This document shows positions 1-64,000 of a DNA stretch of 64,000 bases, piece after piece; position 1 is the first letter of the stretch; each line of letters starts with the position of its first letter. The notes under the pieces are model-generated. The model had not been told where the DNA came from. It saw only the letters and a program-made list of their open reading frames with translations, and did not search any database. A program made the position numbers and the translations under genes. Origin of the DNA: Magnetococcales bacterium WMHbinv6 (GTDB lineage Bacteria > Pseudomonadota > Magnetococcia > Magnetococcales > Magnetaquicoccaceae); NCBI GenBank assembly GCA_002753135.1, contig PDZV01000018.1, positions 1 through 64,000 of the forward strand, written 5' to 3'.

Positions 1-1515
1 TCCTTTGAAGATTTCAAGGCGTTTGTCTCCGAGTATACCCTGGAGAAAACCAGCGAGTTGAGCGGTGTGCCGCAAAAAGATCTTTTGGCTCTGGCCGAGA
101 TGTATGCCGATCCCAAGTTGAAAGTCATGTCCTTGTGGACCATGGGAGTCAACCAGCATACCCGTGGTACCTGGATGAACAACCTGATCTACAACATCCA
201 TCTGCTGACTGGCAAAATTGCTGAGCCTGGCAACTCGCCGTTCTCTCTGACCGGTCAACCTTCCGCCTGTGGCACCGCCAGAGAAGTGGGAACCTTCTCG
301 CACCGTTTGCCAGCAGACATGGTCGTGATGAAGAAGGAACACCGGGACATCACCGAAAAGTTGTGGAACCTCCCGGAGGGAACCATTCCTGACAAACCGG
401 GTTACCATGCCGTGGTACACCATCGCATGCTGAAAGATGGCAAACTGAATGCCTACTGGGTGATGTGTACCAACAACATGCAGACGGCACCCAACATGAA
501 CGAGGAGGGTCTGCCGGGCTATCGCAACCCTGAGGCGTTTGTGGTGGTTTCCGATCCCTATCCCACGGTAACCGCCATGGCGGCGGATCTGATTTTGCCG
601 ACAGCCATGTGGGTGGAAAAAGAGGGTGCCTATGGCAATGCCGAACGGAGAACCCAGTTCTGGCGCCAGATGATCAAGGCCCCGGGCCAGGCTCGGTCGG
701 ATTTGTGGCAGATTGTGGAGTTTTCCAAACGCTTCAAGGTGGAAGAGGTTTGGCCTGCCGAGTTGATTGCCAAAAAACCTGAACTGCAGGGCAAGACCTT
801 GTTCGATGTACTCTACGCCAACGGTCAGGTGAATAAATTTCCTCTTGCACAACTCCAGCCTGGCTTTGACAACGATGAATCAAACCATTTTGGCTTCTAT
901 CTCCAAAAAGGGTTGTTTGAAGAGTATGCCGCTTTTGGGCGCGGTCACAAACACGATTTGGCCGACTTTGACACCTACCATAAAGTGCGGGGATTGCGTT
1001 GGCCGGTGATTGGTGGCAAAGAGACCCTGTGGCGTTTCCGTGAAGGGTATGATTCTTACGTCAAAGAGGGGGAAAAAGTCCGTTTTTACGGCAAACCGGA
1101 TGGCAAGGCGTGGATCTTTGCCCTGCCCTTTCAGCCGCCTGCCGAATCGCCCGACAAAGAGTTTGATCTGTGGCTCACCACCGGGCGGGTGCTGGAGCAT
1201 TGGCATTCCGGCTCTATGACCCGTCGGGTACCGGAGTTGCATCGGGCAGTTCCCGACGCGCAGGTGTTCATGCACCCGGCGGATGCTGAACGGCGCTCAC
1301 TGAAACGGGGAATGATCGCCAAAATTGTTTCACGACGCGGCGAAATGTCGGCTCGGGTGGAGACCCAGGGCCGCAACCGGCCTCCAGAGGGTTTGATTTT
1401 TATCCCGTTCTTTGATGAAGCTCGTCTGGTTAACAAACTGACGTTGGACGCGACATGCCCCATCTCCAAGGAGACCGACTTCAAAAAGTGTGCGGTTAAG
1501 GTGGTCAAGGCCTGA
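1..1515 (+). CDS. napA: Periplasmic nitrate reductase catalytic subunit NapA (5' end missing)
   Basis: The frame is open from base 1 and gives the last 504 residues of a molybdopterin bis-MGD oxidoreductase. NapA reduces nitrate to nitrite in the periplasm with electrons from NapB/NapC or NapGH. The C-terminal dinucleotide-binding domain is clear, with [18 protein letters not shown] near codons 391-408 and [15 protein letters not shown] near the end. The N-terminal [4Fe-4S] domain and the Tat signal lie upstream of the window. The genes that follow are napG, napH, napB and napC, which fixes the assignment against other molybdopterin enzymes such as formate dehydrogenase. napD, napE or napF may lie to the left but cannot be seen. 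Confidence 0.96.
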
Positions 1516-1659
1516 TACGGGTTGTCTCGCGTGTGATGCAGTTTGGAGGTGGGCACCGTCTCTGTTCTGGACGGGTGGCTTTGGGGGGGAGAATAAAGCG
1601 GTGTTGATCTTGTCCGTTTAGCGGGATGAGTGCGTTGGTTCCTCCCAGGGAGAGCAGGG

Positions 1660-2487
1660 ATGGGTACAGAGGTGGTGGAGACTGACAGTGTTGCAAAAGA
1701 GCCCCGTGGTCGTCGTCCGGCAACTTTGACCAAGGGTGGTAAAGAGGGCACTGCAACAGCCGGCATGACCAGACGCGGTTTTTTGCAGAAGAGTGCGGGC
1801 CAGGCGGTTGGGTTGGGAGTGATCGGCCTGTTGCTGTGGATGCACGCCCGATCTTCAGATGCCCAGGCAGCTGTTGCGTTGCGACCGCCCGGCGCTCTTC
1901 CAGAATCGTCGTTTCTGGGCAGCTGTCTTCGCTGTGGCTTGTGTGCGCGGGCGTGCCCCTATGATACCATAAAACTTGCCGATGTCGGGTCGGCAGTGGC
2001 TGCGGGCACTCCCTATTTTTATGCCAGGGAGATTCCCTGCGAGATGTGCCAGGAGATACCGTGTGTCAAGGCCTGCCCATCGGGAGCGCTGGATCCGGGT
2101 TTGCTGGATATCGCCAAGGCGCGCATGGGACTTGCGGTGCTGGCAGATCAAGAAAATTGCTTGGCTTTTCTTGGTCTGCGCTGTGAGGTTTGTTTTCAGG
2201 TCTGCCCGGTCATGCAGAAGGCAATCACCCTGGAGATGCGTCCCAACACGCGCAGTGGTACCCACGCTCTTTTTTTGCCAGTGGTCCATTCCGCGCATTG
2301 TACGGGGTGTGGCAAGTGTGAGCGGGCCTGTGTCCTTGATCAGGCTGCCATCCGGGTTTTTCCCAGAGGGATGGTCAAGGGGGAGTTGGGACATCACTAT
2401 CGCCTGGGCTGGGAAGAAAAAGAGAAAATGGGCGGGCCTCTGGTCCCGGAGCAGATGCACTTTCCTGTTCGGAAACCGGGAGGTTGA
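1660..2487 (+). CDS. napG: NapG, Tat-exported ferredoxin-type quinol dehydrogenase subunit
   Basis: This 275-residue iron-sulfur protein passes electrons from the NapH side of the membrane towards NapA. A twin-arginine signal, TRRGFLQKSAG followed by a hydrophobic stretch, starts near residue 31. Four ferredoxin-type cysteine clusters follow: CLRCGLCARACP near residue 89, CEMCQEIPCVKACP, CEVCFQVCP and CTGCGKCERAC. I chose the ATG at 1660 over the GTG at 1630 because AGGGAG lies just upstream of it; the choice does not affect the Tat motif. The gene sits 144 bases after napA and 3 bases before napH. Confidence 0.95.
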   Translation: MGTEVVETDSVAKEPRGRRPATLTKGGKEGTATAGMTRRGFLQKSAGQAVGLGVIGLLLWMHARSSDAQAAVALRPPGALPESSFLGSCLRCGLCARACPYDTIKLADVGSAVAAGTPYFYAREIPCEMCQEIPCVKACPSGALDPGLLDIAKARMGLAVLADQENCLAFLGLRCEVCFQVCPVMQKAITLEMRPNTRSGTHALFLPVVHSAHCTGCGKCERACVLDQAAIRVFPRGMVKGELGHHYRLGWEEKEKMGGPLVPEQMHFPVRKPGG

Positions 2488-2490
2488 CCA

Positions 2491-3357
2491 TTGAAAAATC
2501 GACCTGGTCCAGAGGCACGGCAGCAAAAGGGGTGGTGGGGAGCCTATCGCTGGTTGGTGCTGCGGCGTGTTTCGCAACTTCTGGTTTTGACTCTGTTTTT
2601 GCTCGGCCCTTGGACGGGTGCGTGGCTGCTGCGGGGTAACCTCTCGTCGAGTGTGCTGCTGGAAAGCGTGCCGATGACCGATCTATTGCTGTTTGCCCAG
2701 TTGCTCGTGGCGCATGGTTTGCCTGCTTTTCAGGCTGTGCTGGGATTTATGGTCGTGTTTGGGCTCTATCTGCTGCTCGGAGGCCGGTTTCCGTGTTCCT
2801 GGGTCTGTCCGGTCAATTTGGTAACCGATGGGGCCTCGTGGATGCGGGCTCGGCTTGGCATCACAGGAGGTTGGCGAGGAAGTCGCTATACGCGCTATGG
2901 TGTGCTGCTCCTGGTTCTTTTGTCGGCTGCCTGGTCAGGTGTTTTGCTGTGGGAGTGGATCAACCCGGTTGCCTTAACCCACCGTGGGTTGGTGTTTGGT
3001 CTCTGGACCGGGCTTCTGGTGGCGGCGGGAATTTTTTTCTTTGACCTGCTGGTCAGCCCACATGGATGGTGCGGGCGACTCTGTCCCACCGGAGCGGCTT
3101 ACAGTCTGCTCTCTTATGGGGCTCTGTTGCGGGTGGATGCAACCCGACGTGAAGCCTGTACCGACTGCATGGACTGCTACCTGGTCTGTCCTGAACCCCA
3201 GGTAATCGATCCGGCTCTCCGGGGTGGCAGCCTGGGACTGGGACCCACCATTGTGGGTGTGCAGTGTACCAACTGCGGGCGATGCATCGATGTCTGCCCG
3301 GAAAATGTTTACGAATTCGCCTTTCATTTACCCAACAAATCGAGGGTGGCGCTATGA
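2491..3357 (+). CDS. napH: NapH, membrane ferredoxin-type quinol dehydrogenase
   Basis: This is a 288-residue inner-membrane protein that oxidises quinol for NapG. Four hydrophobic segments are visible. Between them are the paired motifs CSWVCPVN and CGRLCPTG typical of the NapH/CcoG group, and two [4Fe-4S] motifs (CTDCMDCYLVCP, CTNCGRCIDVCP) lie near the C-terminus. The start is TTG, preceded by GGGAGG at a good distance. Its stop overlaps the napB start by four bases (ATGA), so the genes are translationally coupled. Confidence 0.95.
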   Translation: MKNRPGPEARQQKGWWGAYRWLVLRRVSQLLVLTLFLLGPWTGAWLLRGNLSSSVLLESVPMTDLLLFAQLLVAHGLPAFQAVLGFMVVFGLYLLLGGRFPCSWVCPVNLVTDGASWMRARLGITGGWRGSRYTRYGVLLLVLLSAAWSGVLLWEWINPVALTHRGLVFGLWTGLLVAAGIFFFDLLVSPHGWCGRLCPTGAAYSLLSYGALLRVDATRREACTDCMDCYLVCPEPQVIDPALRGGSLGLGPTIVGVQCTNCGRCIDVCPENVYEFAFHLPNKSRVAL

Positions 3358-3812
3358 ACAAACGGATGTGGCCGAGTATAAGGGCAGTGTGCCTGGTGGT
3401 TTTCCTGGCCTGGATTGGTGTCTCTACGGCCCAGGGGGGGGAAGTGCGGACGTTGCGGGGGTCGGTGCCTTTGGACGGTGCGGATAATGCCCCGGAGCTG
3501 ACCAAATGGATGCCGGACAGCCACCCGTTGCCGAGGGCCTATCTTCAGCAACCGCCACTTGTTCCCCATCAGATCGAATCCTACAAGATCGACTTGCGGC
3601 AAAACAAATGCTTGACCTGTCACAGTTGGGGCAAAGCCAAAGAGACCAGGGCTACCAAAATCAGCTTGACCCATTTCCGCAACCGTTTCGGCTCTGAAAT
3701 GTCGGATATTTCCCCGCAACGTTATTTCTGTACCCAGTGCCATGTGCCGCAAAAGGATGCACCGCCGTTGGTGGAAAACACTTTTCAGCCGGTTGATGCG
3801 GTTGTGCAATAA
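3354..3812 (+). CDS. napB: NapB, dihaem cytochrome c subunit of nitrate reductase
   Basis: A 152-residue periplasmic dihaem cytochrome that hands electrons to NapA. It has an N-terminal signal peptide (MNKRMWPS then a hydrophobic run ending near AQGGE) and two CxxCH haem sites, CLTCH and CTQCH. The conserved lead-in around LRGSVPLDG and PPLVPHQIESYKI is typical of NapB. The start at 3354 overlaps the napH stop. The open frame extends further upstream, but that part would overlap napH and lacks a signal peptide. Confidence 0.95.
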   Translation: MNKRMWPSIRAVCLVVFLAWIGVSTAQGGEVRTLRGSVPLDGADNAPELTKWMPDSHPLPRAYLQQPPLVPHQIESYKIDLRQNKCLTCHSWGKAKETRATKISLTHFRNRFGSEMSDISPQRYFCTQCHVPQKDAPPLVENTFQPVDAVVQ

Positions 3813-3865
3813 GTTGGTACTGGCGTAGTGTGACGGTCTAGCCAATTTAAGAGAAGGAATCTGCC

Positions 3866-4447
3866 ATGAATCTGTTTGCAGACATTGTGGAACTCACGAA
3901 AAGAAAAACCTGGATGGTCCTGTGGGGCTTCTTTGGGCTTGGCGTGGTTTTCTGGGGTGGATTTCAATGGGCTCTGGCCGTAACCAACACTGAGACATTC
4001 TGCATATCCTGTCATGAAATGAAGGATAATGTATTCAAAGAGTATCGCGAAACCATCCATTATTCCAACCGTACCGGGGTGCGGGCAACCTGTCCCGATT
4101 GCCATGTACCACGCGAATGGCAGCATATGGCGATTCGCAAAATTCAGGCAAGCAACGAGTTGTGGCATAAATTGCTTGGCACCGTCGATACACCAGAAAA
4201 GTTTGAAGGGAAACGGCTGGAGTTGGCGCGACATGTCTGGAAGGCGATGAAGGATACCGACTCACGAGAGTGCCGTAACTGTCATAATTTCAATACGATG
4301 GATTTTACTCGTCAAGGCATGCGCGCCTTTGACTTTCACGAGCGGGGCTTTTCACAGAATAAAACCTGCATCGACTGTCATAAAGGAATTGCCCACGCTC
4401 TGCCCCGTGGCATGACCAAAGCTGACGATACCAGCCATATGCAGTGA
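3866..4447 (+). CDS. napC: NapC/NirT-family tetrahaem cytochrome c
   Basis: A 193-residue membrane-anchored tetrahaem cytochrome that oxidises quinol and feeds NapAB. A single N-terminal membrane anchor (residues about 14-35) precedes four CxxCH motifs: CISCH, CPDCH, CRNCH and CIDCH. The length is typical of NapC. The start has GAGAAGGAA upstream. It closes the nap operon. Having both NapC and NapGH gives two possible electron routes into the reductase. Confidence 0.95.
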
Positions 4448-4461
4448 GCATTTGGACAAAG

Positions 4462-4494
4462 GGCAGGATTCTGTCTCATGGCCGTTATCCTGCC
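4462..4494 (+). terminator. Inverted repeat after napC, possible terminator
   Basis: GGCAGGAT at 4462-4469 is perfectly complementary to ATCCTGCC at 4487-4494, with a 17-base loop, 15 bases after the napC stop. No U-tract follows, so it would be either a Rho-assisted end or a 3' stabilising hairpin. Confidence 0.4.
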
Positions 4495-5117
4495 TCCCCG
4501 TTTCACTGACATTGGCAATCTCTCTTTGTTTGCTGGCTTCTCACCGCGCGTGTGGGAGGCCAACCAGAGGCGTCACTGAACGAACAACCCCATGGGGAGG
4601 CTCATGGATCGCCTCGGAGCGGATGGCTACCGGCAATAGCGTGTTTTGTCGGCCAGTTCGCTTGGCGCGGTTGCATGCCAGAGTCCATGCGTAAAGGCGA
4701 AGCAGCCTCCTTGTGCTTTTCACTCATCCACACCCGTGCCCCTCTCATGCTTTTCAGCTTCCTGGAGCATTAACTTTCCGGTGCCGGCATACAGGTGCTT
4801 CGGCGTGACGAGGCATCTGTATTGGATGGCTTCTCTTTCCTCCAACGTCCAGGGTTGCTTTTGTGGTGACTCTTTGCAGGACAAAGAGAGGATCAAACAG
4901 TAAAACGTTGCCCATGGCTACCTCCCCGAATTGATTGTGCGAAGCAGCGAGCAATATTTATAAACACTCGTAATCAATAAAAAAGTAAAACGACATACAG
5001 ACAAGGTAATCAAAAAACAATGGCGCAGACAAATTTGTTGAAACTTTATTGATATTATTTGATCTCAGTGTATATACAGTTCTCATTATCACAACGACAA
5101 CCGATGAGGAGGTTGCT
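4495..5117. other. Intergenic stretch with no convincing gene
   Basis: About 620 bases between the nap operon and the next ribosome binding site. Short open frames exist but have no plausible start signals or protein character. The right half from about 4950 is AT-rich and probably carries the promoter for the small ORF at 5118. I found no tRNA or riboswitch here. Confidence 0.5.
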
Positions 5118-5234
5118 ATGAATACATTTTTTCACTACCTGTTGCTGTTTGAATGCTGGGCATTCAACCACGAAATGGAGTGTGAACGACACAAGTTTTA
5201 CGCAGCAGAGGGGGAATGGTATTCCACCGATTGA
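5118..5234 (+). CDS. Possible 38-residue small protein with a strong ribosome binding site
   Basis: The ATG at 5118 is preceded by GATGAGGAGGTTGCT, an almost ideal Shine-Dalgarno at correct spacing, in an otherwise empty region with an AT-rich upstream stretch. The product starts MNTFFHYLLLFECWAF, a short hydrophobic segment, and continues with a charged tail containing Cys, His and Glu (EMECERHKFYAAEGEWYS). I do not recognise it. It could be a short membrane-associated peptide or a leader peptide. Support is the ribosome binding site alone. Confidence 0.35.
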   Translation: MNTFFHYLLLFECWAFNHEMECERHKFYAAEGEWYSTD

Positions 5235-5465
5235 TTTGTCAGCGGGAAGGGCTGCACGATCAGGACAAGTGGTGGAAATCGCAGTGCAAATGCCAGGGAG
5301 CATGCCGCGCAGACGGTATGGCTCCAGGGTATCAGGGTGTACCGGAGATCAAGCAAGTCAGTCATGCTTTGCATGGTGAGCGCACTTGATGAACGGTGGC
5401 TGACAGTTCAACAATAATAGTAATAGTTTGCAAAAACAATCTTCATTAGCATGGACACCAAACAT

Positions 5466-5810
5466 TCAACCACCAGAACGTTTAATCTGCCATCCGTGTT
5501 GGCTTAACATGGTGATGATGCGGAGTACATGGTCGCCCTGCACTTCAATGACCCCATCTTTGACTGTGCCGCCGCTGCCACAGGCGGTTCGTAAGGTTTT
5601 GGCCAACTGTGCCAAGGCTGAAGGTTGCAAAGGAATGCCACGGATCACTGTCACTTCTTTGCCCTGCCGACCTTTGCTTTCCCGCCCAACACGCACAATA
5701 CCGTCACTTTTTACCGCAGCCGTTTGACGACAGATACAGACAGAAACCGGTTGCTGACACTCTGGACAGCTTCTGCCTGATTCGGTGGAATAAACCAGTC
5801 GCTCTTTCAT
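5466..5810 (-). CDS. YciH/Sui1 family translation-factor-like protein (eIF1 homologue)
   Basis: This 114-residue protein belongs to the bacterial SUI1/YciH family, related to eukaryotic eIF1 and proposed to influence start-site fidelity. The beginning MKERLVYSTESGR matches the family start. A zinc-ribbon-like CPECQQPVSVCIC insertion lies at about residues 16-28. The core contains GRQGKEVTVIRGIP, CGSGGTVKDGVIEVQGD and a C-terminal QIKRSGG. I took the ATG at 5810 rather than the TTG at 5825 because family members begin at this point. It directly follows, and may be coupled to, the [2Fe-2S] protein gene upstream. Confidence 0.88.
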   Translation of the reverse strand: MKERLVYSTESGRSCPECQQPVSVCICRQTAAVKSDGIVRVGRESKGRQGKEVTVIRGIPLQPSALAQLAKTLRTACGSGGTVKDGVIEVQGDHVLRIITMLSQHGWQIKRSGG

Positions 5811-5825
5811 CGCCACAATCGGCAA

Positions 5826-6206
5826 TCAAGCTTGCCCGGCCTGAACAGGAGGCCGGCTGGCATCGTGGCGCAAGACGAGCCTTGTGACCAACTGCCCTTC
5901 CTGCAGGTGTCGGCTCACAATCTCGTCAATATCGTCTCGAGAGCGGTAATGATACCAGGTTCCTTGCGGGTAGATGACCAGTACCGGACCCAATTCACAA
6001 CGATCCAGACAACCCGCTTGATTAACCCGTACCCTTCCCAATCCGGCAAGCGATTTTACCCGCTCTTTGAGGTAAGCATGCAGATCTATGGATCCTCGGC
6101 TTGCACAATCGCCACGAGGATGCCCCGCCACCCGTTGGTTGACACAGCAAAAGATATGAATGTCATAGAAGAAAGAGTCGTCCATCGTCGTCAGCACCCG
6201 ATTCAT
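5826..6206 (-). CDS. Thioredoxin-like [2Fe-2S] ferredoxin domain protein
   Basis: A 126-residue protein of the small thioredoxin-like [2Fe-2S] ferredoxin family. The features are HIFCCVNQR with a downstream GDCASRG, then VRVNQAGCLDRCELGPVLVIYPQG carrying the second cysteine pair, and a C-terminal helix DDIDEIVSRHL. The four spaced cysteines fit one [2Fe-2S] cluster. The physiological partner is unknown. I chose the ATG at 6206 because GAGG lies upstream; an ATG at 6185 is also possible. It ends two bases before an alternative TTG start of the YciH gene, so the two are probably one transcript. Confidence 0.82.
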   Translation of the reverse strand: MNRVLTTMDDSFFYDIHIFCCVNQRVAGHPRGDCASRGSIDLHAYLKERVKSLAGLGRVRVNQAGCLDRCELGPVLVIYPQGTWYHYRSRDDIDEIVSRHLQEGQLVTRLVLRHDASRPPVQAGQA

Positions 6207-6230
6207 TTTGTAAGGCCTCGGCTTGCACAA

Positions 6231-6936
6231 CAGAAAAGCGCCTTAGTCGCCAAAAGATCAGAGTACCCCATTGCGCGGCAGGACGCAACTTGCAGCCAAA
6301 CCAACGCAACTCACAGCGCTATTGGCAGCAAAACAGAGCTACGACTTCTATTACCATGATAATGATTGATACCCACAAGTTTGCAATTGTGCGGAGAGCG
6401 TGTAAAATTGGTTGAATAGCTGTTATTATCTGTGATACAGTATTATCAGTTTTTCATATGCGATTGCATCGAATTTGTTTTTTGTAGTAATTCCCAGCAC
6501 CTAACATAACTGGGAATCTGTGCAAAACAGACACGTTCCCAATAAACAACGCAGCAGACATCGGCAAGTTACGAATAAGATTACATTTTTTTAACTCGCC
6601 CATGATGAAACACATCCCGATACCGCTTGGGAAAATATTATTATCAATAGCTGCGCAATTCATGAAAATAACTTCCTAAACGCCACATTACAATACATCA
6701 ACCAATTGAACAAAATATGATTTTCTCTCGAACTTGCATGCAAAAATAAACATATTCTGTGTGATAACACGAGACGAAAAAATAAGGTAGATCTGCTCCT
6801 TAAGAAAAATAAGGTCAAGGCAGAAGGTTGGCGCACTCTGACTTGCCCGGTGGTTGCGCAGAACCTGTTTGCGCTCCCGGCTACATACCATGGAAATACC
6901 AGCTTGATCGCTGGTAGTTACTTAAGGGGGTCAGTC
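6231..6936. other. AT-rich intergenic region
   Basis: About 700 bases of AT-rich sequence between divergent genes. It must carry promoters for both flanks, but I cannot assign boxes with confidence. The minus strand holds a 69-codon frame from 6663 with AGGAAG upstream of its ATG (product begins MNCAAIDNNIFPSG). It has no recognisable protein character, so I do not call it a gene. Confidence 0.5.
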
Positions 6937-7227
6937 ATGATGAATAGCAAAGTTAGCAATCCGGCGGTAGAACAGATCGCACGAATCATTTGTCGGGATG
7001 ATGTCATTCGCAGCATCGAGGAGACCGTTGAGAGCATCGACGACGCCTTCACCGAAGAGTCCATCCACCAGGCCTACCCGGAACTGATCAAATCATCCGG
7101 AAAAAAACATGTCCAGGATGTGATCGTTGCCGAAATCGTCGATCGCTCCTGGGAGGATTATGTGGAGACCGCGATGAGCATCATGAATGTGTTTCGCGTG
7201 CAAATTCCACCCTCTGCAACCGCATGA
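6937..7227 (+). CDS. Hypothetical protein, 96 residues, acidic
   Basis: The ATG at 6937 follows AAGGGGGTCAGTC, a good ribosome binding site. The product starts MMNSKVSNPAVEQIARIICRDD and is rich in Glu/Asp and helical segments (SIEETVESIDDAFTEESIHQAYPEL, then VIVAEIVDRSWEDYVETAMSIM). It is predicted to be soluble and mostly helical. I do not recognise the family. It stands alone between two long intergenic regions. The ThDP-enzyme operon 426 bases downstream is on the same strand, but nothing shows that they are linked. Confidence 0.65.
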   Translation: MMNSKVSNPAVEQIARIICRDDVIRSIEETVESIDDAFTEESIHQAYPELIKSSGKKHVQDVIVAEIVDRSWEDYVETAMSIMNVFRVQIPPSATA

Positions 7228-7652
7228 ATGGTATACGTAATCTGCTTTCGAGCTGACCCCGTCTGCGGATAACCTCCTTCTCTGCCGTCAGGGTCGATTC
7301 TTGTTAGCCACAGACTGTGTTTGTTGCTGTTTTGTGGTTGGCAGGGTGTTTTGTTCAGAAAAATACAACTTTTATCATTTATTGCCGACACAAAATTGTC
7401 ATTGGATAGATGTCATGCCGGACAATGAATGATTATGGTTGTCAATTACACCCTGTAAAACGACAAAATTTTAATAAGTTTGTCGGAAAGCGCGCTTTAT
7501 CATACAGGCACACACAATTTCCGCTCAGAATCAGCATGAGGTAAGTCTGTAGCCGTGTAACCGTTAAAGGCGGGGACCACCTTTTTACAGGAAAAGGCCC
7601 GACCAGCTCTTCACCAAACCACCAACAGGTGGGACACGATGGGAAAAATGAG
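7228..7652. promoter_or_regulatory. Leader region upstream of the ThDP-enzyme operon
   Basis: No gene seen. Two small hairpins lie near the right end. One is AAAGGCGG / CCACCTTT at 7566-7584, followed by a short T run, which could act as a weak terminator or attenuator. The other is a perfect CCACC AACA GGTGG hairpin at 7619-7632, ending 20 bases before the chosen start. The position suggests mRNA-level control of the downstream operon, but no known riboswitch fold is evident. Confidence 0.35.
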
Positions 7653-9524
7653 ATGATCAATGCAGAATCAACACTCGATATGAGCAGTCAACCCCTTTCA
7701 GGAGAGATCCACTCTCCCGCCACGCTGGCGGACATGGTGCTGACCTATCTGGAGCAGATTGGGGTGGACACCATTTTCGGCGTTCCCGGTGGCGCGATTG
7801 AACCGTTGTTCAATGCGCTTGCCCGTTTTGCCCGACAGAACAGAAAACCAAGAGTCGTGGTTGCCCGCCATGAGAGTGGTGCTGCCTTTATGGCCGATGG
7901 CTATACCCGCGAAACGGGACGATTGGGCGTCTGCTGCGCCACTTCCGGGCCGGGCACCACCAACCTGATTACCGGCGTTGCCTCTGCCTATGAGGACCGG
8001 ATCCCGATGTTGGTGATTACCGCGCAACCGGCAGCGGCAAAATTTGGCAGAAACGCTTTGCAAGAGTCCACCTGCCCCACGGTCAATATTTTGAGCGTGT
8101 TTGAAGGTTGCACCCGTTATAACGCCATGGTATCCCACCCGGAGCAATTGGAAAGAAAATTGCTGACCGCCATCACCACCGCTTTACGTCATCCACAAGG
8201 ACCTGTCCATTTGAGTATTCCCATGGATGTTTTCGGCCACTCGCTGGATGGTGTAACGCACCTCTCCTGCAGTTTGTCCGATATGTTGCAGGAACCGGAA
8301 ACCGTCGATCACAAGTCGATCGATAAATTGTGCGAAAAAATAGCGCTCGCACGCAAAGTTGTCCTCTATCTGGACAAGGGCGCGGCACCAGCCATTGAGC
8401 AAATTCTTGCCTTTGCTGAGCTGACCAAAACCCCCATCGTCACCACCCCGGCGGGCAAATTTTTGCTCAGTGCCTATCACCCGCTTTACCATGGCGTCTT
8501 TGGCTTTGCCGGACACGCCAGTGCCCATCAGATTGTTCTGGACAAGGAAATGGACCTGATTCTGGCTGTCGGCAGCAACTTTGGCGAAATGTCCACAGGT
8601 GGCTGGGATGAGGCTTTACTGACAAAAAATATCGTCCATATCGATGCCAACATGGAAAATTTTTCGCATTCACCCATGGCCAAACTGCGCTTGCATGGTT
8701 TTTTGCCGGCCACATTCAGCGAACTGGTGAAACGGGCAACCAAAATTATGCGCGGCGGTGCCCTGTTTCCAGGCAAAGCCTCTGCCACCCTCAAAAACAG
8801 AAACAACGCCAACAAAAATATTGTCTCCCTGCACCATCCGACCAATATTTTGATGGAGGACAAACAGTCGCATGTGATGGATGGCAGCAGCATCAAACCG
8901 CAGCAACTGATCTATCAGTTGGCCCATCTCTTTCCGGAAAACACCCGCTTTTTGGCCGATGCCGGCAACTCCTGGGCCTGGATGACCCACTATCTGCATT
9001 TGCGCAACCATAACAATTACCGCATCGCCTTTGGCTATGGTGCGATGGCATGGGGCATTGGAGCCGCGATCGGCACGGCCATGGGCAACCGCTATGCCCC
9101 CGTGGTCTGTGTGACCGGTGACGGCAGCTTTTTGATGAGCGGTCAAGAGTTGACCGTGGCCGTCAGCGAACGACTTGCCGTCATCTTTGTCATTCTCAAC
9201 GACAGCTCTCTGGGCATGGTCAAACATGGCCAACGACTGGGCGGTGGCGAAGCGATCGGCTATGAACTGCCGGAAATTGACTTTACCCTGATCGCCAAAG
9301 CCATGGGTGCGGAAGGATTTGTCATCCGATCCTTGCAGGATTTTCGCGAACTGGACATTGAGCGCATGTGCCGCCGCATGGGACCAACCGTCCTGGATGT
9401 GCGCATCGATCCAGAGGCGGTGCCCCCGATTGGCAATCGCCTGAAAGGGTTGGGCCGCTTGAACGAAAGCAGAACGGTCATCCACAACCAGAAGGTGGAA
9501 CGGCAAAACAGAGTCAATCCATGA
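7653..9524 (+). CDS. Acetolactate-synthase-like ThDP-dependent enzyme
   Basis: A 623-residue thiamine-diphosphate enzyme of the acetolactate synthase/pyruvate oxidase group. The order is an N-terminal pyrimidine domain (GVPGGAIEPLFNAL, then VVARHESGAAFMADGYTR with the catalytic Glu in HESGA, then SGPGTTNL), a central Rossmann-like domain and a C-terminal PP domain with GDGSFLMSGQELTVAV and the Asn of ILNDSSLGMV. The substrate cannot be read from sequence. An extra insertion of roughly 40 residues (about 370-410) separates the central and C-terminal domains. The next two genes are citrate-synthase-like and overlapping, so the product is probably used in a carbon-carbon bond reaction other than branched-chain amino acid synthesis. 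I took ATG 7653 (GGGA upstream) over GTG 7629. Confidence 0.9.
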   Translation: MINAESTLDMSSQPLSGEIHSPATLADMVLTYLEQIGVDTIFGVPGGAIEPLFNALARFARQNRKPRVVVARHESGAAFMADGYTRETGRLGVCCATSGPGTTNLITGVASAYEDRIPMLVITAQPAAAKFGRNALQESTCPTVNILSVFEGCTRYNAMVSHPEQLERKLLTAITTALRHPQGPVHLSIPMDVFGHSLDGVTHLSCSLSDMLQEPETVDHKSIDKLCEKIALARKVVLYLDKGAAPAIEQILAFAELTKTPIVTTPAGKFLLSAYHPLYHGVFGFAGHASAHQIVLDKEMDLILAVGSNFGEMSTGGWDEALLTKNIVHIDANMENFSHSPMAKLRLHGFLPATFSELVKRATKIMRGGALFPGKASATLKNRNNANKNIVSLHHPTNILMEDKQSHVMDGSSIKPQQLIYQLAHLFPENTRFLADAGNSWAWMTHYLHLRNHNNYRIAFGYGAMAWGIGAAIGTAMGNRYAPVVCVTGDGSFLMSGQELTVAVSERLAVIFVILNDSSLGMVKHGQRLGGGEAIGYELPEIDFTLIAKAMGAEGFVIRSLQDFRELDIERMCRRMGPTVLDVRIDPEAVPPIGNRLKGLGRLNESRTVIHNQKVERQNRVNP

Positions 9525-10360
9525 AGAAAAAACATTTCCAGGAAAACAGGCGCTCCGGCGAATTCAGCAAACGTATTGTCAGCACCATTTGGCAAGAGGT
9601 GCCCAGCGCAGAGAATGACTATCTGACCCAGGAAGCCTATTGCCACGGCTACAACCTGCTGGAGTTGATGGACAAACGCTCCTTTGAAGATGTGTTGCTG
9701 TTGTTGCTGCAAGGAGAATTGCCCTCGCCGGAACGCAAAGAGTTGCTCCGCAACTTGATGATTGGCCTCATCAATCCCGGCCCGCGCCATCCGGCCACCC
9801 GTGCTGCCATCATCGCCGGGGTTGGCAAGAGCGATCCCAAACATATTTTGCCCATTGCGCTGAGCCTGATGGGTGGTGATCACTTGGGGGCAGGTGAGGT
9901 AGCCAAGAGCATGGAATTTTTACGCTATCAGCTGAAAAAAGATCCCCGGCAGGTTGCGCAGGCGTTGCTGCAGGAGAGCCAGAGAGCAGAACAGGGAGAA
10001 GATTGGCTGCCTGCTGCCGGTTTCGGCAGCTGTTTTGGCGGCAGAGACCCAATGGCGCAAGCCATCGCCAGCAGATTGCTGGCACTGCCCGGAGCGGGCA
10101 AAGCGCTGCATTGGGGAGAGCTCTTCGCCGAAGAGTTGGCCACCCAACAGATGGGCTGGCGTATTCCCGGTGTTGCCGCCGCCGCTTTTCTCGACCTGAA
10201 CATTTCCGGTCTGCAATCCTGGATTGGAGCTGGACTTTTTCAACTGCTCTCTGCACCAGGACTTCTGGCCCATGGTCTGGAGTTTCATATGCAGCCGCTG
10301 ACGGCCTATCCGTTTCCGAGTGACGATCAATATGTGATTGAATGCGATGCCAAACCATAA
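9521..10360 (+). CDS. Citrate-synthase-like protein A (short, one active-site His altered)
   Basis: A 279-residue protein of the citrate synthase/citryl-CoA lyase fold, about two thirds of normal citrate synthase length. The first catalytic-His region is kept (SLMGGDHLGAGEVAKSMEF, compare HGGAN of the family). The normal GFGHR motif reads GFGSCFGGRDPMAQ, so Ser replaces the second His. The C-terminal FLDLNISG and SAPGLLAHGLE parallel the VDFYSG and RTPGWIAH segments of the family. It starts by ATGA overlap with the ThDP enzyme and overlaps the next gene. The reaction is not known. It may form a hetero-oligomer with protein B. Confidence 0.75.
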   Translation: MKKKHFQENRRSGEFSKRIVSTIWQEVPSAENDYLTQEAYCHGYNLLELMDKRSFEDVLLLLLQGELPSPERKELLRNLMIGLINPGPRHPATRAAIIAGVGKSDPKHILPIALSLMGGDHLGAGEVAKSMEFLRYQLKKDPRQVAQALLQESQRAEQGEDWLPAAGFGSCFGGRDPMAQAIASRLLALPGAGKALHWGELFAEELATQQMGWRIPGVAAAAFLDLNISGLQSWIGAGLFQLLSAPGLLAHGLEFHMQPLTAYPFPSDDQYVIECDAKP

Positions 10361-11171
10361 CAATACCTCATTCTGGGATCACCATCGTGCCATCATTCGC
10401 AGCCGCAAAGGGGGCTGGGTGGTCAATCAAGGGGTCTATAACCACAACTATTCGATGATGGATGATCTCTTGGGGCGGGTCTCTTTCGTGCGAGTCATGG
10501 TTTTGAATGCCACCGGTCGTCTGCCGGGCAAACGGCTGGGGGCCTGGTTTGATGCCTCGTTGCTCTGCACCAGTTGGCCGGATGCCCGCATCTGGTGTAA
10601 CCAGATCGGGGCGTTGGCAGGAACGCTGCGCACCTCACCGACAGCGGCCACCATGGCCGGCACGCTGGCCGCCGATTCCAGAGCCTATGGGGCCTTGACC
10701 GTGGTGGAGAGCATGCAGTTTCTGCTGCGCGCCCGGCAACAACTCTCTGACGGCATGCCGATCAGCGACATCATCGCGGCAGAGTACCGGCGCAAGGTTG
10801 GCCGTGGCTATATCACCGGCTATTCCCGTCCGATTGCCTCCGGGGATATTCGCATCCCTGCCCTGGAACGGCTGCGCAAACGGCTGGGTTTTGCCAAAAA
10901 AGCCCATCTGCAACTGGCTTTCCGCATTGGCAAAGAGCTGGCAAAACAGAATGGCGAACAAATCAACACCGCCGCCTATTTGGCCGCCTTTCTCGCCGAT
11001 CAGGCGTTCACTCCGGAAGAGGTGAAACGCATTTACGCCACCATGGTCTCCAGCGGGGTGCTGGCCTGTTATGCCGATACGAGAGACCGCCCGGCAGAGG
11101 CTTTTCTGCCACTGCGCTGCAGCGACGTCGAATACAAGGTCAAAGCAGCGCGTCCGGTTCCTGACCCTTGA
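10347..11171 (+). CDS. Citrate-synthase-like protein B (strongly diverged)
   Basis: A 274-residue second citrate-synthase-like protein. Its start overlaps the end of protein A by 14 bases (an upstream TTG at 10338 is also possible). Landmarks such as GGWVVNQGVYNHNYSMMDDLLG at the N-terminus, YGALTVVESMQFLLRA and TGYSRPIASGDIRIPALERL align by position with the HGGAN and GFGHR regions of citrate synthases. The catalytic His positions appear to be Tyr and Arg. It is therefore either catalytically inactive on its own or uses different chemistry. Pairing with protein A suggests an obligate heteromer. Family membership is my reading of weak motifs and should be tested by profile or structure. Confidence 0.65.
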   Translation: MPNHNNTSFWDHHRAIIRSRKGGWVVNQGVYNHNYSMMDDLLGRVSFVRVMVLNATGRLPGKRLGAWFDASLLCTSWPDARIWCNQIGALAGTLRTSPTAATMAGTLAADSRAYGALTVVESMQFLLRARQQLSDGMPISDIIAAEYRRKVGRGYITGYSRPIASGDIRIPALERLRKRLGFAKKAHLQLAFRIGKELAKQNGEQINTAAYLAAFLADQAFTPEEVKRIYATMVSSGVLACYADTRDRPAEAFLPLRCSDVEYKVKAARPVPDP

Positions 11172-11390
11172 TCCGCAACCGTCTCTGCTCTTTACTGCCC
11201 CTCTGTCAACTGATATGCTCCAAAAGTGTTGTCTTTGTTATCGGAAAACGCCCGCTCTTTGTGGCCACTTCTTGCCGATACACGAGCGATCACGATCTGA
11301 AAGCACGCCGTATAACGGTTTATGCTGTCACACGACATGCCTGCTCTTCAACCATGTCTCTGCCTTCAATCAAGCACAGGACCATGACAG

Positions 11391-14300
11391 ATGAGCCTTA
11401 CTGGTAGTTATCAGACCGAGGATATTCTCTACAGCAGCGAGCAGACCATCGTTTACCGGGGGAAAGACAAGCAGGGCAAACCGGTTATCCTCAAGGTACT
11501 CAACAATTCCCATCCAGACCCGGAACAACTGGCCCGGGTCAGGCTGGAGTATGCCTTGATCCGCCGTTTGCAAATCGGTTCCGAGCAGGAAAGCTCTGTC
11601 ATTCAAGCCTACGACCTGGTCAAACACCACAACAGCTTGATGATTGTCCTCGAGGATACCGGGGGCGATTCTTTGAGCCGTCATGCCCATGCGCAGCGAA
11701 TGGCCATGGATGCGTTTTTGCCCCTGGCCATCCAGATCAGCCACATTGTCGAAACCATTCACAAACAACTGGTCATCCATAAAGATATCAACCCATCCAA
11801 TATCATCTGGAACCGGCACAAAGGGTTGGTGCGCCTGATCGACTTCGGCATCTCCACCACCCTGACCAGAGCCCACATGGAGATATGGAACCAACAAGTT
11901 CTGGAAGGAACCCCCGCCTACCTTGCCCCGGAACAGACCGGGCGCATGAATCGCCCGGTCGATTTTCGTACCGATCTCTATTCACTCGGTGCCACCTTTT
12001 TTTATCTGTTGACCGGTGAGGCCCCCTTTAAAAAAGGCAACATTCTCGAACTGATTCATTGCCACCTGGCCAAACAGGCACAATTTTCGCCGGAACAGCA
12101 GAAAAACATCCCGGAAATGGTCGCGGCAATCGTCTTGAAGCTGTTGGCCAAAGAGGCCGAATCCCGCTATCAAACAGCCACAGGGCTGAAAAAAGATCTG
12201 CAAACCTGCCTGGAACATTGGCAACAGAACAGCTCTGTCCCTCTCTTTCCGATGGGGCTTGACGATGTTGCCGCACAGCTTGTTTTTTCCCAACGTCTGT
12301 TTGGTCGTGACCAGGAGTTGCAGATTCTGCGCGGGGCCTTTGATCGATCCCGGCGGGGAGAAAGCGGCTTTGTTTTTGTCACAGGCAATGCGGGCGTCGG
12401 CAAAAGCGCCCTGATCAACGAAACCGGCAGCCACGTCTTGTTGCATGGCGGTTTTTTTGTCTCCGGTAAATTCAATCAGTCGGAAGATAATACGCCCTAC
12501 GGTGCGATTATCTATGCCTTCAGGAGCCTGATGCGTCAACTGCTGACCGGCAACGATGAACAGCTCACCCTGTGGAAGGAGAAGCTCAGACCGCTCCTGG
12601 AGTCCCGAAGCGCCATTATCTGCCGGGCAATTCCTGAGCTGGAAATCATCATCGGCATACAAAATCACTCTTATGAGCTGTCACCAAACCAGTCACGGGA
12701 TCAATTCTATCTGGCTTTTCTCGATCTGGTCAAAACCATCAGCACCCAAGAGACACCATTGACCATCTTCATGGATGATCTGCAATGGTCCGACAACCAG
12801 TCTCTGCAGCTGCTGGAGCGGCTGGTGGAGGCACCAGACTTGATGCATTTTCTGCTGATTTGCGCCTGCCGTGACGAAGATGCTAAAAAAATGGCCCCGG
12901 TGCAGGCTTTCCGGCAATCGATCAGCAGAACGATGGCCTTCAGTCACACCATCCATCTGACCCCGTTGCAACCGGAAGATGTACGTCACCTCATCGCCGA
13001 TTCCACCCGTTATGATGCCCAGGAGGTGGAGGAACTCAGCGCAGTCTGCATCGAAAAGACAAACGGCAATCCCTTTTTTTTGAAACAGTTTTTGCTCTCT
13101 CTCTACAATGATGGCCTGCTTCATTTGGAAAACGGCGTCTGGCGTTGGCAACTGAGTGCCATTCGGCAACAAACGGTTACCGATAACGTGGTCAACCTGA
13201 TGACCGATAAAATCCGCAGCCAAAGTGCCCTCAATCAGGAATTGCTCAAAGTGGCCGCCTGTATCGGCCATACCTTTGATATCGAAACCTTGGCCAACGT
13301 TCTCGGCTGGAGCAAACAAGAGACAGCCGCCGCCTGTCAGGATATTTTGGAGGCCGGATTTATTTTACCCTTTGAAGGAGAACATAAACTGACAGCCTAT
13401 CTGGACAGCCCGAAGGTCAGTTATCAGTTTATCCATGATCGTGTCTATCAATCGGCCTATGCCCTGCTCAACAAAAGGCAAAAAACCAAAATTCATTACA
13501 AGATCGGCAAATTGTTGCAGCAGAATATTCCCTCCGCTGCCCATTCCATCCATTTGCTTCGGGCAACCAATCACCTGAATCTCAGTCAGTCGTTGATGCC
13601 TTCCCAGGAAAAATATCAACTGGCTGAGTTGAATCTGCGCGCCGGTCGTCAGGCCATGCTTTCGGCGGCACATCAGACCGCCTATCACTATTTTCAGTCT
13701 GGATTGTCCATTTTTGACCAGCAGGGATGGTCAACACACTACGATCTGGTGTTGCAACTGCACAATGCCTCTGCCCATGTGGCCTACGTCTCTGGCTTTT
13801 ATCATGACATGCCACGACTGGTACAAGCGGTGGAAGCGCATGCCAGATCCTTGCTCGACACGGTCTATATTCGGCGGGAAACACTCATCGCGCATACCTC
13901 GGCCATGCAGTTTTTTGCCGCACTGGAGAATGGACTCTCCCTGTTGCGCCTGTTGGAAGAAAAAATTCCAGACAGCGAACCCAGTGAAGAGGAGGTCGAC
14001 AACGCCTGGCAGCGATTGGATGGGCTCTTGGGTACAATTTCGGCAGAATCGTTGCTGAATCTGCCAGCCATTGGTGATTTTCAATCCGAATCGGTTCTGG
14101 ATGTCATCTCCAACATCGTGCCGGTTGCTGCCATCATCGGATCCCGATGGATGCCCTATCTGCTTATTGCAGGCATGCAGAAAATCATTCGCTCCGGCCA
14201 CTCCCCCTCCTCGGTTTTGATTGTCTGTGACTTTGCTGGCATGTGTCTGTGTGGTATCCGGGATGATATGGAGGCCGGCTACCAATTTGGCCAAGTGGCC

Positions 14301-16574
14301 ATGCGGTTGTTGGAAAAAAGCCAGAACGAGCAGCACAGAATGCGCCTCTTTTTCATGTACTCCAGCAACATCCGCCACTGGCATGAACATTATCTGAACA
14401 TTCTGTTGCCATCCTACAAAGATGGCATCAAAAATGGCTTGGATGTAGGGGATATTGAAAGTGTTTCCTATATTATTTACATCTATGTTGCACAATGCTT
14501 TTTCTTTGGTGAAACCCTCTCTGTCGCCGAAAAGCAGATTCAAGAATATCGCAACCAGTTGATCACCATCAAAAGTCTTTATTTGCTCGATTTTGTCGAC
14601 ATCATTCACCAGGCTGTGCTGAATTTGATGGGAAATTCCCTGACCCCGCATCTGCTTCTTGGTGAAAAATATAATGAAAAGGAGAAATTAGCAAAACTGA
14701 TTCAAACAGGTGGTACCACCATTCTCTGTAACGTTTATATCGCTTTATTGATGCTGCGCTATTTGTTCAGACAGTTTGACGATTGTGCAGCGTTGCTCAC
14801 CCAGGCAAATCATAATCTGATTGCACTGAAAGGAAGCGCACAGGTTCCCATTTTTTTATTTTTTGAAGCACTCTATTATCTGGCCGTATACCCGGAGGCC
14901 CCACCCGAACAGCAGACAAAGTGGCTGGAGAAGGTGGAAAACAATCACGCCCGCTTGCACAAATGGGCACAACACGGCCCGATGAACCTGGAACAGATGC
15001 TCCGACTGCTGGAGGCAGAACGGTTTCGCGTGCTGAAAAAAAATGCGCAAGCACAGGATGCCTACAACAAAGCGATTGCGTTGAGCAGGCAGCATGAATT
15101 CATCCTCTTTGAAGCGCTGGCGTTTGAACTGGCCGGTTATTTTTACCAGCAGCAGGGGATCAATCATCTGACCCGATACCATCTTGGCGAGGCGCGTTAT
15201 GCCTATGCCCGCTGGGGAGCCACGGCCAAAGTATTGAGTTTCGACTGGAGCTATCCAGGCTTTTTTCTCGATTCCAAGGGAAGTTATGCCAGCTCCAACC
15301 GGGAGATGCAACCATTCTCTCCCTGCCCCCGTTCCACAACCACCAAATCGATCACCGAAACCCTGGATCTGCCCAGCATTATTATGGCCTCGCAAGCCAT
15401 CTCGCGGGAGATTGATCTCAACAAACTGGTGCATCAGTTGTTGCTGATCGTGATGGAATATGCCGGTGCGCAGAGAAGTTGCCTGATTTCGGTTGAAAAC
15501 GGCCAATTGACCATGCTGGCACAGGTGACCGAGCGCGACCAACTGTATCAAACCTCTGAACAGTTCGACAATAAAAAGCGGGCTGATTTTTCGGAAGAAA
15601 TTGTCCGTTTTGCCATCCGTTCCAAAGAGTTTCTCGCCCTGGGTGATGTCACCAACGATTATCATTTTGCCCACACAGAGTATGTCCTGCGCAACAGATC
15701 AAAATCGATTCTCTGTGTCCCACTGGTCTACAACGGACAGGTCAACCGGGTGATCTATCTGGAAAACAACCTTGCAACACATGCGTTTACCCATTTTCAG
15801 GTTGAATCGGTCCGCATCCTGGGAGCGCAAGCAGCCATCTCCCTGACCAATGCCATGGTGATCAACGAACTGAAAAGCACCGAGCAAAAATTGTTGTTCG
15901 CCCAACAACAATCCCGTCATATTTCGCGCCATCAGCAAGTGATCCTGGAAAACGAACAAAAGCGCATTTCGCAAGAGATTCATGACGAATTGGGCAGCCT
16001 GCTGACCCGCGTCCGCATCGAAATTGAATTGTTGCTCGACGACATCGAACAAAATGCTGCTGTTGACGCCAAAGAGAGCTTGTCGGACATTTTGAACCAT
16101 ATCAATCAGGCCATGTTGACGACCAGACGCATCGCCTTTGCACTCCGTCCCAAAACACTCGACCAATGTGGCCTGCTTCCTGCTCTGGAATGGCAGGCGG
16201 CCAAGTATAAACATCTCTTTGCCACGCGCATCGATCCGAACTCAAAAAATATTCGCTTCGACGATGAACGGGAAATTGCCCTTTTCCGTATCGGGCAGGA
16301 GGCAATCACCAATATCGTGCGCCATGCCTCGGCTTCACAGGTGACATTGTTTTTGGATGCAGTCGATGACACGATTATTTTCAGCATAAGCGATGACGGT
16401 CGTGGTATCGATTTACAAAAAAGCTTTAAAGTCACTATGGGCATCCAAGGTATGCGAGAACGAGCCAAACAGTTGGACGGACAGGTACAAATCTGCAAGA
16501 ATAGCTCTGGCGGCACCCGGGTTGAGGTGACCATTCCCCGAAAAATTGACGAAAAATTTGAGGTGTTATCGTGA
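11391..16574 (+). CDS. Giant hybrid signalling protein: Ser/Thr kinase, ATPase, GAF, histidine kinase
   Basis: A single 1727-residue chain. Residues 1-270 are a Ser/Thr protein kinase (HKDINPSNIIW near 130, DFG near 150, GTPAYLAPEQTGR). Residues about 310-600 are an AAA-type predicted ATPase with Walker A GNAGVGKSAL near 332 and FMDDLQWSD as Walker B. A long helical, repeat-like middle part spans about 650-1300, and a GAF domain spans about 1330-1490. A NarX-type dimerisation domain has the phospho-acceptor His in QEIHDELGSLL near 1530. A HATPase domain lies at the end (GQEAITNIVRHA, SDDGRGID, MGIQGMRERA). This multikinase architecture is known from cyanobacteria and other bacteria. The GTG of the response regulator overlaps its stop, so they form a two-component pair. 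Confidence 0.93.
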   Translation: MSLTGSYQTEDILYSSEQTIVYRGKDKQGKPVILKVLNNSHPDPEQLARVRLEYALIRRLQIGSEQESSVIQAYDLVKHHNSLMIVLEDTGGDSLSRHAHAQRMAMDAFLPLAIQISHIVETIHKQLVIHKDINPSNIIWNRHKGLVRLIDFGISTTLTRAHMEIWNQQVLEGTPAYLAPEQTGRMNRPVDFRTDLYSLGATFFYLLTGEAPFKKGNILELIHCHLAKQAQFSPEQQKNIPEMVAAIVLKLLAKEAESRYQTATGLKKDLQTCLEHWQQNSSVPLFPMGLDDVAAQLVFSQRLFGRDQELQILRGAFDRSRRGESGFVFVTGNAGVGKSALINETGSHVLLHGGFFVSGKFNQSEDNTPYGAIIYAFRSLMRQLLTGNDEQLTLWKEKLRPLLESRSAIICRAIPELEIIIGIQNHSYELSPNQSRDQFYLAFLDLVKTISTQETPLTIFMDDLQWSDNQSLQLLERLVEAPDLMHFLLICACRDEDAKKMAPVQAFRQSISRTMAFSHTIHLTPLQPEDVRHLIADSTRYDAQEVEELSAVCIEKTNGNPFFLKQFLLSLYNDGLLHLENGVWRWQLSAIRQQTVTDNVVNLMTDKIRSQSALNQELLKVAACIGHTFDIETLANVLGWSKQETAAACQDILEAGFILPFEGEHKLTAYLDSPKVSYQFIHDRVYQSAYALLNKRQKTKIHYKIGKLLQQNIPSAAHSIHLLRATNHLNLSQSLMPSQEKYQLAELNLRAGRQAMLSAAHQTAYHYFQSGLSIFDQQGWSTHYDLVLQLHNASAHVAYVSGFYHDMPRLVQAVEAHARSLLDTVYIRRETLIAHTSAMQFFAALENGLSLLRLLEEKIPDSEPSEEEVDNAWQRLDGLLGTISAESLLNLPAIGDFQSESVLDVISNIVPVAAIIGSRWMPYLLIAGMQKIIRSGHSPSSVLIVCDFAGMCLCGIRDDMEAGYQFGQVAMRLLEKSQNEQHRMRLFFMYSSNIRHWHEHYLNILLPSYKDGIKNGLDVGDIESVSYIIYIYVAQCFFFGETLSVAEKQIQEYRNQLITIKSLYLLDFVDIIHQAVLNLMGNSLTPHLLLGEKYNEKEKLAKLIQTGGTTILCNVYIALLMLRYLFRQFDDCAALLTQANHNLIALKGSAQVPIFLFFEALYYLAVYPEAPPEQQTKWLEKVENNHARLHKWAQHGPMNLEQMLRLLEAERFRVLKKNAQAQDAYNKAIALSRQHEFILFEALAFELAGYFYQQQGINHLTRYHLGEARYAYARWGATAKVLSFDWSYPGFFLDSKGSYASSNREMQPFSPCPRSTTTKSITETLDLPSIIMASQAISREIDLNKLVHQLLLIVMEYAGAQRSCLISVENGQLTMLAQVTERDQLYQTSEQFDNKKRADFSEEIVRFAIRSKEFLALGDVTNDYHFAHTEYVLRNRSKSILCVPLVYNGQVNRVIYLENNLATHAFTHFQVESVRILGAQAAISLTNAMVINELKSTEQKLLFAQQQSRHISRHQQVILENEQKRISQEIHDELGSLLTRVRIEIELLLDDIEQNAAVDAKESLSDILNHINQAMLTTRRIAFALRPKTLDQCGLLPALEWQAAKYKHLFATRIDPNSKNIRFDDEREIALFRIGQEAITNIVRHASASQVTLFLDAVDDTIIFSISDDGRGIDLQKSFKVTMGIQGMRERAKQLDGQVQICKNSSGGTRVEVTIPRKIDEKFEVLS

Positions 16575-17200
16575 TAAGGGTATTTCTTATTGATGATCAC
16601 GAAGTTTTACGTGAAGGTCTCAAAAAAATTCTCAGCAGACAGCACGATATTTTGGTGGTCGGCGAAGCCGGCAGCGGGCGGGAGGCAGTACGTGCCCTGC
16701 GTTCACTGGAAGTGGATGTGATTATTCTCGACATCACCTTGCCGGATTCGGACGGTCTGGAGGTTCTCAACCGCATTCTGGGCTTGAAACAGGATGTGTC
16801 GGTATTGGTCTACACCATGCACGAGGAGATTCCTCTGGCCATTCCCTTCCTGAAAGCGGGTGCCAAAGGCTTTTTATCGAAAGTAGCCCCATCAAAAACA
16901 TTAATTGAAGGTATTCGCCAGGTTTATAAAAAGAAAAAATTTCTCACACCGCAAGTCGGTGAGGCTTTGCTGCAAAGCTGGCAGCAAGGAGAAACACCCC
17001 TCACGCACAGCGCCCTTTCCAATCGGGAGTTTACCGTTTTTCGCCTGCTTGCCTCGGGAAAAATGGTCACAGAGATTGCCACGGAACTGGGCGTAACCAA
17101 ATCCACGGTTTCGACGCACAGAAGGAATATTCTGGAAAAAATGGGCTTAAAATCAACCAGCTCACTGATGCGCTATGCCATCGAACACAAGCTCATCTAG
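16571..17200 (+). CDS. NarL/FixJ-type response regulator
   Basis: A 209-residue regulator. The receiver domain begins IRVFLIDDHEVLREGL with acidic residues at 8-9, the phospho-acceptor Asp in VIILDITLPDSDG near residue 53, and Lys in GAKGFLSK near 102. A LuxR-type helix-turn-helix covers about 145-205 (SNREFTVFRLLASGKMVTEI, then TKSTVSTHRRNILEKM). It starts at a GTG overlapping the histidine kinase stop (GTGA). It is the likely output of the giant kinase. Target genes are unknown; the adjacent ThDP/citrate-synthase-like operon and the acyl-ACP genes are obvious candidates. Its stop codon lies in the end of a MITE-like element. Confidence 0.93.
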   Translation: MIRVFLIDDHEVLREGLKKILSRQHDILVVGEAGSGREAVRALRSLEVDVIILDITLPDSDGLEVLNRILGLKQDVSVLVYTMHEEIPLAIPFLKAGAKGFLSKVAPSKTLIEGIRQVYKKKKFLTPQVGEALLQSWQQGETPLTHSALSNREFTVFRLLASGKMVTEIATELGVTKSTVSTHRRNILEKMGLKSTSSLMRYAIEHKLI

Positions 17201-17346
17201 GGCGTGTTGACATTTGGCCTCGGAGCCTTGCTCCTGCATTGCGGGGAGGCTCCGCTGCTCACCTGCGACCGTGCATGCTGCGCTGCTCGCCTGGCCCTGC
17301 CTTGTCTGAAGGCCAGCGAGCCTCACAAACAGGTCAATACCCCCTA
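17198..17346. repeat. MITE-like element 1 with imperfect terminal inverted repeats
   Basis: A 149-base segment bounded by TAGGGCGTGTTGACA (left) and the complement of TAGGGGGTATTGACC (right), matching at 12 of 15 positions. Internal hairpins are CGGAGCCT/AGGCTCCG (17221-17228, 17247-17254) and GCTCGCCTGGCC pairing with GGCCAGCGAGC further right. It carries no gene. It lies exactly between two convergent genes and may also terminate both. The TAG stop codons of the response regulator and of the acyl carrier protein are both formed by its ends. Confidence 0.6.
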
Positions 17347-17568
17347 AAGCAACTCTTTGACCGTCAAAACAATCAACTCAACGCTCATCATTTCGGCAAT
17401 CTGTTCCTCGCTGAAGGTAATCTCCAGCTGTTGCTCCAGAGCCAGGATCAGATTCATATGTTTAAGAGAGTCCCAGGAGGGGATGGTATCCGGGGATGAG
17501 CTATCCTGCACGCTCTCCACCGGCACTTCCATCACATCGGCAATGATTTGTTTGATTTTTGCTTCCAT
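17344..17568 (-). CDS. Acyl carrier protein
   Basis: A 74-residue acyl carrier protein. Phosphopantetheine attachment is at Ser34 in SWDSLKHMNLI. It is acidic and four-helix-like, with the usual length. It is not the housekeeping AcpP type, since it lacks the DSLDTVELVM core. It lies 31 bases downstream of the FkbH-like gene, which in other systems loads a glycerate-derived unit onto such a carrier protein. It therefore probably carries the intermediate of a small dedicated pathway. Its TAG stop comes from the end of the adjacent MITE-like repeat. Confidence 0.9.
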   Translation of the reverse strand: MEAKIKQIIADVMEVPVESVQDSSSPDTIPSWDSLKHMNLILALEQQLEITFSEEQIAEMMSVELIVLTVKELL

Positions 17569-17599
17569 GGTTTACTCGCAATCGAAAAATGGCTGTCTG

Positions 17600-19393
17600 T
17601 CAACCGCGCAGGGGTGAAATAATCGCCGTGAACGTGTCAGGATCCGCGGGAATCGTCTGTTCTTCCAGGGGAAAAAAATATCGGTGCGTTGCCGGAGAGT
17701 CGGGCGCAAGATCCAGGGTAAAACCCTGCTTGCCGTAAAACGTTTGCACCTGGCTGTTTTTGGCAGTGGCATAATATTCGCCCACCACACGCCGCACCCC
17801 CTGCCGCTTGGCCAGATGCAGAGCATGGCGTAACAACACCTCCTCTACGCCACGGCCCAAAGCCCGACAGGAGAGCAGAAAGGTATCCAGATAAGCCTCC
17901 TGCTGCTGATAACGCAAGATGCAGACGCCGATAATGCCCGAATCGCCAAAACGGTCAAGCAGGCGTACATGCAACACATCCGCCGCCGACCCGGCAACAA
18001 ATTGGCTGATATCCGCCTCGCTGTAGCGTCGGGTGGTCAGGTTGAACTGGTTGGTCTTTTGCGTCAACTGGGCAACCCGTGCCATGGTGGACTGGTCGGT
18101 AAAGGCAATTTCCACCTGCATTGCCAGCGATTTGAAATAGGAATGCAGATCGGTGGTGGCCTGCATCAACCGTTTACGTTCCGCTTCGGCCGTATACATG
18201 CTGCCCCGGGTGCGATCTTCCTGGGAGAGGGTCAGCGTATCAAACAATCCGCAGGCAAGCAGGTTGAAGCGGGCTTGAAAAAGCTGCTCCTTCGCCTGCT
18301 GCAGCACCGTCACCACCGGCAACTCCCGGCGCACCATCTCCACCTCAAAGGCAGAGTCATCGACAAAAACCATGCTGTCCAGGCCGATATTCAGTTCCAC
18401 GGCCAGTTCACGAATGTTGGCCACCTTGTCCTGCCAATTGATCCGCCAGGCGGCAAAATGCTGCCGCTTGAGCAGTGATCCCGGATGATTTTGCAAAACA
18501 TCCCAAACATCATCCTCATTATTTTTGCTGCAGAGGGCGAGAATGACACCCCGGCTGTAGAGTTCAAGAATTTGTTGCTGAAACTCCCGATAGGCAGAAC
18601 CCGGAGAGGTGGTGCCCAGTTTGATACCAGCCATGCCATCTTCACCGATAATGCCCCCCCACAAGGTATTATCGCAATCCAAGACCAAACATTTTTTGTT
18701 TTTACCCAGCGAGGCCCGCACAAATTTGCTCACCTCACGCGCCATTTCCGCGTAAGCCTCCAGGGTAAAGGGGGCGCGATTCATATGCCAGAAACGGTGA
18801 TCGAAAAAATGGCGGCTGCCAACACGTGCCAGGCAGTGGCCCATGTCAACAAAAAAGCTGTTGGGAACCGCCCGCACCACATCGCAAATTGCCGTGTTGA
18901 GCCTGTGCAGCATCCGGCTTTGCCCGGCATGGCTTTGGCTGTCAAAGATACCAAGCGCAGGATAGGGAGAGGGTAAAAAACCGTGCCAGAGAATCATGGC
19001 CGCCGTTTTGCTGCGAATGCCCTGCACGATGGTGTGGCACAGATCCAACAAGCGATTGATTTCGTTCTCTACCGCCTGCTCGGAGAGAGAGGCAAAATTG
19101 CGCGCCAAATCCCACGAGAGCCCTTCCAGATAGAGAACAATCAAGATGGCGTGGGTCTGTTGATCATAAACCGTCGGGGCACCGGCAACCGCCTCTTGCA
19201 AAACGGTATCATAATCGCCCAGCGTCACCTGCGCTTGGCAATCCAGACTCAGGGCCTCATAACGCAGATAGGTGGCCAATGGCTCCAGCATGATATTGCG
19301 TAAAATGGCCAGACGCAGTTGCGTTGGCATCTCTTTTTCGTGCGCTTGCACATGCCTGGAAATTGCAGAAAAGGAAAGAGATGACGATGACAT
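17600..19393 (-). CDS. FkbH-like HAD-family protein with N-terminal SGNH-like and C-terminal GNAT-like parts
   Basis: A 597-residue FkbH-family protein. The N-terminal third resembles the SGNH-like region of this family (FFVDMGHCLARVG near the middle). A HAD domain starts with CLVLDCDNTLWGGIIGEDG (Asp-x-Asp-x-Thr near residue 240), followed by ALCSKNNEDDVW and VFVDDSAFEVEMVR. The last 150 residues resemble an acetyltransferase fold (RLLDRFGDSGIIGVCILRY, LDTFLLSCRALGRGVEEVLL). Characterised relatives convert 1,3-bisphosphoglycerate to glyceryl-S-ACP for polyketide or tetronate assembly; other FkbH-like proteins lie in polysaccharide loci. With the neighbouring ACP and the MaoC::SDR fusion it suggests a small ACP-bound acyl pathway. 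Confidence 0.9.
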   Translation of the reverse strand: MSSSSLSFSAISRHVQAHEKEMPTQLRLAILRNIMLEPLATYLRYEALSLDCQAQVTLGDYDTVLQEAVAGAPTVYDQQTHAILIVLYLEGLSWDLARNFASLSEQAVENEINRLLDLCHTIVQGIRSKTAAMILWHGFLPSPYPALGIFDSQSHAGQSRMLHRLNTAICDVVRAVPNSFFVDMGHCLARVGSRHFFDHRFWHMNRAPFTLEAYAEMAREVSKFVRASLGKNKKCLVLDCDNTLWGGIIGEDGMAGIKLGTTSPGSAYREFQQQILELYSRGVILALCSKNNEDDVWDVLQNHPGSLLKRQHFAAWRINWQDKVANIRELAVELNIGLDSMVFVDDSAFEVEMVRRELPVVTVLQQAKEQLFQARFNLLACGLFDTLTLSQEDRTRGSMYTAEAERKRLMQATTDLHSYFKSLAMQVEIAFTDQSTMARVAQLTQKTNQFNLTTRRYSEADISQFVAGSAADVLHVRLLDRFGDSGIIGVCILRYQQQEAYLDTFLLSCRALGRGVEEVLLRHALHLAKRQGVRRVVGEYYATAKNSQVQTFYGKQGFTLDLAPDSPATHRYFFPLEEQTIPADPDTFTAIISPLRG

Positions 19394-19401
19394 ACCCCCA
19401 C

Positions 19402-20592
19402 CTAAGCCATGACAATACCACCACAGACACGGAAATTTTGTCCGGTGATATAAAGCGCCCCCGGGCCAAACAAAAAGGTGACCAGACCGCTGATGTCATC
19501 CGGCACACCAAGGCGACGTAACGGCGTCTGCATTTTGGTAACCATTTTCGCTTTTTCCGGGAAATCGGCGATCATGGCTGTCTGGGTCATGCCCGGCGAG
19601 ACTGTGTTGGCCCGTATCCCTTTGGGGCCATAATCCGCAGCAATAGATTTGGTGAAGGCCGACAAGGCACTTTTGGCGGCAACATAATGGGCAAGATGCG
19701 GCGCAGGCACATTATCGGTCAAGACACTGCCGATAGTGACCAGCATGCCGCCCCCTTCGGCCTCCAGCACAGGCACCATACTGCCAAACAGGTTAAAAGC
19801 CCCTTTGAGTTGCACATCGAGGTGGCGTTGCATCTGCTCCCAGCGCAACTCGGCCAACGGTGTCGGTATCAGGGCAGCAGAAGCATTATGTACGGCACCG
19901 GCCAAGGCACCCCACTCTGCCTGCGCTGCCTTGACCATGGCCGCGACGGCCTCCGGATCACACACATCTGCCTGCCAGACCATGGCCTTGCCACCTGACC
20001 GGTTGATTTCGTCGGCCACTGCCTGGGCATCGGCAACGGTGGTGGCACAATTGAGCAACACCGGATGGCCCGACAGGGCAAGCGCCTGGGCAATGGCAGC
20101 CCCGATTCCACGACTGGCACCGGTAACAAGCACCGCTTTCCGTTCTTTATCCATCCTCTCTTTTCCTTGGCTGACCGGCTTTAACACCTTGACCTTGCCC
20201 TCTCCATCCACGACCCGTTCCCCCCCTTCTCCCAGGACAACGGTTTTCAGGGTCAGCACGCGCTGCGAGAGGCTTTTATGAACCACCTCCGCCTGCACCC
20301 GAATCGTTTCCCCCAACCGTACCGGGCGCAAGAAACGGAGATTCTGTTCGTACCAGAGAGCCCCTTTGCCAGGAAGTTTGGTACCGATCAACGTGGAAAA
20401 AAAGGAGGCGCTTAACATGCCATGCACCACCCTTTTGCCAAAACCGACGGTATTGGCAAAGGTGTCATCCATGTGCAACGGGTTGTCATCTCCGGTCAAA
20501 TCGGCAAAAGTCTGCACATCAGCCGCTGTAATGCAGTGTTCCAGTTCTGCCCGATCACCGACCGAAATCTGGTCAAAATTGTCACTCATCAT
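19402..20592 (-). CDS. MaoC-like hydratase fused to SDR 3-oxoacyl-ACP reductase-like domain
   Basis: A 396-residue two-domain protein. Residues about 5-140 are a MaoC/hot-dog (R)-hydratase (FADLTGDDNPLHMDDTFA, VVHGMLSASFFSTLIGTKLPG). After a short charged linker (KERMDKERKA), residues about 152-396 are a short-chain dehydrogenase with VLVTGASRGIGAAIAQA for NAD(P) binding, the NAS segment, Ser in TIGSV, the YVAAK active-site motif and GIRANTVSPGMT. Joining a dehydratase to a FabG-like reductase would allow coupled processing of a beta-hydroxyacyl or beta-ketoacyl thioester. It is the first gene of the three-gene minus-strand operon with FkbH and ACP (8-base gap). Confidence 0.92.
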   Translation of the reverse strand: MMSDNFDQISVGDRAELEHCITAADVQTFADLTGDDNPLHMDDTFANTVGFGKRVVHGMLSASFFSTLIGTKLPGKGALWYEQNLRFLRPVRLGETIRVQAEVVHKSLSQRVLTLKTVVLGEGGERVVDGEGKVKVLKPVSQGKERMDKERKAVLVTGASRGIGAAIAQALALSGHPVLLNCATTVADAQAVADEINRSGGKAMVWQADVCDPEAVAAMVKAAQAEWGALAGAVHNASAALIPTPLAELRWEQMQRHLDVQLKGAFNLFGSMVPVLEAEGGGMLVTIGSVLTDNVPAPHLAHYVAAKSALSAFTKSIAADYGPKGIRANTVSPGMTQTAMIADFPEKAKMVTKMQTPLRRLGVPDDISGLVTFLFGPGALYITGQNFRVCGGIVMA

Positions 20593-20661
20593 GCGCTATC
20601 CTTGGCAGGGGTCGGCAGTGCCATGCAAGACTTCTCCCTGTTATCTCCGAGCGGCAATTCT

Positions 20662-21339
20662 CTACTGATAGTGATACTCTTTGTATTTCGCCACGACCAC
20701 GCCACAAACCGTCAGGCTGTCCTGCACTTCCAGCAACGGGTAACGGGGGTTGAGCGGCTTCAGATAGGTTTTGTTGCCAACCACCATCAACTGCTTGAAA
20801 GTCAGGGAGGTGTCTCCGTCCAGGTGCGCCACAACAAACTGGTTGTGTTTGCCTGTCTGTGTCGGATCCATAATGATCAGATCACCTTCACGAAATTCCG
20901 GCATCATGGAATCATCCGGTACACGCAAAGCATACCCCCTGTCGCTGGATTTGGAAGCAAGGGGGAGCCAAAGATCAATTTTGGTCGGATGATAGGATGG
21001 ATCGGCACAGAGACGCGCCGCATCCTCCCAGGAGAGCAGCGGCAGACGGGCAAACAGATTTGATCTCTGCAACTCACCCCCATCCACCGCATTGCCCAAC
21101 TCTTCGGCAGTCATGCCGGGTCGGGCACCGCGCAGGGTCATCTCACCGCGACCTGTCTCCAACCAAATCGGATCTACGCCACAAATAAGCGCAATGGATA
21201 CCGTTCGACGGGAAGATTGCAACCGACCGCATTCCAACTTGTTGATGGCCGTCTGACTGATACCAACCCGTTCGGCCAGTTCCTTTTGGGTAAATTTGGC
21301 CCATTTGCGAGCCACCGTAATTCGTTCACCGAATTTCAT
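20662..21339 (-). CDS. XRE/S24 repressor (LexA/CI-like, self-cleaving type)
   Basis: A 225-residue regulator. An N-terminal XRE helix-turn-helix (TQKELAERVGISQTAINKLE, residues about 16-36) is joined to a C-terminal S24 peptidase domain with Ser in VPDDSMMPEFREGDLIIMDP and Lys in SLTFKQLMVVGNK. The Ser-Lys pair predicts RecA-stimulated self-cleavage. Start at ATG 21339, with CAGGGAG upstream; the frame runs further upstream without domain support. There is no phage gene next to it. It may be a leftover of a lost prophage or a genuine stress regulator of the upstream genes. Confidence 0.85.
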   Translation of the reverse strand: MKFGERITVARKWAKFTQKELAERVGISQTAINKLECGRLQSSRRTVSIALICGVDPIWLETGRGEMTLRGARPGMTAEELGNAVDGGELQRSNLFARLPLLSWEDAARLCADPSYHPTKIDLWLPLASKSSDRGYALRVPDDSMMPEFREGDLIIMDPTQTGKHNQFVVAHLDGDTSLTFKQLMVVGNKTYLKPLNPRYPLLEVQDSLTVCGVVVAKYKEYHYQ

Positions 21340-22087
21340 TGCACAACTCCCTGGTTGTCCATCTTGCAACACTTTTTCCGTCCTGCCTGTGCCCTTTGGC
21401 CACTGTGCCACCACCATCACCGATGTGCCATTCTCTTCCCGGTCGTTCATACCCTGCAGAGAGAAAAGCCCATCCCCATATTTTCTCTTTGCCGATGGGC
21501 AAGGCAAGAAAATCATAAAGTGGTAATGGCAGCATATTCGTTACCAGAGGGCATTCAAACCATAATGCCGGATATGGCGACAAGACCCGAACAGGTCATA
21601 TCATCCATCACAATTCAACTCAAGGTCATTTTTTTTTCGACAAATCGCTCATCCACCCTCAAGATATACAATTTTTGCTCTTGCGCCACTATGCGCGAAT
21701 AATAGTCGAGCGACAATACAGCATATTGTTCCGAAACATCATGTCAATATATAACATCGGATATATACGATAACCCAATTGCAAATCATATTTCACCAAC
21801 AACAGAAACCAGTTCAACCTGACAGGAGATGAAAAAAAACGGGGTCATGCTACATTTTTTTCTTTGTCCGCGCACCTTCGGGTAACGGCAGACCGATTTC
21901 ACCCCTGCATCAAACCGTCCGCTCTCCCCGTCCTGCACCCGCACAGAATAAAACGTACAGCCGATAAAGGTGACAAGAGCATCCCACACCTGACACCATT
22001 GACTTGCCAAAACAGGGCAAATTGCCGATCATGGCCAAGGCAAGGCGCAACGACTGCACGACAACCAGCACAATCGGGAAACAGCAC
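21340..22087. other. AT-rich divergent intergenic region
   Basis: Nearly 750 bases between the S24 repressor and a small membrane protein gene on the opposite strand. 21590-21840 is markedly AT-rich and must hold promoters for one or both sides. I could not pick out a convincing repressor operator or any RNA gene. Open frames here lack start signals. Confidence 0.45.
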
Positions 22088-22318
22088 ATGCAAGGGAACA
22101 TGAATACCATTCTGTGGGTTGCCTGGGGCTCCTCGGTGATCATCCCGATTAAAATCTGGTTGCTCCTGCGTTATGTTCGCCGGAAGATGGCGGAAGATCA
22201 GGCAGTGGCAGAGATGAACGCAGCACAGGGGCCTGCCACGCATCTGCCCGCACAGCACGAACCGACCACAGGAGCAGACCACAACAGCCACGCCACCCTT
22301 CTGGCAGAAAAAGCATGA
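22088..22318 (+). CDS. Small single-span membrane protein, unknown
   Basis: A 76-residue product. After MQGN comes one strong hydrophobic segment, MNTILWVAWGSSVIIPIKIW, then LLLRYVRRKM as a positive stop-transfer, and an acidic and His-rich soluble tail. The start at 22088 has CGGGA seven bases upstream; ATG 22100 is an alternative. Its stop overlaps the next gene's ATG (ATGA), so it is translated with the DUF523/DUF1722 protein. I do not recognise the family. Confidence 0.6.
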   Translation: MQGNMNTILWVAWGSSVIIPIKIWLLLRYVRRKMAEDQAVAEMNAAQGPATHLPAQHEPTTGADHNSHATLLAEKA

Positions 22319-23316
22319 CGGGCGAAGCATACGCTCCTGCTCTGCGGCCAACCACAGCCAGCGAAACAGCGGAAACAACACCGATCACCCTCGCTGTCAG
22401 CCAATGTTTGCTGGGTGATGAGGTGCGCTTTGATGGCGGACATAAGCACGACAGCTATATTACCGGCACCTTGGGCCCCCTCTTCCGTTTCATTCCGCTT
22501 TGTCCAGAAGTGGAGGCAAACTTCGGCATCCCCCGGGAAGCGATGCGACTGGAGGGTGATCTGCAAGCGCCGCGTTTGATCAGCCAGCGTACCCGTCGTG
22601 ATCTTACTCCGATGCTGGCAGAAGCCAACGCCCGGATCCTGGCCCGACTTGCTGACAGCGAACTGCATGGCTGCATTCTGAAAAAAAATTCTCCCTCCTG
22701 CGGCATGGAAAGAGTCAAGGTCCATGCGGCTTCTGGAATGCCAGACAACAAAGGGGTCGGACTGTTTGCCCGCTCTTTGCGCGATAGCATGCCCCTGTTG
22801 CCGATTGAAGAGGAAGGAAGGCTGCATGATCCTGCTTTGCGAGAAAATTTTATTGAACGGGTTTTTGTCTACCATCGCTGGCTCACCCTGCTGAAACACC
22901 CCTCTGCCGACAAGCTGATCGCTTTTCATACCCGCCATAAATTTTTGCTTATGGCCCACAGCCCGGAACATATGCGGCGCCTGGGCAGGCTGGTCGGCAG
23001 TCTGCATAAAGATCAACCCATTCCGTATGCTGCCTACGGTGTTCTGCTGATGGAAGCGATGAACCGCCTGGCAACGACCAAAAAACACCGGGATGTGATC
23101 ATGCACCTGTTAGGGTTTTGCAAAAATCAGCTGAGCAAAGAGGAAAAAGAGGAGATGCAGGAGCTGTTGGCGGCTTTCAGTCAGGGACATCTGCCTTTGA
23201 TCGTGCCCATTACCCTGCTCAACCATTATGTGCGCAAATTTCATCCTCCCTATCTTGCCGGGCAATGGTATCTCCACCCTCACCCTGCCGAACTGCGATT
23301 ACGCAACCATGTTTAA
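22315..23316 (+). CDS. DUF523 (TudS-like) - DUF1722 (YbgA) fusion protein
   Basis: A 333-residue fusion. The N-terminal half is DUF523, with conserved cysteines in VSQCLLGDEVRFDGGHK, PLCPEVEANFGIPREAMRL and CILKKNSPSCG. The family includes TudS, a [4Fe-4S] thiouracil desulfidase. The C-terminal half is DUF1722 (VYHRWLTLLKHPSADKLIAF, HTRHKFLLMAHSPEHMRRLG), as in E. coli YbgA, whose gene neighbours photolyase. Function is probably sulfur removal from, or repair of, modified bases, but this is inferred from the family. It starts by ATGA overlap with the small membrane protein gene. Confidence 0.9.
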   Translation: MTGEAYAPALRPTTASETAETTPITLAVSQCLLGDEVRFDGGHKHDSYITGTLGPLFRFIPLCPEVEANFGIPREAMRLEGDLQAPRLISQRTRRDLTPMLAEANARILARLADSELHGCILKKNSPSCGMERVKVHAASGMPDNKGVGLFARSLRDSMPLLPIEEEGRLHDPALRENFIERVFVYHRWLTLLKHPSADKLIAFHTRHKFLLMAHSPEHMRRLGRLVGSLHKDQPIPYAAYGVLLMEAMNRLATTKKHRDVIMHLLGFCKNQLSKEEKEEMQELLAAFSQGHLPLIVPITLLNHYVRKFHPPYLAGQWYLHPHPAELRLRNHV

Positions 23317-23379
23317 AGTGATGAGCAACCCGGAGAGAGCGCAACACTGCCAGGGGCAAGCGCACCCCAGGGAAGAGCC

Positions 23380-23889
23380 ATGAACCTGTTTTTTCTTGAT
23401 CGGGAGATCGCGCGTGCCGTGCGTTACCATTCGGATCAGCACGTGGTGAAAATGGCGCTGGAGTCAACACAAATTCTCTGTTCAGCCCTGTGGCGACATG
23501 GTGTGGCCGCTCCCTACCGACCAACCCACGCCAACCATCCCACCGTTCTTTGGGCGGGTGACAACCTGTGTCACTATCGTTGGATGGTGCGCTTTGCGCT
23601 GGCTTTGTGCAAGGAATACACCTACCGTTTTGGCAAAATCCATCGCTGCCAGTCGATCCTGCGCGCTCTGCCAACCACCCCACCCTTGCCAGACACAGAA
23701 TGGCACGATCCCCCCCAGGCCATGCCGGAGATCTATCGCTCAGCCGACGCCATACAGGGTTATCGTCGTTACTACCAGGCAGAAAAATCATCGTTTGCCA
23801 GCAAAGGAACCGCCAAATGGAGCCGCAGGCGCGTACCGCCATTTATGCGCTCCTCGCCAGAAACAAATAAAGCCCAGAGATTATTTTGA
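23380..23889 (+). CDS. Conserved hypothetical protein of a phage/bacterial family
   Basis: A 169-residue protein starting MNLFFLDREIARAVRYHSDQ. Conserved-looking blocks are HVVKMALESTQILCSALW, PTHANHPTVLWAGDN, HYRWMVRFALALCKEYTYRFGK and AIQGYRRYYQAEKSSFA. I remember similar unannotated proteins in marine phages and bacteria, but no function. Abundant His, Trp and Tyr with patterned HxxD/H suggests a nucleic-acid or metal-binding enzyme. It is 63 bases after the DUF523 fusion, so it is probably in the same transcript. Confidence 0.7.
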   Translation: MNLFFLDREIARAVRYHSDQHVVKMALESTQILCSALWRHGVAAPYRPTHANHPTVLWAGDNLCHYRWMVRFALALCKEYTYRFGKIHRCQSILRALPTTPPLPDTEWHDPPQAMPEIYRSADAIQGYRRYYQAEKSSFASKGTAKWSRRRVPPFMRSSPETNKAQRLF

Positions 23890-24393
23890 ATGACAGGCAA
23901 ACTGCCTGACACCAGACCACTGCCGCCAGACATCGTTGCGCCACCAAAAAATGGTGAAAAAACTGTGGTGTAAACCGGCCTGTTTGATCTTGCGCTGCAC
24001 AATCCCTGCAAAGAGGTTGCTCTTCACAAACATTTGCCGATCAAGGTTGGCACGGATTATGTGAAACATTCAACTTCAATTCACAATTGATTATTATTTT
24101 GATACAATAAATCAATCATCCCGTGATTATTGATTGCGGCATATCACCTCATCAGTAACAAATTTTTTCCCAAGAGGTCAATTTGGCAGGCCAGCAACCA
24201 ACTTTTCTTGATCAGGGCTTAATCAGGTCATTGCGTTTCTTAATTGATGATTCTATGATGACCGCGTACACCTGTTGTACGATTTCATCGGCAGTGTAAA
24301 GGTGGTCTGATTTTCACCTTTACAAAAACGAGAATGATTCTTCTTTGCAACGGCATCACAATTTAAACTTTTGTAACGTTAGAGGACATCACG
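23890..24393. promoter_or_regulatory. AT-rich region upstream of the CsgG cluster
   Basis: About 500 bases with no gene. It contains an inverted repeat, ATTGATT at 24086-24092 and AATCAAT at 24110-24116, within an AT-rich block that could be an operator or promoter for the csgG-like operon. I cannot name the regulator. Confidence 0.35.
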
Positions 24394-25368
24394 ATGATAC
24401 GCATGCACATCCTCGGTCTGTTACTGCTGGGCCTTTTTGTACAGAGTTGCGCACCGGTTGAACGGGTCAAAGTCGAACCGCTTCCTGCCCAGGAGCCTGT
24501 TGTCAGTGCAGCCAACAAGTCCCATTCAGCCAACCCTGTGCGCTTTCTGAAGCGCAAGGTAGCCATCGCCCGCTTCTCGAATGAGACACGCTACGGACAG
24601 GGTTTTTTGATCGATGAGCATAAAGATCCCATCGGCAAACAGGCCATGGATATTCTTTCGGCACGTCTGGCCAGCACCAACAAGTTTTTACTCTTCGAGC
24701 GGGCAGACCTGGACAAGGTGCAGATTGAACTGAAACTGGGAGAAATCAAACAAAACCTGGTGCAAGCCGACTATCTCATTGTCGGTTCCGTCTCCGAATT
24801 CGGGCGCAAGGCCACCAGTGATGTCGGCATTTTCAATCGCACCCTGAAGCAAACGGTCAACGCCAAGGTCAATATACGTCTGGTGGATGTTGCCAGCGCA
24901 CAAGTGATCTATTCCGAAGAGGGTGCCGGCGAAGCGGTGTCTGACAGCTCCACAACCATGGGCGTTGGCACCCAGACAGGTTATGACTCCTCTCTCAACG
25001 ACAAAGCCATCTCTGCCGCCATCTCCAAACTTGTCAACAACCTAATTGAGCGTTTGTCCGAAAAACCCTGGCGTGGTTACCTTCTGGCCCAGGAGGGAGA
25101 TCGTTATCTGCTTTCTGGCGGTAAAACACAGGGGATTAGGGTTGGCGACCAGTTTCGAGTGATGCAAAAAGGTCAACAGGTCAAAAACCCCCAGACCGGC
25201 ATGATGGTGGAACTGCCCGGTACTGAAGTCGCCACGGTTCAGGTTTCCGCCACGTTGGACAACCCGGATCCCAACGGAGAGGTTTCGCTGGTTCAGGTGG
25301 TAAAAGGCAGCATCCCTCGCACAAAAATCAACGAACTGTTTCTGCTGGAGGGGGCTCTGTCCCCGTAA
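24394..25368 (+). CDS. CsgG/HfaB-family outer-membrane lipoprotein
   Basis: A 324-residue lipoprotein. The signal peptide ends in FVQSC (lipidated Cys19). The CsgG core runs from VAIARFSNETRYGQGF through DILSARLASTNKFLLFERADLDKVQIE, ADYLIVGSVSEFGRK and AKVNIRLVDVASAQVIYSEEG. About 100 extra C-terminal residues form a separate domain (VGDQFRVMQKGQQV, a region seen in FlgT-like proteins). CsgG oligomers form export pores in the outer membrane. Next to DUF4810 and DUF799 lipoproteins it is the known CsgG-DUF4810-DUF799 trio rather than curli biogenesis, since no csgA, B, E or F is present. Start supported by GAGGA upstream. Confidence 0.9.
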   Translation: MIRMHILGLLLLGLFVQSCAPVERVKVEPLPAQEPVVSAANKSHSANPVRFLKRKVAIARFSNETRYGQGFLIDEHKDPIGKQAMDILSARLASTNKFLLFERADLDKVQIELKLGEIKQNLVQADYLIVGSVSEFGRKATSDVGIFNRTLKQTVNAKVNIRLVDVASAQVIYSEEGAGEAVSDSSTTMGVGTQTGYDSSLNDKAISAAISKLVNNLIERLSEKPWRGYLLAQEGDRYLLSGGKTQGIRVGDQFRVMQKGQQVKNPQTGMMVELPGTEVATVQVSATLDNPDPNGEVSLVQVVKGSIPRTKINELFLLEGALSP

Positions 25369-25418
25369 CAAAGGTTACGGACTCTATTTTCATTATCTAT
25401 CGCAAGGGCGTACTGCTC

Positions 25419-25763
25419 ATGAAACGATCTACCGTTGTCGCGTTGATGTTCGTTATGCTCCTTCTGAGTGGCTGTGGACATTACAGCGAATCCACCAGCC
25501 AAGTTGATGACCGCAGTCAGTTGTTGCTGACAGGTAACTGGATGGGTACGGAGCTTACCATCGATGGCAAAAATCTGATGACACTCACCAGCCCCAATGT
25601 TGCCACAGACCCGCAAGCGGCTCCGCCGGAAGAACCTCAGAAGCGCCTTTTTGCCATCTCTTCCGGTCTGCATCGTGTCGTGATCCAGCGCAACGGAAGC
25701 AAGCTGGTCGACCGTACCCTGCTGTTCACCAGCCAAACCGCTACGGAGGTACATGTTCCATGA
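25419..25763 (+). CDS. Small lipoprotein accompanying the CsgG cluster
   Basis: A 114-residue lipoprotein with signal MKRSTVVALMFVMLLLSGC and Cys19 as the lipidation site. The mature part has a compact segment (LTGNWMGTELTIDGKNLM, then GLHRVVIQRNGSKLVDRTLLF) that looks like a small beta fold and may be PEGA-like. It is translationally coupled to the DUF4810 gene (ATGA). I do not recognise a named family. It is an extra component relative to the standard CsgG/DUF4810/DUF799 trio. Confidence 0.75.
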   Translation: MKRSTVVALMFVMLLLSGCGHYSESTSQVDDRSQLLLTGNWMGTELTIDGKNLMTLTSPNVATDPQAAPPEEPQKRLFAISSGLHRVVIQRNGSKLVDRTLLFTSQTATEVHVP

Positions 25764-26131
25764 AGTCTGCTGCCTTGGCCTTACTTGCTCTGTCTCTGCT
25801 TTCTGGTTGTGCCACCCATCACGAACCACTTTACCATTGGGGCACACTGCCGGATGCTTCGCTCAAACGGGTGCGAGAACCGGGTGACAACAGTTTGTCA
25901 GCCTATGAAAAAACCTTACTGGAGACTATTGAACAGGCCAAACAGCTGAACAAAACGGTCCCCCCCGGGGTTTACTGTGAGTTAGGCTATTTGCGTTTCA
26001 AACAGGGGCGGGTGGATGAAGCGATGTTGCACTACAATGCGGAAATCGCCCTTTACCCCGAAGCGCAGCCGTTCGTGGAACGTCTGAAGGAGAAGGTCAA
26101 GGAACTCCTCAAATCCCGTTCATCAACCTGA
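25760..26131 (+). CDS. DUF4810 lipoprotein
   Basis: A 123-residue lipoprotein (LLSGCATHHEPLYHWG, Cys17). The YHWG segment after the lipid anchor, and a TPR-like stretch (PPGVYCELGYLRFKQGRVDEA, MLHYNAEIALYPEAQPFVERL), fit DUF4810. Members sit between CsgG and DUF799 genes in many Gram-negatives, for example the NMB1124-1126 trio of Neisseria. Role is presumably assembly of the outer-membrane complex. Overlaps the preceding gene by four bases. Confidence 0.85.
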   Translation: MKSAALALLALSLLSGCATHHEPLYHWGTLPDASLKRVREPGDNSLSAYEKTLLETIEQAKQLNKTVPPGVYCELGYLRFKQGRVDEAMLHYNAEIALYPEAQPFVERLKEKVKELLKSRSST

Positions 26132-26147
26132 GCAGCAGGAATTGACC

Positions 26148-26873
26148 ATGAAAATTCTTAACAAATTGCTGATATTGGTTACTGGTCTGCTCCTGAGCGG
26201 CTGTGTTACAACCACCACCAAAGGGCAGGAGTTTCCGCGCATGTACGGGGAACTCAGACCTGCCAGCATCCTCATGTTACCACCAATCAACAAAACGACA
26301 GCTGCGGATGCCACGGAACTCTACGCTGCCACGACCCCGGTGCCTTTTACCCAACATGGCTACTATTTTTTGCCCCCTGCGGTGGTTTTCGACCTGTTAA
26401 AACAGGATGGTATCTATGACACGGAAAGCATACTCACCACACCACCGCAGGTAATTGGCAAAAAGTTCGGCGTGGATGCGCTGCTGTTCGTCGAGATCAC
26501 CCATTGGAACACCCAGTATTATATCGTGGGCGGCACGGTCAGCGTGGGCGTCAACCTCAAGCTGGTGTCCAGCGTAACAGGTGAGACCATCTGGCAACGA
26601 TATTCTTTGCTGGTCACCGACACCAGTGGTGGCAATAATTCCGGCGGCGGCTTGGCAGGTTTGCTCATCAAAGCCGTGGCGGCAGCGATTCAGACAGCTT
26701 CGACTGACTATGTCCCCATTGCTCGCCAGAACAACCAGATTGCCCTTATGGCACTGCCCTACGGCAAACGCCATCAGCGCTATAACCAGGACCAGGCAGA
26801 CGCATTCCAGCCGGTTGAACGGCCTGCAGCCAACCCTCCCACGACAAACGAAGCGGACAAAGCCGCACAGTGA
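26148..26873 (+). CDS. DUF799 (GNA1162-like) lipoprotein
   Basis: A 241-residue lipoprotein with LLLSGCVTTTTKG (Cys19). The core ASILMLPPINKTTAADATEL, PLTQ-like turn and GYYFLPPAVVFDLLKQDGIYD, GVDALLFVEITHWNTQYY and SGGGLAGLLIKAVAAAIQTAS are characteristic of DUF799, the meningococcal GNA1162 family. The last 30 residues are Pro/Asn-rich and disordered. It is the last gene of the lipoprotein operon. Start ATG 26148, preceded by AGGA, is preferred to the upstream TTG. Confidence 0.87.
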   Translation: MKILNKLLILVTGLLLSGCVTTTTKGQEFPRMYGELRPASILMLPPINKTTAADATELYAATTPVPFTQHGYYFLPPAVVFDLLKQDGIYDTESILTTPPQVIGKKFGVDALLFVEITHWNTQYYIVGGTVSVGVNLKLVSSVTGETIWQRYSLLVTDTSGGNNSGGGLAGLLIKAVAAAIQTASTDYVPIARQNNQIALMALPYGKRHQRYNQDQADAFQPVERPAANPPTTNEADKAAQ

Positions 26874-26906
26874 GCTGACTGCTACCGTTATCAATAACTC
26901 TACTGA

Positions 26907-26937
26907 GATGATCATAGCATAAGGAGCTATGATCATC
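26907..26937 (+). terminator. Perfect 12-bp hairpin after the lipoprotein operon
   Basis: GATGATCATAGC at 26907-26918 and GCTATGATCATC at 26926-26937 pair perfectly around the 7-base loop ATAAGGA. It lies 34 bases after the DUF799 stop. There is no U-tract. A terminator-like or mRNA 3'-end role is likely. Confidence 0.55.
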
Positions 26938-26987
26938 CCGGCAGGAAGATCATCACCATATGATCAGAAAGGAGTCGTGAGCGCGGT

Positions 26988-27192
26988 AATATTAAAACCA
27001 TATGGCGCGGTACAGGCACCCAACAGACGGCAAGTCTGCCGCCAACCGAGAAACCCAAAAAGCAAAAGGAACCCAAAGAGGAACCCAAAAACGCCAAAAA
27101 CAATAACAGCCACCTTGTTGGTTGCTATAAGTATTTGATTTTACTGATTGTACGTACATGACTCAAACCTATGACCCGCTGATCAATAGTCT
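26988..27192. repeat. Diverged element end plus old tRNA-Lys attachment-site copy
   Basis: 26988-27014 (AATATTAAAACCA then a TATGGCGCGGTACA stretch) recurs at 28226-28254. Downstream, the AACAGCCACCTTGTTGG block resembles AACGGCCACCTTGTGAG next to the other two attachment copies. 27145-27192 is a diverged copy of the 3' part of tRNA-Lys (ACTCAAACCTATGACCCGC and TAGTCTGTTTTCCTGTG). It marks the left border of an older integrated element. Two GGAACCCAAA repeats lie just before it. Confidence 0.65.
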
Positions 27193-27298
27193 GTTTTCCT
27201 GTGTGTCCGGCACTTTTTTGGCACCACAAGAAACCATATCAATCAAGCCTATTTACCTCTTGCCGTTTCCGACAGTTTTCGTTATTTTTCTTCCTTCT

Positions 27299-27338
27299 GC
27301 TTACTATTTGCTTACTATAGAATCACTGATTGCTTACT
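27299..27338. repeat. GCTTACT repeats of the older element (integrase arm-type sites)
   Basis: GCTTACT occurs at 27299-27305, 27310-27316 and 27332-27338. The first pair has the same ATTT spacer as at the two other element ends (28494 and 35421). Placement just inside an attachment site fits arm-type integrase or Xis binding sites. Confidence 0.55.
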
Positions 27339-27405
27339 GAGTAATCGCTGACTGATGTTTTGACGGTTCATGATTGCAATTTCCCACATTCACAAGAGCT
27401 TGAAC

Positions 27406-27882
27406 ATGCAAGCAAAAATCACGAAACGGATTGTTGACGCTGTCCAGGCAAGCAACAAAGATGCATACACTTGGGACAGCGAGCTTGCAGGCTTCGGATT
27501 GAAGGTTACGCCAGCGGGCCGCAAAGTCTATCTGGTGCAGTTTCGCGTGGCAGGCCGGACCCGGCGGGTGACCATTGGACCCCATGGGCCGGCGACTCCC
27601 GACCAAGCGAGGGCATAGACATCAAAGCTGTTGGGGAAAGTGGCATCCGGCCATGACCCGGCAGAGACCAGAGCGGCAGCAAAAACGGTTCCCATCCTGG
27701 CCGAAGCCATGGAGAGGTTTTTCACCGAGCATGCCGAAAGCAAAAACAAACCGCGAACCGGTACCGAGTACCGCAAACTGGCAAACGGTGTGATCCTGCC
27801 GCAGTTGGGTGCATATCGCATTGATGCCATCACCCGGAGCCAGGTTGCCAAGCTGCACCACGAGCAAAGAGAAACCCCCTAT
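27406..27882 (+). pseudogene. Tyrosine integrase remnant: nonsense codon and 3' truncation
   Basis: This segment is closely similar to the first 160 codons of the intact integrase at 28648. The N-terminal arm-binding domain is readable (MQAKITKRIVDAVQ, GRKVYLVQFRVAGRTRR). At 27616-27618 the intact gene's GAG has become TAG, in the same frame. Reading continues past it through ERFFTEHAESKNKPRTGT to HHEQRETPY, then homology stops abruptly where IS21-like sequence begins. The catalytic domain is gone, so it cannot be active. It is the relic of an earlier related element at the same tRNA. Confidence 0.85.
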
Positions 27883-28086
27883 CTGAATGTTGAGAAGTCG
27901 TTTTATTCTGCGCCATTTCGTTTGATTGACCAGTCATTGATGGTTCAGGTAACGCCTGATTCTGTACGCATCTACCAGTTTGCGGGTGCGATGAAGGCAT
28001 TGGCCATCAACACCAAGCGGTTCATGCGCTACATTTGTGTCCAAAATTTGGAACTTGCTGGTAAAATGGCAGAAATTCCGGCGTAA
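27883..28086 (+). pseudogene. IS21-family istA transposase C-terminal fragment
   Basis: The frame that carries the integrase remnant runs on into LNVEKSFYSAPFRLIDQSLM, then VQVTPDSVRIYQFAGAMKALA. This is the conserved C-terminal pattern of IstA transposases (YYSVPY, then VEIFHRG-like). Only a small part remains. No istB or IS ends are visible, so it is a dead scrap left by an insertion or recombination event. Confidence 0.65.
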
Positions 28087-28339
28087 AAGGGGAAAATTCC
28101 CTTTTTTGACGAAAAAAAGGGTCTACAATGCCGCTGTGGCGAGAGGAACGTGTACATCGGTCGAGACCTCGCACCAAGACTGGAGAAGTGGCCCTTGCTC
28201 GGATCGGGCTTATTTCAGGGGACTCAATATTAAAACCATGTGGCGCGGTACAATGGTTTGGAATCCCTATTCTGTAACCCCCGTGTAACCCCAAACAAAA
28301 ACGGCCACCTTGTGAGTTACCGTAAGTATCTGATTTTAT
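28087..28339. other. Decayed right end of the older element
   Basis: No gene. It contains the repeat 28226-28254 shared with 26988-27014, and the ACGGCCACCTTGTGAG block at 28301 that is also found just left of the tRNA at 35448. It therefore looks like the right end of an older integrated element next to its attachment site. Confidence 0.5.
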
Positions 28340-28386
28340 TGGTGGGCCGTATAGGACTCGAACCTATGGCCCGCTGATTAAGAGTC
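28340..28386. repeat. attL: perfect 47-bp copy of the 3' part of tRNA-Lys
   Basis: Identical over 47 bases to 35487-35533, the 3' half of the tRNA-Lys gene including the T-arm, acceptor strand and CCA. The match ends inside the anticodon arm. The two copies bound the 7.1-kb element, as expected for integrase-mediated insertion into a tRNA gene. Confidence 0.92.
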
Positions 28387-28493
28387 TGTTTTCCTGTGTT
28401 TCCGGCACTATTTTTGTACCATAAGAAACCATATAAATTCATCACTTTATTTTCTTGCCGTTTCCGACTTTTTCCGCTATTTTTCTTCCTTCT

Positions 28494-28615
28494 GCTTACT
28501 ATTTGCTTACTGGAATCCTGATAACTGGCAAATCGCAGTGTGCTTGCTGTGTTGGGTGACTATTTTTTTGACTGTTTTTTGATCCTGCTTACTGACTGGC
28601 GGCCTACCGCTTACT
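28494..28615. repeat. GCTTACT repeats in the left arm of the satellite element
   Basis: GCTTACT at 28494-28500, 28505-28511, 28587-28593 and 28609-28615, between attL and the integrase start. The first pair, spaced by ATTT and followed by GGAA, is repeated at the right end (35421-35438). These are good candidates for integrase arm or excisionase sites. Confidence 0.6.
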
Positions 28616-28647
28616 GATATTCAGCACTGATCAAACAGGAGGGCATT

Positions 28648-29856
28648 ATGCAAGGGAAAATCACAAAACGGATGGTGGACGCTCTGCAGGCCGGGGATAA
28701 GGATGAATACGTCTGGGATTCCGACCTGGCAGGCTTCGGATTGAAGATTACACCAGCGGGCCGCAAAATCTATCTGGTACAATACAGGGTAGCAGGCCGC
28801 ACCCGACGGGTGACCATTGGACCCCATGGGCCGGTGACTCCCGACCAGGCGAGAGCAGAGGCATCAAAGCTGTTGGGGCAAGTGGCATCCGGCCAAGACC
28901 CGGCAGAGACCAGAGCGGCAGCAAAAACGGTTCCCACCCTGGCCGAAGCCATGGAGAGGTTTTTCACCGAGCATGCCGAAAGCAAAAACAAACCGCGAAC
29001 CGTTACCGAGTATCGCAAACTGGCAAACGGTGTGATCTTGCCGCAGTTGGGGGCATATCGTATTGATGCCATCACCCGGAGCCAGGTTGCCAAACTGCAC
29101 CACGAGCAAAGAGAAACCCCCTACCAGGGCAATCGGGCGTTGGCGTTGCTGTCGGTCGTGTTCAACTGGATGGAGGCTGTTGGATTACGTCCAGACCATT
29201 CCAACCCGACGTTGCACGTGAAGCGGTATAAAGAGCAGAAGCGGGAACGCATGTTGAGCGATGACGACTTGGCCAGACTCGGACAGGCGATCACTGAGGC
29301 GGAACAGGGCGGGGCATCACCCCATGCCATTGCCGCAATCCGGCTGCTGGTCTTGACCGGCGCACGACTGAATGAGATTCTGACCCTGAAATGGGCTGAA
29401 GTGGACTTCCAGTCTGGAGCATTGCGGTTGTCAGACTCCAAAACCGGAGCCAAGAGCGTCGCCTTGAATCCGCCAGCGTTGGAACTGTTGGCGACCATCC
29501 CCCGGCTGGAAGGTAACGACCACGTGATTGCCGGTAAGATTGCAGGTCATTCCATGGTGAACATCAACCGTTCCTGGCGGGCCATCCGGGAAGCGGCAGG
29601 GATGCCGACACTGCGCATTCACGACTTGCGCCACGCCTATGCCAGTGTTGGGGCGTCCATGGGCATGAGTCTGCCAGTCATCGGCAAGCTGTTGGGACAC
29701 ACCCAGACGCAGACAACGGCGCGATATGCGCACCTGTCAGACGATCCATTGAAGAAGGCAACCCGCATGATCGGCGAACGAATCCAGGCCGCCATGGAGG
29801 GCAAAAACACTGACAACGTCATTCCACTATCACCAAGAGTCGGCACAGGAGGTTAA
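28648..29856 (+). CDS. int: Tyrosine integrase, P4/DUF4102 type
   Basis: A 402-residue integrase. It has an N-terminal arm-binding DUF4102 domain (ITKRMVDALQAGDKDEY, GFGLKITPAGRKIYLVQYRV), a core-binding domain at about 95-190, and a catalytic domain with Arg in TGARLNEILTLKW, HDLRHAYAS, LLGHTQTQTT and the Tyr nucleophile in ARYAHLSDD. All catalytic residues are present. It lies just inside attL and reads inward, as usual for elements that use a tRNA 3' end. A good GGAGG signal precedes the ATG. A toxin-antitoxin pair follows at once, with a 3-base gap. Confidence 0.95.
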   Translation: MQGKITKRMVDALQAGDKDEYVWDSDLAGFGLKITPAGRKIYLVQYRVAGRTRRVTIGPHGPVTPDQARAEASKLLGQVASGQDPAETRAAAKTVPTLAEAMERFFTEHAESKNKPRTVTEYRKLANGVILPQLGAYRIDAITRSQVAKLHHEQRETPYQGNRALALLSVVFNWMEAVGLRPDHSNPTLHVKRYKEQKRERMLSDDDLARLGQAITEAEQGGASPHAIAAIRLLVLTGARLNEILTLKWAEVDFQSGALRLSDSKTGAKSVALNPPALELLATIPRLEGNDHVIAGKIAGHSMVNINRSWRAIREAAGMPTLRIHDLRHAYASVGASMGMSLPVIGKLLGHTQTQTTARYAHLSDDPLKKATRMIGERIQAAMEGKNTDNVIPLSPRVGTGG

Positions 29857-29859
29857 ACC

Positions 29860-30102
29860 ATGGCCATCACCATTCCCGCAGACATGGAGCAGGCTTTTCA
29901 ATCGGTTGCAGACGAGACAGGGCAACCGTTGCCCGAACTGATCCGGGAGGCGTTGGCGCGGTTCCTGGATGATCTGGAAGAGCGCCAGGACGTTGTTGAA
30001 GCACGGCAGATTCTTGAGGAGTACCGGCGCAACCCTGGCACATTTACCCCATTGGACGATGTGTTGCGTGAAGCGGGATTCACCAGGGACGAGTTGCAAT
30101 GA
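29860..30102 (+). CDS. Antitoxin of a RelE/ParE-type pair (ribbon-helix-helix-like)
   Basis: An 80-residue protein beginning MAITIPADMEQAFQSVADET, with GQPLPELIREALARFLDDLEER forming the helix-turn region of CopG/RelB-like antitoxins and an acidic C-terminal tail for toxin binding. It overlaps the toxin gene by four bases (ATGA). It probably autoregulates the pair and helps keep the element in the population. Confidence 0.8.
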   Translation: MAITIPADMEQAFQSVADETGQPLPELIREALARFLDDLEERQDVVEARQILEEYRRNPGTFTPLDDVLREAGFTRDELQ

Positions 30103-30356
30103 TCTATTCCATTCTTTGGGATGAGACTGCCAAGCGGCAGATACTCCGGTTGGATCGTGTCGTGCAGGCACGCATTCTCAAAAAGGTGATCGGTCTGGAG
30201 TCCACCCCGCGACCATCTGGAGCCAAGAAGCTGGTAGGACACCCAGATTTATGGCGTATCCGTGCGGGGGATTACCGTATTGTCTACACCATCGAGGATG
30301 ACCGCCTGGTTGTTCTGATCATCAAAATAGGTCACCGGGGCGACGTGTACCGCTAA
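30099..30356 (+). CDS. RelE/ParE-family toxin
   Basis: An 85-residue toxin with the RelE fold signature: YSILWDETAKRQILRLD, LVGHPDLWRIRAGDYRIVYTI and LVVLIIKIGHRGDVYR. The conserved WRIRxGDYRIVY motif and terminal HRxDVYR are typical of RelE ribosome-dependent mRNA interferases. It is coupled to the preceding antitoxin. Together they act as an addiction module of the integrated element. Confidence 0.9.
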   Translation: MIYSILWDETAKRQILRLDRVVQARILKKVIGLESTPRPSGAKKLVGHPDLWRIRAGDYRIVYTIEDDRLVVLIIKIGHRGDVYR

Positions 30357-30487
30357 CCAGATAAGATTCTCACCGACCACCCGGTGACACAGCAAACCCG
30401 GCCTACCGCGACGGCGGGAAAAGGGGATACCTCACCCCCTGGCCGGGCTCATTTCATGAGGGGCAACGTATTTTGAGGTGTGCGGAG
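30357..30487 (+). terminator. GC-rich hairpins after the toxin-antitoxin pair
   Basis: About 130 bases with strong pairing potential, in which a CCCGGCC run near 30400 is complementary to GGCCGGG near 30443. It probably separates the TA operon from the next gene. There is no U-tract. Confidence 0.35.
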
Positions 30488-31558
30488 ATGGTTATTGATT
30501 CGTGGCTGGATGCCGTCAAGGCATTGAGTGAAACATTTGCATGCACTGAAGTGAGTGCTTGGCATTTATTACGAGCCCTTGGTTATTTCCCCAGACTAAA
30601 GAATAACCAATCCATTGATCGTGGTTATCAAGATCTTTACCCGTGCCATCAAGACTATTATAAGGACTGCGCCATACCAAAAGATCTTGATAGCTTCCTT
30701 CGTTGCAATCAAATTCTTGCAGACACTACGAGTATCCAACTAGAAAAGATAATAAAGTCAAAATTAAATGACGGCGAACGAATTGTGAGTGTTCGGCGCG
30801 CTGTTTCATTTCTTATCAAACATTTGCAAGAAACCGAGGAAGAGGTTAGGGAAATAATAGCAAATAAAACGTATGGTGACAGAGGTTTGATTACGGATGA
30901 TTGGATAAAGGAGAAATTAATAAAAGGTCATGCAGACAGAGTTAAAGAGATTTCTCCTGGCGATGATCAATATCAATATTATTACCAAAACTATCGCCGT
31001 AAAAGTAAATATTATACTAGAGATAGAGAATTTGTTGAATTTCGCGAGAAACATATGAGAGGAGAGCTTGATTCTTTTTATCTTCGAGTAGAGCTTATTC
31101 CCAGCCTTGGCGAGGCTGAATTGATAGAAGCAATAAAACCCGACCTGCAGAATCATGCACCGGCTACCACGGAGCAGGCAGAGCCAGAAACAACAAGGGC
31201 GGAGTCACACGCAAGAAATCTCATCGAGAGTAATGGCACTAGCCGGGAAGATTCATCATCCCAATCAGGGCAAAAAATTAAACGTGACCGTGCGCCATCG
31301 GCTTTGACACAACTGATCGAAAGAACTTACATCGGTTTACAAATAGAGATCAAAAACCGCAAGATAACACTTTCTGATATTTTGCTTGAGATGCAGAACA
31401 ATAACAACGACGAAGAAAGCATAATTCAAGAAATCGACCATAAAAACAAGCAGGTATCATGGTGTGACCCCGCAACCAGGGCCGACCGTAGGCCGACCAG
31501 TTTCAAACGAATCCAGAACATCATAAGCGAAATAAGAAGAGATCCCACCGAATCATAA
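30488..31558 (+). CDS. Hypothetical cargo protein of the satellite element, AT-rich
   Basis: A 356-residue protein with no family I recognise. Residues 1-220 are helical, with features such as SWLDAVKALSETFACTEVSA, WHLLRALGYFPRLKNN and a Tyr-rich stretch (DDQYQYYYQNYRRKSKYYTR). A disordered acidic and Ser-rich linker follows (about 225-275), then a C-terminal helical domain (LTQLIERTYIGLQIEIKNRK). Base composition is clearly more AT-rich than the integrase and primase genes on either side, which points to recent acquisition. The position between the TA module and alpA is where satellites often carry accessory or defence genes. Start at ATG 30488; TTG 30473 is possible. Confidence 0.7.
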   Translation: MVIDSWLDAVKALSETFACTEVSAWHLLRALGYFPRLKNNQSIDRGYQDLYPCHQDYYKDCAIPKDLDSFLRCNQILADTTSIQLEKIIKSKLNDGERIVSVRRAVSFLIKHLQETEEEVREIIANKTYGDRGLITDDWIKEKLIKGHADRVKEISPGDDQYQYYYQNYRRKSKYYTRDREFVEFREKHMRGELDSFYLRVELIPSLGEAELIEAIKPDLQNHAPATTEQAEPETTRAESHARNLIESNGTSREDSSSQSGQKIKRDRAPSALTQLIERTYIGLQIEIKNRKITLSDILLEMQNNNNDEESIIQEIDHKNKQVSWCDPATRADRRPTSFKRIQNIISEIRRDPTES

Positions 31559-31693
31559 TCCCGGCTTATCCCGGCTTATCCCGGTTTAAGCCCAAACTGG
31601 GAAAGTCGTCTGATACTCTTCCCTCAAGTTGGCCAGCAATTCCGGTTTCAGAAATGATCACCCTGGAACATTCCAAACTTGAGGCATGAGACA
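31559..31693. promoter_or_regulatory. Direct repeats and an inverted repeat upstream of the AlpA-like gene
   Basis: Three head-to-tail 10-base repeats, TCCCGGCTTA at 31559-31568 and 31569-31578 and TCCCGGTTTA at 31579-31588, look like binding sites for a regulator or replication protein. Further on, CCTCAAGTT (31622-31630) pairs with AACTTGAGG (31676-31684). That second arm contains the GAGG ribosome binding site of the next gene, so folding would hide it. Confidence 0.55.
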
Positions 31694-31924
31694 ATGCAAG
31701 CCACGATTCAAAACAATTCCGTGAACTATCGCCAAGCGCAAGCGGCTGAATATCTGCAGCTGGCCGAGGCGACCCTTGAAAAAATGAGATGCAGAGGCGA
31801 CGGGCCAAAGTTTGCCAAATTGGGCAGGACCGTCATCTATCGCAAGCAAGACCTGGACGCCTGGATTGAATCACGGGTGATTGCCAGCACAAGCCAAACC
31901 CCTCCGGGCCGCAAGAGTAAGTGA
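31694..31924 (+). CDS. AlpA/excisionase-like helix-turn-helix protein
   Basis: A 76-residue DNA-binding protein with a MerR-like HTH_17 domain: VNYRQAQAAEYLQLAEATLEKMR, GDGPKFAKLGRTVIYRKQDLDAW. Such proteins act as Xis or as activators of satellite gene expression (AlpA in P4-like and PICI elements). Ends 10 bases before the primase gene. A TTG start at 31679 would add five residues. Confidence 0.8.
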   Translation: MQATIQNNSVNYRQAQAAEYLQLAEATLEKMRCRGDGPKFAKLGRTVIYRKQDLDAWIESRVIASTSQTPPGRKSK

Positions 31925-31934
31925 GGGGCGGACG

Positions 31935-34172
31935 ATGGCACAAATGACAACCCCGGCTGGCGGGCCGGGGCGTGAGGCACAACGAAACTTTGCCAATGAT
32001 TTTAACGGTTCTGGCGGCGGGCGGCAAGTGACTTCCGACCACTACGGCAGGAGGGCGCTTGCCGGTGAATGCGCTTCCCTGGCCAGCACACAAAGCAACC
32101 GCAACGATGCCTTGAACATGGCGGCGTTCCGCATTGGGCAATTGATCGGCGGCGGTTTGATCGAGCGGGGAGAGGCGGAGGCGGCACTGACTCAAGCGGC
32201 TTTGGCTGTCGGACTGTCGGCTGATGAGGCAAAAAGCACGATCCGTTCTGGCTTGAATACCGGCATGAAGTCGCCACGGAAACCAGAGCAAGCGGCCACC
32301 CGGCAAACTTCACCACGACCGGCACCGCGACCGCAGACCAGCACCCTCGACAAAGCGGCACAGGCGGTACAATGGGCGGTGCAAATCCTCCGCATGTCCA
32401 CGCCAGTTGGGGCGGATTATGGTTATCTGAAGGCCAAAGGTATTGAGCCGACAAACACCCTGCTGGAAATACCGTTGAAGCTGGTTCAGGGTATTACGTC
32501 GTGGCACCCACAAGGCAAGGCAGGGCCACTACAGGGTGAACAGGTACTCGTCGCGGGCATCTGCGTTGATGGCAACCTGTCTTCGCTTGCGATGGTTGAT
32601 GAGGCTGGTCGAAAGTCTTTCCTGGCTGGGGGACAAATCCGGGGCGGCTACTGGCCGACAGGCGACCTGCCAAACGGCGACGGCACCGGGCAAACCATCA
32701 TTGTTGCAGAAGGCGTTGCCGATTCCATTTCATGCTGGATGGCGACCGGTTGCACAGCGGTTGCAGGGTTGGCAGACGGCAATTTACCGAACGTCGCCAA
32801 ATGGCTGCGCAACCGCTTCCCGGAGGCGCGAATTGTCGTTGTTGCCGACCTGCTGGCCGACGGATCACCAAACCGCCACGCAGCTGCAGCGGCGCAGGAG
32901 TCAGGCGGCTTGCTGGCCGTGCCAAGATTTGGGGCTGGCCAGAGCGGAAAAGACATTAACGACTTCCACAAACTGAACGGTCTGGACGCGACCAGGCAAC
33001 TGATCGAGCAGGCGGCACCGGTTGAGGCACCGACGGCGGCACCGGAGCAACCCGCAAAACCGGTTTCGTTCTCGATGGTGGAATTGATGGCGAAAACTTT
33101 TGATCCGGTTGAATGGTGCGTCACGGGCCTGCTATCAACTCCAGGCGTTTATCTTATGGCAGGCGCTCCAAAGGCTGGCAAATCATGGCTGTGTCTTCAC
33201 TTGCTATTGTCAGTGGCTTATGGGAGGCGAGTGTTCGGCAGCCTGTTTGCCGCACAAGGAACGGCGCTCTATGTCTCATTGGAAGATCACCAACGGCGGC
33301 TACAGAACCGAATCTCACAGGTTTGTCATGATCAGCCAACGGGCAATGTCCATTTTGCATTGGAATGGCCGCGAATCGACCAAGGCGGCGTTGATCTATT
33401 AGACAAATGGTTGACCCGTCACCTTGGAACCCGGCTTGTCATCTTAGACACTTTGGCACGGATCAAACCACCACGAGGACGGAATGGTGACCTTTATGCA
33501 GAAGATTATCAAACGGTTGCATCGTTCAAGGCTTTGGCTGAAAAACACAGCGTCACTGTGCTGATTGTTCATCATACCCGCAAAATGGTTGATCATGAAT
33601 CACCGGCAAACGAAATTTCTGGCACAACTGGCCTTGCAGGAGGTTGCGACGGAACTTTGGTTGTCAAGCGCAAAGCGGGTTCTGACAAGCATTTGACCCT
33701 GCACCGTTCAGGCCGTGACCTTGTGGACGATTCTCCGCTTGAAATTGAATGGGACCGTGAGGCCATGACCTGGCGCTTGATGGGTGAGGAGGAAGCGGCA
33801 CGGGCTAGTCTGACCCCGGAGCAGACCGCCATCATTGAGGCAATCCGCTATGCTTGCCGATCACTGACCCGCCAGGAAATTGCTGAAGCCATCGGTAAAG
33901 ATTCAGAATCTATCAGGTCCAGCGTCGCACGTATGGTGAAGAGCAATCTGCTTCTCAAGGTTGGGAAGTACCATGACTGTAGATATGACATTCCTCTCTC
34001 TGGTCAGAAAGGTGATTTGATTTTTAGTGAAGCAGGTGAAGCAGTGAAGCACTGCATCACTGCATCATGTGGCACTGCTTCACTGCTTCAGTGTGTCACA
34101 CATGATGCAGCTGGTTGCGATCCGGGCGGTCATGACCCTTTTGCAGGGTTTGATGAAGAATGGATGAACTGA
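31935..34172 (+). CDS. Primase/RepA-like ATPase of the satellite
   Basis: A 745-residue replication protein. The N-terminal 110 residues have HTH-like helices, followed by a Pro/Thr linker. A Toprim-like primase region covers about 140-350 (TIIVAEGVADSISCWMATG near 255, then ARIVVVADLLADGSPNRHA and SGKDINDFHKLNG). A RepA/DnaB-type hexameric ATPase covers about 390-620, with Walker A AGAPKAGKSWLCLHL near 408, ALYVSLEDHQRR, LVILDTLARIKPPRG and IVHHTRKM. A winged-helix end follows (SLTRQEIAEAIGKDSESIRS). The start is supported by GAGGGGCG. It should start replication of the excised element, possibly at the repeats in its own 3' end. Confidence 0.9.
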   Translation: MAQMTTPAGGPGREAQRNFANDFNGSGGGRQVTSDHYGRRALAGECASLASTQSNRNDALNMAAFRIGQLIGGGLIERGEAEAALTQAALAVGLSADEAKSTIRSGLNTGMKSPRKPEQAATRQTSPRPAPRPQTSTLDKAAQAVQWAVQILRMSTPVGADYGYLKAKGIEPTNTLLEIPLKLVQGITSWHPQGKAGPLQGEQVLVAGICVDGNLSSLAMVDEAGRKSFLAGGQIRGGYWPTGDLPNGDGTGQTIIVAEGVADSISCWMATGCTAVAGLADGNLPNVAKWLRNRFPEARIVVVADLLADGSPNRHAAAAAQESGGLLAVPRFGAGQSGKDINDFHKLNGLDATRQLIEQAAPVEAPTAAPEQPAKPVSFSMVELMAKTFDPVEWCVTGLLSTPGVYLMAGAPKAGKSWLCLHLLLSVAYGRRVFGSLFAAQGTALYVSLEDHQRRLQNRISQVCHDQPTGNVHFALEWPRIDQGGVDLLDKWLTRHLGTRLVILDTLARIKPPRGRNGDLYAEDYQTVASFKALAEKHSVTVLIVHHTRKMVDHESPANEISGTTGLAGGCDGTLVVKRKAGSDKHLTLHRSGRDLVDDSPLEIEWDREAMTWRLMGEEEAARASLTPEQTAIIEAIRYACRSLTRQEIAEAIGKDSESIRSSVARMVKSNLLLKVGKYHDCRYDIPLSGQKGDLIFSEAGEAVKHCITASCGTASLLQCVTHDAAGCDPGGHDPFAGFDEEWMN
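34027..34091. repeat. Iteron-like repeats within the 3' end of the replication gene
   Basis: GTGAAGCA is repeated at 34027-34034, 34036-34043 and 34044-34051. It is answered by inverted copies TGCTTCAC (34076-34083) and TGCTTCAG (34084-34091). 34038-34051 and 34076-34089 form a perfect 14-bp inverted repeat with a 24-base spacer. The arrangement resembles an origin bound by the replication protein encoded here. Confidence 0.55.
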
Positions 34173-34336
34173 ATTTCTCCTGGTTGGCGGATCTTTGGCG
34201 CACAGACCATGCAGAAGGCGAACAGAGGCGTTTTCAGAGGGTGGAGGTAAAATGATAGCCTTGCGACGGAATCGAACTGAAACATGGCGTTACGTGTCTT
34301 TAATTGCATGATGGAATTTTGACGAAGAGGTGACAT

Positions 34337-34816
34337 ATGAAGAAGAAATTTCCTTTTAGCGTGGCACACCCCCGGCGAGAGGTGGTAGGGCGACTGGAAC
34401 GGCATTTCACCGCCGACGGCAAGCGGGTACTGGTCGGAATGGTCAATCAACATCGCGTCTGGATTCTCTTTCGCGACGAGGATATAACAGCCGAATGGAC
34501 CGTTTACGGCGAGAGTGGCGACAGGCTTGGCGTTATGCTCTGGGCTCATTCGGCGTCATGGTTTGAATATTATGTCCATGCTGGCGCATTGCCTGTTTTG
34601 GGAGAAGGTGTGTTTTACGTTGCCTCTGAACGTGGAGATCACCGTTCAGAGCTTGTGGTTTTTCATGACCCGCAACCCGATGGCGGATTTGGTGTTGCTG
34701 GGGTCGATAATAGTCTGCAAGTAATTTCCGTTCCGGGGAAGAATCCGGCGCTTGATGCCATCCTGGCAGGGAAAGTGCCTGATTTCGAATCTGTTTCAAA
34801 GGACGCGGTGGCATGA
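34337..34816 (+). CDS. Hypothetical protein of the satellite, 159 residues
   Basis: Starts MKKKFPFSVAHPRREVVGRL; a GAAGAGGTG signal precedes the ATG. The sequence looks like a mainly beta, soluble protein (RVLVGMVNQHRVWILFRDED, LPVLGEGVFYVASERGDH). I do not recognise it. The four-base overlap with the terminase-like gene suggests a common job, perhaps in redirecting packaging. Confidence 0.6.
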   Translation: MKKKFPFSVAHPRREVVGRLERHFTADGKRVLVGMVNQHRVWILFRDEDITAEWTVYGESGDRLGVMLWAHSASWFEYYVHAGALPVLGEGVFYVASERGDHRSELVVFHDPQPDGGFGVAGVDNSLQVISVPGKNPALDAILAGKVPDFESVSKDAVA

Positions 34817-35313
34817 GTATTAAACCAAGTGTGACAAATTTGCAACAGTGCCGGGGGAAAGTGGCTTCCCCCGCGATAACCGCCAGGCGAAAACAGATTT
34901 TCCTGGAGACGTTGGCCACTTGCGGCGTGGTACGTCGGGCGGCTGAGGTATCGGGCACAACTCGGAAGAGTCTGTACACTTACCGAACGTCTGACCCCGA
35001 TTTTGCAGAGGCGTGGGATATAGCGTTGCAGGACTTTGCCGACCGTCTGGAGGAAGCGGCGCATTCGCGAGCTGTTGACGGCTACGAGGAACCTGTTTTC
35101 CAGGGCGGGCAACAGGTCGGCACCGTGCGCAAGTATAGCGATAGCCTTCTGCTTGCCATGCTTCGGGCAAGGCGGCCAGAGTACCAGAGCAAGCCTACTG
35201 TCACGGTACAGGCACCACCCTTTACCCTTCCAGACATGCCACAGGTCTACGTCGATCCGTCCGGCAATTCTTTTACCCTGGTCGATGGCCAGCTACGACC
35301 AGCGGCAAGTTGA
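34813..35313 (+). CDS. Terminase small-subunit-like protein
   Basis: A 166-residue protein with the pattern of phage small terminases. An N-terminal HTH (ITARRKQIFLETLATCGVVR, RAAEVSGTTRKSLYTYR) is followed by DPDFAEAWDIALQDFADRLE, AAHSRAVDGYEEPVF and the stretch VRKYSDSLLLAMLRARRPEYQ. No large terminase, portal or capsid gene is present in the element. A lone small terminase is what phage satellites use to direct a helper phage's packaging machinery to their own DNA. That use here is inferred. Confidence 0.8.
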   Translation: MSIKPSVTNLQQCRGKVASPAITARRKQIFLETLATCGVVRRAAEVSGTTRKSLYTYRTSDPDFAEAWDIALQDFADRLEEAAHSRAVDGYEEPVFQGGQQVGTVRKYSDSLLLAMLRARRPEYQSKPTVTVQAPPFTLPDMPQVYVDPSGNSFTLVDGQLRPAAS

Positions 35314-35333
35314 CCTGTCGGAGTCAGGACAAG

Positions 35334-35361
35334 AACCCCGGAGCAGTTGGCCGGGGTTTTT
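35334..35361 (+). terminator. Rho-independent terminator of the satellite
   Basis: AACCCCGG (35334-35341) pairs with CCGGGGTT (35351-35358), followed by a run of T. It lies 20 bases after the terminase-like gene and ends the rightward transcript. Confidence 0.88.
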
Positions 35362-35420
35362 TTGTTGGCGGGTTGTCCCTGGTCGGGCAAGGACAGAAAA
35401 GATCCGACTTTCTTCCTGTT

Positions 35421-35438
35421 GCTTACTATTTGCTTACT
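35421..35438. repeat. GCTTACT pair at the right end of the satellite
   Basis: GCTTACT-ATTT-GCTTACT at 35421-35438, followed by GGAA, exactly as at 28494-28511. It lies between the terminator and the tRNA. Probable right arm sites for the integrase. Confidence 0.6.
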
Positions 35439-35486
35439 GGAACAAAAACGGCCACCTTGTGAGTGACCGTAAGTGCTTGTTTTGTA

Positions 35487-35562
<76 letters not shown>

Positions 35563-35733
35563 CAAGGGGTAATGGGCTGCATTTTGACAGCTTTTCTCGC
35601 CGAGTCAAGGCCAAAACAGCAGCGACAGCATGAAATCCTTGCCCATATTCCAACGATGTTTTACAGTCTTAGCCTCGTTCGGGGTTCAAACCTGCCGGCT
35701 TTTCCATCCCTCTAACCGCGATACGGAAGACTT

Positions 35734-36195
35734 ATGTCGATGACTCTGTTACTTCTCGCCCTCCATATTTTATCCGCAACCATCTGGGTCGGCGGTATGT
35801 TCTTTGCCCATATGGTGCTGCGACCTGCTGCCCTGCCCCTGGAACTTGAATCCCGTATCGACCTCTGGTTCCGCATCTTCTCACGTTTTTTCCCATGGGT
35901 TTGGGCGGTTGTCTTTACTTTGCCCCTCTCCGGTTATGGCCTGCTCTATGTCGCTTTCGCCAACCCTGATCCTACCCCTGCCTATATCCGTATCATGCAA
36001 TGGCTCGGTTGGACCATGATTTCCCTGTTTGTCTTTCTCTTCGCCACACACTTCCGCAATATGAGCAAAATGGTCCATAAACGGTTGCTCCCGGAAGCCG
36101 GCATCTACCTTAATCGTATCCGTATCACCGTCTCCGTCAATCTTCTGCTCGGCCTGCTTACCGTCATCGTCGCTACAACAGGAAGATACTGGTAA
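35734..36195 (+). CDS. CopD-like small integral membrane protein
   Basis: A 153-residue protein with four hydrophobic segments. It starts MSMTLLLLALHILSATIWVGG, where the His and Trp in the first helix (LHxxxxxxWVGG) match the CopD/DUF2269-type pattern, and MFFAHMVLRP follows. Later parts are SRFFPWVWAVVFTLPLSGYG and a conserved-looking RNMSKMVHKR loop. Proteins of this type are linked to copper or haem handling in other bacteria, but the precise role is not known. It stands alone beside the tRNA, convergent with the TPR lipoprotein gene, with a 6-base gap between their stops. Confidence 0.75.
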   Translation: MSMTLLLLALHILSATIWVGGMFFAHMVLRPAALPLELESRIDLWFRIFSRFFPWVWAVVFTLPLSGYGLLYVAFANPDPTPAYIRIMQWLGWTMISLFVFLFATHFRNMSKMVHKRLLPEAGIYLNRIRITVSVNLLLGLLTVIVATTGRYW

Positions 36196-36201
36196 AAAAT
36201 C

Positions 36202-37080
36202 CTACCACGACAAGTTGATGACCGATCCCCTCTGCAACGCCATCTGGGATCCGCTATACTCGCTTAAATGGTTCATACCCGTCTCAACCGCCATCTGCCA
36301 CCACTGTCGGGCCTGGTTGTATTCCCCTTTTAAACTGTAATACTCACCCAAATAAAAATAGGCATCGCACAAATACTCCTTGCCCTGCCGCTCACTCTTG
36401 CCTCGGGGAACAAGGCCAATCAACTCTTCAGCACTCAATTGCTCCAGATACATGGCAAATATGGCTCCTGGCCATGGTAAATGGGCAAACTCCCCCGGCT
36501 TGCGCTCACACTCCTCCTCGCGCCACACCGTTTTGCAACTGCTCACCAAACCATAGCGACCAGAACTGCCTGCCCGCTCCCGCGCCAAATAGAGCCATAA
36601 TACCGAATAGGGAGAACGCATTGCTGGCGGTGTATGGCGGAGATACTGTTCCAAATCTTTCTCTGCCTCAGCATACTCTGCCAATAAATAATACAACACC
36701 CCACGGTTGAACAAAGCGCGACCGGGCAGATTGCTACCCGGTAACGCCGCGCGCATCTTCATCGCTGCCGAAAAATCGGCAATCGCTGCCTCATGCGCCC
36801 CCATCCGCTGCTGCATCACCCCACGATTGTTCAGCACAATCGCCCGTTCCAACCCCGTCAGATCCGCATAGCTCAGGGCATCGGAAAAATAGCCCATTGC
36901 CGGTTCCCAATTGCCCGCTTCCGCCTCCTGGAGCCCCTTTTGCACCCGGACAGCCGCATTCTTGCCTGCGCCAGCTTCGGGCAATGACTGGGCCAGCGGC
37001 AACGATCGTTCAGGAACCGTCGTACATCCCAGCAAACCACCCATTCCGAACAGTATGCACGGCAGCACAAACCACCGCAT
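36202..37080 (-). CDS. TPR-repeat lipoprotein (NlpI-like)
   Basis: A 292-residue lipoprotein. The signal peptide ends in GLLGC with lipidated Cys19. At least three TPR-like units are visible (GLQEAEAGNWEPAMGYFSDA, ERAIVLNNRGVMQQRMGAHE, ALFNRGVLYYLLAEYAEAEK) and one near the C-terminus (AYFYLGEYYSLKGEYNQARQ). The architecture matches NlpI-type adaptors that hold envelope hydrolases and proteases together, though sequence similarity beyond the TPRs is not evident. I placed the start at ATG 37080, giving a clean signal peptide. Confidence 0.8.
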   Translation of the reverse strand: MRWFVLPCILFGMGGLLGCTTVPERSLPLAQSLPEAGAGKNAAVRVQKGLQEAEAGNWEPAMGYFSDALSYADLTGLERAIVLNNRGVMQQRMGAHEAAIADFSAAMKMRAALPGSNLPGRALFNRGVLYYLLAEYAEAEKDLEQYLRHTPPAMRSPYSVLWLYLARERAGSSGRYGLVSSCKTVWREEECERKPGEFAHLPWPGAIFAMYLEQLSAEELIGLVPRGKSERQGKEYLCDAYFYLGEYYSLKGEYNQARQWWQMAVETGMNHLSEYSGSQMALQRGSVINLSW

Positions 37081-37143
37081 TCGACAAGAATAACCCCTCA
37101 TCGCTTGCCTGATCCTCTTTTTCCGTTAATGCCAGGGTGCGGA

Positions 37144-37512
37144 TTATGCCTGACCTTCCTGTTCGGCAATCTCTTTTTTTACCTGCTCCATATCCAAGGC
37201 CAGAGCCTTCTCGACCACTTCCACCAAACTGGACTCCGGCAACATGCCAGGTTGCGAAAAGATGATTATCTTCTGGCGAAAAATCATCAAAGTCGGAATG
37301 GAGCGAATCTGAAAAGCCCCTGCCAACTCTTGCTCCTCATCGGTATTTACCTTGCCGAATACCACGTCGGGATATTTTTCTGAAACTTTGTCAAAAATGG
37401 GCGCAAAAGAACGGCACGGCCCACACCACGGTGCCCAAAAGTCAACCAAAACCATATCATGCCCCGCGATGGTGTCGCCAAAATTTGTTGCAGTCAACGC
37501 TACACTTGCCAT
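37144..37512 (-). CDS. trxA: Thioredoxin
   Basis: A 122-residue thioredoxin with the redox motif VDFWAPWCGPCRSFAP, followed by VVFGKVNTDEEQELAGAF and the cis-Pro region IRSIPTLMIFRQ. It has no signal peptide, so it acts in the cytoplasm. The C-terminal tail is slightly longer than E. coli TrxA. It sits between lpxB and the TPR lipoprotein gene on the same strand and could be a second thioredoxin of the genome. Confidence 0.92.
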   Translation of the reverse strand: MASVALTATNFGDTIAGHDMVLVDFWAPWCGPCRSFAPIFDKVSEKYPDVVFGKVNTDEEQELAGAFQIRSIPTLMIFRQKIIIFSQPGMLPESSLVEVVEKALALDMEQVKKEIAEQEGQA

Positions 37513-37538
37513 TCTCTACTCTCCCGCCTTCTTAAAGG

Positions 37539-38720
37539 TTAATGTACTGAGAAATCCCCTTCGCGGGAGGATTTCCCAAGCATTTCCAGCACCACATCCA
37601 CCGGATGCCGGTCTGCATGGGCCAAACTTGCGCGCACCTCGGCATAACCGGCGCGCAAATGGCTGACTCGCTCTTCATCCGTCAACAACGCCTGCAGGTC
37701 ATCGGCTAAACGTGCAGCCTGCACCTCCCGTTGAATCCGCTCGGTCACCAAACCATAGCCAGCAACCAGATTGGCCAAAGAGATATAGGGTACACGAATC
37801 ACCCGTCGACCAATCTCGTAGGTCATACGATTGACCCGATAGACAACCACCATCGGCGCTCCCAATAAAGCCGCCTCCAACGTGGCCGTACCAGAGGCAA
37901 CCAAAGCCGCGTCCGCCGCCGCCAACAAAGAGTAGGTATCTCCCTGTCGCCAATCAACCCGCACCCTTCCCGGTTGACTGCCTACCATTTCGGCCGGCCA
38001 GCAGGCGGCCAAATCGGTGACCGTCAGCGTATCCGCCAAGGCGATGACAAAACGGAGAGAGGGCAAACGGCCATGCAACGCCTGACAGGTTGCCAACATC
38101 GGCAGCAATAAACGGTGCAGTTCGCCATGTCGACTGCCAGGCAACAAAACCACCAGTTTTTCTTCCTGGCGCAAGCCCAAGCGGGCACGCATCTCCTCTC
38201 GCCCATGGCGGGCTACCGCCAGTTGCGTCAGTGGATGGCCAACAAAGGTAACCGGCAGCTTGGTGTGGGCATAAACTGCAATTTCAAAGGGAAACAACAC
38301 CAACAAATGATCAATACTGCGGGCAATTTTATTGACCCGTCCCGCACGCCAAGCCCATACCTGCGGGCTGACATAGTGGATTACCCGAATGCCCAACGCT
38401 TTGGCCCGCCGCGCCAGCATAAAATTGAAGTCCGGCAAATCAATGGTAATCAGCAGGGCCGGGCCTTCCTGTCGCAACAAACGGGTCAAATAGGCCATGA
38501 CCTGCCATAAACGGGGTAAGCGACGGATGACCTCAACCAAACCGATCACCGAAAGATCGTTGACATCATAATCACTCTGCAAACCCTGCGCACGCATACG
38601 CTGGCCACCGACCCCGATCACCCGCAAATCGGGTAACCGTTCCCGCAAAGCGGCCAGTAAAGCCCCGCCCAGCAAGTCGCCTGATGCCTCTCCGGCAACC
38701 ATCATCACGGTTTCAGGCAC
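37539..38720 (-). CDS. lpxB: Lipid-A-disaccharide synthase LpxB
   Basis: A 393-residue GT19 enzyme that joins UDP-diacylglucosamine and lipid X into the lipid A disaccharide at the inner membrane. Signatures are MMVAGEASGDLLGGALLAAL, the HYVSPQVWAWR motif, VTFVGHPL, LLPGSRHGE and the acceptor region ASGTATLEAALLGAPMVVVY. The GTG at 38720 overlaps the stop of the oxidoreductase by eight bases and begins just before the conserved glycine loop, so I prefer it to the long upstream extension. Final lipid A gene of this block. Confidence 0.95.
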   Translation of the reverse strand: MPETVMMVAGEASGDLLGGALLAALRERLPDLRVIGVGGQRMRAQGLQSDYDVNDLSVIGLVEVIRRLPRLWQVMAYLTRLLRQEGPALLITIDLPDFNFMLARRAKALGIRVIHYVSPQVWAWRAGRVNKIARSIDHLLVLFPFEIAVYAHTKLPVTFVGHPLTQLAVARHGREEMRARLGLRQEEKLVVLLPGSRHGELHRLLLPMLATCQALHGRLPSLRFVIALADTLTVTDLAACWPAEMVGSQPGRVRVDWRQGDTYSLLAAADAALVASGTATLEAALLGAPMVVVYRVNRMTYEIGRRVIRVPYISLANLVAGYGLVTERIQREVQAARLADDLQALLTDEERVSHLRAGYAEVRASLAHADRHPVDVVLEMLGKSSREGDFSVH

Positions 38721-39732
38721 GTGCTTTTTCCGTCCCGGCGGGTGTAGAAAAGGCAGCAATGGCCTGCCGAATCTGTTGCACCACGGCCAAAGATCGACGT
38801 CCATCCTCACCACTCACCACAGGTTTTTCGCCGTGGCGTACCGCTTGGCAAAAGGCGCGTATTTGTGCCTCAAGGGTATCATAGACCGTTACCGGCATCT
38901 CTTCTCCCTCCAGTCCACCGTTCGGTACGCTCCCTTGATAGGCACCCCGCCGCAACAGAGTCAATTGATTGCGGGCAAAATCCAAGGTAAAAAAACCGTC
39001 AGTCTGAAAAATTTTCATCCGTCGTACCGACTCCGCCGCCACACGGGAGGCCGTAATTTGCGCCACCGCGCCGTTGGCAAACTGCAAGCGGGCATGCGCC
39101 ACATCGCTCTGCTCGGTGACAATCGGCATACCCACCGCATCCACCGCAACCACTTCCGAGTCGATTAACGTCAGCGCCAGATCCACATCGTGAATCATCA
39201 AATCCTGCACCACATCCAGATCCAGGGAACGGCCTTTGAAGGGGGCCAGGCGGGACGATTCAAGCAAACGCGGTGCCCGCAGCAAGCCGCTTTGACGCAA
39301 AACCTGGACTGCCGGATGAAAACGTTTGAGCTGTCCAACCTGCAATACCGCCCCGTGCTGCTGCGCGACAGCCAGCAAACGATCCGCCTCTGCCAAGGTG
39401 CTGGTCATCGGCTTTTCCAACAACACCGCAACCCCAGCCTGCAGACACCGTTCAGCAATGAGGCCATGACTCTCTGTCGGCGTGGCCACACTGACCAGAT
39501 CGACTTTTGATAAAATTTCTTCAAAATTTGTGGTGTAGGCAACCCCCAACTCTTCACCCACCAAACGGGCACGCTCCAAGGCGTTATCAGCCACCCACAG
39601 CAACGAGACATTTTCCATCTTCTGGTATTTTTGCGCATGGAATCGGCCCAAATAGCCGACACCGATCACCGCCGCACGCAATACCTTGTCATCTGCCGCA
39701 GGCTGTGTAGGCTCTGACATCATGGCACTCAT
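38713..39732 (-). CDS. Gfo/Idh/MocA-family oxidoreductase
   Basis: A 339-residue NAD(P)-dependent sugar dehydrogenase-like protein: AAVIGVGYLGRFHAQKYQ for nucleotide binding, VATPTESHGLIAERCLQAG and VLLEKPMTSTLAEADRLL, and DLMIHDVDLALTLI near the catalytic His. The gene is regularly found between lpxI and lpxB in alphaproteobacteria. In some bacteria a related oxidoreductase (GnnA) makes the 3-keto sugar for GlcN3N-type lipid A, but its partner GnnB aminotransferase is not here. The start at 39732 is backed by a GCGGGGG signal. Confidence 0.88.
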   Translation of the reverse strand: MSAMMSEPTQPAADDKVLRAAVIGVGYLGRFHAQKYQKMENVSLLWVADNALERARLVGEELGVAYTTNFEEILSKVDLVSVATPTESHGLIAERCLQAGVAVLLEKPMTSTLAEADRLLAVAQQHGAVLQVGQLKRFHPAVQVLRQSGLLRAPRLLESSRLAPFKGRSLDLDVVQDLMIHDVDLALTLIDSEVVAVDAVGMPIVTEQSDVAHARLQFANGAVAQITASRVAAESVRRMKIFQTDGFFTLDFARNQLTLLRRGAYQGSVPNGGLEGEEMPVTVYDTLEAQIRAFCQAVRHGEKPVVSGEDGRRSLAVVQQIRQAIAAFSTPAGTEKARA

Positions 39733-39787
39733 TTTTTCCCCCGCTTGATTTATCCCCTTTGTCAACCAGTTCTTGTCTCGGCACCAA

Positions 39788-40660
39788 TCAAGAGCTTGTG
39801 GGCTGCCGCTCCATCTCCTCAGCCCGACAGCCCAATAACACCAAATGGTGACGATCCACCAAAGACCGGGTCTGCTCCGGTTCAAGCAGGATGGCCCCGC
39901 CGGCCTCTACCGCCAACACCTGCAAGCCGGCGTCAACCATTTTTTTAATCGTGTTCGGACCAATGGTCGGCAAATCCAAACGCCGATCCTGCATCGGTTT
40001 GGCAACTTTCACCACCACACCGCCGCCGTCATCTGCCCAACCTTTGCCGACAGCCAAAGGACCAGCCCGCATGATCATGGCATCCGTTCCCTCCATGGCC
40101 TCTACGGCAATGACCATTTTTTGCCGTACAACCACTCCTTGGCCGATGTCCAAACGCCCCAACTCTTTGGCTGCCCACCAACCAAAACGAATATCCGCCC
40201 ACTCGACTGCCGTCGGTTGCCGTTGGCTTAACAGTCCAGCCGGAGCCAGCAACTCTGGAACAAAATCGGTAACCGATTTTAATTGTAGGCCATGCTGTTC
40301 CAAAATGGCGGCAGCGGACCGTAACAATAAATCATCGTGACGGTGTACCAGGCTCAGCACCATTTTCAAGGCGAGAAAATCAGGACGGACCTGCCAAATG
40401 CGTGCTTTGGTGATGCCACCGGCCATCACCACCCATTTGACATGGTGTTGTAGAAAAAAATCGAGAATCTTCTGAAATTGGCCCAAACGCACCCAACAGA
40501 AGGAGGTGACCAGCGCCGCCAAACGGGGATCGGTTTCACCGGTATGTCCTACTGCAACAATCCGGTAACCAGGCAGCGCCTGAGCAAACAACAGCGGCAA
40601 TTGACCATTGCCGGCAATCAGCCCGATTCCCTGGCCTTCCGTTGCACCGTTCAGCGACAA
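39788..40660 (-). CDS. lpxI: UDP-2,3-diacylglucosamine pyrophosphatase LpxI
   Basis: A 290-residue DUF1009 protein: GIGLIAGNGQLPLLFAQA at the N-terminus, WVVMAGGITKARIW, RSAAAILEQHGL, DIGQGVVVRQKMVIAVEAME, GTDAMIMRAG, and VVVKVAKPMQDRRLDLPTIG followed by AGGAILLE. LpxI hydrolyses UDP-diacylglucosamine to lipid X and replaces LpxH in alphaproteobacteria and relatives. Its start overlaps the end of lpxA by ten bases. Confidence 0.95.
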   Translation of the reverse strand: MSLNGATEGQGIGLIAGNGQLPLLFAQALPGYRIVAVGHTGETDPRLAALVTSFCWVRLGQFQKILDFFLQHHVKWVVMAGGITKARIWQVRPDFLALKMVLSLVHRHDDLLLRSAAAILEQHGLQLKSVTDFVPELLAPAGLLSQRQPTAVEWADIRFGWWAAKELGRLDIGQGVVVRQKMVIAVEAMEGTDAMIMRAGPLAVGKGWADDGGGVVVKVAKPMQDRRLDLPTIGPNTIKKMVDAGLQVLAVEAGGAILLEPEQTRSLVDRHHLVLLGCRAEEMERQPTSS

Positions 40661-41421
40661 ATTCCCCTCTGCCCTGTCTGCAAAAATTCCAACAAATACT
40701 GGACTTCCGTTGAATCGGAAAACTGCCGCTCAATCTCTTCGATGGCCTGTTCCAGCCGCAAATTGGAGCGAAAGACCAATCGATGCGCCTGACGGATGGT
40801 TTTGATGACCTCTTCGGAAAAACCATTGCGACGCAATCCCACGACGTTTACACCGGTAATTTGCGCCCGGTTGCCTGCTGCCGAAGCAAACGGAACCACA
40901 TCCATGGAGATGGCCGACGCACCACCAATAAACGCATTGCGTCCGATACGGGCAAACTGATGAACTGCCGTCAAACCGCCAATCACCGCATAATCTTGAA
41001 CCTCTACATGACCAGCCAAGGTTGCCCCATTGGCCATAATCACCTGCTCACCAACCCGGCAATCGTGGGCAACATGGGCATAGGCCATAATCATGCAATG
41101 ATCTCCCACCCGCGTCATGCCGCCACCTTTGGCCGTACCACGATGAATGCTGACAAATTCACGGATTTGACATTTACTGCCAATCTCCACCCGCGTTGGC
41201 TCATCCGCATAATGCAGATCTTGAGGTGCCTGGCCAATAGAGGCAAAATTGAAGATATGGCTGCCGTCGCCAATCCGGGTATGACCTTCGATAACGGCGT
41301 GCGATCCCACTTCCACATCGGCACCCAGTATCACATCCGGACCGATAACCGCATAGGGTCCAATACGGACACCGTCCGACAATTTTGCTTTCGGATCAAC
41401 AACGGCAGTAGGATGAATCAT
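40651..41421 (-). CDS. lpxA: UDP-N-acetylglucosamine acyltransferase LpxA
   Basis: A 256-residue left-handed beta-helix acyltransferase carrying out the first step of lipid A synthesis. It starts MIHPTAVVDPKAKLSDGVRI with hexapeptide repeats throughout. The catalytic His is in MAYAHVAHDCRVGEQ, and GLTAVHQFARIGRNAFIGGAS and the C-terminal helical domain (EEVIKTIRQAHRLVFRSN) are typical. Overlaps fabZ by four bases (ATGA). Confidence 0.96.
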   Translation of the reverse strand: MIHPTAVVDPKAKLSDGVRIGPYAVIGPDVILGADVEVGSHAVIEGHTRIGDGSHIFNFASIGQAPQDLHYADEPTRVEIGSKCQIREFVSIHRGTAKGGGMTRVGDHCMIMAYAHVAHDCRVGEQVIMANGATLAGHVEVQDYAVIGGLTAVHQFARIGRNAFIGGASAISMDVVPFASAAGNRAQITGVNVVGLRRNGFSEEVIKTIRQAHRLVFRSNLRLEQAIEEIERQFSDSTEVQYLLEFLQTGQRGICR

Positions 41422-41888
41422 GCCGATGCCCCCTGTGTTGCCACCGCAGAGCCATCCGAATCACGGGTCATGGCCATCAACTCTGCCTCGGTCACCAACT
41501 GATCATCCACATAGGCCCGACCGGCGAAACGCCAGATATCCCTACGTCGTTTCAACAAAGTCAATTCCAGACGCAACTGATCACCAGGAATTACCGGTTT
41601 ACGGAAGCGAACATTATCGATGGTCATAAAATAGACCAAACGGGAACACACCGACTTCGGATCCGTTTTACCGGCCAGCAAAGCCCCCGCCTGGGCCATC
41701 GCTTCCAGAATCAACACCCCCGGCATCACCGGATGACCCGGAAAATGACCAACAAAAAATGGCTCATTAAAGGAAACATTTTTGATGGCCACCAGTCGCT
41801 CACCAGGCACTACCTCAATCACCCGATCCACCAACAAAAATGGGTAACGGTGCGGTAAAATATTTAAAATTTCTTGCACGGAATCCAC
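41418..41888 (-). CDS. fabZ: 3-hydroxyacyl-ACP dehydratase FabZ
   Basis: A 156-residue hot-dog dehydratase: EILNILPHRYPFLLVDRVIE, then FFVGHFPGHPVMPGVLILEAMAQAG with the active-site His and Glu. I chose GTG 41888, which has GTTGGAGGG correctly spaced before it and gives the usual length; an ATG at 41909 lacks such a signal. It is unusual that no lpxD lies immediately upstream. Confidence 0.93.
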   Translation of the reverse strand: MDSVQEILNILPHRYPFLLVDRVIEVVPGERLVAIKNVSFNEPFFVGHFPGHPVMPGVLILEAMAQAGALLAGKTDPKSVCSRLVYFMTIDNVRFRKPVIPGDQLRLELTLLKRRRDIWRFAGRAYVDDQLVTEAELMAMTRDSDGSAVATQGASA

Positions 41889-42020
41889 GGTCAACCCTCC
41901 AACATGCACACTCTGTCGATCCTATTGCCATCATCCTGCCCAGCAGTCGCCCCACTCCACCAAAACAGCCAGACGGTTCTGTCTCTCTTCTGGGCGTCAG
42001 CCTTTCGATACGGAAAAATC

Positions 42021-42138
42021 AGGGAGTGTTGGCATGCGGCCAACAATTCCATCTTGATACGGCGTCACCGGGTCACTACGCTGTGCGCGGCAGAGCCCTT
42101 GTTTGAAGGGCTTTTGGCCTCGAATGAGAACACTCCCT
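42021..42138. repeat. MITE-like element 2 between skp and fabZ
   Basis: A 118-base segment with a perfect 10-bp terminal inverted repeat, AGGGAGTGTT at 42021-42030 and AACACTCCCT at 42129-42138. It has an internal hairpin GCCCTT-GTTTG-AAGGGC. It codes for nothing. The skp stop codon TAG overlaps its right end, as seen for element 1 at 17.2 kb, and the ends follow the same AGGGNGTGTTG pattern. It occupies the place where lpxD normally lies. Confidence 0.6.
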
Positions 42139-42688
42139 AAAACCATTTTTTGGTACGCTCGTTGAGTCGTACCAACACACGGTCTGTAATATCAATTGAA
42201 CCCGCCGCAAACAACACCTGACCTTTGCCGAACACGACGGTGTATCCCTCTTCGCGACCAATCTCTTCGATCACCTTGAGCAAGGCTTCCGTAATTTTTT
42301 TGGTCCAACGACCATTCTCCCGATCAATGGCAGCCTGATTGTCCTCCACCAATCTTTGATAATCACGCAATTTGCTGCGCAGTTCATTTTCTGAATCGGG
42401 ACCTGCATCGGGTCGGCTGACACCTTTACGTTTTTCGATCTCCGCCTTCATCGTCTTGATTTCATCCTCCATGGCACTCACCTCCTGTTGTTTGGTGGTC
42501 AGTTTTTTCTGGAGAATATCACGCGCCTGTTTCGCCGCATCCGAAGCCGCCATGGCCCGTGGCACATCGACGAACGCCAACTTGTAAGAGTCCGCCGCCA
42601 CCGCAGTGCCGCTCCACATCAGACCAAGCAACACCAGCCAACACAACGGCAACCATTGCACCTGCTTGTTGTGTCGTAATGTATTCAT
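42137..42688 (-). CDS. skp: Periplasmic chaperone Skp/OmpH
   Basis: A 183-residue periplasmic chaperone for outer-membrane proteins. A signal peptide (LVLLGLMWSGTAVAADS) is followed by YKLAFVDVPRAMAASDA, then a long coiled coil (KQQEVSAMEDEIKTMKAEIE) and a C-terminal sheet region (YTVVFGKGQVLFAAGSIDIT). The ATG at 42688 has AAAGGTGG upstream. It follows bamA by 71 bases, the classic pairing. The last residues and the TAG stop are formed at the edge of a MITE-like repeat, so the C-terminus may be altered relative to its relatives. Confidence 0.92.
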   Translation of the reverse strand: MNTLRHNKQVQWLPLCWLVLLGLMWSGTAVAADSYKLAFVDVPRAMAASDAAKQARDILQKKLTTKQQEVSAMEDEIKTMKAEIEKRKGVSRPDAGPDSENELRSKLRDYQRLVEDNQAAIDRENGRWTKKITEALLKVIEEIGREEGYTVVFGKGQVLFAAGSIDITDRVLVRLNERTKKWF

Positions 42689-42759
42689 GCCTGTGCCACC
42701 TTTCTTTCTGCGCACCGAAGCGATTGCCAGTTTACCATACCATCAGTTTGACTGGAGAA

Positions 42760-45057
42760 TTACATCATGGAGCCGATGGAAAAATCAAAGACACGTGTCT
42801 TGTCGTTCGGCTCTTTCACCAGCGGGGTGCCAAACGTGAAACGCAACGGCCCAAAAGGCGAATTCCAATGTATACCTACCCCAGATGATACCCGTATTCC
42901 CCCCGCATCACTGATGCTGCTGGGCAGATCCCTGTCACCCAAATAACCGGCATCGAGAAAGACCAACCCTTTCAGTCCTTTATCCGACATGCCCAACATT
43001 GGGAAAAAGATTTCTGTATTCAATTGCTCAAAGTGGACACCACCATAGGAGTCGCCCTGCGTGGTACGGGGCCCGATACCTGCCGGCATAAAGCCACGCA
43101 AAGAGCTGCTGCCACCCAAGAAAAAGCGTTCAAAAAGCGGCAAGTTATCCCCAAGACCTTCCTCATAACCAAGCCGGCCTCGAACATGTCCGACCCACTC
43201 TTTGTCGTTATCGATCGGCACATAGAGGTGATTGTCCGTAACAACGCGGGCAAAACGCACATCACCACCCAGACCCGCCACTTCGGTGATCAAACGATGG
43301 CTGCGCCCTTCAGTTGGAGCCATGCGACTGTCCAGATAGTCCCAATAGAGTGAATTGCTGATGATCGATTCCAGGTAGGGACTTAATTTTTCCTGTTCAC
43401 GAATAATCTGCGAAGCCTGAGAGGGATCCGAACCGGTATAATGCACTTCTGTCTCAAACAACTTATAGGTGATCGTGTTGGTCAAATGATCGGAGATCGG
43501 AAAACCCAATGAAACGCTGCCACCGGTCGCTTTTTCCAGCACGGACGAATAACGTGTCTGGTCTGTTTCCCGACGGAACAGATCGATACCGGCACTGAGC
43601 TTTTTGCCCATGAAGTATGGTTCAGTGAAAGCAATGTTGTACTCGTTGCGCACACCGGAATGGGCGACCGAAAAGACCATCCGCTGCCCTTTGCCCAAAA
43701 AGTTGTTCTGGCTGATGCTGGCCATACCAAGGATTGATTCCTGACTGGAGTAGCCCGCACCCAAGGTAAAGGTACCAGTCGGCTTTTCAGCGACCTTGAT
43801 TTTGACATCGACCAGTTCCGTATCGCCTGCCGGAGGTGTAATCACTTCTACTGTTTCAAAGAAGTTTAACCCCTGCAATTTATTTTTTGCCGTACGCATT
43901 TTGGAGGCAGAAAAACGATCACCCTCGATCAGAGTCACTTCACGACGAATCACATTATCCTGGGTGCGCACATTGCCGGAAATTTCGACCCGGTTGATGT
44001 ATACCCGTTTTCCCTTGCTGATCTGATAGGTCAGGGCCACAACCCCGGACTCATCATTGATCATCTTCTCGGGCTTGATATCCAGAAAGGCGTAACCGAA
44101 GTCACCCACCAAATCCATCAATTTTTCAGCGGAATCACGCACTTTGTGTTGGGAATACCAGTCCCCTTCCCCCATGGTCAGCACTTTATACAAATCGGCT
44201 TCCGGCAACTCGGTAAAATCACCGACAATCCGAATCGGACCAAATTTATAACGTCCCCCCTCATGCACGGTATGCGTCACCAAAAAAGCCCGACGGTCCG
44301 GAGTCAGTTCGGCCACGGAGGAGTCCACCCGGACCCTTGCATAGCCATTGTCAAGATAGGTATTGCGCAACTGGTTCTGGTCGGAGAGCAATTTTTCCCG
44401 ATCGTAGGTATCGTTTTCGGTATACCAGGAGAGCCAATCGGTGGGTTGAATCAACAGCTTTTTCATCAACTGTTTCTCGCTCATCCCTTTGTTACCGATG
44501 ACCCGTACCTCCTGAACTTTGGACTTTTCCCCTTCGCTGATCCGATAGATCAGATCCACCTGGTTGTTATCCACCGTTTTGGTCAACAGGTCAATTTTGG
44601 CCAGAAACAAACCCTTCACCCGGTACGCCTGACGCAACGCCGCCAAATCCCGTTCCGTTTTGCCCCGTTCAAAGATGGCGCGCGCTTTGGTTGTCACCAC
44701 TTTTTTCAGGTCATCCGCCGCAAAGGCATCATTGCCTTCAAAGGTGACCTCACGCACCATAGGGTTTTCGACCACCCGCACGACCAGGGTATCCCCTTCC
44801 TGTTCCAGTGCGACATCTTTAAAAAAGCCAGTCGCATACAGTGCATTCAGGCTGGCGCGTGTCGCTTCTGGATGAAAAGGGCTGCCCACATCCAGTTTCA
44901 AATAACTGCGCACCGTCTCTGGTTCAATGCGCTGTGATCCTTCGACACGAATCGAACGAATGGTTGACGCCTCAGCAACAACCGGCAAGGAGGACAAGGC
45001 AACCGTCAACCCGGCGCAGACCACAAACTTTTTCAGAAAAGAACTTTTTAGATTCAT
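42760..45057 (-). CDS. bamA: Outer-membrane protein assembly factor BamA
   Basis: A 765-residue Omp85 protein. A signal peptide (CAGLTVALSSLPVVAEAS) is followed by five POTRA domains (starting IRSIRVEGSQRIEPETVRSY) and a 16-stranded barrel, with the conserved FFLGGSSSLRGF motif and a terminal FDFSIGSMM strand. The last residue is Met rather than the usual aromatic residue, which is a small oddity. It inserts beta-barrel proteins into the outer membrane. Lies 150 bases downstream of rseP. Confidence 0.96.
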   Translation of the reverse strand: MNLKSSFLKKFVVCAGLTVALSSLPVVAEASTIRSIRVEGSQRIEPETVRSYLKLDVGSPFHPEATRASLNALYATGFFKDVALEQEGDTLVVRVVENPMVREVTFEGNDAFAADDLKKVVTTKARAIFERGKTERDLAALRQAYRVKGLFLAKIDLLTKTVDNNQVDLIYRISEGEKSKVQEVRVIGNKGMSEKQLMKKLLIQPTDWLSWYTENDTYDREKLLSDQNQLRNTYLDNGYARVRVDSSVAELTPDRRAFLVTHTVHEGGRYKFGPIRIVGDFTELPEADLYKVLTMGEGDWYSQHKVRDSAEKLMDLVGDFGYAFLDIKPEKMINDESGVVALTYQISKGKRVYINRVEISGNVRTQDNVIRREVTLIEGDRFSASKMRTAKNKLQGLNFFETVEVITPPAGDTELVDVKIKVAEKPTGTFTLGAGYSSQESILGMASISQNNFLGKGQRMVFSVAHSGVRNEYNIAFTEPYFMGKKLSAGIDLFRRETDQTRYSSVLEKATGGSVSLGFPISDHLTNTITYKLFETEVHYTGSDPSQASQIIREQEKLSPYLESIISNSLYWDYLDSRMAPTEGRSHRLITEVAGLGGDVRFARVVTDNHLYVPIDNDKEWVGHVRGRLGYEEGLGDNLPLFERFFLGGSSSLRGFMPAGIGPRTTQGDSYGGVHFEQLNTEIFFPMLGMSDKGLKGLVFLDAGYLGDRDLPSSISDAGGIRVSSGVGIHWNSPFGPLRFTFGTPLVKEPNDKTRVFDFSIGSMM

Positions 45058-45207
45058 ATGATTAGCTACCGATCATCTCTGTTTGGAGAAGCGATTCAAG
45101 AGTCCGCCCACCGCGAAATTATACAAATTTTCCCGATTATCGCAAGAGACCACAGAGAGTTCAACCACTTTTCCTGGTTGCGTTATCCACAGCAACAATG
45201 ATGCAAC

Positions 45208-46284
45208 CTACTGTCCTAACGGAAAAAATCGACTAAGATCGTTTTTCAGAGCCCAAACCATAAGCAGCAACAATAACGTCATGCCGAAGCGATTGGCGGC
45301 CATTTGAACCGATTCCTGCAGCGGTTTACCGCGTATTGCCTCGATGGTCAGAAAAAACAGATGACCTCCATCCAGCACCGGGACCGGTAATAAATTCAAT
45401 ATCGCCAGATTAACGGAAATCAAAGCCATAAAAATCAGCAGATTGCTTGTTCCCTGATCCGCAGCCTTGCCAGCCATATCGGCGATCATCAATGGTCCAC
45501 CAATCTGGTCGGCTGACACGACCTGGGTGATCATTTTCCAGGTACTGGTCAAGGTCAACATGGTCATCGACCAGGTATGTTCCCACCCTTTCAGCAGGGA
45601 TTCCCCGACACCATAAGAGACTGTATCCATACGATCCCCTGGTCCTACACCGATCAGAGGCACACGCACCGTCTCGCCGAAAAGATTTTTTGTCTCTTTC
45701 AATTGCGGCGTCACTTTGACAATCAATGCCGTACCATTGCGCTCCACCGTCATGGTGAGCAAACGGCCATCGGAGGCTTTAATGGTACTGCTTAACGTCG
45801 ACCAGCGACTGATCGGCAACTCATCGATATAGGTGATACGATCCCCCTTACGCAAACCGGCAGCTTCGGCGGGAGAGTTGGCCGTGACGGTGCCAAGAAC
45901 CGGCAACAATTCGCCGACACCCACCATATGGGCCGCTGCCAAGGCCAAAAAAGCGAAGCGGAAATTAAAAAAAGGCCCAGCCGCAACAATCAACATGCGT
46001 GGCAAAACCGTTTTGCTGTGAAAGGCAAAGGGCAACTCCTCGGCAGAAATCGGTTCATCATCTGCTTCCCCCAACATTTTGACATAACCGCCCAGGGGAA
46101 TCGCCGACAGCCGATATTCGGTACCACTCTGCGCCGACCGCCAGCCATACACCCGCGGCCCAAACCCGAGAGAAAAGACCAACACCCGCACACCATGCCA
46201 ACGAGCCAATAAAAAATGGCCCAATTCATGGACAAAAATCAAAACGCCCAAAACCACAATGGCCCAAAAAGTGGTATGTATCAT
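45208..46284 (-). CDS. rseP: Site-2 metalloprotease RseP
   Basis: A 358-residue intramembrane zinc protease. The active site HELGH is in the first helix (LIFVHELGHFLLAR), followed by FSLGFGPRVYGW, IPLGGYVKMLGE, one PDZ domain (AEAAGLRKGDRITYID) and the C-terminal NLLPVPVLDGGHLFF motif carrying the third zinc ligand. It cleaves anti-sigma factors and signal-peptide remnants. The start ATG 46284 overlaps the ispC stop. With one PDZ it is of the shorter type. Confidence 0.95.
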   Translation of the reverse strand: MIHTTFWAIVVLGVLIFVHELGHFLLARWHGVRVLVFSLGFGPRVYGWRSAQSGTEYRLSAIPLGGYVKMLGEADDEPISAEELPFAFHSKTVLPRMLIVAAGPFFNFRFAFLALAAAHMVGVGELLPVLGTVTANSPAEAAGLRKGDRITYIDELPISRWSTLSSTIKASDGRLLTMTVERNGTALIVKVTPQLKETKNLFGETVRVPLIGVGPGDRMDTVSYGVGESLLKGWEHTWSMTMLTLTSTWKMITQVVSADQIGGPLMIADMAGKAADQGTSNLLIFMALISVNLAILNLLPVPVLDGGHLFFLTIEAIRGKPLQESVQMAANRFGMTLLLLLMVWALKNDLSRFFPLGQ

Positions 46285-47471
46285 TGCAATGCGACCCATT
46301 CTCCCGCCAACCGGCGTGCCTCTTGATCCAGAACAAAAAGCTCTTCCATCGTTACCGATGAGCCACTGGGGCTCATGCGTGTCAAAACCCCATCAATCAA
46401 CGCGGCAATGGCCAAAAAGCCAATACGACCAGCCAGAAAATTTTCTACCGCCACCTCATTGGCCGCGTTGAGAATGCAAGGTGCCGCTCCTCCCTGACGC
46501 AAAACCTGATAGGCCAAGGCCAGACAGGGAAAATCATTGGCTGCGGGTGGCGGATAAAAATGCAGGGAACCCAGTTGCGCCAAATCCAACGCCGGCACGG
46601 TGGTGGCAATCCGTTCCGGCCAGGCCAGGGCAACGGCAATTGGGGTCCGCATATCCGGTACACCCATCTGTGCCAACAGCGAACCATCCTGGTAGCGCAC
46701 CATCGAGTGAACGATACTTTGTGGATGAATGACCACCTGAATCCGCTCTGCTGCCACGGCAAACAGATAAAAGGCTTCGATTACTTCCAAACCTTTATTC
46801 ATCATGGTGGCCGAATCGATGGTAATTTTGCGTCCCATGCGCCAACTGGGGTGGGCAAGTGCCATCTCCGGAGTCACTTTGGCCAAAGCCTGCCGCTGCC
46901 ATCCCCGAAACGGGCCCCCGGATGCGGTCAACAACAACTGCTCAACCTGATGTGCCGGGTGTAACGGCGCAGCATCCCGCTGGCCGTTATGCAGCACTTG
47001 AAAAATGGCATTGTGTTCCGAATCGACCGGAATCAGTCGTGTTGCGTGGCAATGGATTTCCTGCATAAACAGGGCTCCGGCCATCACCAGACACTCCTTA
47101 TTGGCCAGGGCAATCTCTTTTCCGGCGCGAATCGCTGCCAGCGTTGGCATTAAACCGGCGGCACCGACGATGGCCGAAACCACCGTTTGCGCAGCAGGCC
47201 AGGTTGCCGCTTCGCTCACCCCTTCCGCACCCGCCAACACCGGGATCCCACTGCCCGCCAACCCCTCTGCCACCGCTGCCGCCAAATGCTGTTGATGAAT
47301 GGCAACGACATCGGGGCGAAACTCTTGAGCCTGTCGAAGCAGTTGTTCAACATTGTTACCCGCCGCCAGCACGGAAACCCGGTAGCGATCTGGATGTTGC
47401 CGGATCACATCCAGGGTGCTTTCACCAATGGAACCCGTAGATCCCAACAGGGCGATCGATTTAACCGCCAA
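46281..47471 (-). CDS. ispC: 1-deoxy-D-xylulose 5-phosphate reductoisomerase
   Basis: A 396-residue enzyme of the MEP isoprenoid pathway that converts DXP to MEP with NADPH. Landmarks: SIALLGSTGSIGESTLDVIR, EIALANKECLVMAG, IPVDSEHNAIFQ, TASGGPFRGW, MGRKITIDSATMMNKGLEVI and a C-terminal helical domain. Four-base overlap with rseP downstream and 11-base overlap with cdsA upstream show tight operon structure. Confidence 0.97.
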   Translation of the reverse strand: MAVKSIALLGSTGSIGESTLDVIRQHPDRYRVSVLAAGNNVEQLLRQAQEFRPDVVAIHQQHLAAAVAEGLAGSGIPVLAGAEGVSEAATWPAAQTVVSAIVGAAGLMPTLAAIRAGKEIALANKECLVMAGALFMQEIHCHATRLIPVDSEHNAIFQVLHNGQRDAAPLHPAHQVEQLLLTASGGPFRGWQRQALAKVTPEMALAHPSWRMGRKITIDSATMMNKGLEVIEAFYLFAVAAERIQVVIHPQSIVHSMVRYQDGSLLAQMGVPDMRTPIAVALAWPERIATTVPALDLAQLGSLHFYPPPAANDFPCLALAYQVLRQGGAAPCILNAANEVAVENFLAGRIGFLAIAALIDGVLTRMSPSGSSVTMEELFVLDQEARRLAGEWVALQ

Positions 47472-48348
47472 GCGCCCCCCCTCCTTTTACCGGCAGAATG
47501 GAAAAAAGCCACAACAGCACATAAAACACGGGGGTGGCGAACAACAGGCTATCCAAACGGTCCAACAAACCGCCATGACCAGGAATCAACTGGCCAGAAT
47601 CTTTGACCCCGGCTTCCCGTTTGGCCAACGATTCCGCCAAATCCCCCAATTGTCCCACCACAGAGAGCAGAGCAGCCAGCAGCGCTGCTTGCCAGGAAGC
47701 AAACGGCAAAGCCGCAACCGGTGCAAACAACGCCCCGGTCAGACAGGCCAGCAACAACCCGCCCCAAAAACCGGCCCAGGTTTTTCCGGGGCTGATGTTT
47801 TCTGCCAACTTGCGGTGCCCCCAACGCCGCCCCGCGAAAAAGGCACCAATATCTGTCGCCCAAACCGTAAAGAGCAGATAACAAAGCAACCATCCACCCT
47901 GCTGCAACTGACGAATTTCCAATAACATGAGCATCGGCAGGGTACAATAGATGACGCCAAACAACCGTCTGGCCGCTTCATCCACCACCGGCGAACCGGG
48001 CCGATAACGCAGCATTCCTTCGATCAAAAATAAAATCAACAAAATGGCGCTCACAGCAGCATATGGTAAACGCAATAAACGGACGATTTCATCCTGACTG
48101 GAGAGATTCCACCCCGGATAGCTGCCTGCCATGATCCACAACACAGCAAACAGCAACAGAGCAAAACGGGACCAGGAAAAAGGCTCCCGCAGGCGATGCC
48201 ATTCATGGACCATCAAGACGGCAACCGGCACGACAATCCCATACAACAGCAGAGGCGCACCAAACAGCAGCGCATAGAGGAGTGGCGGGGCCAGGAGCAG
48301 TGCGGAAACAACCCGCTTAAGGAGAGAAGAGTTCAAGAACGGTCTCAA
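47461..48348 (-). CDS. cdsA: Phosphatidate cytidylyltransferase CdsA
   Basis: A 295-residue polytopic enzyme making CDP-diacylglycerol from phosphatidate and CTP. The CdsA signature is seen in SLAKREAGVKDSGQLIPGHG, then GLLDRLDSLLFATPVFY. ATDIGAFFAGRRWG and LAENISPGKTWAGFWGG are also typical. Several membrane helices fill the N-terminal half. It links phospholipid synthesis to the adjacent isoprenoid and envelope genes. Confidence 0.96.
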   Translation of the reverse strand: MRPFLNSSLLKRVVSALLLAPPLLYALLFGAPLLLYGIVVPVAVLMVHEWHRLREPFSWSRFALLLFAVLWIMAGSYPGWNLSSQDEIVRLLRLPYAAVSAILLILFLIEGMLRYRPGSPVVDEAARRLFGVIYCTLPMLMLLEIRQLQQGGWLLCYLLFTVWATDIGAFFAGRRWGHRKLAENISPGKTWAGFWGGLLLACLTGALFAPVAALPFASWQAALLAALLSVVGQLGDLAESLAKREAGVKDSGQLIPGHGGLLDRLDSLLFATPVFYVLLWLFSILPVKGGGALGG

Positions 48349-49070
48349 ACAGCGGCACCAAAGCGCCGTTCACGGCCAGCAAACTCCTCGATGGCCAGAC
48401 GCAGGTGGTTAGCATCAAAATCCGGCCAGTGGACCGGCAAGAATATCAGTTCGGTATAGGCCATTTGCCATAAAAGAAAGTTGCTGATGCGTTGTTCTCC
48501 GCCCGTCCGTATCAACAGATCGGGATCATCCATACCTGCAGTCGTCAGATAGCGGGCAAAATTCTCTTCTGTCAACGCTTCCGGCAACAAGTGGCCATCT
48601 TTGGCCGCTTGCATCATGGAACGCGCGGCATCCACCAACTCTTGCCGACCACCATAATTGACCGCAATATTGAAACGCAACTGCCGATTGTTGCGGGTTC
48701 GTTCTTGCAACTCCTGCACATGTTTCTGCACCACCTCCGGCAGTTCCTGCAAGCGACCCAAGGCGCGAAAACAGACCTGCTCTTTGACCAACTCGTCCAT
48801 TTCGCTGCGCAAATGGTAGGCCAGCAAATTCATCAGGGCCGAAACTTCATCTTCCGGGCGCTTCCAATTTTCCGAAGAAAAAGTATACAGCGTCAGAACA
48901 GGAATTTTATAGTGCAGGCACGCCTCCACGGTGCGCCGGACCGCTTTGACCCCCTGACGATGCCCCTCAATGGCGGGCAAAAAACGCGATCGCGCCCAAC
49001 GGCGATTGCCATCCATCACAATGGCAATATGACGGGGCAATTTGTCCTGGGAAAGCTGCAAATCATTCAT
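48345..49070 (-). CDS. uppS: Undecaprenyl pyrophosphate synthase
   Basis: A 241-residue cis-prenyltransferase producing the C55 carrier for peptidoglycan and LPS. The start region has HIAIVMDGNRRWARSR, with catalytic Asp in MDGNRRWA. Further landmarks are GVKAVRRTVEACL, LYTFSSENWKRP, FNIAVNYGGRQELVDA and DLLIRTGGEQRISNFLLWQ. Overlaps cdsA by four bases. Confidence 0.97.
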   Translation of the reverse strand: MNDLQLSQDKLPRHIAIVMDGNRRWARSRFLPAIEGHRQGVKAVRRTVEACLHYKIPVLTLYTFSSENWKRPEDEVSALMNLLAYHLRSEMDELVKEQVCFRALGRLQELPEVVQKHVQELQERTRNNRQLRFNIAVNYGGRQELVDAARSMMQAAKDGHLLPEALTEENFARYLTTAGMDDPDLLIRTGGEQRISNFLLWQMAYTELIFLPVHWPDFDANHLRLAIEEFAGRERRFGAAV

Positions 49071-49092
49071 GAGACTGCCAATAAGGTGTCTG

Positions 49093-49650
49093 TCACACCT
49101 GCATGATTTCCGATTCTTTGTGTGTCAGCATATCATCCACTTCCTTGATGAAATGGTCGGTATGCTCCTGAACCTTTTTTTCCCAGGCGTGCAGGTCATC
49201 CTTGGAGATCTCTTTATTTTTTTCCATCTTTTTGATCTGTTCAATCATGTCCCGCCGGACATTGCGCATGGCGATTTTTGCCTGTTCGCCATATTTTTGC
49301 ACCAATTTGACCAAAGATTTGCGCCGTTCTTCGGTCAACTCCGGCAAAGGAATCCGCAACAAAGTCCCATCATTGAGCGGATTGAGTCCCAAATCCGATT
49401 CACGAATCGCCTTTTCAATGGCTTTCAGGCTTTTTTTATCCCACGGTTGTACGGTCAACATGCGGCTTTCCGGCACCGAAATGGTGGCCAGTTGGTTGAG
49501 CGGCATGTGTGAACCATACATTTCCACCGTCACATGATCCAGCAACGAACCGGATGCCCGTCCGGTCCGAACCGTGGTCAATTCTTCGCGGAGTGCAGCC
49601 TGACATTTTTTCATCCGCTCGTCCAACGTGGCAAAGAGTGCTTCCGACAT
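49093..49650 (-). CDS. frr: Ribosome recycling factor
   Basis: A 185-residue factor that splits post-termination ribosomes together with [63 protein letters not shown] and [20 protein letters not shown] cover the whole family pattern. The ATG shares one base with the pyrH stop (TAATG). Confidence 0.97.
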
Positions 49651-50372
49651 TAGTTCACCCCTATCCGTGTGCCCCGATTTTCACCCCGAACGACCGCCGC
49701 CAGGGCCCCCTCTTCAAAGATGGAAAATACCACCATCGGTATCTGATTATCCCGGCAGAGTGTAATGGCTGTCAAGTCCATCACCCGTAAATCTCTGGCC
49801 AATACCTCATCATAGGTCAGCCGTTCAAACCGTTGTGCCGAAGAATCTTTTTTGGGATCCGCGCTGTAGACGCCATCCACTTTGGTGGCCTTCAAGAGCA
49901 GATCGGCATGAATTTCTGCCGCCCGCAAACTGGCGGCTGTATCGGTGGTAAAATAGGGATTGCCGGTGCCAGAGGCAAAAATCACCAGCCGTCCCTTTTC
50001 CAGATGGCGCATTGCCCGCCGATGGATATAGGGTTCGGCAACCTGCGGCATGGTAATCGCGGACTGCACCCGCACCGGCACGCCAACCCGTTCCAGGGCG
50101 TTTTGCAGGGCCAGGGCATTGATGACCGTCGCCAACATGCCCATATGATCGGCACTGGAACGTTCCATGGTCATGGCCCCAGCGGACATGCCCCGAAAAA
50201 TATTGCCACCCCCCACCACCAAAGCCAGCTGAACGCCCAGATCGTGTACCGTCTTGATCTGCAGCGCCAGTTGTTCCAGGAAACGGGAGTCGATGGCGAC
50301 CCCTTCACCCATCAGAGCTTCACCAGAAATTTTAAGCAAAACCCTTTGTGCTGTTTGATCCATCATCGACAT
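49650..50372 (-). CDS. pyrH: UMP kinase
   Basis: A 240-residue UMP kinase. It starts [20 protein letters not shown], followed by [20 protein letters not shown] and [20 protein letters not shown], and ends [11 protein letters not shown]. The choice of 50372 gives standard length; an upstream extension exists without support and the internal ATG at 50366 cannot be excluded. Lies between frr and tsf as in most proteobacteria. Confidence 0.95.
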
Positions 50373-50391
50373 CCCATCGCCAAGAAATCTT

Positions 50392-51303
50392 CTACCCAGC
50401 CGCTTTCGCGACCTCGGCAGCAAAATCCTCCTCTTTTTTTTGGATCCCTTCGCCCAAAACAAAACGGACAAAACCGGTCACCTGAATGGAGGTCGCCAAC
50501 TCTTTGGCCCGCGCTTCCACCACGCTGACCACCTTCTGATCCGGATCCATCACAAACGGCTGTTCCAACAGGCAGCTTTCGCCATAAAATTTATCCAAAC
50601 GGCCCAACACCATCTTGTCGATGATATTTTCCGGTTTACCGGAAGCACGGGCCTGTTCGGCCAAAATCGCCCGTTCCCGCTCCACGGCTTCGGCTGGCAC
50701 GGCAGAACGATCCAACCATGGCGGTGCCGAAGCGGCAACGTGCATGGCCAATTTTTTGCCCAAGTCGGCCAAGGCGGCTTGATCGGCACAGGGCGATTGC
50801 AGCCCCACCAACACGCCGATTTTTCCTTCCATGTGAATATAGGAGACCACAACGCCCTCACTGACGGCAATGCGTCCCAGGCGGCGCAGATTCATATTTT
50901 CGCCGATGGTGGCAATTTTGTGTGTCAACTCATCGGCAACCGTGCGCCCGGATTCCGGATAGCTCAACGGTTTCAACGCTTCCACATCATCGACGTTGGC
51001 CGCCAGGGCCACCCGTGCTGCTGTTTCGGCAAAGCTGACAAAATTTTCGTTCTTGGAGGTAAAATCTGTCTCGGTGTTCACCTCCAGCACCACGCCACGA
51101 TTGCCCTCCACAACCGCCACCACTTTACCATCTGCCGCCACCCGCCCGGCCTTTTTGGAAGCCGAAGAGAGACCTTTTTTGCGCAACCAGTCGATGGCTG
51201 CTTCCATATCCCCGCTGGTCTCCTGCAGGGCTTTTTTGCAGTCCATCATGCCGGCTCCGGTCTGCTCGCGGAGATCCTTTACCATTTGTGCACTAACCGA
51301 CAT
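50392..51303 (-). CDS. tsf: Elongation factor Ts
   Basis: A 303-residue guanine-nucleotide exchange factor for EF-Tu. The N-terminal UBA domain with [20 protein letters not shown] and the EF-Ts core ([51 protein letters not shown]) are complete. Located downstream of rpsB. Confidence 0.97.
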
Positions 51304-51385
51304 CGTCTTATCCTTACTGATGGGATTCCATAACCAACCCGGCCAGAGGCCGGGTGTCCGAATATTTTATTTGCACCCGGCAAGA

Positions 51386-52162
51386 TCAATCGTTTTCGAT
51401 GACCATCTCTTCCAGACCACTGTCGACGGGGGCACCCTCCACTGCTTCTGGTTTCAGCACCGGATTGTTCTCCGGGCGAGCCATCATTTTACCCTCCAGC
51501 ACCGCATCACCCATTTTGTTCAAGAAGAGCTTCAAGGAGCGGATGGCGTCATCATTACCCGGCACCACCCAATCGATGGGATCCGGGTCGCAGTTGGAAT
51601 CGACCAGCGCCACCACCGGGATACCCAGCTTGTTGGCCTCTTTGACGGCCAGCGACTCCCGGTTGGTATCGACCACCACCAGCACATCCGGCAAACGGCT
51701 CATGTGTTTGATACCGCCCAGCGAACGTTCCATCTTTTCCCGTTCCCGCTCCAGTTTTTGCACCTCTTTTTTGGTGCGGGCTTCAAAGATGCCGTTGGTC
51801 TTCATTTTTTCGATCTCTTTGAGACGGCGGATCGAGCCCTGAATGGTCTTCCAGTTGGTCAAGGTGCCGCCCAACCAACGATGGCTGACATAGAACTGAC
51901 CAGTCCGCTGGGCCTCCTCTTCCACCATCTCCACCACCTGCCGTTTGGTGCCGACAAACAACACGACGCCATGGTTTTTGGCCCGCTCACGCAAGAAGCT
52001 GTAGGCGTCACGCAGCATAAGTACGGTTTTTTGCAGGTTGAGGATGTGGGTACCGTTGCGGGCGGTATAGATATACCGCCCCATTTTGGGATTCCAACGT
52101 TTGGTCTGATGTCCGAAGTGAAAGCCCGCGTCCAGCAATTCGCGGATGGAAAACTTTGCCAT
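51386..52162 (-). CDS. rpsB: 30S ribosomal protein S2
   Basis: A 258-residue S2 protein: [74 protein letters not shown], and [25 protein letters not shown] sits before the ATG at 52162, while the longer frame upstream has no support. A C-terminal acidic tail ([12 protein letters not shown]) is present. First gene of the rpsB-tsf-pyrH-frr run. Confidence 0.97.
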
Positions 52163-52411
52163 TGCTACTCCTGTTTCATGTGGGTTGTTCGTCCGCTGAG
52201 GTTGTCTGCTGCGGCCCACCAACGCATCGCGAGGCACCCGGACCGCCAACCGGCAGCGTGTTAAATGAAAAAGCTGAAAACCTGTGGATATTAAACAATC
52301 AAACCGCTCTTTGCAAGGCATTGCACTGCAGCAAAGGGAAAATCGCACCACAGAGAGGATCAAAGCCAGGATCGGGCGCGATCCAGAAGTCGCCGCAACC
52401 GCACTCCGCCA

Positions 52412-53239
52412 TCAATGGGATGGTTCGACCACCTTGGTCAGCGGGGGCAGGTTTTGTTGCAGCGTTTCACGAATACCGATCAACACTTGCCAGGCGTGAT
52501 CGATCTGTTCGCTGCTGCCGCGCAGGTGCAACACCAACGCCCCGGTACAATCATCGACGCCACCCGCCGCCACCGGCGTTGCCTGCACCCCACACAACTG
52601 GCGCAGGGCAACCACTTCCGTCACCAGCGTGGCGCTGCCGGCCATAATTGGCATATAGCCCACCGGGCTGCCCATCACCCGATCCACTTTGCCCTGACCC
52701 AGCAAGCCGCAGGCAGCCACCACCGAAGGAATGGTTTTTTGCAGCGATACCGGCAAAATCAACTCGCCGCCCCGTGCCGACAAAATGGCCAGCGCCGCAC
52801 CGATGGTTCCCCCCACCGGCGAGGCCACCAGGACCGCCGCGTTGCCATGCGGATCGATGGCATTGGCCCCTTTGATATAAACATCCCCTGCGGCAAACCG
52901 TTCCAGCAGTGGCGCAGGCCAACCACGGGATTGCACCCCCTCCTCAAACAACAACGGACCCGCCCCACGCCCACTGCCGGGCGTTTCGCCCAACAAACCA
53001 TCGCGAATCCACCCGACGGCAAAACTCTCCCGACCGGGATCCATCGCCAGCAGCGAGCGCACCACGTAGCGGGTTGTGGTTCCCCCCACGATCACCATGC
53101 GCCCTGTGTGCCGACGCGCCTGCACCTGCGGCAACGCCGCTACCGCCTGCCCAATCAAGGCCCGCCCCTCCTCGGCCCGAATCACCACCACCGCCGTGGC
53201 CGAAGGAATGACAATGCTGGGATACTCTGTTTGTTGCAT
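52412..53239 (-). CDS. Conserved-looking hypothetical protein, unknown family
   Basis: A 275-residue soluble protein. Glycine-rich blocks suggest a nucleotide- or sugar-phosphate-binding alpha/beta fold: GRMVIVGGTTTRYVVRSLLA, FAVGWIRDGLLGETPGSGRG, GDVYIKGANAIDPHGNAAVL and VASPVGGTIGAALAILSARG, then GGELILPVSLQKTIPSVVAA. The sequence is full length without breaks, and codon use fits its neighbours. I cannot name it. It stands alone between rpsB and tRNA-Glu, separated from rpsB by 249 bases. Confidence 0.75.
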   Translation of the reverse strand: MQQTEYPSIVIPSATAVVVIRAEEGRALIGQAVAALPQVQARRHTGRMVIVGGTTTRYVVRSLLAMDPGRESFAVGWIRDGLLGETPGSGRGAGPLLFEEGVQSRGWPAPLLERFAAGDVYIKGANAIDPHGNAAVLVASPVGGTIGAALAILSARGGELILPVSLQKTIPSVVAACGLLGQGKVDRVMGSPVGYMPIMAGSATLVTEVVALRQLCGVQATPVAAGGVDDCTGALVLHLRGSSEQIDHAWQVLIGIRETLQQNLPPLTKVVEPSH

Positions 53240-53370
53240 CTTGCCGGAATGGTTACCTCTTTTTCTTGTTCAGTTGCGTTTATTCCCACCCGCTGACAAA
53301 AAAACAATAACGCCAGATAAAGAACCTTGCAATAGCCGATCAACTTCGCTAGACTTCGCCTGCTTTGTTC

Positions 53371-53446
53371 GTCCTGTTCGTCTAGTGGCCTAGGACAGCG
53401 GCCTTTCACGCCGTAAACACGGGTTCGATTCCCGTACGGGACGCCA
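53371..53446 (+). tRNA. tRNA-Glu (TTC), probable attachment site of the prophage
   Basis: Cloverleaf: acceptor GTCCTGT / ACGGGAC, anticodon loop CTTTCAC with anticodon TTC, T-arm CGGGTTCGATTCCCG, and encoded CCA. An integrase gene starts 165 bases downstream on the same strand, so the 3' end of this tRNA is the likely integration target. The other junction lies beyond the window. Confidence 0.96.
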
Positions 53447-53480
53447 TTATTTAGTCTCAGAACATCCCAGAATGTCTCCA

Positions 53481-53513
53481 AACCCGCGAAAAGACAATGA
53501 TCGCGGGTTTTTT
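53481..53513 (+). terminator. Rho-independent terminator after tRNA-Glu
   Basis: AACCCGCG (53481-53488) pairs with CGCGGGTT (53502-53509), followed by a T run. It separates the tRNA transcript from the integrase gene. Confidence 0.85.
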
Positions 53514-53560
53514 GTTGTCTTGTATTGTCCCAAAACGTCTCATGACATCTAACAAACTTG

Positions 53561-53607
53561 TTGGTATATTTGTTGGTATCCAACCATACCAACACGGACG
53601 ATACCAA
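53561..53607. promoter_or_regulatory. Repeats TTGGTAT just upstream of the prophage integrase
   Basis: TTGGTAT at 53561-53567 and 53573-53579 and inverted copies ATACCAA at 53586-53592 and 53601-53607, the last ending three bases before the start codon. Two direct and two inverted sites could be integrase arm sites or an autoregulatory operator. Confidence 0.55.
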
Positions 53608-53610
53608 CAA

Positions 53611-54822
53611 ATGCCCCTCACAGACACAATGCTCCGCAATCTCAAGCCTGAAGAAAGACCGTACCGAAAATCCGATGGAGGTGGCCTGTACATCCAGGTG
53701 GAGCCGAACGGTAGCAAATTATGGCGAATCGCTTACCGGCACCAGAAGACACAGAAGACCCTGGCAATCGGAAAGTACCCGATCGTTACCCTGAAAGAAG
53801 CCAGGACAAAGCTTGGCGAGGTAAAAATTTTATTGGATGAAGGAACAGATCCTGGGGAGCTGCGGCGCGAAGAAAAAACGCGATCTATCGCCAGGCCGGA
53901 GGATGATCATTTCGAGCCTGTAGCCAGGGCCTGGATCGAAAAGCGGATCAAGCCAACCTACACAGAAAAACATGCCATCCTGGTGACACGCCGCTTGGAG
54001 ATTGACGTCTTCCCGATCATTGGTACCAGACCCATTCAGGAGATAAAGGCAGCCGACGTGTTGGCAATCCTGGAGCGAATGGAATCGCGTGGAGTGGTCG
54101 TGTCTGCCCATCGCGTCAAACAGATTATCGGCCAAATATTCAGATATGCAGTTGCTGTTGGAAAGGCCGACACGGACCCAACGTATGCGCTCAGGGGGGC
54201 ACTGACACCAGTCAGGGAGAAACACCACGCCAGCATCACAGATCCGTCCAGGATAGGGGAACTATTGCGAGCAATTGACGGGTATCAGGGATCTTTTGTT
54301 GTCAGGTGCGCACTCAAATTGGTTCCTCTCGTCTTTGTCCGGTCTGGAGAACTCAGGCATGCCGAATGGACAGAGATCGATTTTGAAAAATCTGAATGGC
54401 GGATCCCTGCTGCAAAGATGAAGATGAAAGAGCAGCACATCGTACCGCTATCAAAACAGGCTATTGCGATTCTGGAATCATTGCGGCCACTGACTGGAGA
54501 CGGGAAATATCTTTTCCCAGGAGAACGCACGAGAGAACGGTGCATTTCCGAAAACACCACCACAGCCGCATTGCGCAGGCTTGGATACGCAAAGGAAGAA
54601 ATGACGACACACGGATTCCGGAGCATGGCCAGCACAATCCTGAACGAACACGGATGGAACCGTGATGCCATAGAATTGCAACTGGCACACTCCGAGCGCA
54701 ACAGTGTCAGAGCAGCATACAACCGGGCAGAACACCTCCAGGAACGCCGCAAGATGATGCAATGGTGGGCAGATCACCTTGACCAACTGGCAGGCATCAA
54801 AACAAAACCAAGCAAGCGTTAA
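53611..54822 (+). CDS. int: Tyrosine integrase of the tRNA-Glu element
   Basis: A 403-residue P4-like integrase. The DUF4102 domain comes first (MPLTDTMLRNLKPEERPYRK, DGGGLYIQVEPNGSKLWRIA). The core-binding part follows, then the catalytic domain with Arg in VFVRSGELRHAEW, HGFRSMASTIL, the QLAHSERN box and Tyr in AYNRAEHLQER. It differs clearly from the satellite integrase at 28.6 kb and uses another tRNA. I place the start at 53611 because the family begins with this stretch. Confidence 0.94.
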   Translation: MPLTDTMLRNLKPEERPYRKSDGGGLYIQVEPNGSKLWRIAYRHQKTQKTLAIGKYPIVTLKEARTKLGEVKILLDEGTDPGELRREEKTRSIARPEDDHFEPVARAWIEKRIKPTYTEKHAILVTRRLEIDVFPIIGTRPIQEIKAADVLAILERMESRGVVVSAHRVKQIIGQIFRYAVAVGKADTDPTYALRGALTPVREKHHASITDPSRIGELLRAIDGYQGSFVVRCALKLVPLVFVRSGELRHAEWTEIDFEKSEWRIPAAKMKMKEQHIVPLSKQAIAILESLRPLTGDGKYLFPGERTRERCISENTTTAALRRLGYAKEEMTTHGFRSMASTILNEHGWNRDAIELQLAHSERNSVRAAYNRAEHLQERRKMMQWWADHLDQLAGIKTKPSKR

Positions 54823-55487
54823 ACCGACCTTCCGGCCCAAACAACCCGACCAATAACCCGAATAGATTCTAGCTCTTCAGGATCAGGGATCCATGTCCTG
54901 TACGCCGGGTTGTCTGAACGAATCTCTATCCTGCCCTTCCCGATCCTTTGGATTCTTTTAATCAATAATCCGTCATCCATGCTGAACACATACATGGCGT
55001 CACGAGAGAACCCATCGCAATCCCTCATATCGATCATGAGCAAATCACCAGATGAGATTGTTGGCGACATTGAGTCTCCTTCGGCTCGAATCACCGCAAC
55101 TTTCGAAGGATTCAGCTTCATATCCGCCATCCACTCTTTTCGGAAAGCTATATAATTATCAATAAATTCATGCTCGACCATGTAGCCATTTCCAGCAGAT
55201 GCACGAACCATAGAATACTCTGGTATGTAAGTCATTTTCCCCCTCGCACCATCTACGCCTTCTAAAATAGTCATCCCGCTATCATCAGTGCGTTGTGGAC
55301 CCTCACCGGTTAAAAGCCACTCCGCAGATAGGCGAAAATGTTTTGACAGTATCGCCAACACTTCGACATATGTTCTTTGCTTCCCCCTGGCCATAGCCGA
55401 AACAGAATCAGATTCAATACCAAGCAGTCTAGCAATATCAGACTGCTTGCAACCTGTTGCCTCGATAACTCTCTTGATAACATTCAT
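54819..55487 (-). CDS. Phage repressor, CI/C2-like with S24 peptidase domain
   Basis: A 222-residue repressor. An N-terminal HTH (MNVIKRVIEATGCKQSDIAR, LLGIESDSVSAMARGKQRTY) is joined to an S24 domain with Ser in RAEGDSMSPTISSGDLLMID and Lys in GLLIKRIQRIGKGRI. Self-cleavage on DNA damage is expected from the family. It is transcribed away from the early genes, with the operator-like palindrome between them. It overlaps the end of the convergent integrase gene by four bases. Confidence 0.92.
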   Translation of the reverse strand: MNVIKRVIEATGCKQSDIARLLGIESDSVSAMARGKQRTYVEVLAILSKHFRLSAEWLLTGEGPQRTDDSGMTILEGVDGARGKMTYIPEYSMVRASAGNGYMVEHEFIDNYIAFRKEWMADMKLNPSKVAVIRAEGDSMSPTISSGDLLMIDMRDCDGFSRDAMYVFSMDDGLLIKRIQRIGKGRIEIRSDNPAYRTWIPDPEELESIRVIGRVVWAGRSV

Positions 55488-55506
55488 GTTTTTAACAATC
55501 TGAAAA

Positions 55507-55555
55507 ATGGCGAAAATATTTCTTTGACATGGCGAATATGTTTCGCCATTATCAT
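55507..55555. promoter_or_regulatory. Operator palindrome and early promoter of the prophage
   Basis: ATGGCGAA (55529-55536) and its inverted copy TTCGCCAT (55542-55549) form a palindrome with a five-base centre. A third ATGGCGAA half-site is at 55507-55514. A TTGACA -35 at 55524-55529 and CATTAT at 55547-55552 (17-base spacer) overlap the palindrome, so repressor binding would shut the rightward early promoter. Confidence 0.7.
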
Positions 55556-55595
55556 ACCCAATGAAGCGACGTTTCACACAATAACAGCAAGAGAC

Positions 55596-55811
55596 ATGCC
55601 AATGAAAAGAATCTCATCAACCATGGCAGCAGCTAAGATTGGCATAAGCCCTAAAACACTTGCTGTTTGGAGAGGTAGAGGAAAAGGACCACCATACCAC
55701 TCGGTTGATGGCACTACTGCAGTGTTCTACTTGGAAGATGAAGTGACAAATTGGAAAGAAGAAAACCTGGGGATGAGCAATGACGGACAGCAAACGAGTT
55801 CTCAGAATTGA
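55596..55811 (+). CDS. Small HTH_17 DNA-binding protein
   Basis: A 71-residue protein with a winged MerR-like helix-turn-helix: MAAAKIGISPKTLAVWRGRG, KGPPYHSVDGTTAVFYLEDE, VTNWKEEN. First gene right of the operator region and probably the first early gene, so it may be a Cro-like or excisionase-type regulator. The ATG at 55602 is an alternative start. Overlaps the AlpA-like gene by 32 bases. Confidence 0.7.
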   Translation: MPMKRISSTMAAAKIGISPKTLAVWRGRGKGPPYHSVDGTTAVFYLEDEVTNWKEENLGMSNDGQQTSSQN

Positions 55812-55965
55812 TGATGTTGTCGCAAAGTCAGGGATACCAAGATCCTCACTATATAGGATGATCAAGAGCGGGAAATTTCCAGTACAAGTCAAGCTAAGTG
55901 AACGATCTGTAGGATGGATTGAGTCTGATGTTGATGAGTGGATCCGTTCAAGGCAAGCATCATAA
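55780..55965 (+). CDS. AlpA-like phage regulator
   Basis: A 61-residue protein: VLRIDDVVAKSGIPRSSLYR, MIKSGKFPVQVKLSERSVGW, IESDVDEWIRSRQ. This is the complete AlpA (PF05930) pattern. Members activate integrase/excision genes or act as Xis. Here it should help the lysogenic-lytic switch or excision. Confidence 0.9.
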   Translation: MTDSKRVLRIDDVVAKSGIPRSSLYRMIKSGKFPVQVKLSERSVGWIESDVDEWIRSRQAS

Positions 55966-55980
55966 CCACAGAGGAAAACC

Positions 55981-56160
55981 ATGCATTTCATCAAAGAAGA
56001 TGTGGCGGAACAGATCCGCAAGGAATACGAATCAGGGCAGTCAACAACGGCATTGGCGATCAAATATGGGGTAGTTTCGGCGATCATCAGCATGGCGATC
56101 AAGGAATCTGGCGGCACCATGCGCCCCCCCGGCAGCCATCTGAAAAAGAAGGGCGAGTAG
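55981..56160 (+). CDS. Small HTH-like protein, 59 residues, with in-frame continuation after TAG
   Basis: ATG 55981 begins MHFIKEDVAEQIRKEYESGQ, then STTALAIKYGVVSAIISMAI, a homeodomain-like helix-turn-helix as in resolvase or transposase tails. It is 15 bases after the AlpA-like gene. The frame ends with TAG at 56158-56160, but the same frame stays open for a further 60 codons to TAA 56341-56343. That continuation is a Trp/Tyr/Cys-rich segment (GGEWYLFPNLALWRGGG). It may be a broken gene or read-through; I cannot tell. Confidence 0.55.
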   Translation: MHFIKEDVAEQIRKEYESGQSTTALAIKYGVVSAIISMAIKESGGTMRPPGSHLKKKGE

Positions 56161-56321
56161 AATCCAGAAATCGAGCGCACTCTCCTCCGCATTAGATCCG
56201 GTGGTGAGTGGTATCTCTTCCCCAACCTGGCGCTCTGGCGGGGAGGCGGCATGGGGCTGGACCTGGCGAGACAAGAGTTCAGCGTTCTGACCAGACGATA
56301 TTGCGGTTCGCTCTACTGCGA

Positions 56322-56581
56322 CAGTGTGTGGCTTCGCCGGTAAAAGAAACCGGCAACACACTGCCCCGTTTTGGTTGGACGGAGAATCTGACGTAACGGG
56401 GAGATGAACGTACTAGGGGCGGTACAACCTGCAAGTGGGGTAGATGCCCACTCGACATGGGGAGGGTCGTAAACTCTATCAACCCCTCTTCGGGGGAACA
56501 CGATTAGAAGCGTAGCAGCGTGGCGAAAACAGCGCGGGGTGTCTACCGAATAGTGACCGTGAGCCGCCGCGAGAAGGCGGC
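56322..56581. ncRNA. Hairpin-rich stretch, candidate structured RNA
   Basis: Five stem-loops lie in 260 bases. CAGTGTGT...GCCGG pairs with CCGGC...ACACACTG (56322-56363); directly abutting it is CCCCGTT/AACGGGG (56364-56401). Then come GTGGG/CCCAC (56435-56451), CCCC-TCTTC-GGGG (56483-56495) and GCCGCC/GGCGGC (56563-56581). No open frame with a start signal covers it. Strand is uncertain because hairpins read both ways, but neighbours are all plus. A known class is not evident. Confidence 0.4.
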
Positions 56582-56612
56582 AATAATTTGATTGATAATG
56601 GAGAATGGAGTT

Positions 56613-57026
56613 ATGAAACGTTTTCTTGCGATTTTTCTCGTCGGAGTAATGGCCGCCGGTTGTTCCAGCGAAAAGGTGTCTGCTGATCGTCTTGAGGAGG
56701 CGCGACAGGTAGCGAAGGACAACGCCACGCTGAATGCCCAGTTGTACCGGGCCGCCAATCCTCGGTTTACCGGTGATTACAATATTGTCAGCCGTTCCGA
56801 TGATGGCCAGACCTCAACCTGCCCCCAGGGCGATGGTTGGGCGCAAGTGTCGATCATGAAAGTGGATGGCAAAGCTGTGGACAAGACCGTGCTGCTGTGC
56901 TCCACCTACAGCACGTCTGTTGGCTGTTACCGGGAGGAAGATTTCAACAAAAATCCCAATTTGTCTAAACTGAATTCAGGCTGCTCCTCCGAGGTTCCGT
57001 TCCCGATTCCCGTTTTGAAAAAGTAG
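56613..57026 (+). CDS. Prophage-region lipoprotein, 137 residues
   Basis: The signal MKRFLAIFLVGVMAAGCSS gives lipidation at Cys17. The mature domain (DADRLEEARQ-like helix, then GDYNIVSRSDDGQTSTCPQG, DGWAQVSIMKVDGKAVDKTV, LLCSTYSTSVGCYREEDF) has three further cysteines likely to form disulfides. Unknown family. A lipoprotein among early phage genes suggests a lysogenic conversion or superinfection-exclusion factor, which is inference. Start chosen at the ATG after TGGAGTT. Confidence 0.75.
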   Translation: MKRFLAIFLVGVMAAGCSSEKVSADRLEEARQVAKDNATLNAQLYRAANPRFTGDYNIVSRSDDGQTSTCPQGDGWAQVSIMKVDGKAVDKTVLLCSTYSTSVGCYREEDFNKNPNLSKLNSGCSSEVPFPIPVLKK

Positions 57027-57443
57027 AAGCAATAGAATTCAACAGACGGGGACATGGCATTGGCCATGGTGTTTCCAAGCAGGCTACCCGTTGCCTGATC
57101 TTGGGTCGAGCTGGGGCGATCATATCGAGCGTGGAAAGCCGCTACGCGATCCCCGGCAATCTCTGCGAAAGTAGGAGGCTTGACTCTGGAGAGATAGAAT
57201 TTGGTGAATGCGCAAGCTGATGCGCATCGATTCTGGGGTAGAGGTGACGGAGGCCCAGCACTACCCACGCGCCAAGCCGAGATCAGCGCCGGCCACCAAA
57301 AAACAGAGCGCAGGGAAAATTGTCTGACTACTGCGTTTGTAATTGAAACGGCAATATCCCGTTGGTGGATCGATAGCCAAAAAACCTGCCGGGTGGCTCA
57401 TGGTGTAGCCATCCGGCACCAACTCAAACTGATGGAGGAAACG
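57027..57443. other. Region with only weak gene candidates and one strong hairpin
   Basis: No confident gene. A 39-codon frame at 57208-57327 (MRKLMRIDSGVEVTEAQHYP, Lys-rich end) could be a small protein or the tail of a decayed one. An 11-bp stem with an 8-base loop (57388-57398 with 57407-57417, one G-T pair) ends 26 bases before the start of the acidic micro-ORF and could control it. Confidence 0.4.
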
Positions 57444-57542
57444 ATGTCCAATCAAGAAGTGACCGAACAGGAAACCGATGAACAGGCTGATGGTGCAGAA
57501 AAGGCCGATGGTGCCGAAGAGGAAGACCATCAGACCTGTTAA
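57444..57542 (+). CDS. Acidic 32-residue micro-protein
   Basis: ATG 57444 follows GATGGAGGAAACG, a strong ribosome binding site. The product starts MSNQEVTEQETDEQADGAE and contains a repeated ADGAE unit and a C-terminal EEEDHQTC. It is extremely acidic. No family is recognised. It could be an acidic inhibitor or DNA-mimic peptide typical of phage early regions, or a precursor peptide, but nothing in the sequence proves it. Confidence 0.4.
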   Translation: MSNQEVTEQETDEQADGAEKADGAEEEDHQTC

Positions 57543-57641
57543 TGATCTGACGCCTTGACGGCCTGCGTCTGGGATGCACTTGCACGGTATATTCCCAGGC
57601 GCAACACAACATATATCATTATTTGCAAAGTAAAATTGAAG

Positions 57642-57833
57642 ATGAAGGTTACGAATTGCACATATTTGGGTTCTGTTGAAAGCATCCTGCGAGGGATCCG
57701 GAAAGAGGCTGTATCAGCCGAATTTGGTGTGAGATCTGGACTGAGATTGATTGTGGAATCTTCCGCCAAAATGGCAGTGAAAACGAAGAAAAAGCGAAAA
57801 ATAATCAGGAAATTAATGCACGAATTGACGTAA
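57642..57833 (+). CDS. Possible small basic protein, 63 residues
   Basis: The frame from ATG 57642 gives MKVTNCTYLGSVESILRGIR, KEAVSAEFGVRSGLRLIVES and a very basic end (KTKKKRKIIRKLM). The ribosome binding site is weak. The stop directly abuts the tRNA-Pro gene. Might be a small nucleic-acid-binding phage protein; unknown. Confidence 0.35.
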   Translation: MKVTNCTYLGSVESILRGIRKEAVSAEFGVRSGLRLIVESSAKMAVKTKKKRKIIRKLMHELT

Positions 57834-57907
57834 CTGGGTGTGGCGCAAACTGGTAGCGCATCGGCTTTGGGAGCCGAGAGTTGGAGGTTCAAATCCTCTC
57901 GCCCAGA
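57834..57907 (+). tRNA. tRNA-Pro (TGG), element-encoded
   Basis: Acceptor CTGGGTG / CGCCCAG, D-arm GCGC...GCGC, anticodon stem TCGGC/GCCGA with loop TTTGGGA (anticodon TGG), T-arm GGAGGTTCAAATCCTCT. CCA is not encoded (TCA follows). Located among phage early genes, so it is carried by the element rather than being a chromosomal tRNA. Confidence 0.9.
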
Positions 57908-57933
57908 TCAAAAACAAACGATTGGAGATCAGC

Positions 57934-58164
57934 ATGAATGAGAAAAAAGCAAAGTATATCCGCAAAGTCTGCATGCGCATGGCCAAACCAAAGGAACCAA
58001 TGCGCAAATACGCATGGCAGGGTGGAAAGCCGAATTCAAAAGGAGATACCGGGACTATCGTGCTGGCACCAGACTGCACCAGGGCCCGCATCAAAAAGGC
58101 CAAGAGGCTGACTGCGCTGATGCCTGTTTATCTGCAGCCGGGTCTTACAGAACGCTGCGTGTAG
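57934..58164 (+). CDS. Small basic phage protein, 76 residues
   Basis: ATG 57934 follows TTGGAGATCAGC. The product MNEKKAKYIRKVCMRMAKPK is strongly basic, followed by EPMRKYAWQGGKPNSKGDTG, TIVLAPDCTRARIKKAKRLT. The end overlaps the start of the tRNA-Arg gene by 10 bases. It lies between the two tRNA genes; probably nucleic-acid-binding. Family not recognised. Confidence 0.6.
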   Translation: MNEKKAKYIRKVCMRMAKPKEPMRKYAWQGGKPNSKGDTGTIVLAPDCTRARIKKAKRLTALMPVYLQPGLTERCV

Positions 58165-58230
58165 CTCAAAGGATAGAGCGCCGGGATCCTACCCCGAAGG
58201 TTGCAGGTTCAAATCCTGCCACGCAGACCA
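58155..58230 (+). tRNA. tRNA-Arg (CCT), element-encoded
   Basis: Acceptor CTGCGTG / CACGCAG, D-arm GCTCAAAGGATAGAGC, anticodon loop ATCCTAC (anticodon CCT, reading AGG), T-arm GCAGGTTCAAATCCTGC, CCA encoded. The outer pair of the anticodon stem is a C-A mismatch. AGG is a rare Arg codon in the genes of this window, consistent with a phage tRNA that supplements the host. Confidence 0.9.
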
Positions 58231-58251
58231 AAAATTAACCAAGGTTTTGGA

Positions 58252-58728
58252 ATGGACACACAAACAAAAAGAAACAAGCCGAAGACAATGAAATTTAATG
58301 GGATTCCTGTTCGCGTCCGCATAAACCAACGCAACAATCTCATGATCCATTCTGCTGATATACATAATGTCTTTCAGCTTGTTTCTACCAAACGCAGTGC
58401 GTTTATACCGCGTGCAGAAGTTGTCAGTCTCATGAGACTTGGTGAAAAACAGACCAGGATACGATTTCGCCAGTGGATCAATGAAGAGGTGTTGCCGGCC
58501 TATCGCGACCAATCAAAACCGCATTTTGCAGAAATGTTGGATGAGGTTATGAAGCTGGTGTGGAAGAAAAAACAAGAGGCACCAACATTAAATTTCGTTA
58601 TGTCGGAAACGATCATCGGCGAGAAAATAAATTTAGTCAGGTATTGGTTGCAGCCGGTAAAGGGGCTGCGCAGGAAACCGAATTTCATTGTGCGGAAAGG
58701 TGAAGTTTATGAACGTGGAATCTTCTGA
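58252..58728 (+). CDS. BRO-N/antirepressor-like phage protein
   Basis: A 158-residue protein. The central part (MKFNGIPVRVRINQRNNLMI, HSADIHNVFQL, RIRFRQWINEEVLPAYRDQS) follows the BRO-N domain pattern found in phage antirepressors. The C-terminal part is basic and unassigned. It may counteract the repressor at 54.8 kb. The gene overlaps gapR-like by 20 bases. Confidence 0.65.
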   Translation: MDTQTKRNKPKTMKFNGIPVRVRINQRNNLMIHSADIHNVFQLVSTKRSAFIPRAEVVSLMRLGEKQTRIRFRQWINEEVLPAYRDQSKPHFAEMLDEVMKLVWKKKQEAPTLNFVMSETIIGEKINLVRYWLQPVKGLRRKPNFIVRKGEVYERGIF

Positions 58729-58960
58729 ACAAGATGTAACCCATGAGGAGCTGATTGCATTTATTGATCGCATTGAGCGCCTGGAGGAGGAAAAAGCGGT
58801 CGTCTCCGATCACATCAAAACCGTTTACGCTGAGGCGAAATCATCTGGATTCGATACCAAGGCGCTCCGTGAGGTGATCAAGCGGCGCAAGCTGGACCGT
58901 AATACTGTTGAAGAACTGGATTCTCTCGTGGAGATGTACGAGCAGGCAATAACCAAATAA
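58709..58960 (+). CDS. GapR-like DNA-binding protein (DUF2312)
   Basis: An 83-residue protein: VTHEELIAFIDRIERLEEEK, AVVSDHIKTVYAEAKSSGFD, TKALREVIKRRKLDRNTVEE. This is the DUF2312/GapR family, in which Caulobacter GapR clamps overtwisted DNA ahead of forks and RNA polymerase. Phages and mobile elements of alphaproteobacteria carry copies. GGAAAGG precedes the ATG. Its role here would be in element replication or regulation. Confidence 0.92.
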   Translation: MNVESSEQDVTHEELIAFIDRIERLEEEKAVVSDHIKTVYAEAKSSGFDTKALREVIKRRKLDRNTVEELDSLVEMYEQAITK

Positions 58961-58975
58961 CCAGAAGGATATGAA

Positions 58976-59455
58976 ATGGAACAGACTGTTTCCTTGGAAC
59001 GATTGCAACAGATGACTGTTGGCGATGTTGCCGCATTACCGATTGCGGATCTGATTCGTCTGCAACAGGAGGTCGTCACCATCACGACCAGAATGAAGGC
59101 GATTAACGATCTATTGAACGGGGCTTTTGCGAGGCGTTTTGGTGACCTAGCCAACAATCTCCGTTCAGAAGCAGGAAAGACTACCGGGATTGTTCATTTT
59201 CAGGATGGATTGTTTGAAATTACTGCCGATATGCCTAAAAAAGTCGAGTGGGATCAGGGCAAGTTGGCCGGGATCGTCCAGACCATTCGGGAGGCTGGTG
59301 ACGACCCCGCCCAGTACGTGGAGACCACCCTGGAGGTTTCCGAACGGAAATATACCGCCTGGCCGGACAACATCCGCCGGGTGTTCGAACCGGCCCGCAC
59401 CCTTAAACCCGGTAGACAGACATTTAAAATCTCGCCCGCAAAAGAGGTCGCGTGA
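58976..59455 (+). CDS. Phage early protein, 159 residues, unknown
   Basis: Starts MEQTVSLERLQQMTVGDVAA with helical segments LIRLQQEVVTITTRMKAIND, a conserved-looking middle (IVHFQDGLFEITADMPKKVE, WDQGKLAGIVQTIREAGDDP) and end ARTLKPGRQTFKI. Such genes precede the AAA-ATPase gene in several phage replication modules, to my memory, but the function is not known. Its stop overlaps the next ATG (TGATG). Confidence 0.65.
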   Translation: MEQTVSLERLQQMTVGDVAALPIADLIRLQQEVVTITTRMKAINDLLNGAFARRFGDLANNLRSEAGKTTGIVHFQDGLFEITADMPKKVEWDQGKLAGIVQTIREAGDDPAQYVETTLEVSERKYTAWPDNIRRVFEPARTLKPGRQTFKISPAKEVA

Positions 59456-60315
59456 TGGGACTCCCGATCATTACTGCCGATCAACGCATGAATGAACAGC
59501 GCGGTATCAAGGCGTGCCTGTTTGGCAAATCCGGTATCGGTAAAACGTCCCAGCTCTGGACACTGGACCCGCTGTCTACATTGTTTTTCGATCTTGAGGC
59601 GGGCGATTTGGCTGTTGAGGGGTGGTCCGGTGATACTATCCGCCCCCGCACTTGGGACGAGTGCCGGGATTTTGCGGTCTTCATTGGTGGCCCCAACCCG
59701 GCCTTGCGCAATGACCAGTATTTCAGTCAAGCGCACTACAACGCCGTGTGTCAGCAATATGGTGACCCGGCAATTTTGAACAAATACCAGACCATCTTTA
59801 TCGACAGCATAACCGTGGCCGGACGGCTCTGTTTTCATTGGTGCAAGGGACAACCGCAGGCGTTCAGCGAAAAAACCGGCAAGCCCGACCAGCGAGGCGC
59901 ATACGGCCTACACGGTCAAGAGATGATCGCTTGGCTGACCCATCTCCAGCATACCAGAGGTAAAAACATCATCTTCGTCGGCATCCTGGATGAGAAGATG
60001 GATGATTTCAACAGACGGTATTTTGCTCCTCAGATTGAGGGTAGCAAAACCGGTCTGGAGTTGCCCGGAATCGTTGACCAGGTGATCACTATCACGGAAC
60101 TGCCAAACGAATCAGGCCAGCTTTTTCGTGCCTTCGTCTGCCAGACCATGAATCCATGGGGTTTGCCTGCCAAGGACCGCTCTGGCCGTTTGAGTGTGGT
60201 TGAAGAGCCCCATTTTGGGCGTCTGATGGCCAAGATCAGCGGTCCTGTTCGTCCGATCCAGGAGCGTCTTGAATATGGCCAACCGGCTCCCGCCGAGGTC
60301 ATTAATAATCAATAG
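59455..60315 (+). CDS. Phage AAA-type ATPase (PF13479-like, RecA-fold)
   Basis: A 286-residue ATPase. Walker A ACLFGKSGIGKTSQLWTL is near residue 22-39, LFFDLEAGDLAVEGW follows, and the Walker B region TIFIDSITVAGRLCF is near 110-125. GLHGQEMIAWLTHLQHTRGK and IIFVGILDEK are typical of the phage RecA-like AAA group often found with recombination proteins. It probably loads or assists single-strand-binding or annealing factors encoded next to it. Confidence 0.82.
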   Translation: MGLPIITADQRMNEQRGIKACLFGKSGIGKTSQLWTLDPLSTLFFDLEAGDLAVEGWSGDTIRPRTWDECRDFAVFIGGPNPALRNDQYFSQAHYNAVCQQYGDPAILNKYQTIFIDSITVAGRLCFHWCKGQPQAFSEKTGKPDQRGAYGLHGQEMIAWLTHLQHTRGKNIIFVGILDEKMDDFNRRYFAPQIEGSKTGLELPGIVDQVITITELPNESGQLFRAFVCQTMNPWGLPAKDRSGRLSVVEEPHFGRLMAKISGPVRPIQERLEYGQPAPAEVINNQ

Positions 60316-60329
60316 ATGGAGATTTGCAA

Positions 60330-61190
60330 ATGAATACGCCTGCATGGCAAGACTTCAATGATGCGAACGCGCAAAACAGCTATGACGTGATCCCAAAAGG
60401 AACGATTGCGCCTGTGCGTATGACGATCAAACCTGGTGGGTTCGATAATCACAATTTCGGTTGGACCGGTGGATACGCTACCCAGGGCGACACGGGTGCA
60501 GTCTATCTGAACTGCGAATTCGTGGTGACTCAGGGGGAATTCGCCAAGCGCAAAGCTTGGAGCTTGATTGGTCTGCACAGTCCAAAGGGGCCAGAATGGG
60601 GCAATATGGGTCGCTCCTTTATCCGTGCAATCCTCAATTCAGCCTGCAATATTTCCGACAAGGACAACTCACCGCATGCTATGCAATGCCGTCGCATTCG
60701 TGGGTTTTCCGATCTGGATGGCATCGAGTTTTTGGCAAAATTTGATGTGGAGAAAGATCAGAACGACGAACCAAAAAATGTCATCAAGTTTGCCATCACT
60801 CCAGACCATAAGGAGTACTTTGCATTCCAGTCTGGAGCAGTGGCACCAGTGGCGCAGACAGGGTTCAACCCAACAAATGGTGCAGCATCCGCCAACAATT
60901 TTCAGGCTCCTGCAGGTTATCAACCGCAGATGCAGCAGGCCACAACGTTTCACTCCCAAGCACAGCAAAATTTTCAACAGCAACAGTCGATCAACCATCA
61001 AAATCAACCACAACAGCAGCAATCTGCCGTTTTCCACCCCCAGCAGGCACAACAATTTCAACAAAACACCAACCAGTTCCAGCAACAGCAGATTCAAGCT
61101 CCAGTACAACAACAGCAGAATCAGTATCAAGCTCCAGCCCAAAACAACCAAGCGCAAGGCGGCATGAACCGTCCGAAATGGGCGCAGTAA
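60330..61190 (+). CDS. Phage replication/recombination protein with Gln-rich tail
   Basis: A 286-residue protein. Residues 1-170 form a folded domain (NAQNSYDVIPKGTIAPVRMT, VYLNCEFVVTQGEFAKRKAW, GLHSPKGPEWGNMGRSFIRA). The last 100 residues are extremely rich in Gln with Asn, Pro and Ala, a low-complexity tail ending NRPKWAQ. The layout, OB-like domain plus flexible tail next to a RecA-like ATPase, brings single-strand-binding proteins to mind, but no family match is claimed. TGGAG precedes the ATG at 60330. Confidence 0.7.
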   Translation: MNTPAWQDFNDANAQNSYDVIPKGTIAPVRMTIKPGGFDNHNFGWTGGYATQGDTGAVYLNCEFVVTQGEFAKRKAWSLIGLHSPKGPEWGNMGRSFIRAILNSACNISDKDNSPHAMQCRRIRGFSDLDGIEFLAKFDVEKDQNDEPKNVIKFAITPDHKEYFAFQSGAVAPVAQTGFNPTNGAASANNFQAPAGYQPQMQQATTFHSQAQQNFQQQQSINHQNQPQQQQSAVFHPQQAQQFQQNTNQFQQQQIQAPVQQQQNQYQAPAQNNQAQGGMNRPKWAQ

Positions 61191-61209
61191 ACAGGCAGGG
61201 AGACAGGGG

Positions 61210-62892
61210 ATGATTCTCAGGCCCAGGCAACAGGTTTTTGTGGATCGGTCGGTGGAGGCTCTCCACGAGCACGGCAACACACTGGCGGTCGCTCCAACAG
61301 GGGCCGGCAAGACCATCATGCTCTCCGCCGTCGTCGGACGGATGCTGGCTGATGGCGGCAAGGCTTGTGTTCTGGCCCATCGGGATGAGTTGACTCGGCA
61401 GAACGTGACCAAGTTCATCCGGGTCAACCCCGATCTTTCCACCTCCATTGTGGATGCAGAGACCAAGTCATGGCGTGGGCGGACTACCTTTGCCATGGTG
61501 CCCACCCTGGCACGGCAGAGCAATCTGGACAACATGCCGTCGCTGGATCTGCTGGTGATCGACGAGGCCCACCACGCAGCGGCGGCAGGCTATCGCCGCA
61601 TCATCAATACCGCCAGGGAGCGCAATCCGCAATGCCGCCTCTACGGGGTGACGGCCACCCCCATGAGGGGTGACAAAAAGGCCCTGCGCCCCATCTTTTC
61701 CAATGTGGCGGACCAGGTACGTTTGGGCGAATTGATCGCGTCTGGCCATCTGGTACAGCCACGAACTTTTGTAGTCGATGTTGGTACCCGCGAGGCCCTG
61801 CATCAAGTCAGGCGCACCGCAGAAGATTTTGACATGGTCGAAGTTGATCGGATCATGAACAAGGGAGTGGTCACCGAGGCAGTCATCCGGCACTGGAAAG
61901 AAAAAGCAGGAGATCGCAAAACAGTGGTGTTTTGTTCCACCGTGGACCATGCCCGCAACGTCACCGATGCCTTCAACGCCGCTGGGGAGAATGCGGTCCT
62001 GGTTCATGGTGAATTGCCGGATGGAGAACGGAAAGCGATGCTCAGGAGATTTGAAAAGGGAGATGCCCGGATGGTGGTCAATGTGGCCGTGCTGACTGAG
62101 GGGTGGGACCACCCACCCACATCCTGTGTGGTGCTTCTCCGGCCCAGTTCGTACAAATCAACTCTCATTCAGATGGTGGGTCGTGGTCTGCGTACTGTCG
62201 ATCCCAACGAACACCCTGGAATTATTAAAACAGATTGCATTGTTTTGGATTTCGGCACGTCAACACAATTGCATGGATCTCTGGAGCAAGATGCGGATCT
62301 GGATGTCCGTAAAAAGGGTGTCGGTGAAGCCCTCACCAAAACTTGCCCTGAGTGCAAAGCCATCGTTCCTCGCTCAGTCAGAGAATGCTCTCTGTGCGGG
62401 TATTTTTGGGAACAAGCAGGTGATGTCGAAGATACAGGACCAATCAGCGATTTCATTATGACAGAAATTGATCTGTTGGCCCGCTCCAGTTTTTTATGGG
62501 TGGATCTCTTCGGTGATGACGCAGCCCTGATGGCCAATGGATTCAACGCCTGGGGAGGTACGTTTTTTCTAGACGGGCGCTGGTACGCTGTGGGTGGTGC
62601 CAAGGGAGAGACGACAAAATTACTCTCTATCGGCGAGCGGATCATCTGCTTGTCTGCTGCCGATGATTGGCTCAACGATCACGAAAGCGCGGATTCTGCC
62701 CACAAAACCAAGCGATGGATACGTGAAGCGCCAACCGAATCGCAGTTGCAGTATCTGCCGGTTGAATATCGAAATGATCACAACCTGACTCGTTATCATG
62801 CCTCATCATTATTAACTTTTAAATTCAACAAAAAGGTTATTCAGAATTTGGTGTTTAACATCAACAATCAACAACTGGCTGAGGTTGCGTAA
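61210..62892 (+). CDS. DEAD/DEAH-box (SSL2-type) helicase
   Basis: A 560-residue superfamily 2 helicase. Motif I is APTGAGKTIMLSA (near residue 33), then CVLAHRDELTRQ, LLVIDEAHHAAAAGYRRI (DEAH), GVTATPMRGDKK, motif IV/V VVFCSTVDHARNV and VAVLTEGWDHPPTSCVVLLR, and motif VI QMVGRGLRTVDP. A four-Cys zinc ribbon (CPECKAIVPRSVRECSLCGY) lies near residue 378. The remaining C-terminal part is unassigned. This is the helicase of the element's replication module. Confidence 0.93.
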   Translation: MILRPRQQVFVDRSVEALHEHGNTLAVAPTGAGKTIMLSAVVGRMLADGGKACVLAHRDELTRQNVTKFIRVNPDLSTSIVDAETKSWRGRTTFAMVPTLARQSNLDNMPSLDLLVIDEAHHAAAAGYRRIINTARERNPQCRLYGVTATPMRGDKKALRPIFSNVADQVRLGELIASGHLVQPRTFVVDVGTREALHQVRRTAEDFDMVEVDRIMNKGVVTEAVIRHWKEKAGDRKTVVFCSTVDHARNVTDAFNAAGENAVLVHGELPDGERKAMLRRFEKGDARMVVNVAVLTEGWDHPPTSCVVLLRPSSYKSTLIQMVGRGLRTVDPNEHPGIIKTDCIVLDFGTSTQLHGSLEQDADLDVRKKGVGEALTKTCPECKAIVPRSVRECSLCGYFWEQAGDVEDTGPISDFIMTEIDLLARSSFLWVDLFGDDAALMANGFNAWGGTFFLDGRWYAVGGAKGETTKLLSIGERIICLSAADDWLNDHESADSAHKTKRWIREAPTESQLQYLPVEYRNDHNLTRYHASSLLTFKFNKKVIQNLVFNINNQQLAEVA

Positions 62893-63335
62893 TGCCTCTT
62901 CCTGTCTGGACAAGGCAGCCGACCACTTGGCACGACCCCAGACGAGGATTTCTGACACTGCCAACAGGTGTGAATGGATGCATGGTTGCGCTGGACGAGT
63001 TGCCGGAGCGTGAGCAGCGTATTTTCAGCAAAATTCTACACCGCTCACCAGATCTCGTTTTGGTCCGTTTAGCCGGCCATGTATGCGCCTTATCTAAAGT
63101 GAAACTTTTAGGAGTGACTTCAATGATAGATGCCACAAAGTTTGAACAAGAGGCGATAACCGCCACCTTAGCCCCCCTGGGGGAGTATGTCGGCAGCATC
63201 GGCATGCATCGTCCCCTGGCGGACTACAGCAAACAGGAGGTGATAACCATGGTGGAGGTGATTGTCACCGCCTATCAGCACTACTTCAACACGCATGATG
63301 ATATTCCGTTTTCATCAATCGGAGATGCAATATGA
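62892..63335 (+). CDS. Phage protein, two-part (DUF6511-like C-terminus)
   Basis: A 147-residue protein. The N-terminal third is unassigned (HDPRRGFLTLPTGVNGCMVA). The C-terminal part IDATKFEQEAITATLAPLGE, YVGSIGMHRPLADYSKQEVI, TMVEVIVTAYQHYF resembles a small helical domain family I remember as DUF6511 in phage proteins. Shares one base with the helicase stop and four bases with the recombinase start, so it is tightly coupled. Confidence 0.65.
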   Translation: MPLPVWTRQPTTWHDPRRGFLTLPTGVNGCMVALDELPEREQRIFSKILHRSPDLVLVRLAGHVCALSKVKLLGVTSMIDATKFEQEAITATLAPLGEYVGSIGMHRPLADYSKQEVITMVEVIVTAYQHYFNTHDDIPFSSIGDAI

Positions 63336-64000
63336 ATACAATCACTATCAAAGCCTATAAATCTGACTTGAACCGGTTTCTCAGTCACGGCGGGCAGATC
63401 CCTGCAACACCGGAATCCGTTGCGAAATATCTTCTGTCTCATGCTAAAACCCATAAATATTCCACTTTGCATAGGTGGTTCGTTTCTATCGGGCGGGCAC
63501 ACGTCGATCAGAAGTTTGAGAACCCCACTCGGTCAGATTTGGTACATAATGCAATGCTGTTTATCCGCCAAAAATATGGTACTGCGCGAAGAAAGGTTGC
63601 CAGACTCACTCCTGACCAAGTGCATAAAATTGTAGCCGCTATAAGTAATGATCGTCTCAAAGACATGCGCGATAAGGCCATTTTATTGGTTGGTCATGAG
63701 ACTGGGTATGGACGCAAGACACTGCCTGCATTGACCAGACAAAATGTGCTGAATGTTGGGGATTGTCTGTTTTCCATCAAGATAAACAACCATGAAACCA
63801 AGCTCAGTGCGCATGCTTCAAAGGCGTTCAACGAATGGATGTTTTATTCTCGCATCTCTAATGGCCCACTTTTTCAGGGCATCAACCGTCATGGGCAACT
63901 TTCAGGATCGCCAATCACCGGTCACGGCTTGGCTCATATTATCAAAGAGCGCGTCAAATCCATTGGCTTGGACCCAAAGCAGTACAGCGCGCTCAGTTTG
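63332..64000 (+). CDS. Second tyrosine recombinase (3' end cut by window edge)
   Basis: The frame is open from ATG 63332 (ATGA overlap) to the window end, 223 codons. An N-terminal SAM-like core-binding domain (TIKAYKSDLNRFLSHGGQIP, ATPESVAKYLLSHAKTHKYS) is followed by the catalytic domain start with Arg in GHETGYGRKTLPALTRQNV. A GHGLAHIIKERVK segment precedes the edge; the HxxR and Tyr boxes would lie beyond. It lacks the DUF4102 arm domain, unlike the integrase at 53.6 kb. Its position inside the replication module is atypical for an integrase. Confidence 0.82.
   Translation, partial: MNTITIKAYKSDLNRFLSHGGQIPATPESVAKYLLSHAKTHKYSTLHRWFVSIGRAHVDQKFENPTRSDLVHNAMLFIRQKYGTARRKVARLTPDQVHKIVAAISNDRLKDMRDKAILLVGHETGYGRKTLPALTRQNVLNVGDCLFSIKINNHETKLSAHASKAFNEWMFYSRISNGPLFQGINRHGQLSGSPITGHGLAHIIKERVKSIGLDPKQYSALSL

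Follow-up and report, generated by a model that had tools for sequence, protein, structure and literature searches.

Open reading frames and the question raised by the locus

The window, which is the whole stretch of 64,000 nucleotides analysed from Magnetococcales bacterium WMHbinv6, contains three overlapping genes that join a thiamine diphosphate (ThDP)-dependent enzyme to two proteins of the citrate synthase superfamily, raising the question of what such a trio produces. It recurs in unrelated bacteria, nearly always next to an outer-membrane uptake receptor and in many cases next to sensor kinases and enzymes of second-messenger metabolism, which makes a small, undescribed signalling molecule its probable product. 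The three genes are as follows.

7653..9524, + strand: T, ThDP-dependent enzyme, acetohydroxyacid synthase/CybE-like, 623 aa, ATG start (Pfam, closest structures, motifs)
9521..10360, + strand: A, predicted citryl-CoA-lyase-fold protein, 279 aa (profiles, AlphaFold/Foldseek)
10347..11171, + strand: B, predicted citryl-CoA-lyase-fold protein, 274 aa (profiles, AlphaFold/Foldseek)

T and A overlap by ATGA and A and B by 14 bp; the overlaps, coordinates and protein lengths given in the first-pass annotation were all correct on re-examination. Orthologues of A, B, and T (54-73% identity) occur with the gene order kept in three other Magnetococcales genomes, so the trio is not due to chance. No riboswitch or known RNA was detected around the trio in the window and four relatives. 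An anti-phage defence role was rejected because PADLOC gave no match for T, A, or B, and its matches to the neighbouring kinase were generic kinase-domain matches.

The ThDP enzyme

The original assignment of T as a ThDP enzyme is borne out by the presence of all the features of this superfamily, namely three TPP domains (N, M, and C; Pfam), the catalytic Glu74, and the cofactor motif GDG (489-491)...N516, with conservation checked over 44 relatives. The solved structures nearest to T were BbmA (289 bits) and CsmA (277 bits), with the best bacterial acetolactate synthase at 209 bits. Moreover, Gly526 of T occupies the position of BbmA 484 in the substrate pocket, as in CybE-type enzymes, and aligns with the mutated residue of 8xod; it is kept in at least 97% of the 44 relatives and in 13/13 members of a second group. 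According to PMC12395478, BbmA and CsmA are CybE homologues producing alpha-hydroxy-beta-keto acids, and by analogy with this family T may yield a product of the same type.

T shares the catalytic Glu, the GDG...N motif, and the pocket Gly with the CybE-type enzymes of furanolide biosynthesis (CybE, CsmA, and BbmA) and with ScyA. However, it lies far under the NCBIfam cut-offs for ScyA and ScyA-related proteins and, unlike in CybE systems, no CybF-like furanolide synthase was seen, T being partnered by two lyase-fold proteins instead. Domain order and cofactor motif are also common to T and the large subunit of acetolactate (acetohydroxyacid) synthase, but T has no regulatory subunit nearby. 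A house-keeping acetolactate synthase was rejected as its identity, since its best NCBIfam match (TIGR00118, 316.3 bits) falls below the cut-off of 538.35, other ThDP paralogues are present in the host itself (only 26-32% identical to T), and the distribution of T is patchy.

Fold and active-site residues of A and B

Structure prediction, which the first-pass annotation had proposed as a check, placed both proteins inside the citrate-synthase fold (AlphaFold pLDDT of 93 for A and 91 for B), and Foldseek returned the citryl-CoA lyase 6hxp as the top match for both models, by which A and B are of the citryl-CoA-lyase form of this fold. Profile matches to citryl-CoA lyase reached E values of 7e-29 for A and 5e-16 for B (4e-16 and 2e-11, respectively, with the model PRK06224), while the NCBIfam citryl-CoA lyase scores stayed under their cut-offs (A, 58.7 vs 261; B, 43.5 vs 193). 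With Pfam Citrate_synt (PF00285), A scored 23.8 bits against a cut-off of 27 and B gave no match; the B-family member at locus L103 passes this cut-off with 38.2 bits. The earlier view of citrate-synthase-like partners therefore holds for the superfamily, as judged by fold prediction, and fails for shortened citrate synthases, the proteins being of the citryl-CoA-lyase type. Likewise, the lengths of 279 and 274 aa, which had been called short, are usual for this form (6hxp chains, 256-268 aa).

Alignment bore out the altered catalytic residues, and neither protein has the His-His-Asp triad of citrate synthase and citryl-CoA lyase. A keeps one of the three residues, His121, with Pro216 at the catalytic Asp and Ser170 at the GFGH His; the reported GFGS reading is thus real, and Ser stands there in 46/73 relatives. 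Both His positions of B are changed, as had been noted, and none of its three triad positions (Ala113, Arg161, and Ala209) is catalytic in the classical sense; Ala113 is variable and Arg161 is present in 80/80 relatives. As His121 of A is found in only 42/73 relatives (58%), a heteromer of A and B might not work as a classical acyl-CoA enzyme at all.

The description of A and B as degenerate copies did not survive, because both are strongly conserved instead. Fourteen tabulated positions of B are identical in 80/80 relatives, which argues against decay, and its invariant set comprises PDxRxWCN, YG, G-x-x-RP, R169, H187, N207, D218, D260, and R269. Truncated or decaying citrate synthases were rejected, given that the lengths fit citryl-CoA lyase and the motifs are invariant across phyla. 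Arg269 has no equivalent in A; a composite site built through this C-terminal residue of B is not claimed, since no match between it and the arginine that a neighbouring chain contributes in ATP-citrate lyase could be demonstrated. In comparison with citryl-CoA lyases (6hxp of Hydrogenobacter thermophilus and the C-terminal module of ATP-citrate lyase), A and B share fold and length but have the His/His/Asp set replaced entirely in B and at two of three positions in A, always occur as a pair of two different chains, and do not adjoin citryl-CoA synthetase-like genes, whereas a genuine-looking lyase in L017 does.

Pairing, distribution and link to T

Relatives were gathered with a B profile in a scan over 84,980 species, revealing 164 B relatives in Gammaproteobacteria, Betaproteobacteria, Desulfobacterota, and Nitrospirota, with A and B paired in 80 loci; a protein-only genome scan with A as the query returned no matches. 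A and B were adjacent in 72/79 loci and overlapped in 68 of the 72 adjacent ones, and their pairwise distances were correlated at 0.69, compared with 0.20-0.26 for correlations with T, which has evolved less in step with them. Adjacency, overlap, and distance correlation are consistent with a heteromer: the two proteins behave as obligate partners, and a shared active site is plausible for them.

T, A, and B were found in exactly the same 4/48 Magnetococcales genomes. Sixteen loci lacked T nearby, 12 of which had it elsewhere in the genome, and a related T was present in 15/15 Desulfobacterota/Nitrospirota-type genomes. Thus, almost every genome tested had a T-type enzyme, either adjoining or elsewhere.

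The search for the same three-gene set in other genomes, also suggested on first reading, revealed that it recurs patchily in dozens of unrelated bacteria with very diverse metabolisms, from iron oxidisers to cable bacteria. The first-pass annotation was therefore right about the trio and incomplete in missing a widespread module beside receptor and sensor genes, the trio being no one-off. Its remark that no described pathway has this set held in the open literature searched.

Receptor and sensor genes beside the trio

A TonB-dependent receptor gene was the most constant neighbour, lying near A-B in 74/81 loci: 78 such genes were counted at ≤3 kb of A-B (461 kb searched) and none at >5.5 kb (273 kb). 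The same comparison gave 29 GGDEF/EAL genes near and none far, and binding-protein genes numbered 37 at ≤5.5 kb against one farther out. Outside Magnetococcales, the neighbours often included a histidine kinase, a GGDEF/EAL protein, and either a YfiR domain or a periplasmic binding protein; about 20/81 loci showed neither a kinase nor a GGDEF protein within the sequence examined, some of them being short contigs. Divergent lineages had the following orders.

L151: T-A-B-TBDR-TBDR-SBP-(HK-REC-Hpt-GGDEF)
L152 and L153: TBDR-A-B-T-SBP-HK
L154 (distant T locus): SBP-HK / T / REC-PAS-GGDEF-EAL

As L154 illustrates, a displaced T can bring sensor genes along. Linkage of the synthase to receptor and sensor genes, as linkage only, therefore extends over 81 loci and the divergent lineages; a neighbourhood is no proof that the receptor senses the trio's product.

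Nutrient-use operons with a receptor, a sensor, and enzymes are common, and the trio could be a catabolic one in which a substrate brought in through the receptor is degraded by T, A, and B and sensed by the kinases. ThDP and lyase-fold enzymes can work in the cleaving direction, and no neighbour is more constant than the TonB receptor. This reading is nevertheless quite improbable, because the neighbour families contained no inner-membrane transporter that recurs, T in L154 adjoins sensors far from the receptor, and the set is scattered over very different metabolisms. Another candidate product is a secreted chelator or public-good metabolite, such as an alpha-hydroxy-carboxylate metallophore, recovered by the TonB receptor, with the kinases regulating the operon on the recovered compound. 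Hydroxy acids bind metals, and the receptors scored highest against the siderophore, haem, and cobalamin subfamilies, the usual cargo of TonB receptors, although all scores were below the cut-offs. On the other hand, the neighbour families include no recurrent exporter, periplasm-to-cytoplasm ABC permease/ATPase, or ferric reductase, and the output side often consists of GGDEF/EAL proteins instead of uptake genes, making a chelator rather unlikely.

Proposed pathway and known signal cassettes

The reading given an even chance is that T, A, and B are a biosynthetic module whose product, a small diffusible molecule, is also sensed by the bacteria that make it. The absence of a recurring inner-membrane transporter speaks for this reading; the looser co-evolution of T with A and B, the loci with neither kinase nor GGDEF gene, and the lack of a TonB receptor beside the trio in Magnetococcales speak against it. 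T would form an alpha-hydroxy-beta-keto acid by joining two alpha-keto acids, or one such acid and a different carbonyl acceptor. On this acid, together with a CoA thioester, an obligate A-B heteromer would act through a re-built site possibly formed by His121 of A and the invariant Arg161, Tyr114, Arg169, and His187 of B. Optional tailoring enzymes, e.g., an SDR, would belong to the module. The product would then leave the cell and, in most lineages, be taken back into the periplasm by the TonB-dependent receptor. There, a YfiR domain or a substrate-binding protein would relay its presence to the histidine kinase and on to GGDEF/EAL proteins (cyclic-di-GMP). The fullest form of this proposal is a new class of bacterial signal, assembled by a ThDP carboligase together with a heteromer of citryl-CoA-lyase fold whose composite active site was invented anew, re-imported by a TonB receptor, read out through binding protein, histidine kinase, and cyclic-di-GMP, and spread by gene transfer across several phyla; it is put forward tentatively, as something that could be true but is not expected on balance.

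LuxP/LuxQ, in which a periplasmic binding protein works with a histidine kinase, resembles the trio neighbourhoods. In CqsA/CqsS, as in LuxS with LuxP/LuxQ, genes of small-molecule enzymes adjoin a histidine kinase, as in the trio loci; these differ in their enzymes, in the TonB receptor, and in an output that includes cyclic-di-GMP enzymes. CqsA/CqsS is a signal synthase-receptor pair (PMC3285556). If the proposal is true, magnetotactic bacteria, cable bacteria, and the symbionts of shipworms, as well as bacteria of sediments and iron-oxidising mats, would share a widespread, undescribed system of chemical communication or self-sensing. Two of its enzymes would be new: the citryl-CoA-lyase-fold pair, which lacks the classical catalytic residues, and the ThDP enzyme that feeds this pair. 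The rival readings, too, would imply a conserved biosynthetic module with an undescribed product. Cultured carriers include Cellvibrio mixtus, Teredinibacter waterburyi, Neptuniibacter, and Malonomonas rubra, so direct testing is possible.

Neighbouring genes in the window and in related Magnetococcales

No TonB receptor lies beside the trio in Magnetococcales, this window included, and the following genes were identified downstream.

11391..16574, + strand: Ser/Thr kinase-AAA_16-GAF-HisKA_3/HATPase sensor kinase, 1727 aa (Pfam)
16571..17200, + strand: LuxR/NarL-type response regulator, its gene overlapping that of the sensor kinase (Pfam Response_reg and GerE)
17600..19393, - strand: FkbH-like HAD/acyltransferase protein, candidate tailoring gene of uncertain membership (homologues close to the trio in both L012 and L014)
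19402..20592, - strand: MaoC-short-chain dehydrogenase (SDR) fusion, candidate tailoring gene (reductase/hydratase) of uncertain membership

The sensor kinase gene begins 220 nt 3' of B. A counterpart adjoins the trio in L012 and L014, with the LuxR/NarL-type regulator at the equivalent place, and L013 has a broken N-terminal half upstream on the other strand. The Ser/Thr-kinase/histidine-kinase protein is proposed as the sensor partner in the window and its nearest relatives, where sensing would proceed through it and the LuxR-type regulator instead. A trio-specific sensor of this type is not supported, as the kinase belongs to a broader family with homologues in 18/48 Magnetococcales genomes, including genomes without the trio.

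The possible tailoring genes bear on a further reading, in which a small cluster built around the trio makes a specialised metabolite with no signalling role and is merely regulated by the sensors. This is distinctly unlikely: no tailoring gene is as constant as the receptor-sensor-GGDEF set, and carrier proteins and exporters, the classic features of such clusters, are not recurrent. In its favour, the window has an FkbH-like and a MaoC-SDR gene close to the trio, L013 has a gene for an AMP-binding adenylation enzyme, and tailoring genes recur near A-B elsewhere (SDR in 21 loci, sulfotransferase in 6, and O-methyltransferase in 4). A counterpart of the MaoC-SDR gene lies downstream of the regulator in L014.

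Organization and fold of the three genes

The gene for the ThDP-dependent enzyme (T) and those of its two partners (A and B) were located exactly where the first-pass annotation had placed them, with start and stop codons overlapping at both the T/A and A/B junctions.

7653-9524, plus strand: T, 623 aa, three TPP-enzyme domains
9521-10360, plus strand: A, 279 aa
10347-11171, plus strand: B, 274 aa

In the domain search, A scored under the Pfam cut-off for citrate synthase and B gave no hit; both matched NCBIfam citryl-CoA lyase models. Single-chain AlphaFold models, built from family alignments of 73 (A) and 80 (B) sequences, were confident (pLDDT 93 and 91, respectively), and the top Foldseek match for both was 6hxp, the citryl-CoA lyase of Hydrogenobacter thermophilus, which keeps both proteins within the citrate synthase fold. 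Their shortness, as originally described, is real, but it matches the length of the free-standing citryl-CoA lyase and is no sign of a truncated citrate synthase. A normal citrate synthase is present elsewhere in the host draft genome (3.84 Mb; 454.8 bits). Upstream of T, a 125-aa frame (6850-7227) had no Pfam match; L012, a related Magnetococcales locus, has a relative of it at the equivalent position, and the protein may have a regulatory or accessory role for the trio.

Residues and proposed chemistry

A and B were aligned with the genuine-looking citryl-CoA lyases of two further loci, L017 and L016, the former adjoining genes resembling citryl-CoA synthetase. At the positions that we take, from established citrate synthase knowledge, to be the classical catalytic triad, A has His121 (His in 42/73 relatives, Tyr in 18), Ser170 at the GFGH histidine (Ser in 46/73), and Pro216 at the catalytic aspartate (Thr in 41 of 73), while B has Ala113 (variable), Arg161 (kept in 80/80 relatives), and Ala209 (Asn in 48 of 80). 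The alignment thus bears out the GFGS reading in A and the change of both His positions in B. The proposal that they are degenerate copies does not hold, as each has its own invariant set: in B, with a family mean identity of ~54%, 14 tabulated positions were identical in 80/80 relatives (Asp79, Arg81, Trp83, Cys84, Asn85, Tyr114, Arg161, Pro162, Arg169, His187, Asn207, Asp218, Asp260, and Arg269), and the 73-sequence alignment of A gave Gly87, Arg89, Glu26, and Asn32, among others. The residue changes are re-specialisation, not decay.

The closest solved relatives of T were BbmA and CsmA. A 2025 paper named CsmA and 'BpmA' (by context, the CsmA/BbmA pair) as homologues of CybE, which in furanolide biosynthesis couples a pair of alpha-keto acids into an alpha-hydroxy-beta-keto acid (PMC12395478). 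T retains the catalytic glutamate and cofactor motif. Its residue at the site altered in the BbmA G484F mutant is glycine; acetohydroxyacid synthases have a bulky tryptophan there. Given these relatives and residues, T would be expected to form an alpha-hydroxy-beta-keto acid in a pocket roomy enough for a large second substrate. The fold of A and B binds CoA thioesters and alpha-hydroxy acids, and the two proteins, an obligate pair, would probably act on the T product together with a CoA thioester.

Distribution and pairing

A B profile search against 84,980 species recovered 164 relatives, of which the best 80 loci, many derived from draft metagenome assemblies, were retained. These came from Gammaproteobacteria (including Cellvibrio, Teredinibacter, Neptuniibacter, and Colwellia), Gallionellaceae, Thiobacillus, Desulfuromonadales, Desulfobulbaceae including a cable bacterium, and one Nitrospirota genome. 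B is rare across the phylum (9/398 genomes of a broad sample, nearest relatives counted in). The nearest scan relatives of the host were Candidatus Magnetaquicoccus and other Magnetococcales, and in this order T, A, and B occurred in the same 4/48 genomes, with none of the trio in the others. ThDP paralogues of T in the host genome were distant (26-32% identity).

A and B were neighbours on one strand in 72/79 of these best loci, overlapping in 68/72, and a T-type gene lay within the stretch in ~60 of the best 80. Among 16 loci lacking a local T, 12 had one elsewhere in the genome (43-52% identity), and the remaining four were draft genomes in which no T was found elsewhere; genomes of the Desulfobulbaceae type had a more distant T (34-38% identity) in 15/15 cases. 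In addition, locus L038 had two T genes (51% and 47%), and in one Polarisedimenticolaceae genome B occurred at two distinct loci, L044 and L079; some genomes may therefore hold two versions of the system.

Neighbouring genes

All reading frames around the 80 retained loci were clustered. Besides T, A, and B, the commonest neighbour, by Pfam, was a TonB-dependent receptor (74/81 loci). Among the seven exceptions, four were Magnetococcales, including the window, one was a contig beginning inside the operon, and two had a receptor-like frame outside the Pfam scan. Split by a motif rule that makes both counts approximate, histidine kinases occurred near ~50 of 81 loci, a subset of them carrying a periplasmic YfiR/DUF4154 domain, and GGDEF/EAL proteins near ~37, frequently combined with receiver and PAS domains. 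ABC_sub_bind periplasmic proteins were found in 37 of 81 loci and a second binding-protein family in 11. With distance classes within the same loci as internal background, 78 receptor genes lay at <=3 kb (461 kb of sequence) versus 0 at >5.5 kb (273 kb), GGDEF/EAL genes numbered 29 versus 0, and binding proteins 16 at <=3 kb, 21 at 3-5.5 kb, and 1 at >5.5 kb. A GGDEF/EAL gene adjoined T in 20/47 of the closer group.

The most divergent lineages showed the same content in different orders: T-A-B, two receptors, a binding protein, and a kinase-receiver-Hpt-GGDEF set in L151, whose A and B had best matches within the set of just 30-33% identity; receptor-A-B-T-binding protein-kinase in L152 and L153; and, in L154, T apart from A-B, lying between a binding protein-kinase pair and REC-PAS-GGDEF-EAL. 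Since genes for a receptor, binding protein, kinase, and cyclic-di-GMP enzymes accompany the biosynthetic genes, and a sensor persists while its type differs by lineage, we put the chances at about even that the trio product is a signal, for which the neighbouring genes are candidate sensors. A reclaimed chelator is an unlikely alternative, an unsensed specialised metabolite is less likely, and a catabolic operon slightly less likely again. Among the neighbour families of the loci, no recurrent inner-membrane transporter family was found. Binding proteins without a recurring permease or ATPase, as in LuxP/LuxQ, favour the signal reading. SDR reductases (21 of 81 loci), sulfotransferase, and O-methyltransferase genes also recurred. 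Four gammaproteobacterial loci (L042, L046, L052, and L084) had common arsenite-methyltransferase-like and ArsR-like genes (clusters c10 and c11) a few kb upstream, probably as shared local synteny.

Surroundings of the trio in the window

B is followed by a 1727-aa Ser/Thr-kinase-AAA-GAF-histidine kinase (Pfam), overlapped by a LuxR-type regulator gene; the same two genes follow the trio in the Magnetococcales loci L012 and L014, and L013 has a disrupted homologue of the kinase upstream on the opposite strand. This homologue (331-2292, genome G041) is stop-interrupted, with a 653-aa frame and a match spanning one TAA. Because homologues of the kinase, present in 18/48 genomes of the order, occur mostly without the trio, it is tied to the trio only by its position. 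The next genes, on the opposite strand, are FkbH-like and MaoC-SDR; close relatives also have them in the vicinity of the trio, and they may be tailoring genes. Elsewhere in the window, an int-alpA RNA (30396-30462, 60.9 bits) lies just upstream of a frame at 30473-31558, possibly the sign of an integrated mobile element, and frames at 58-4447 resemble, from their translations only, a periplasmic nitrate reductase operon, with large subunit, ferredoxin-like NapG/NapH, and NapB- and NapC-like cytochromes.
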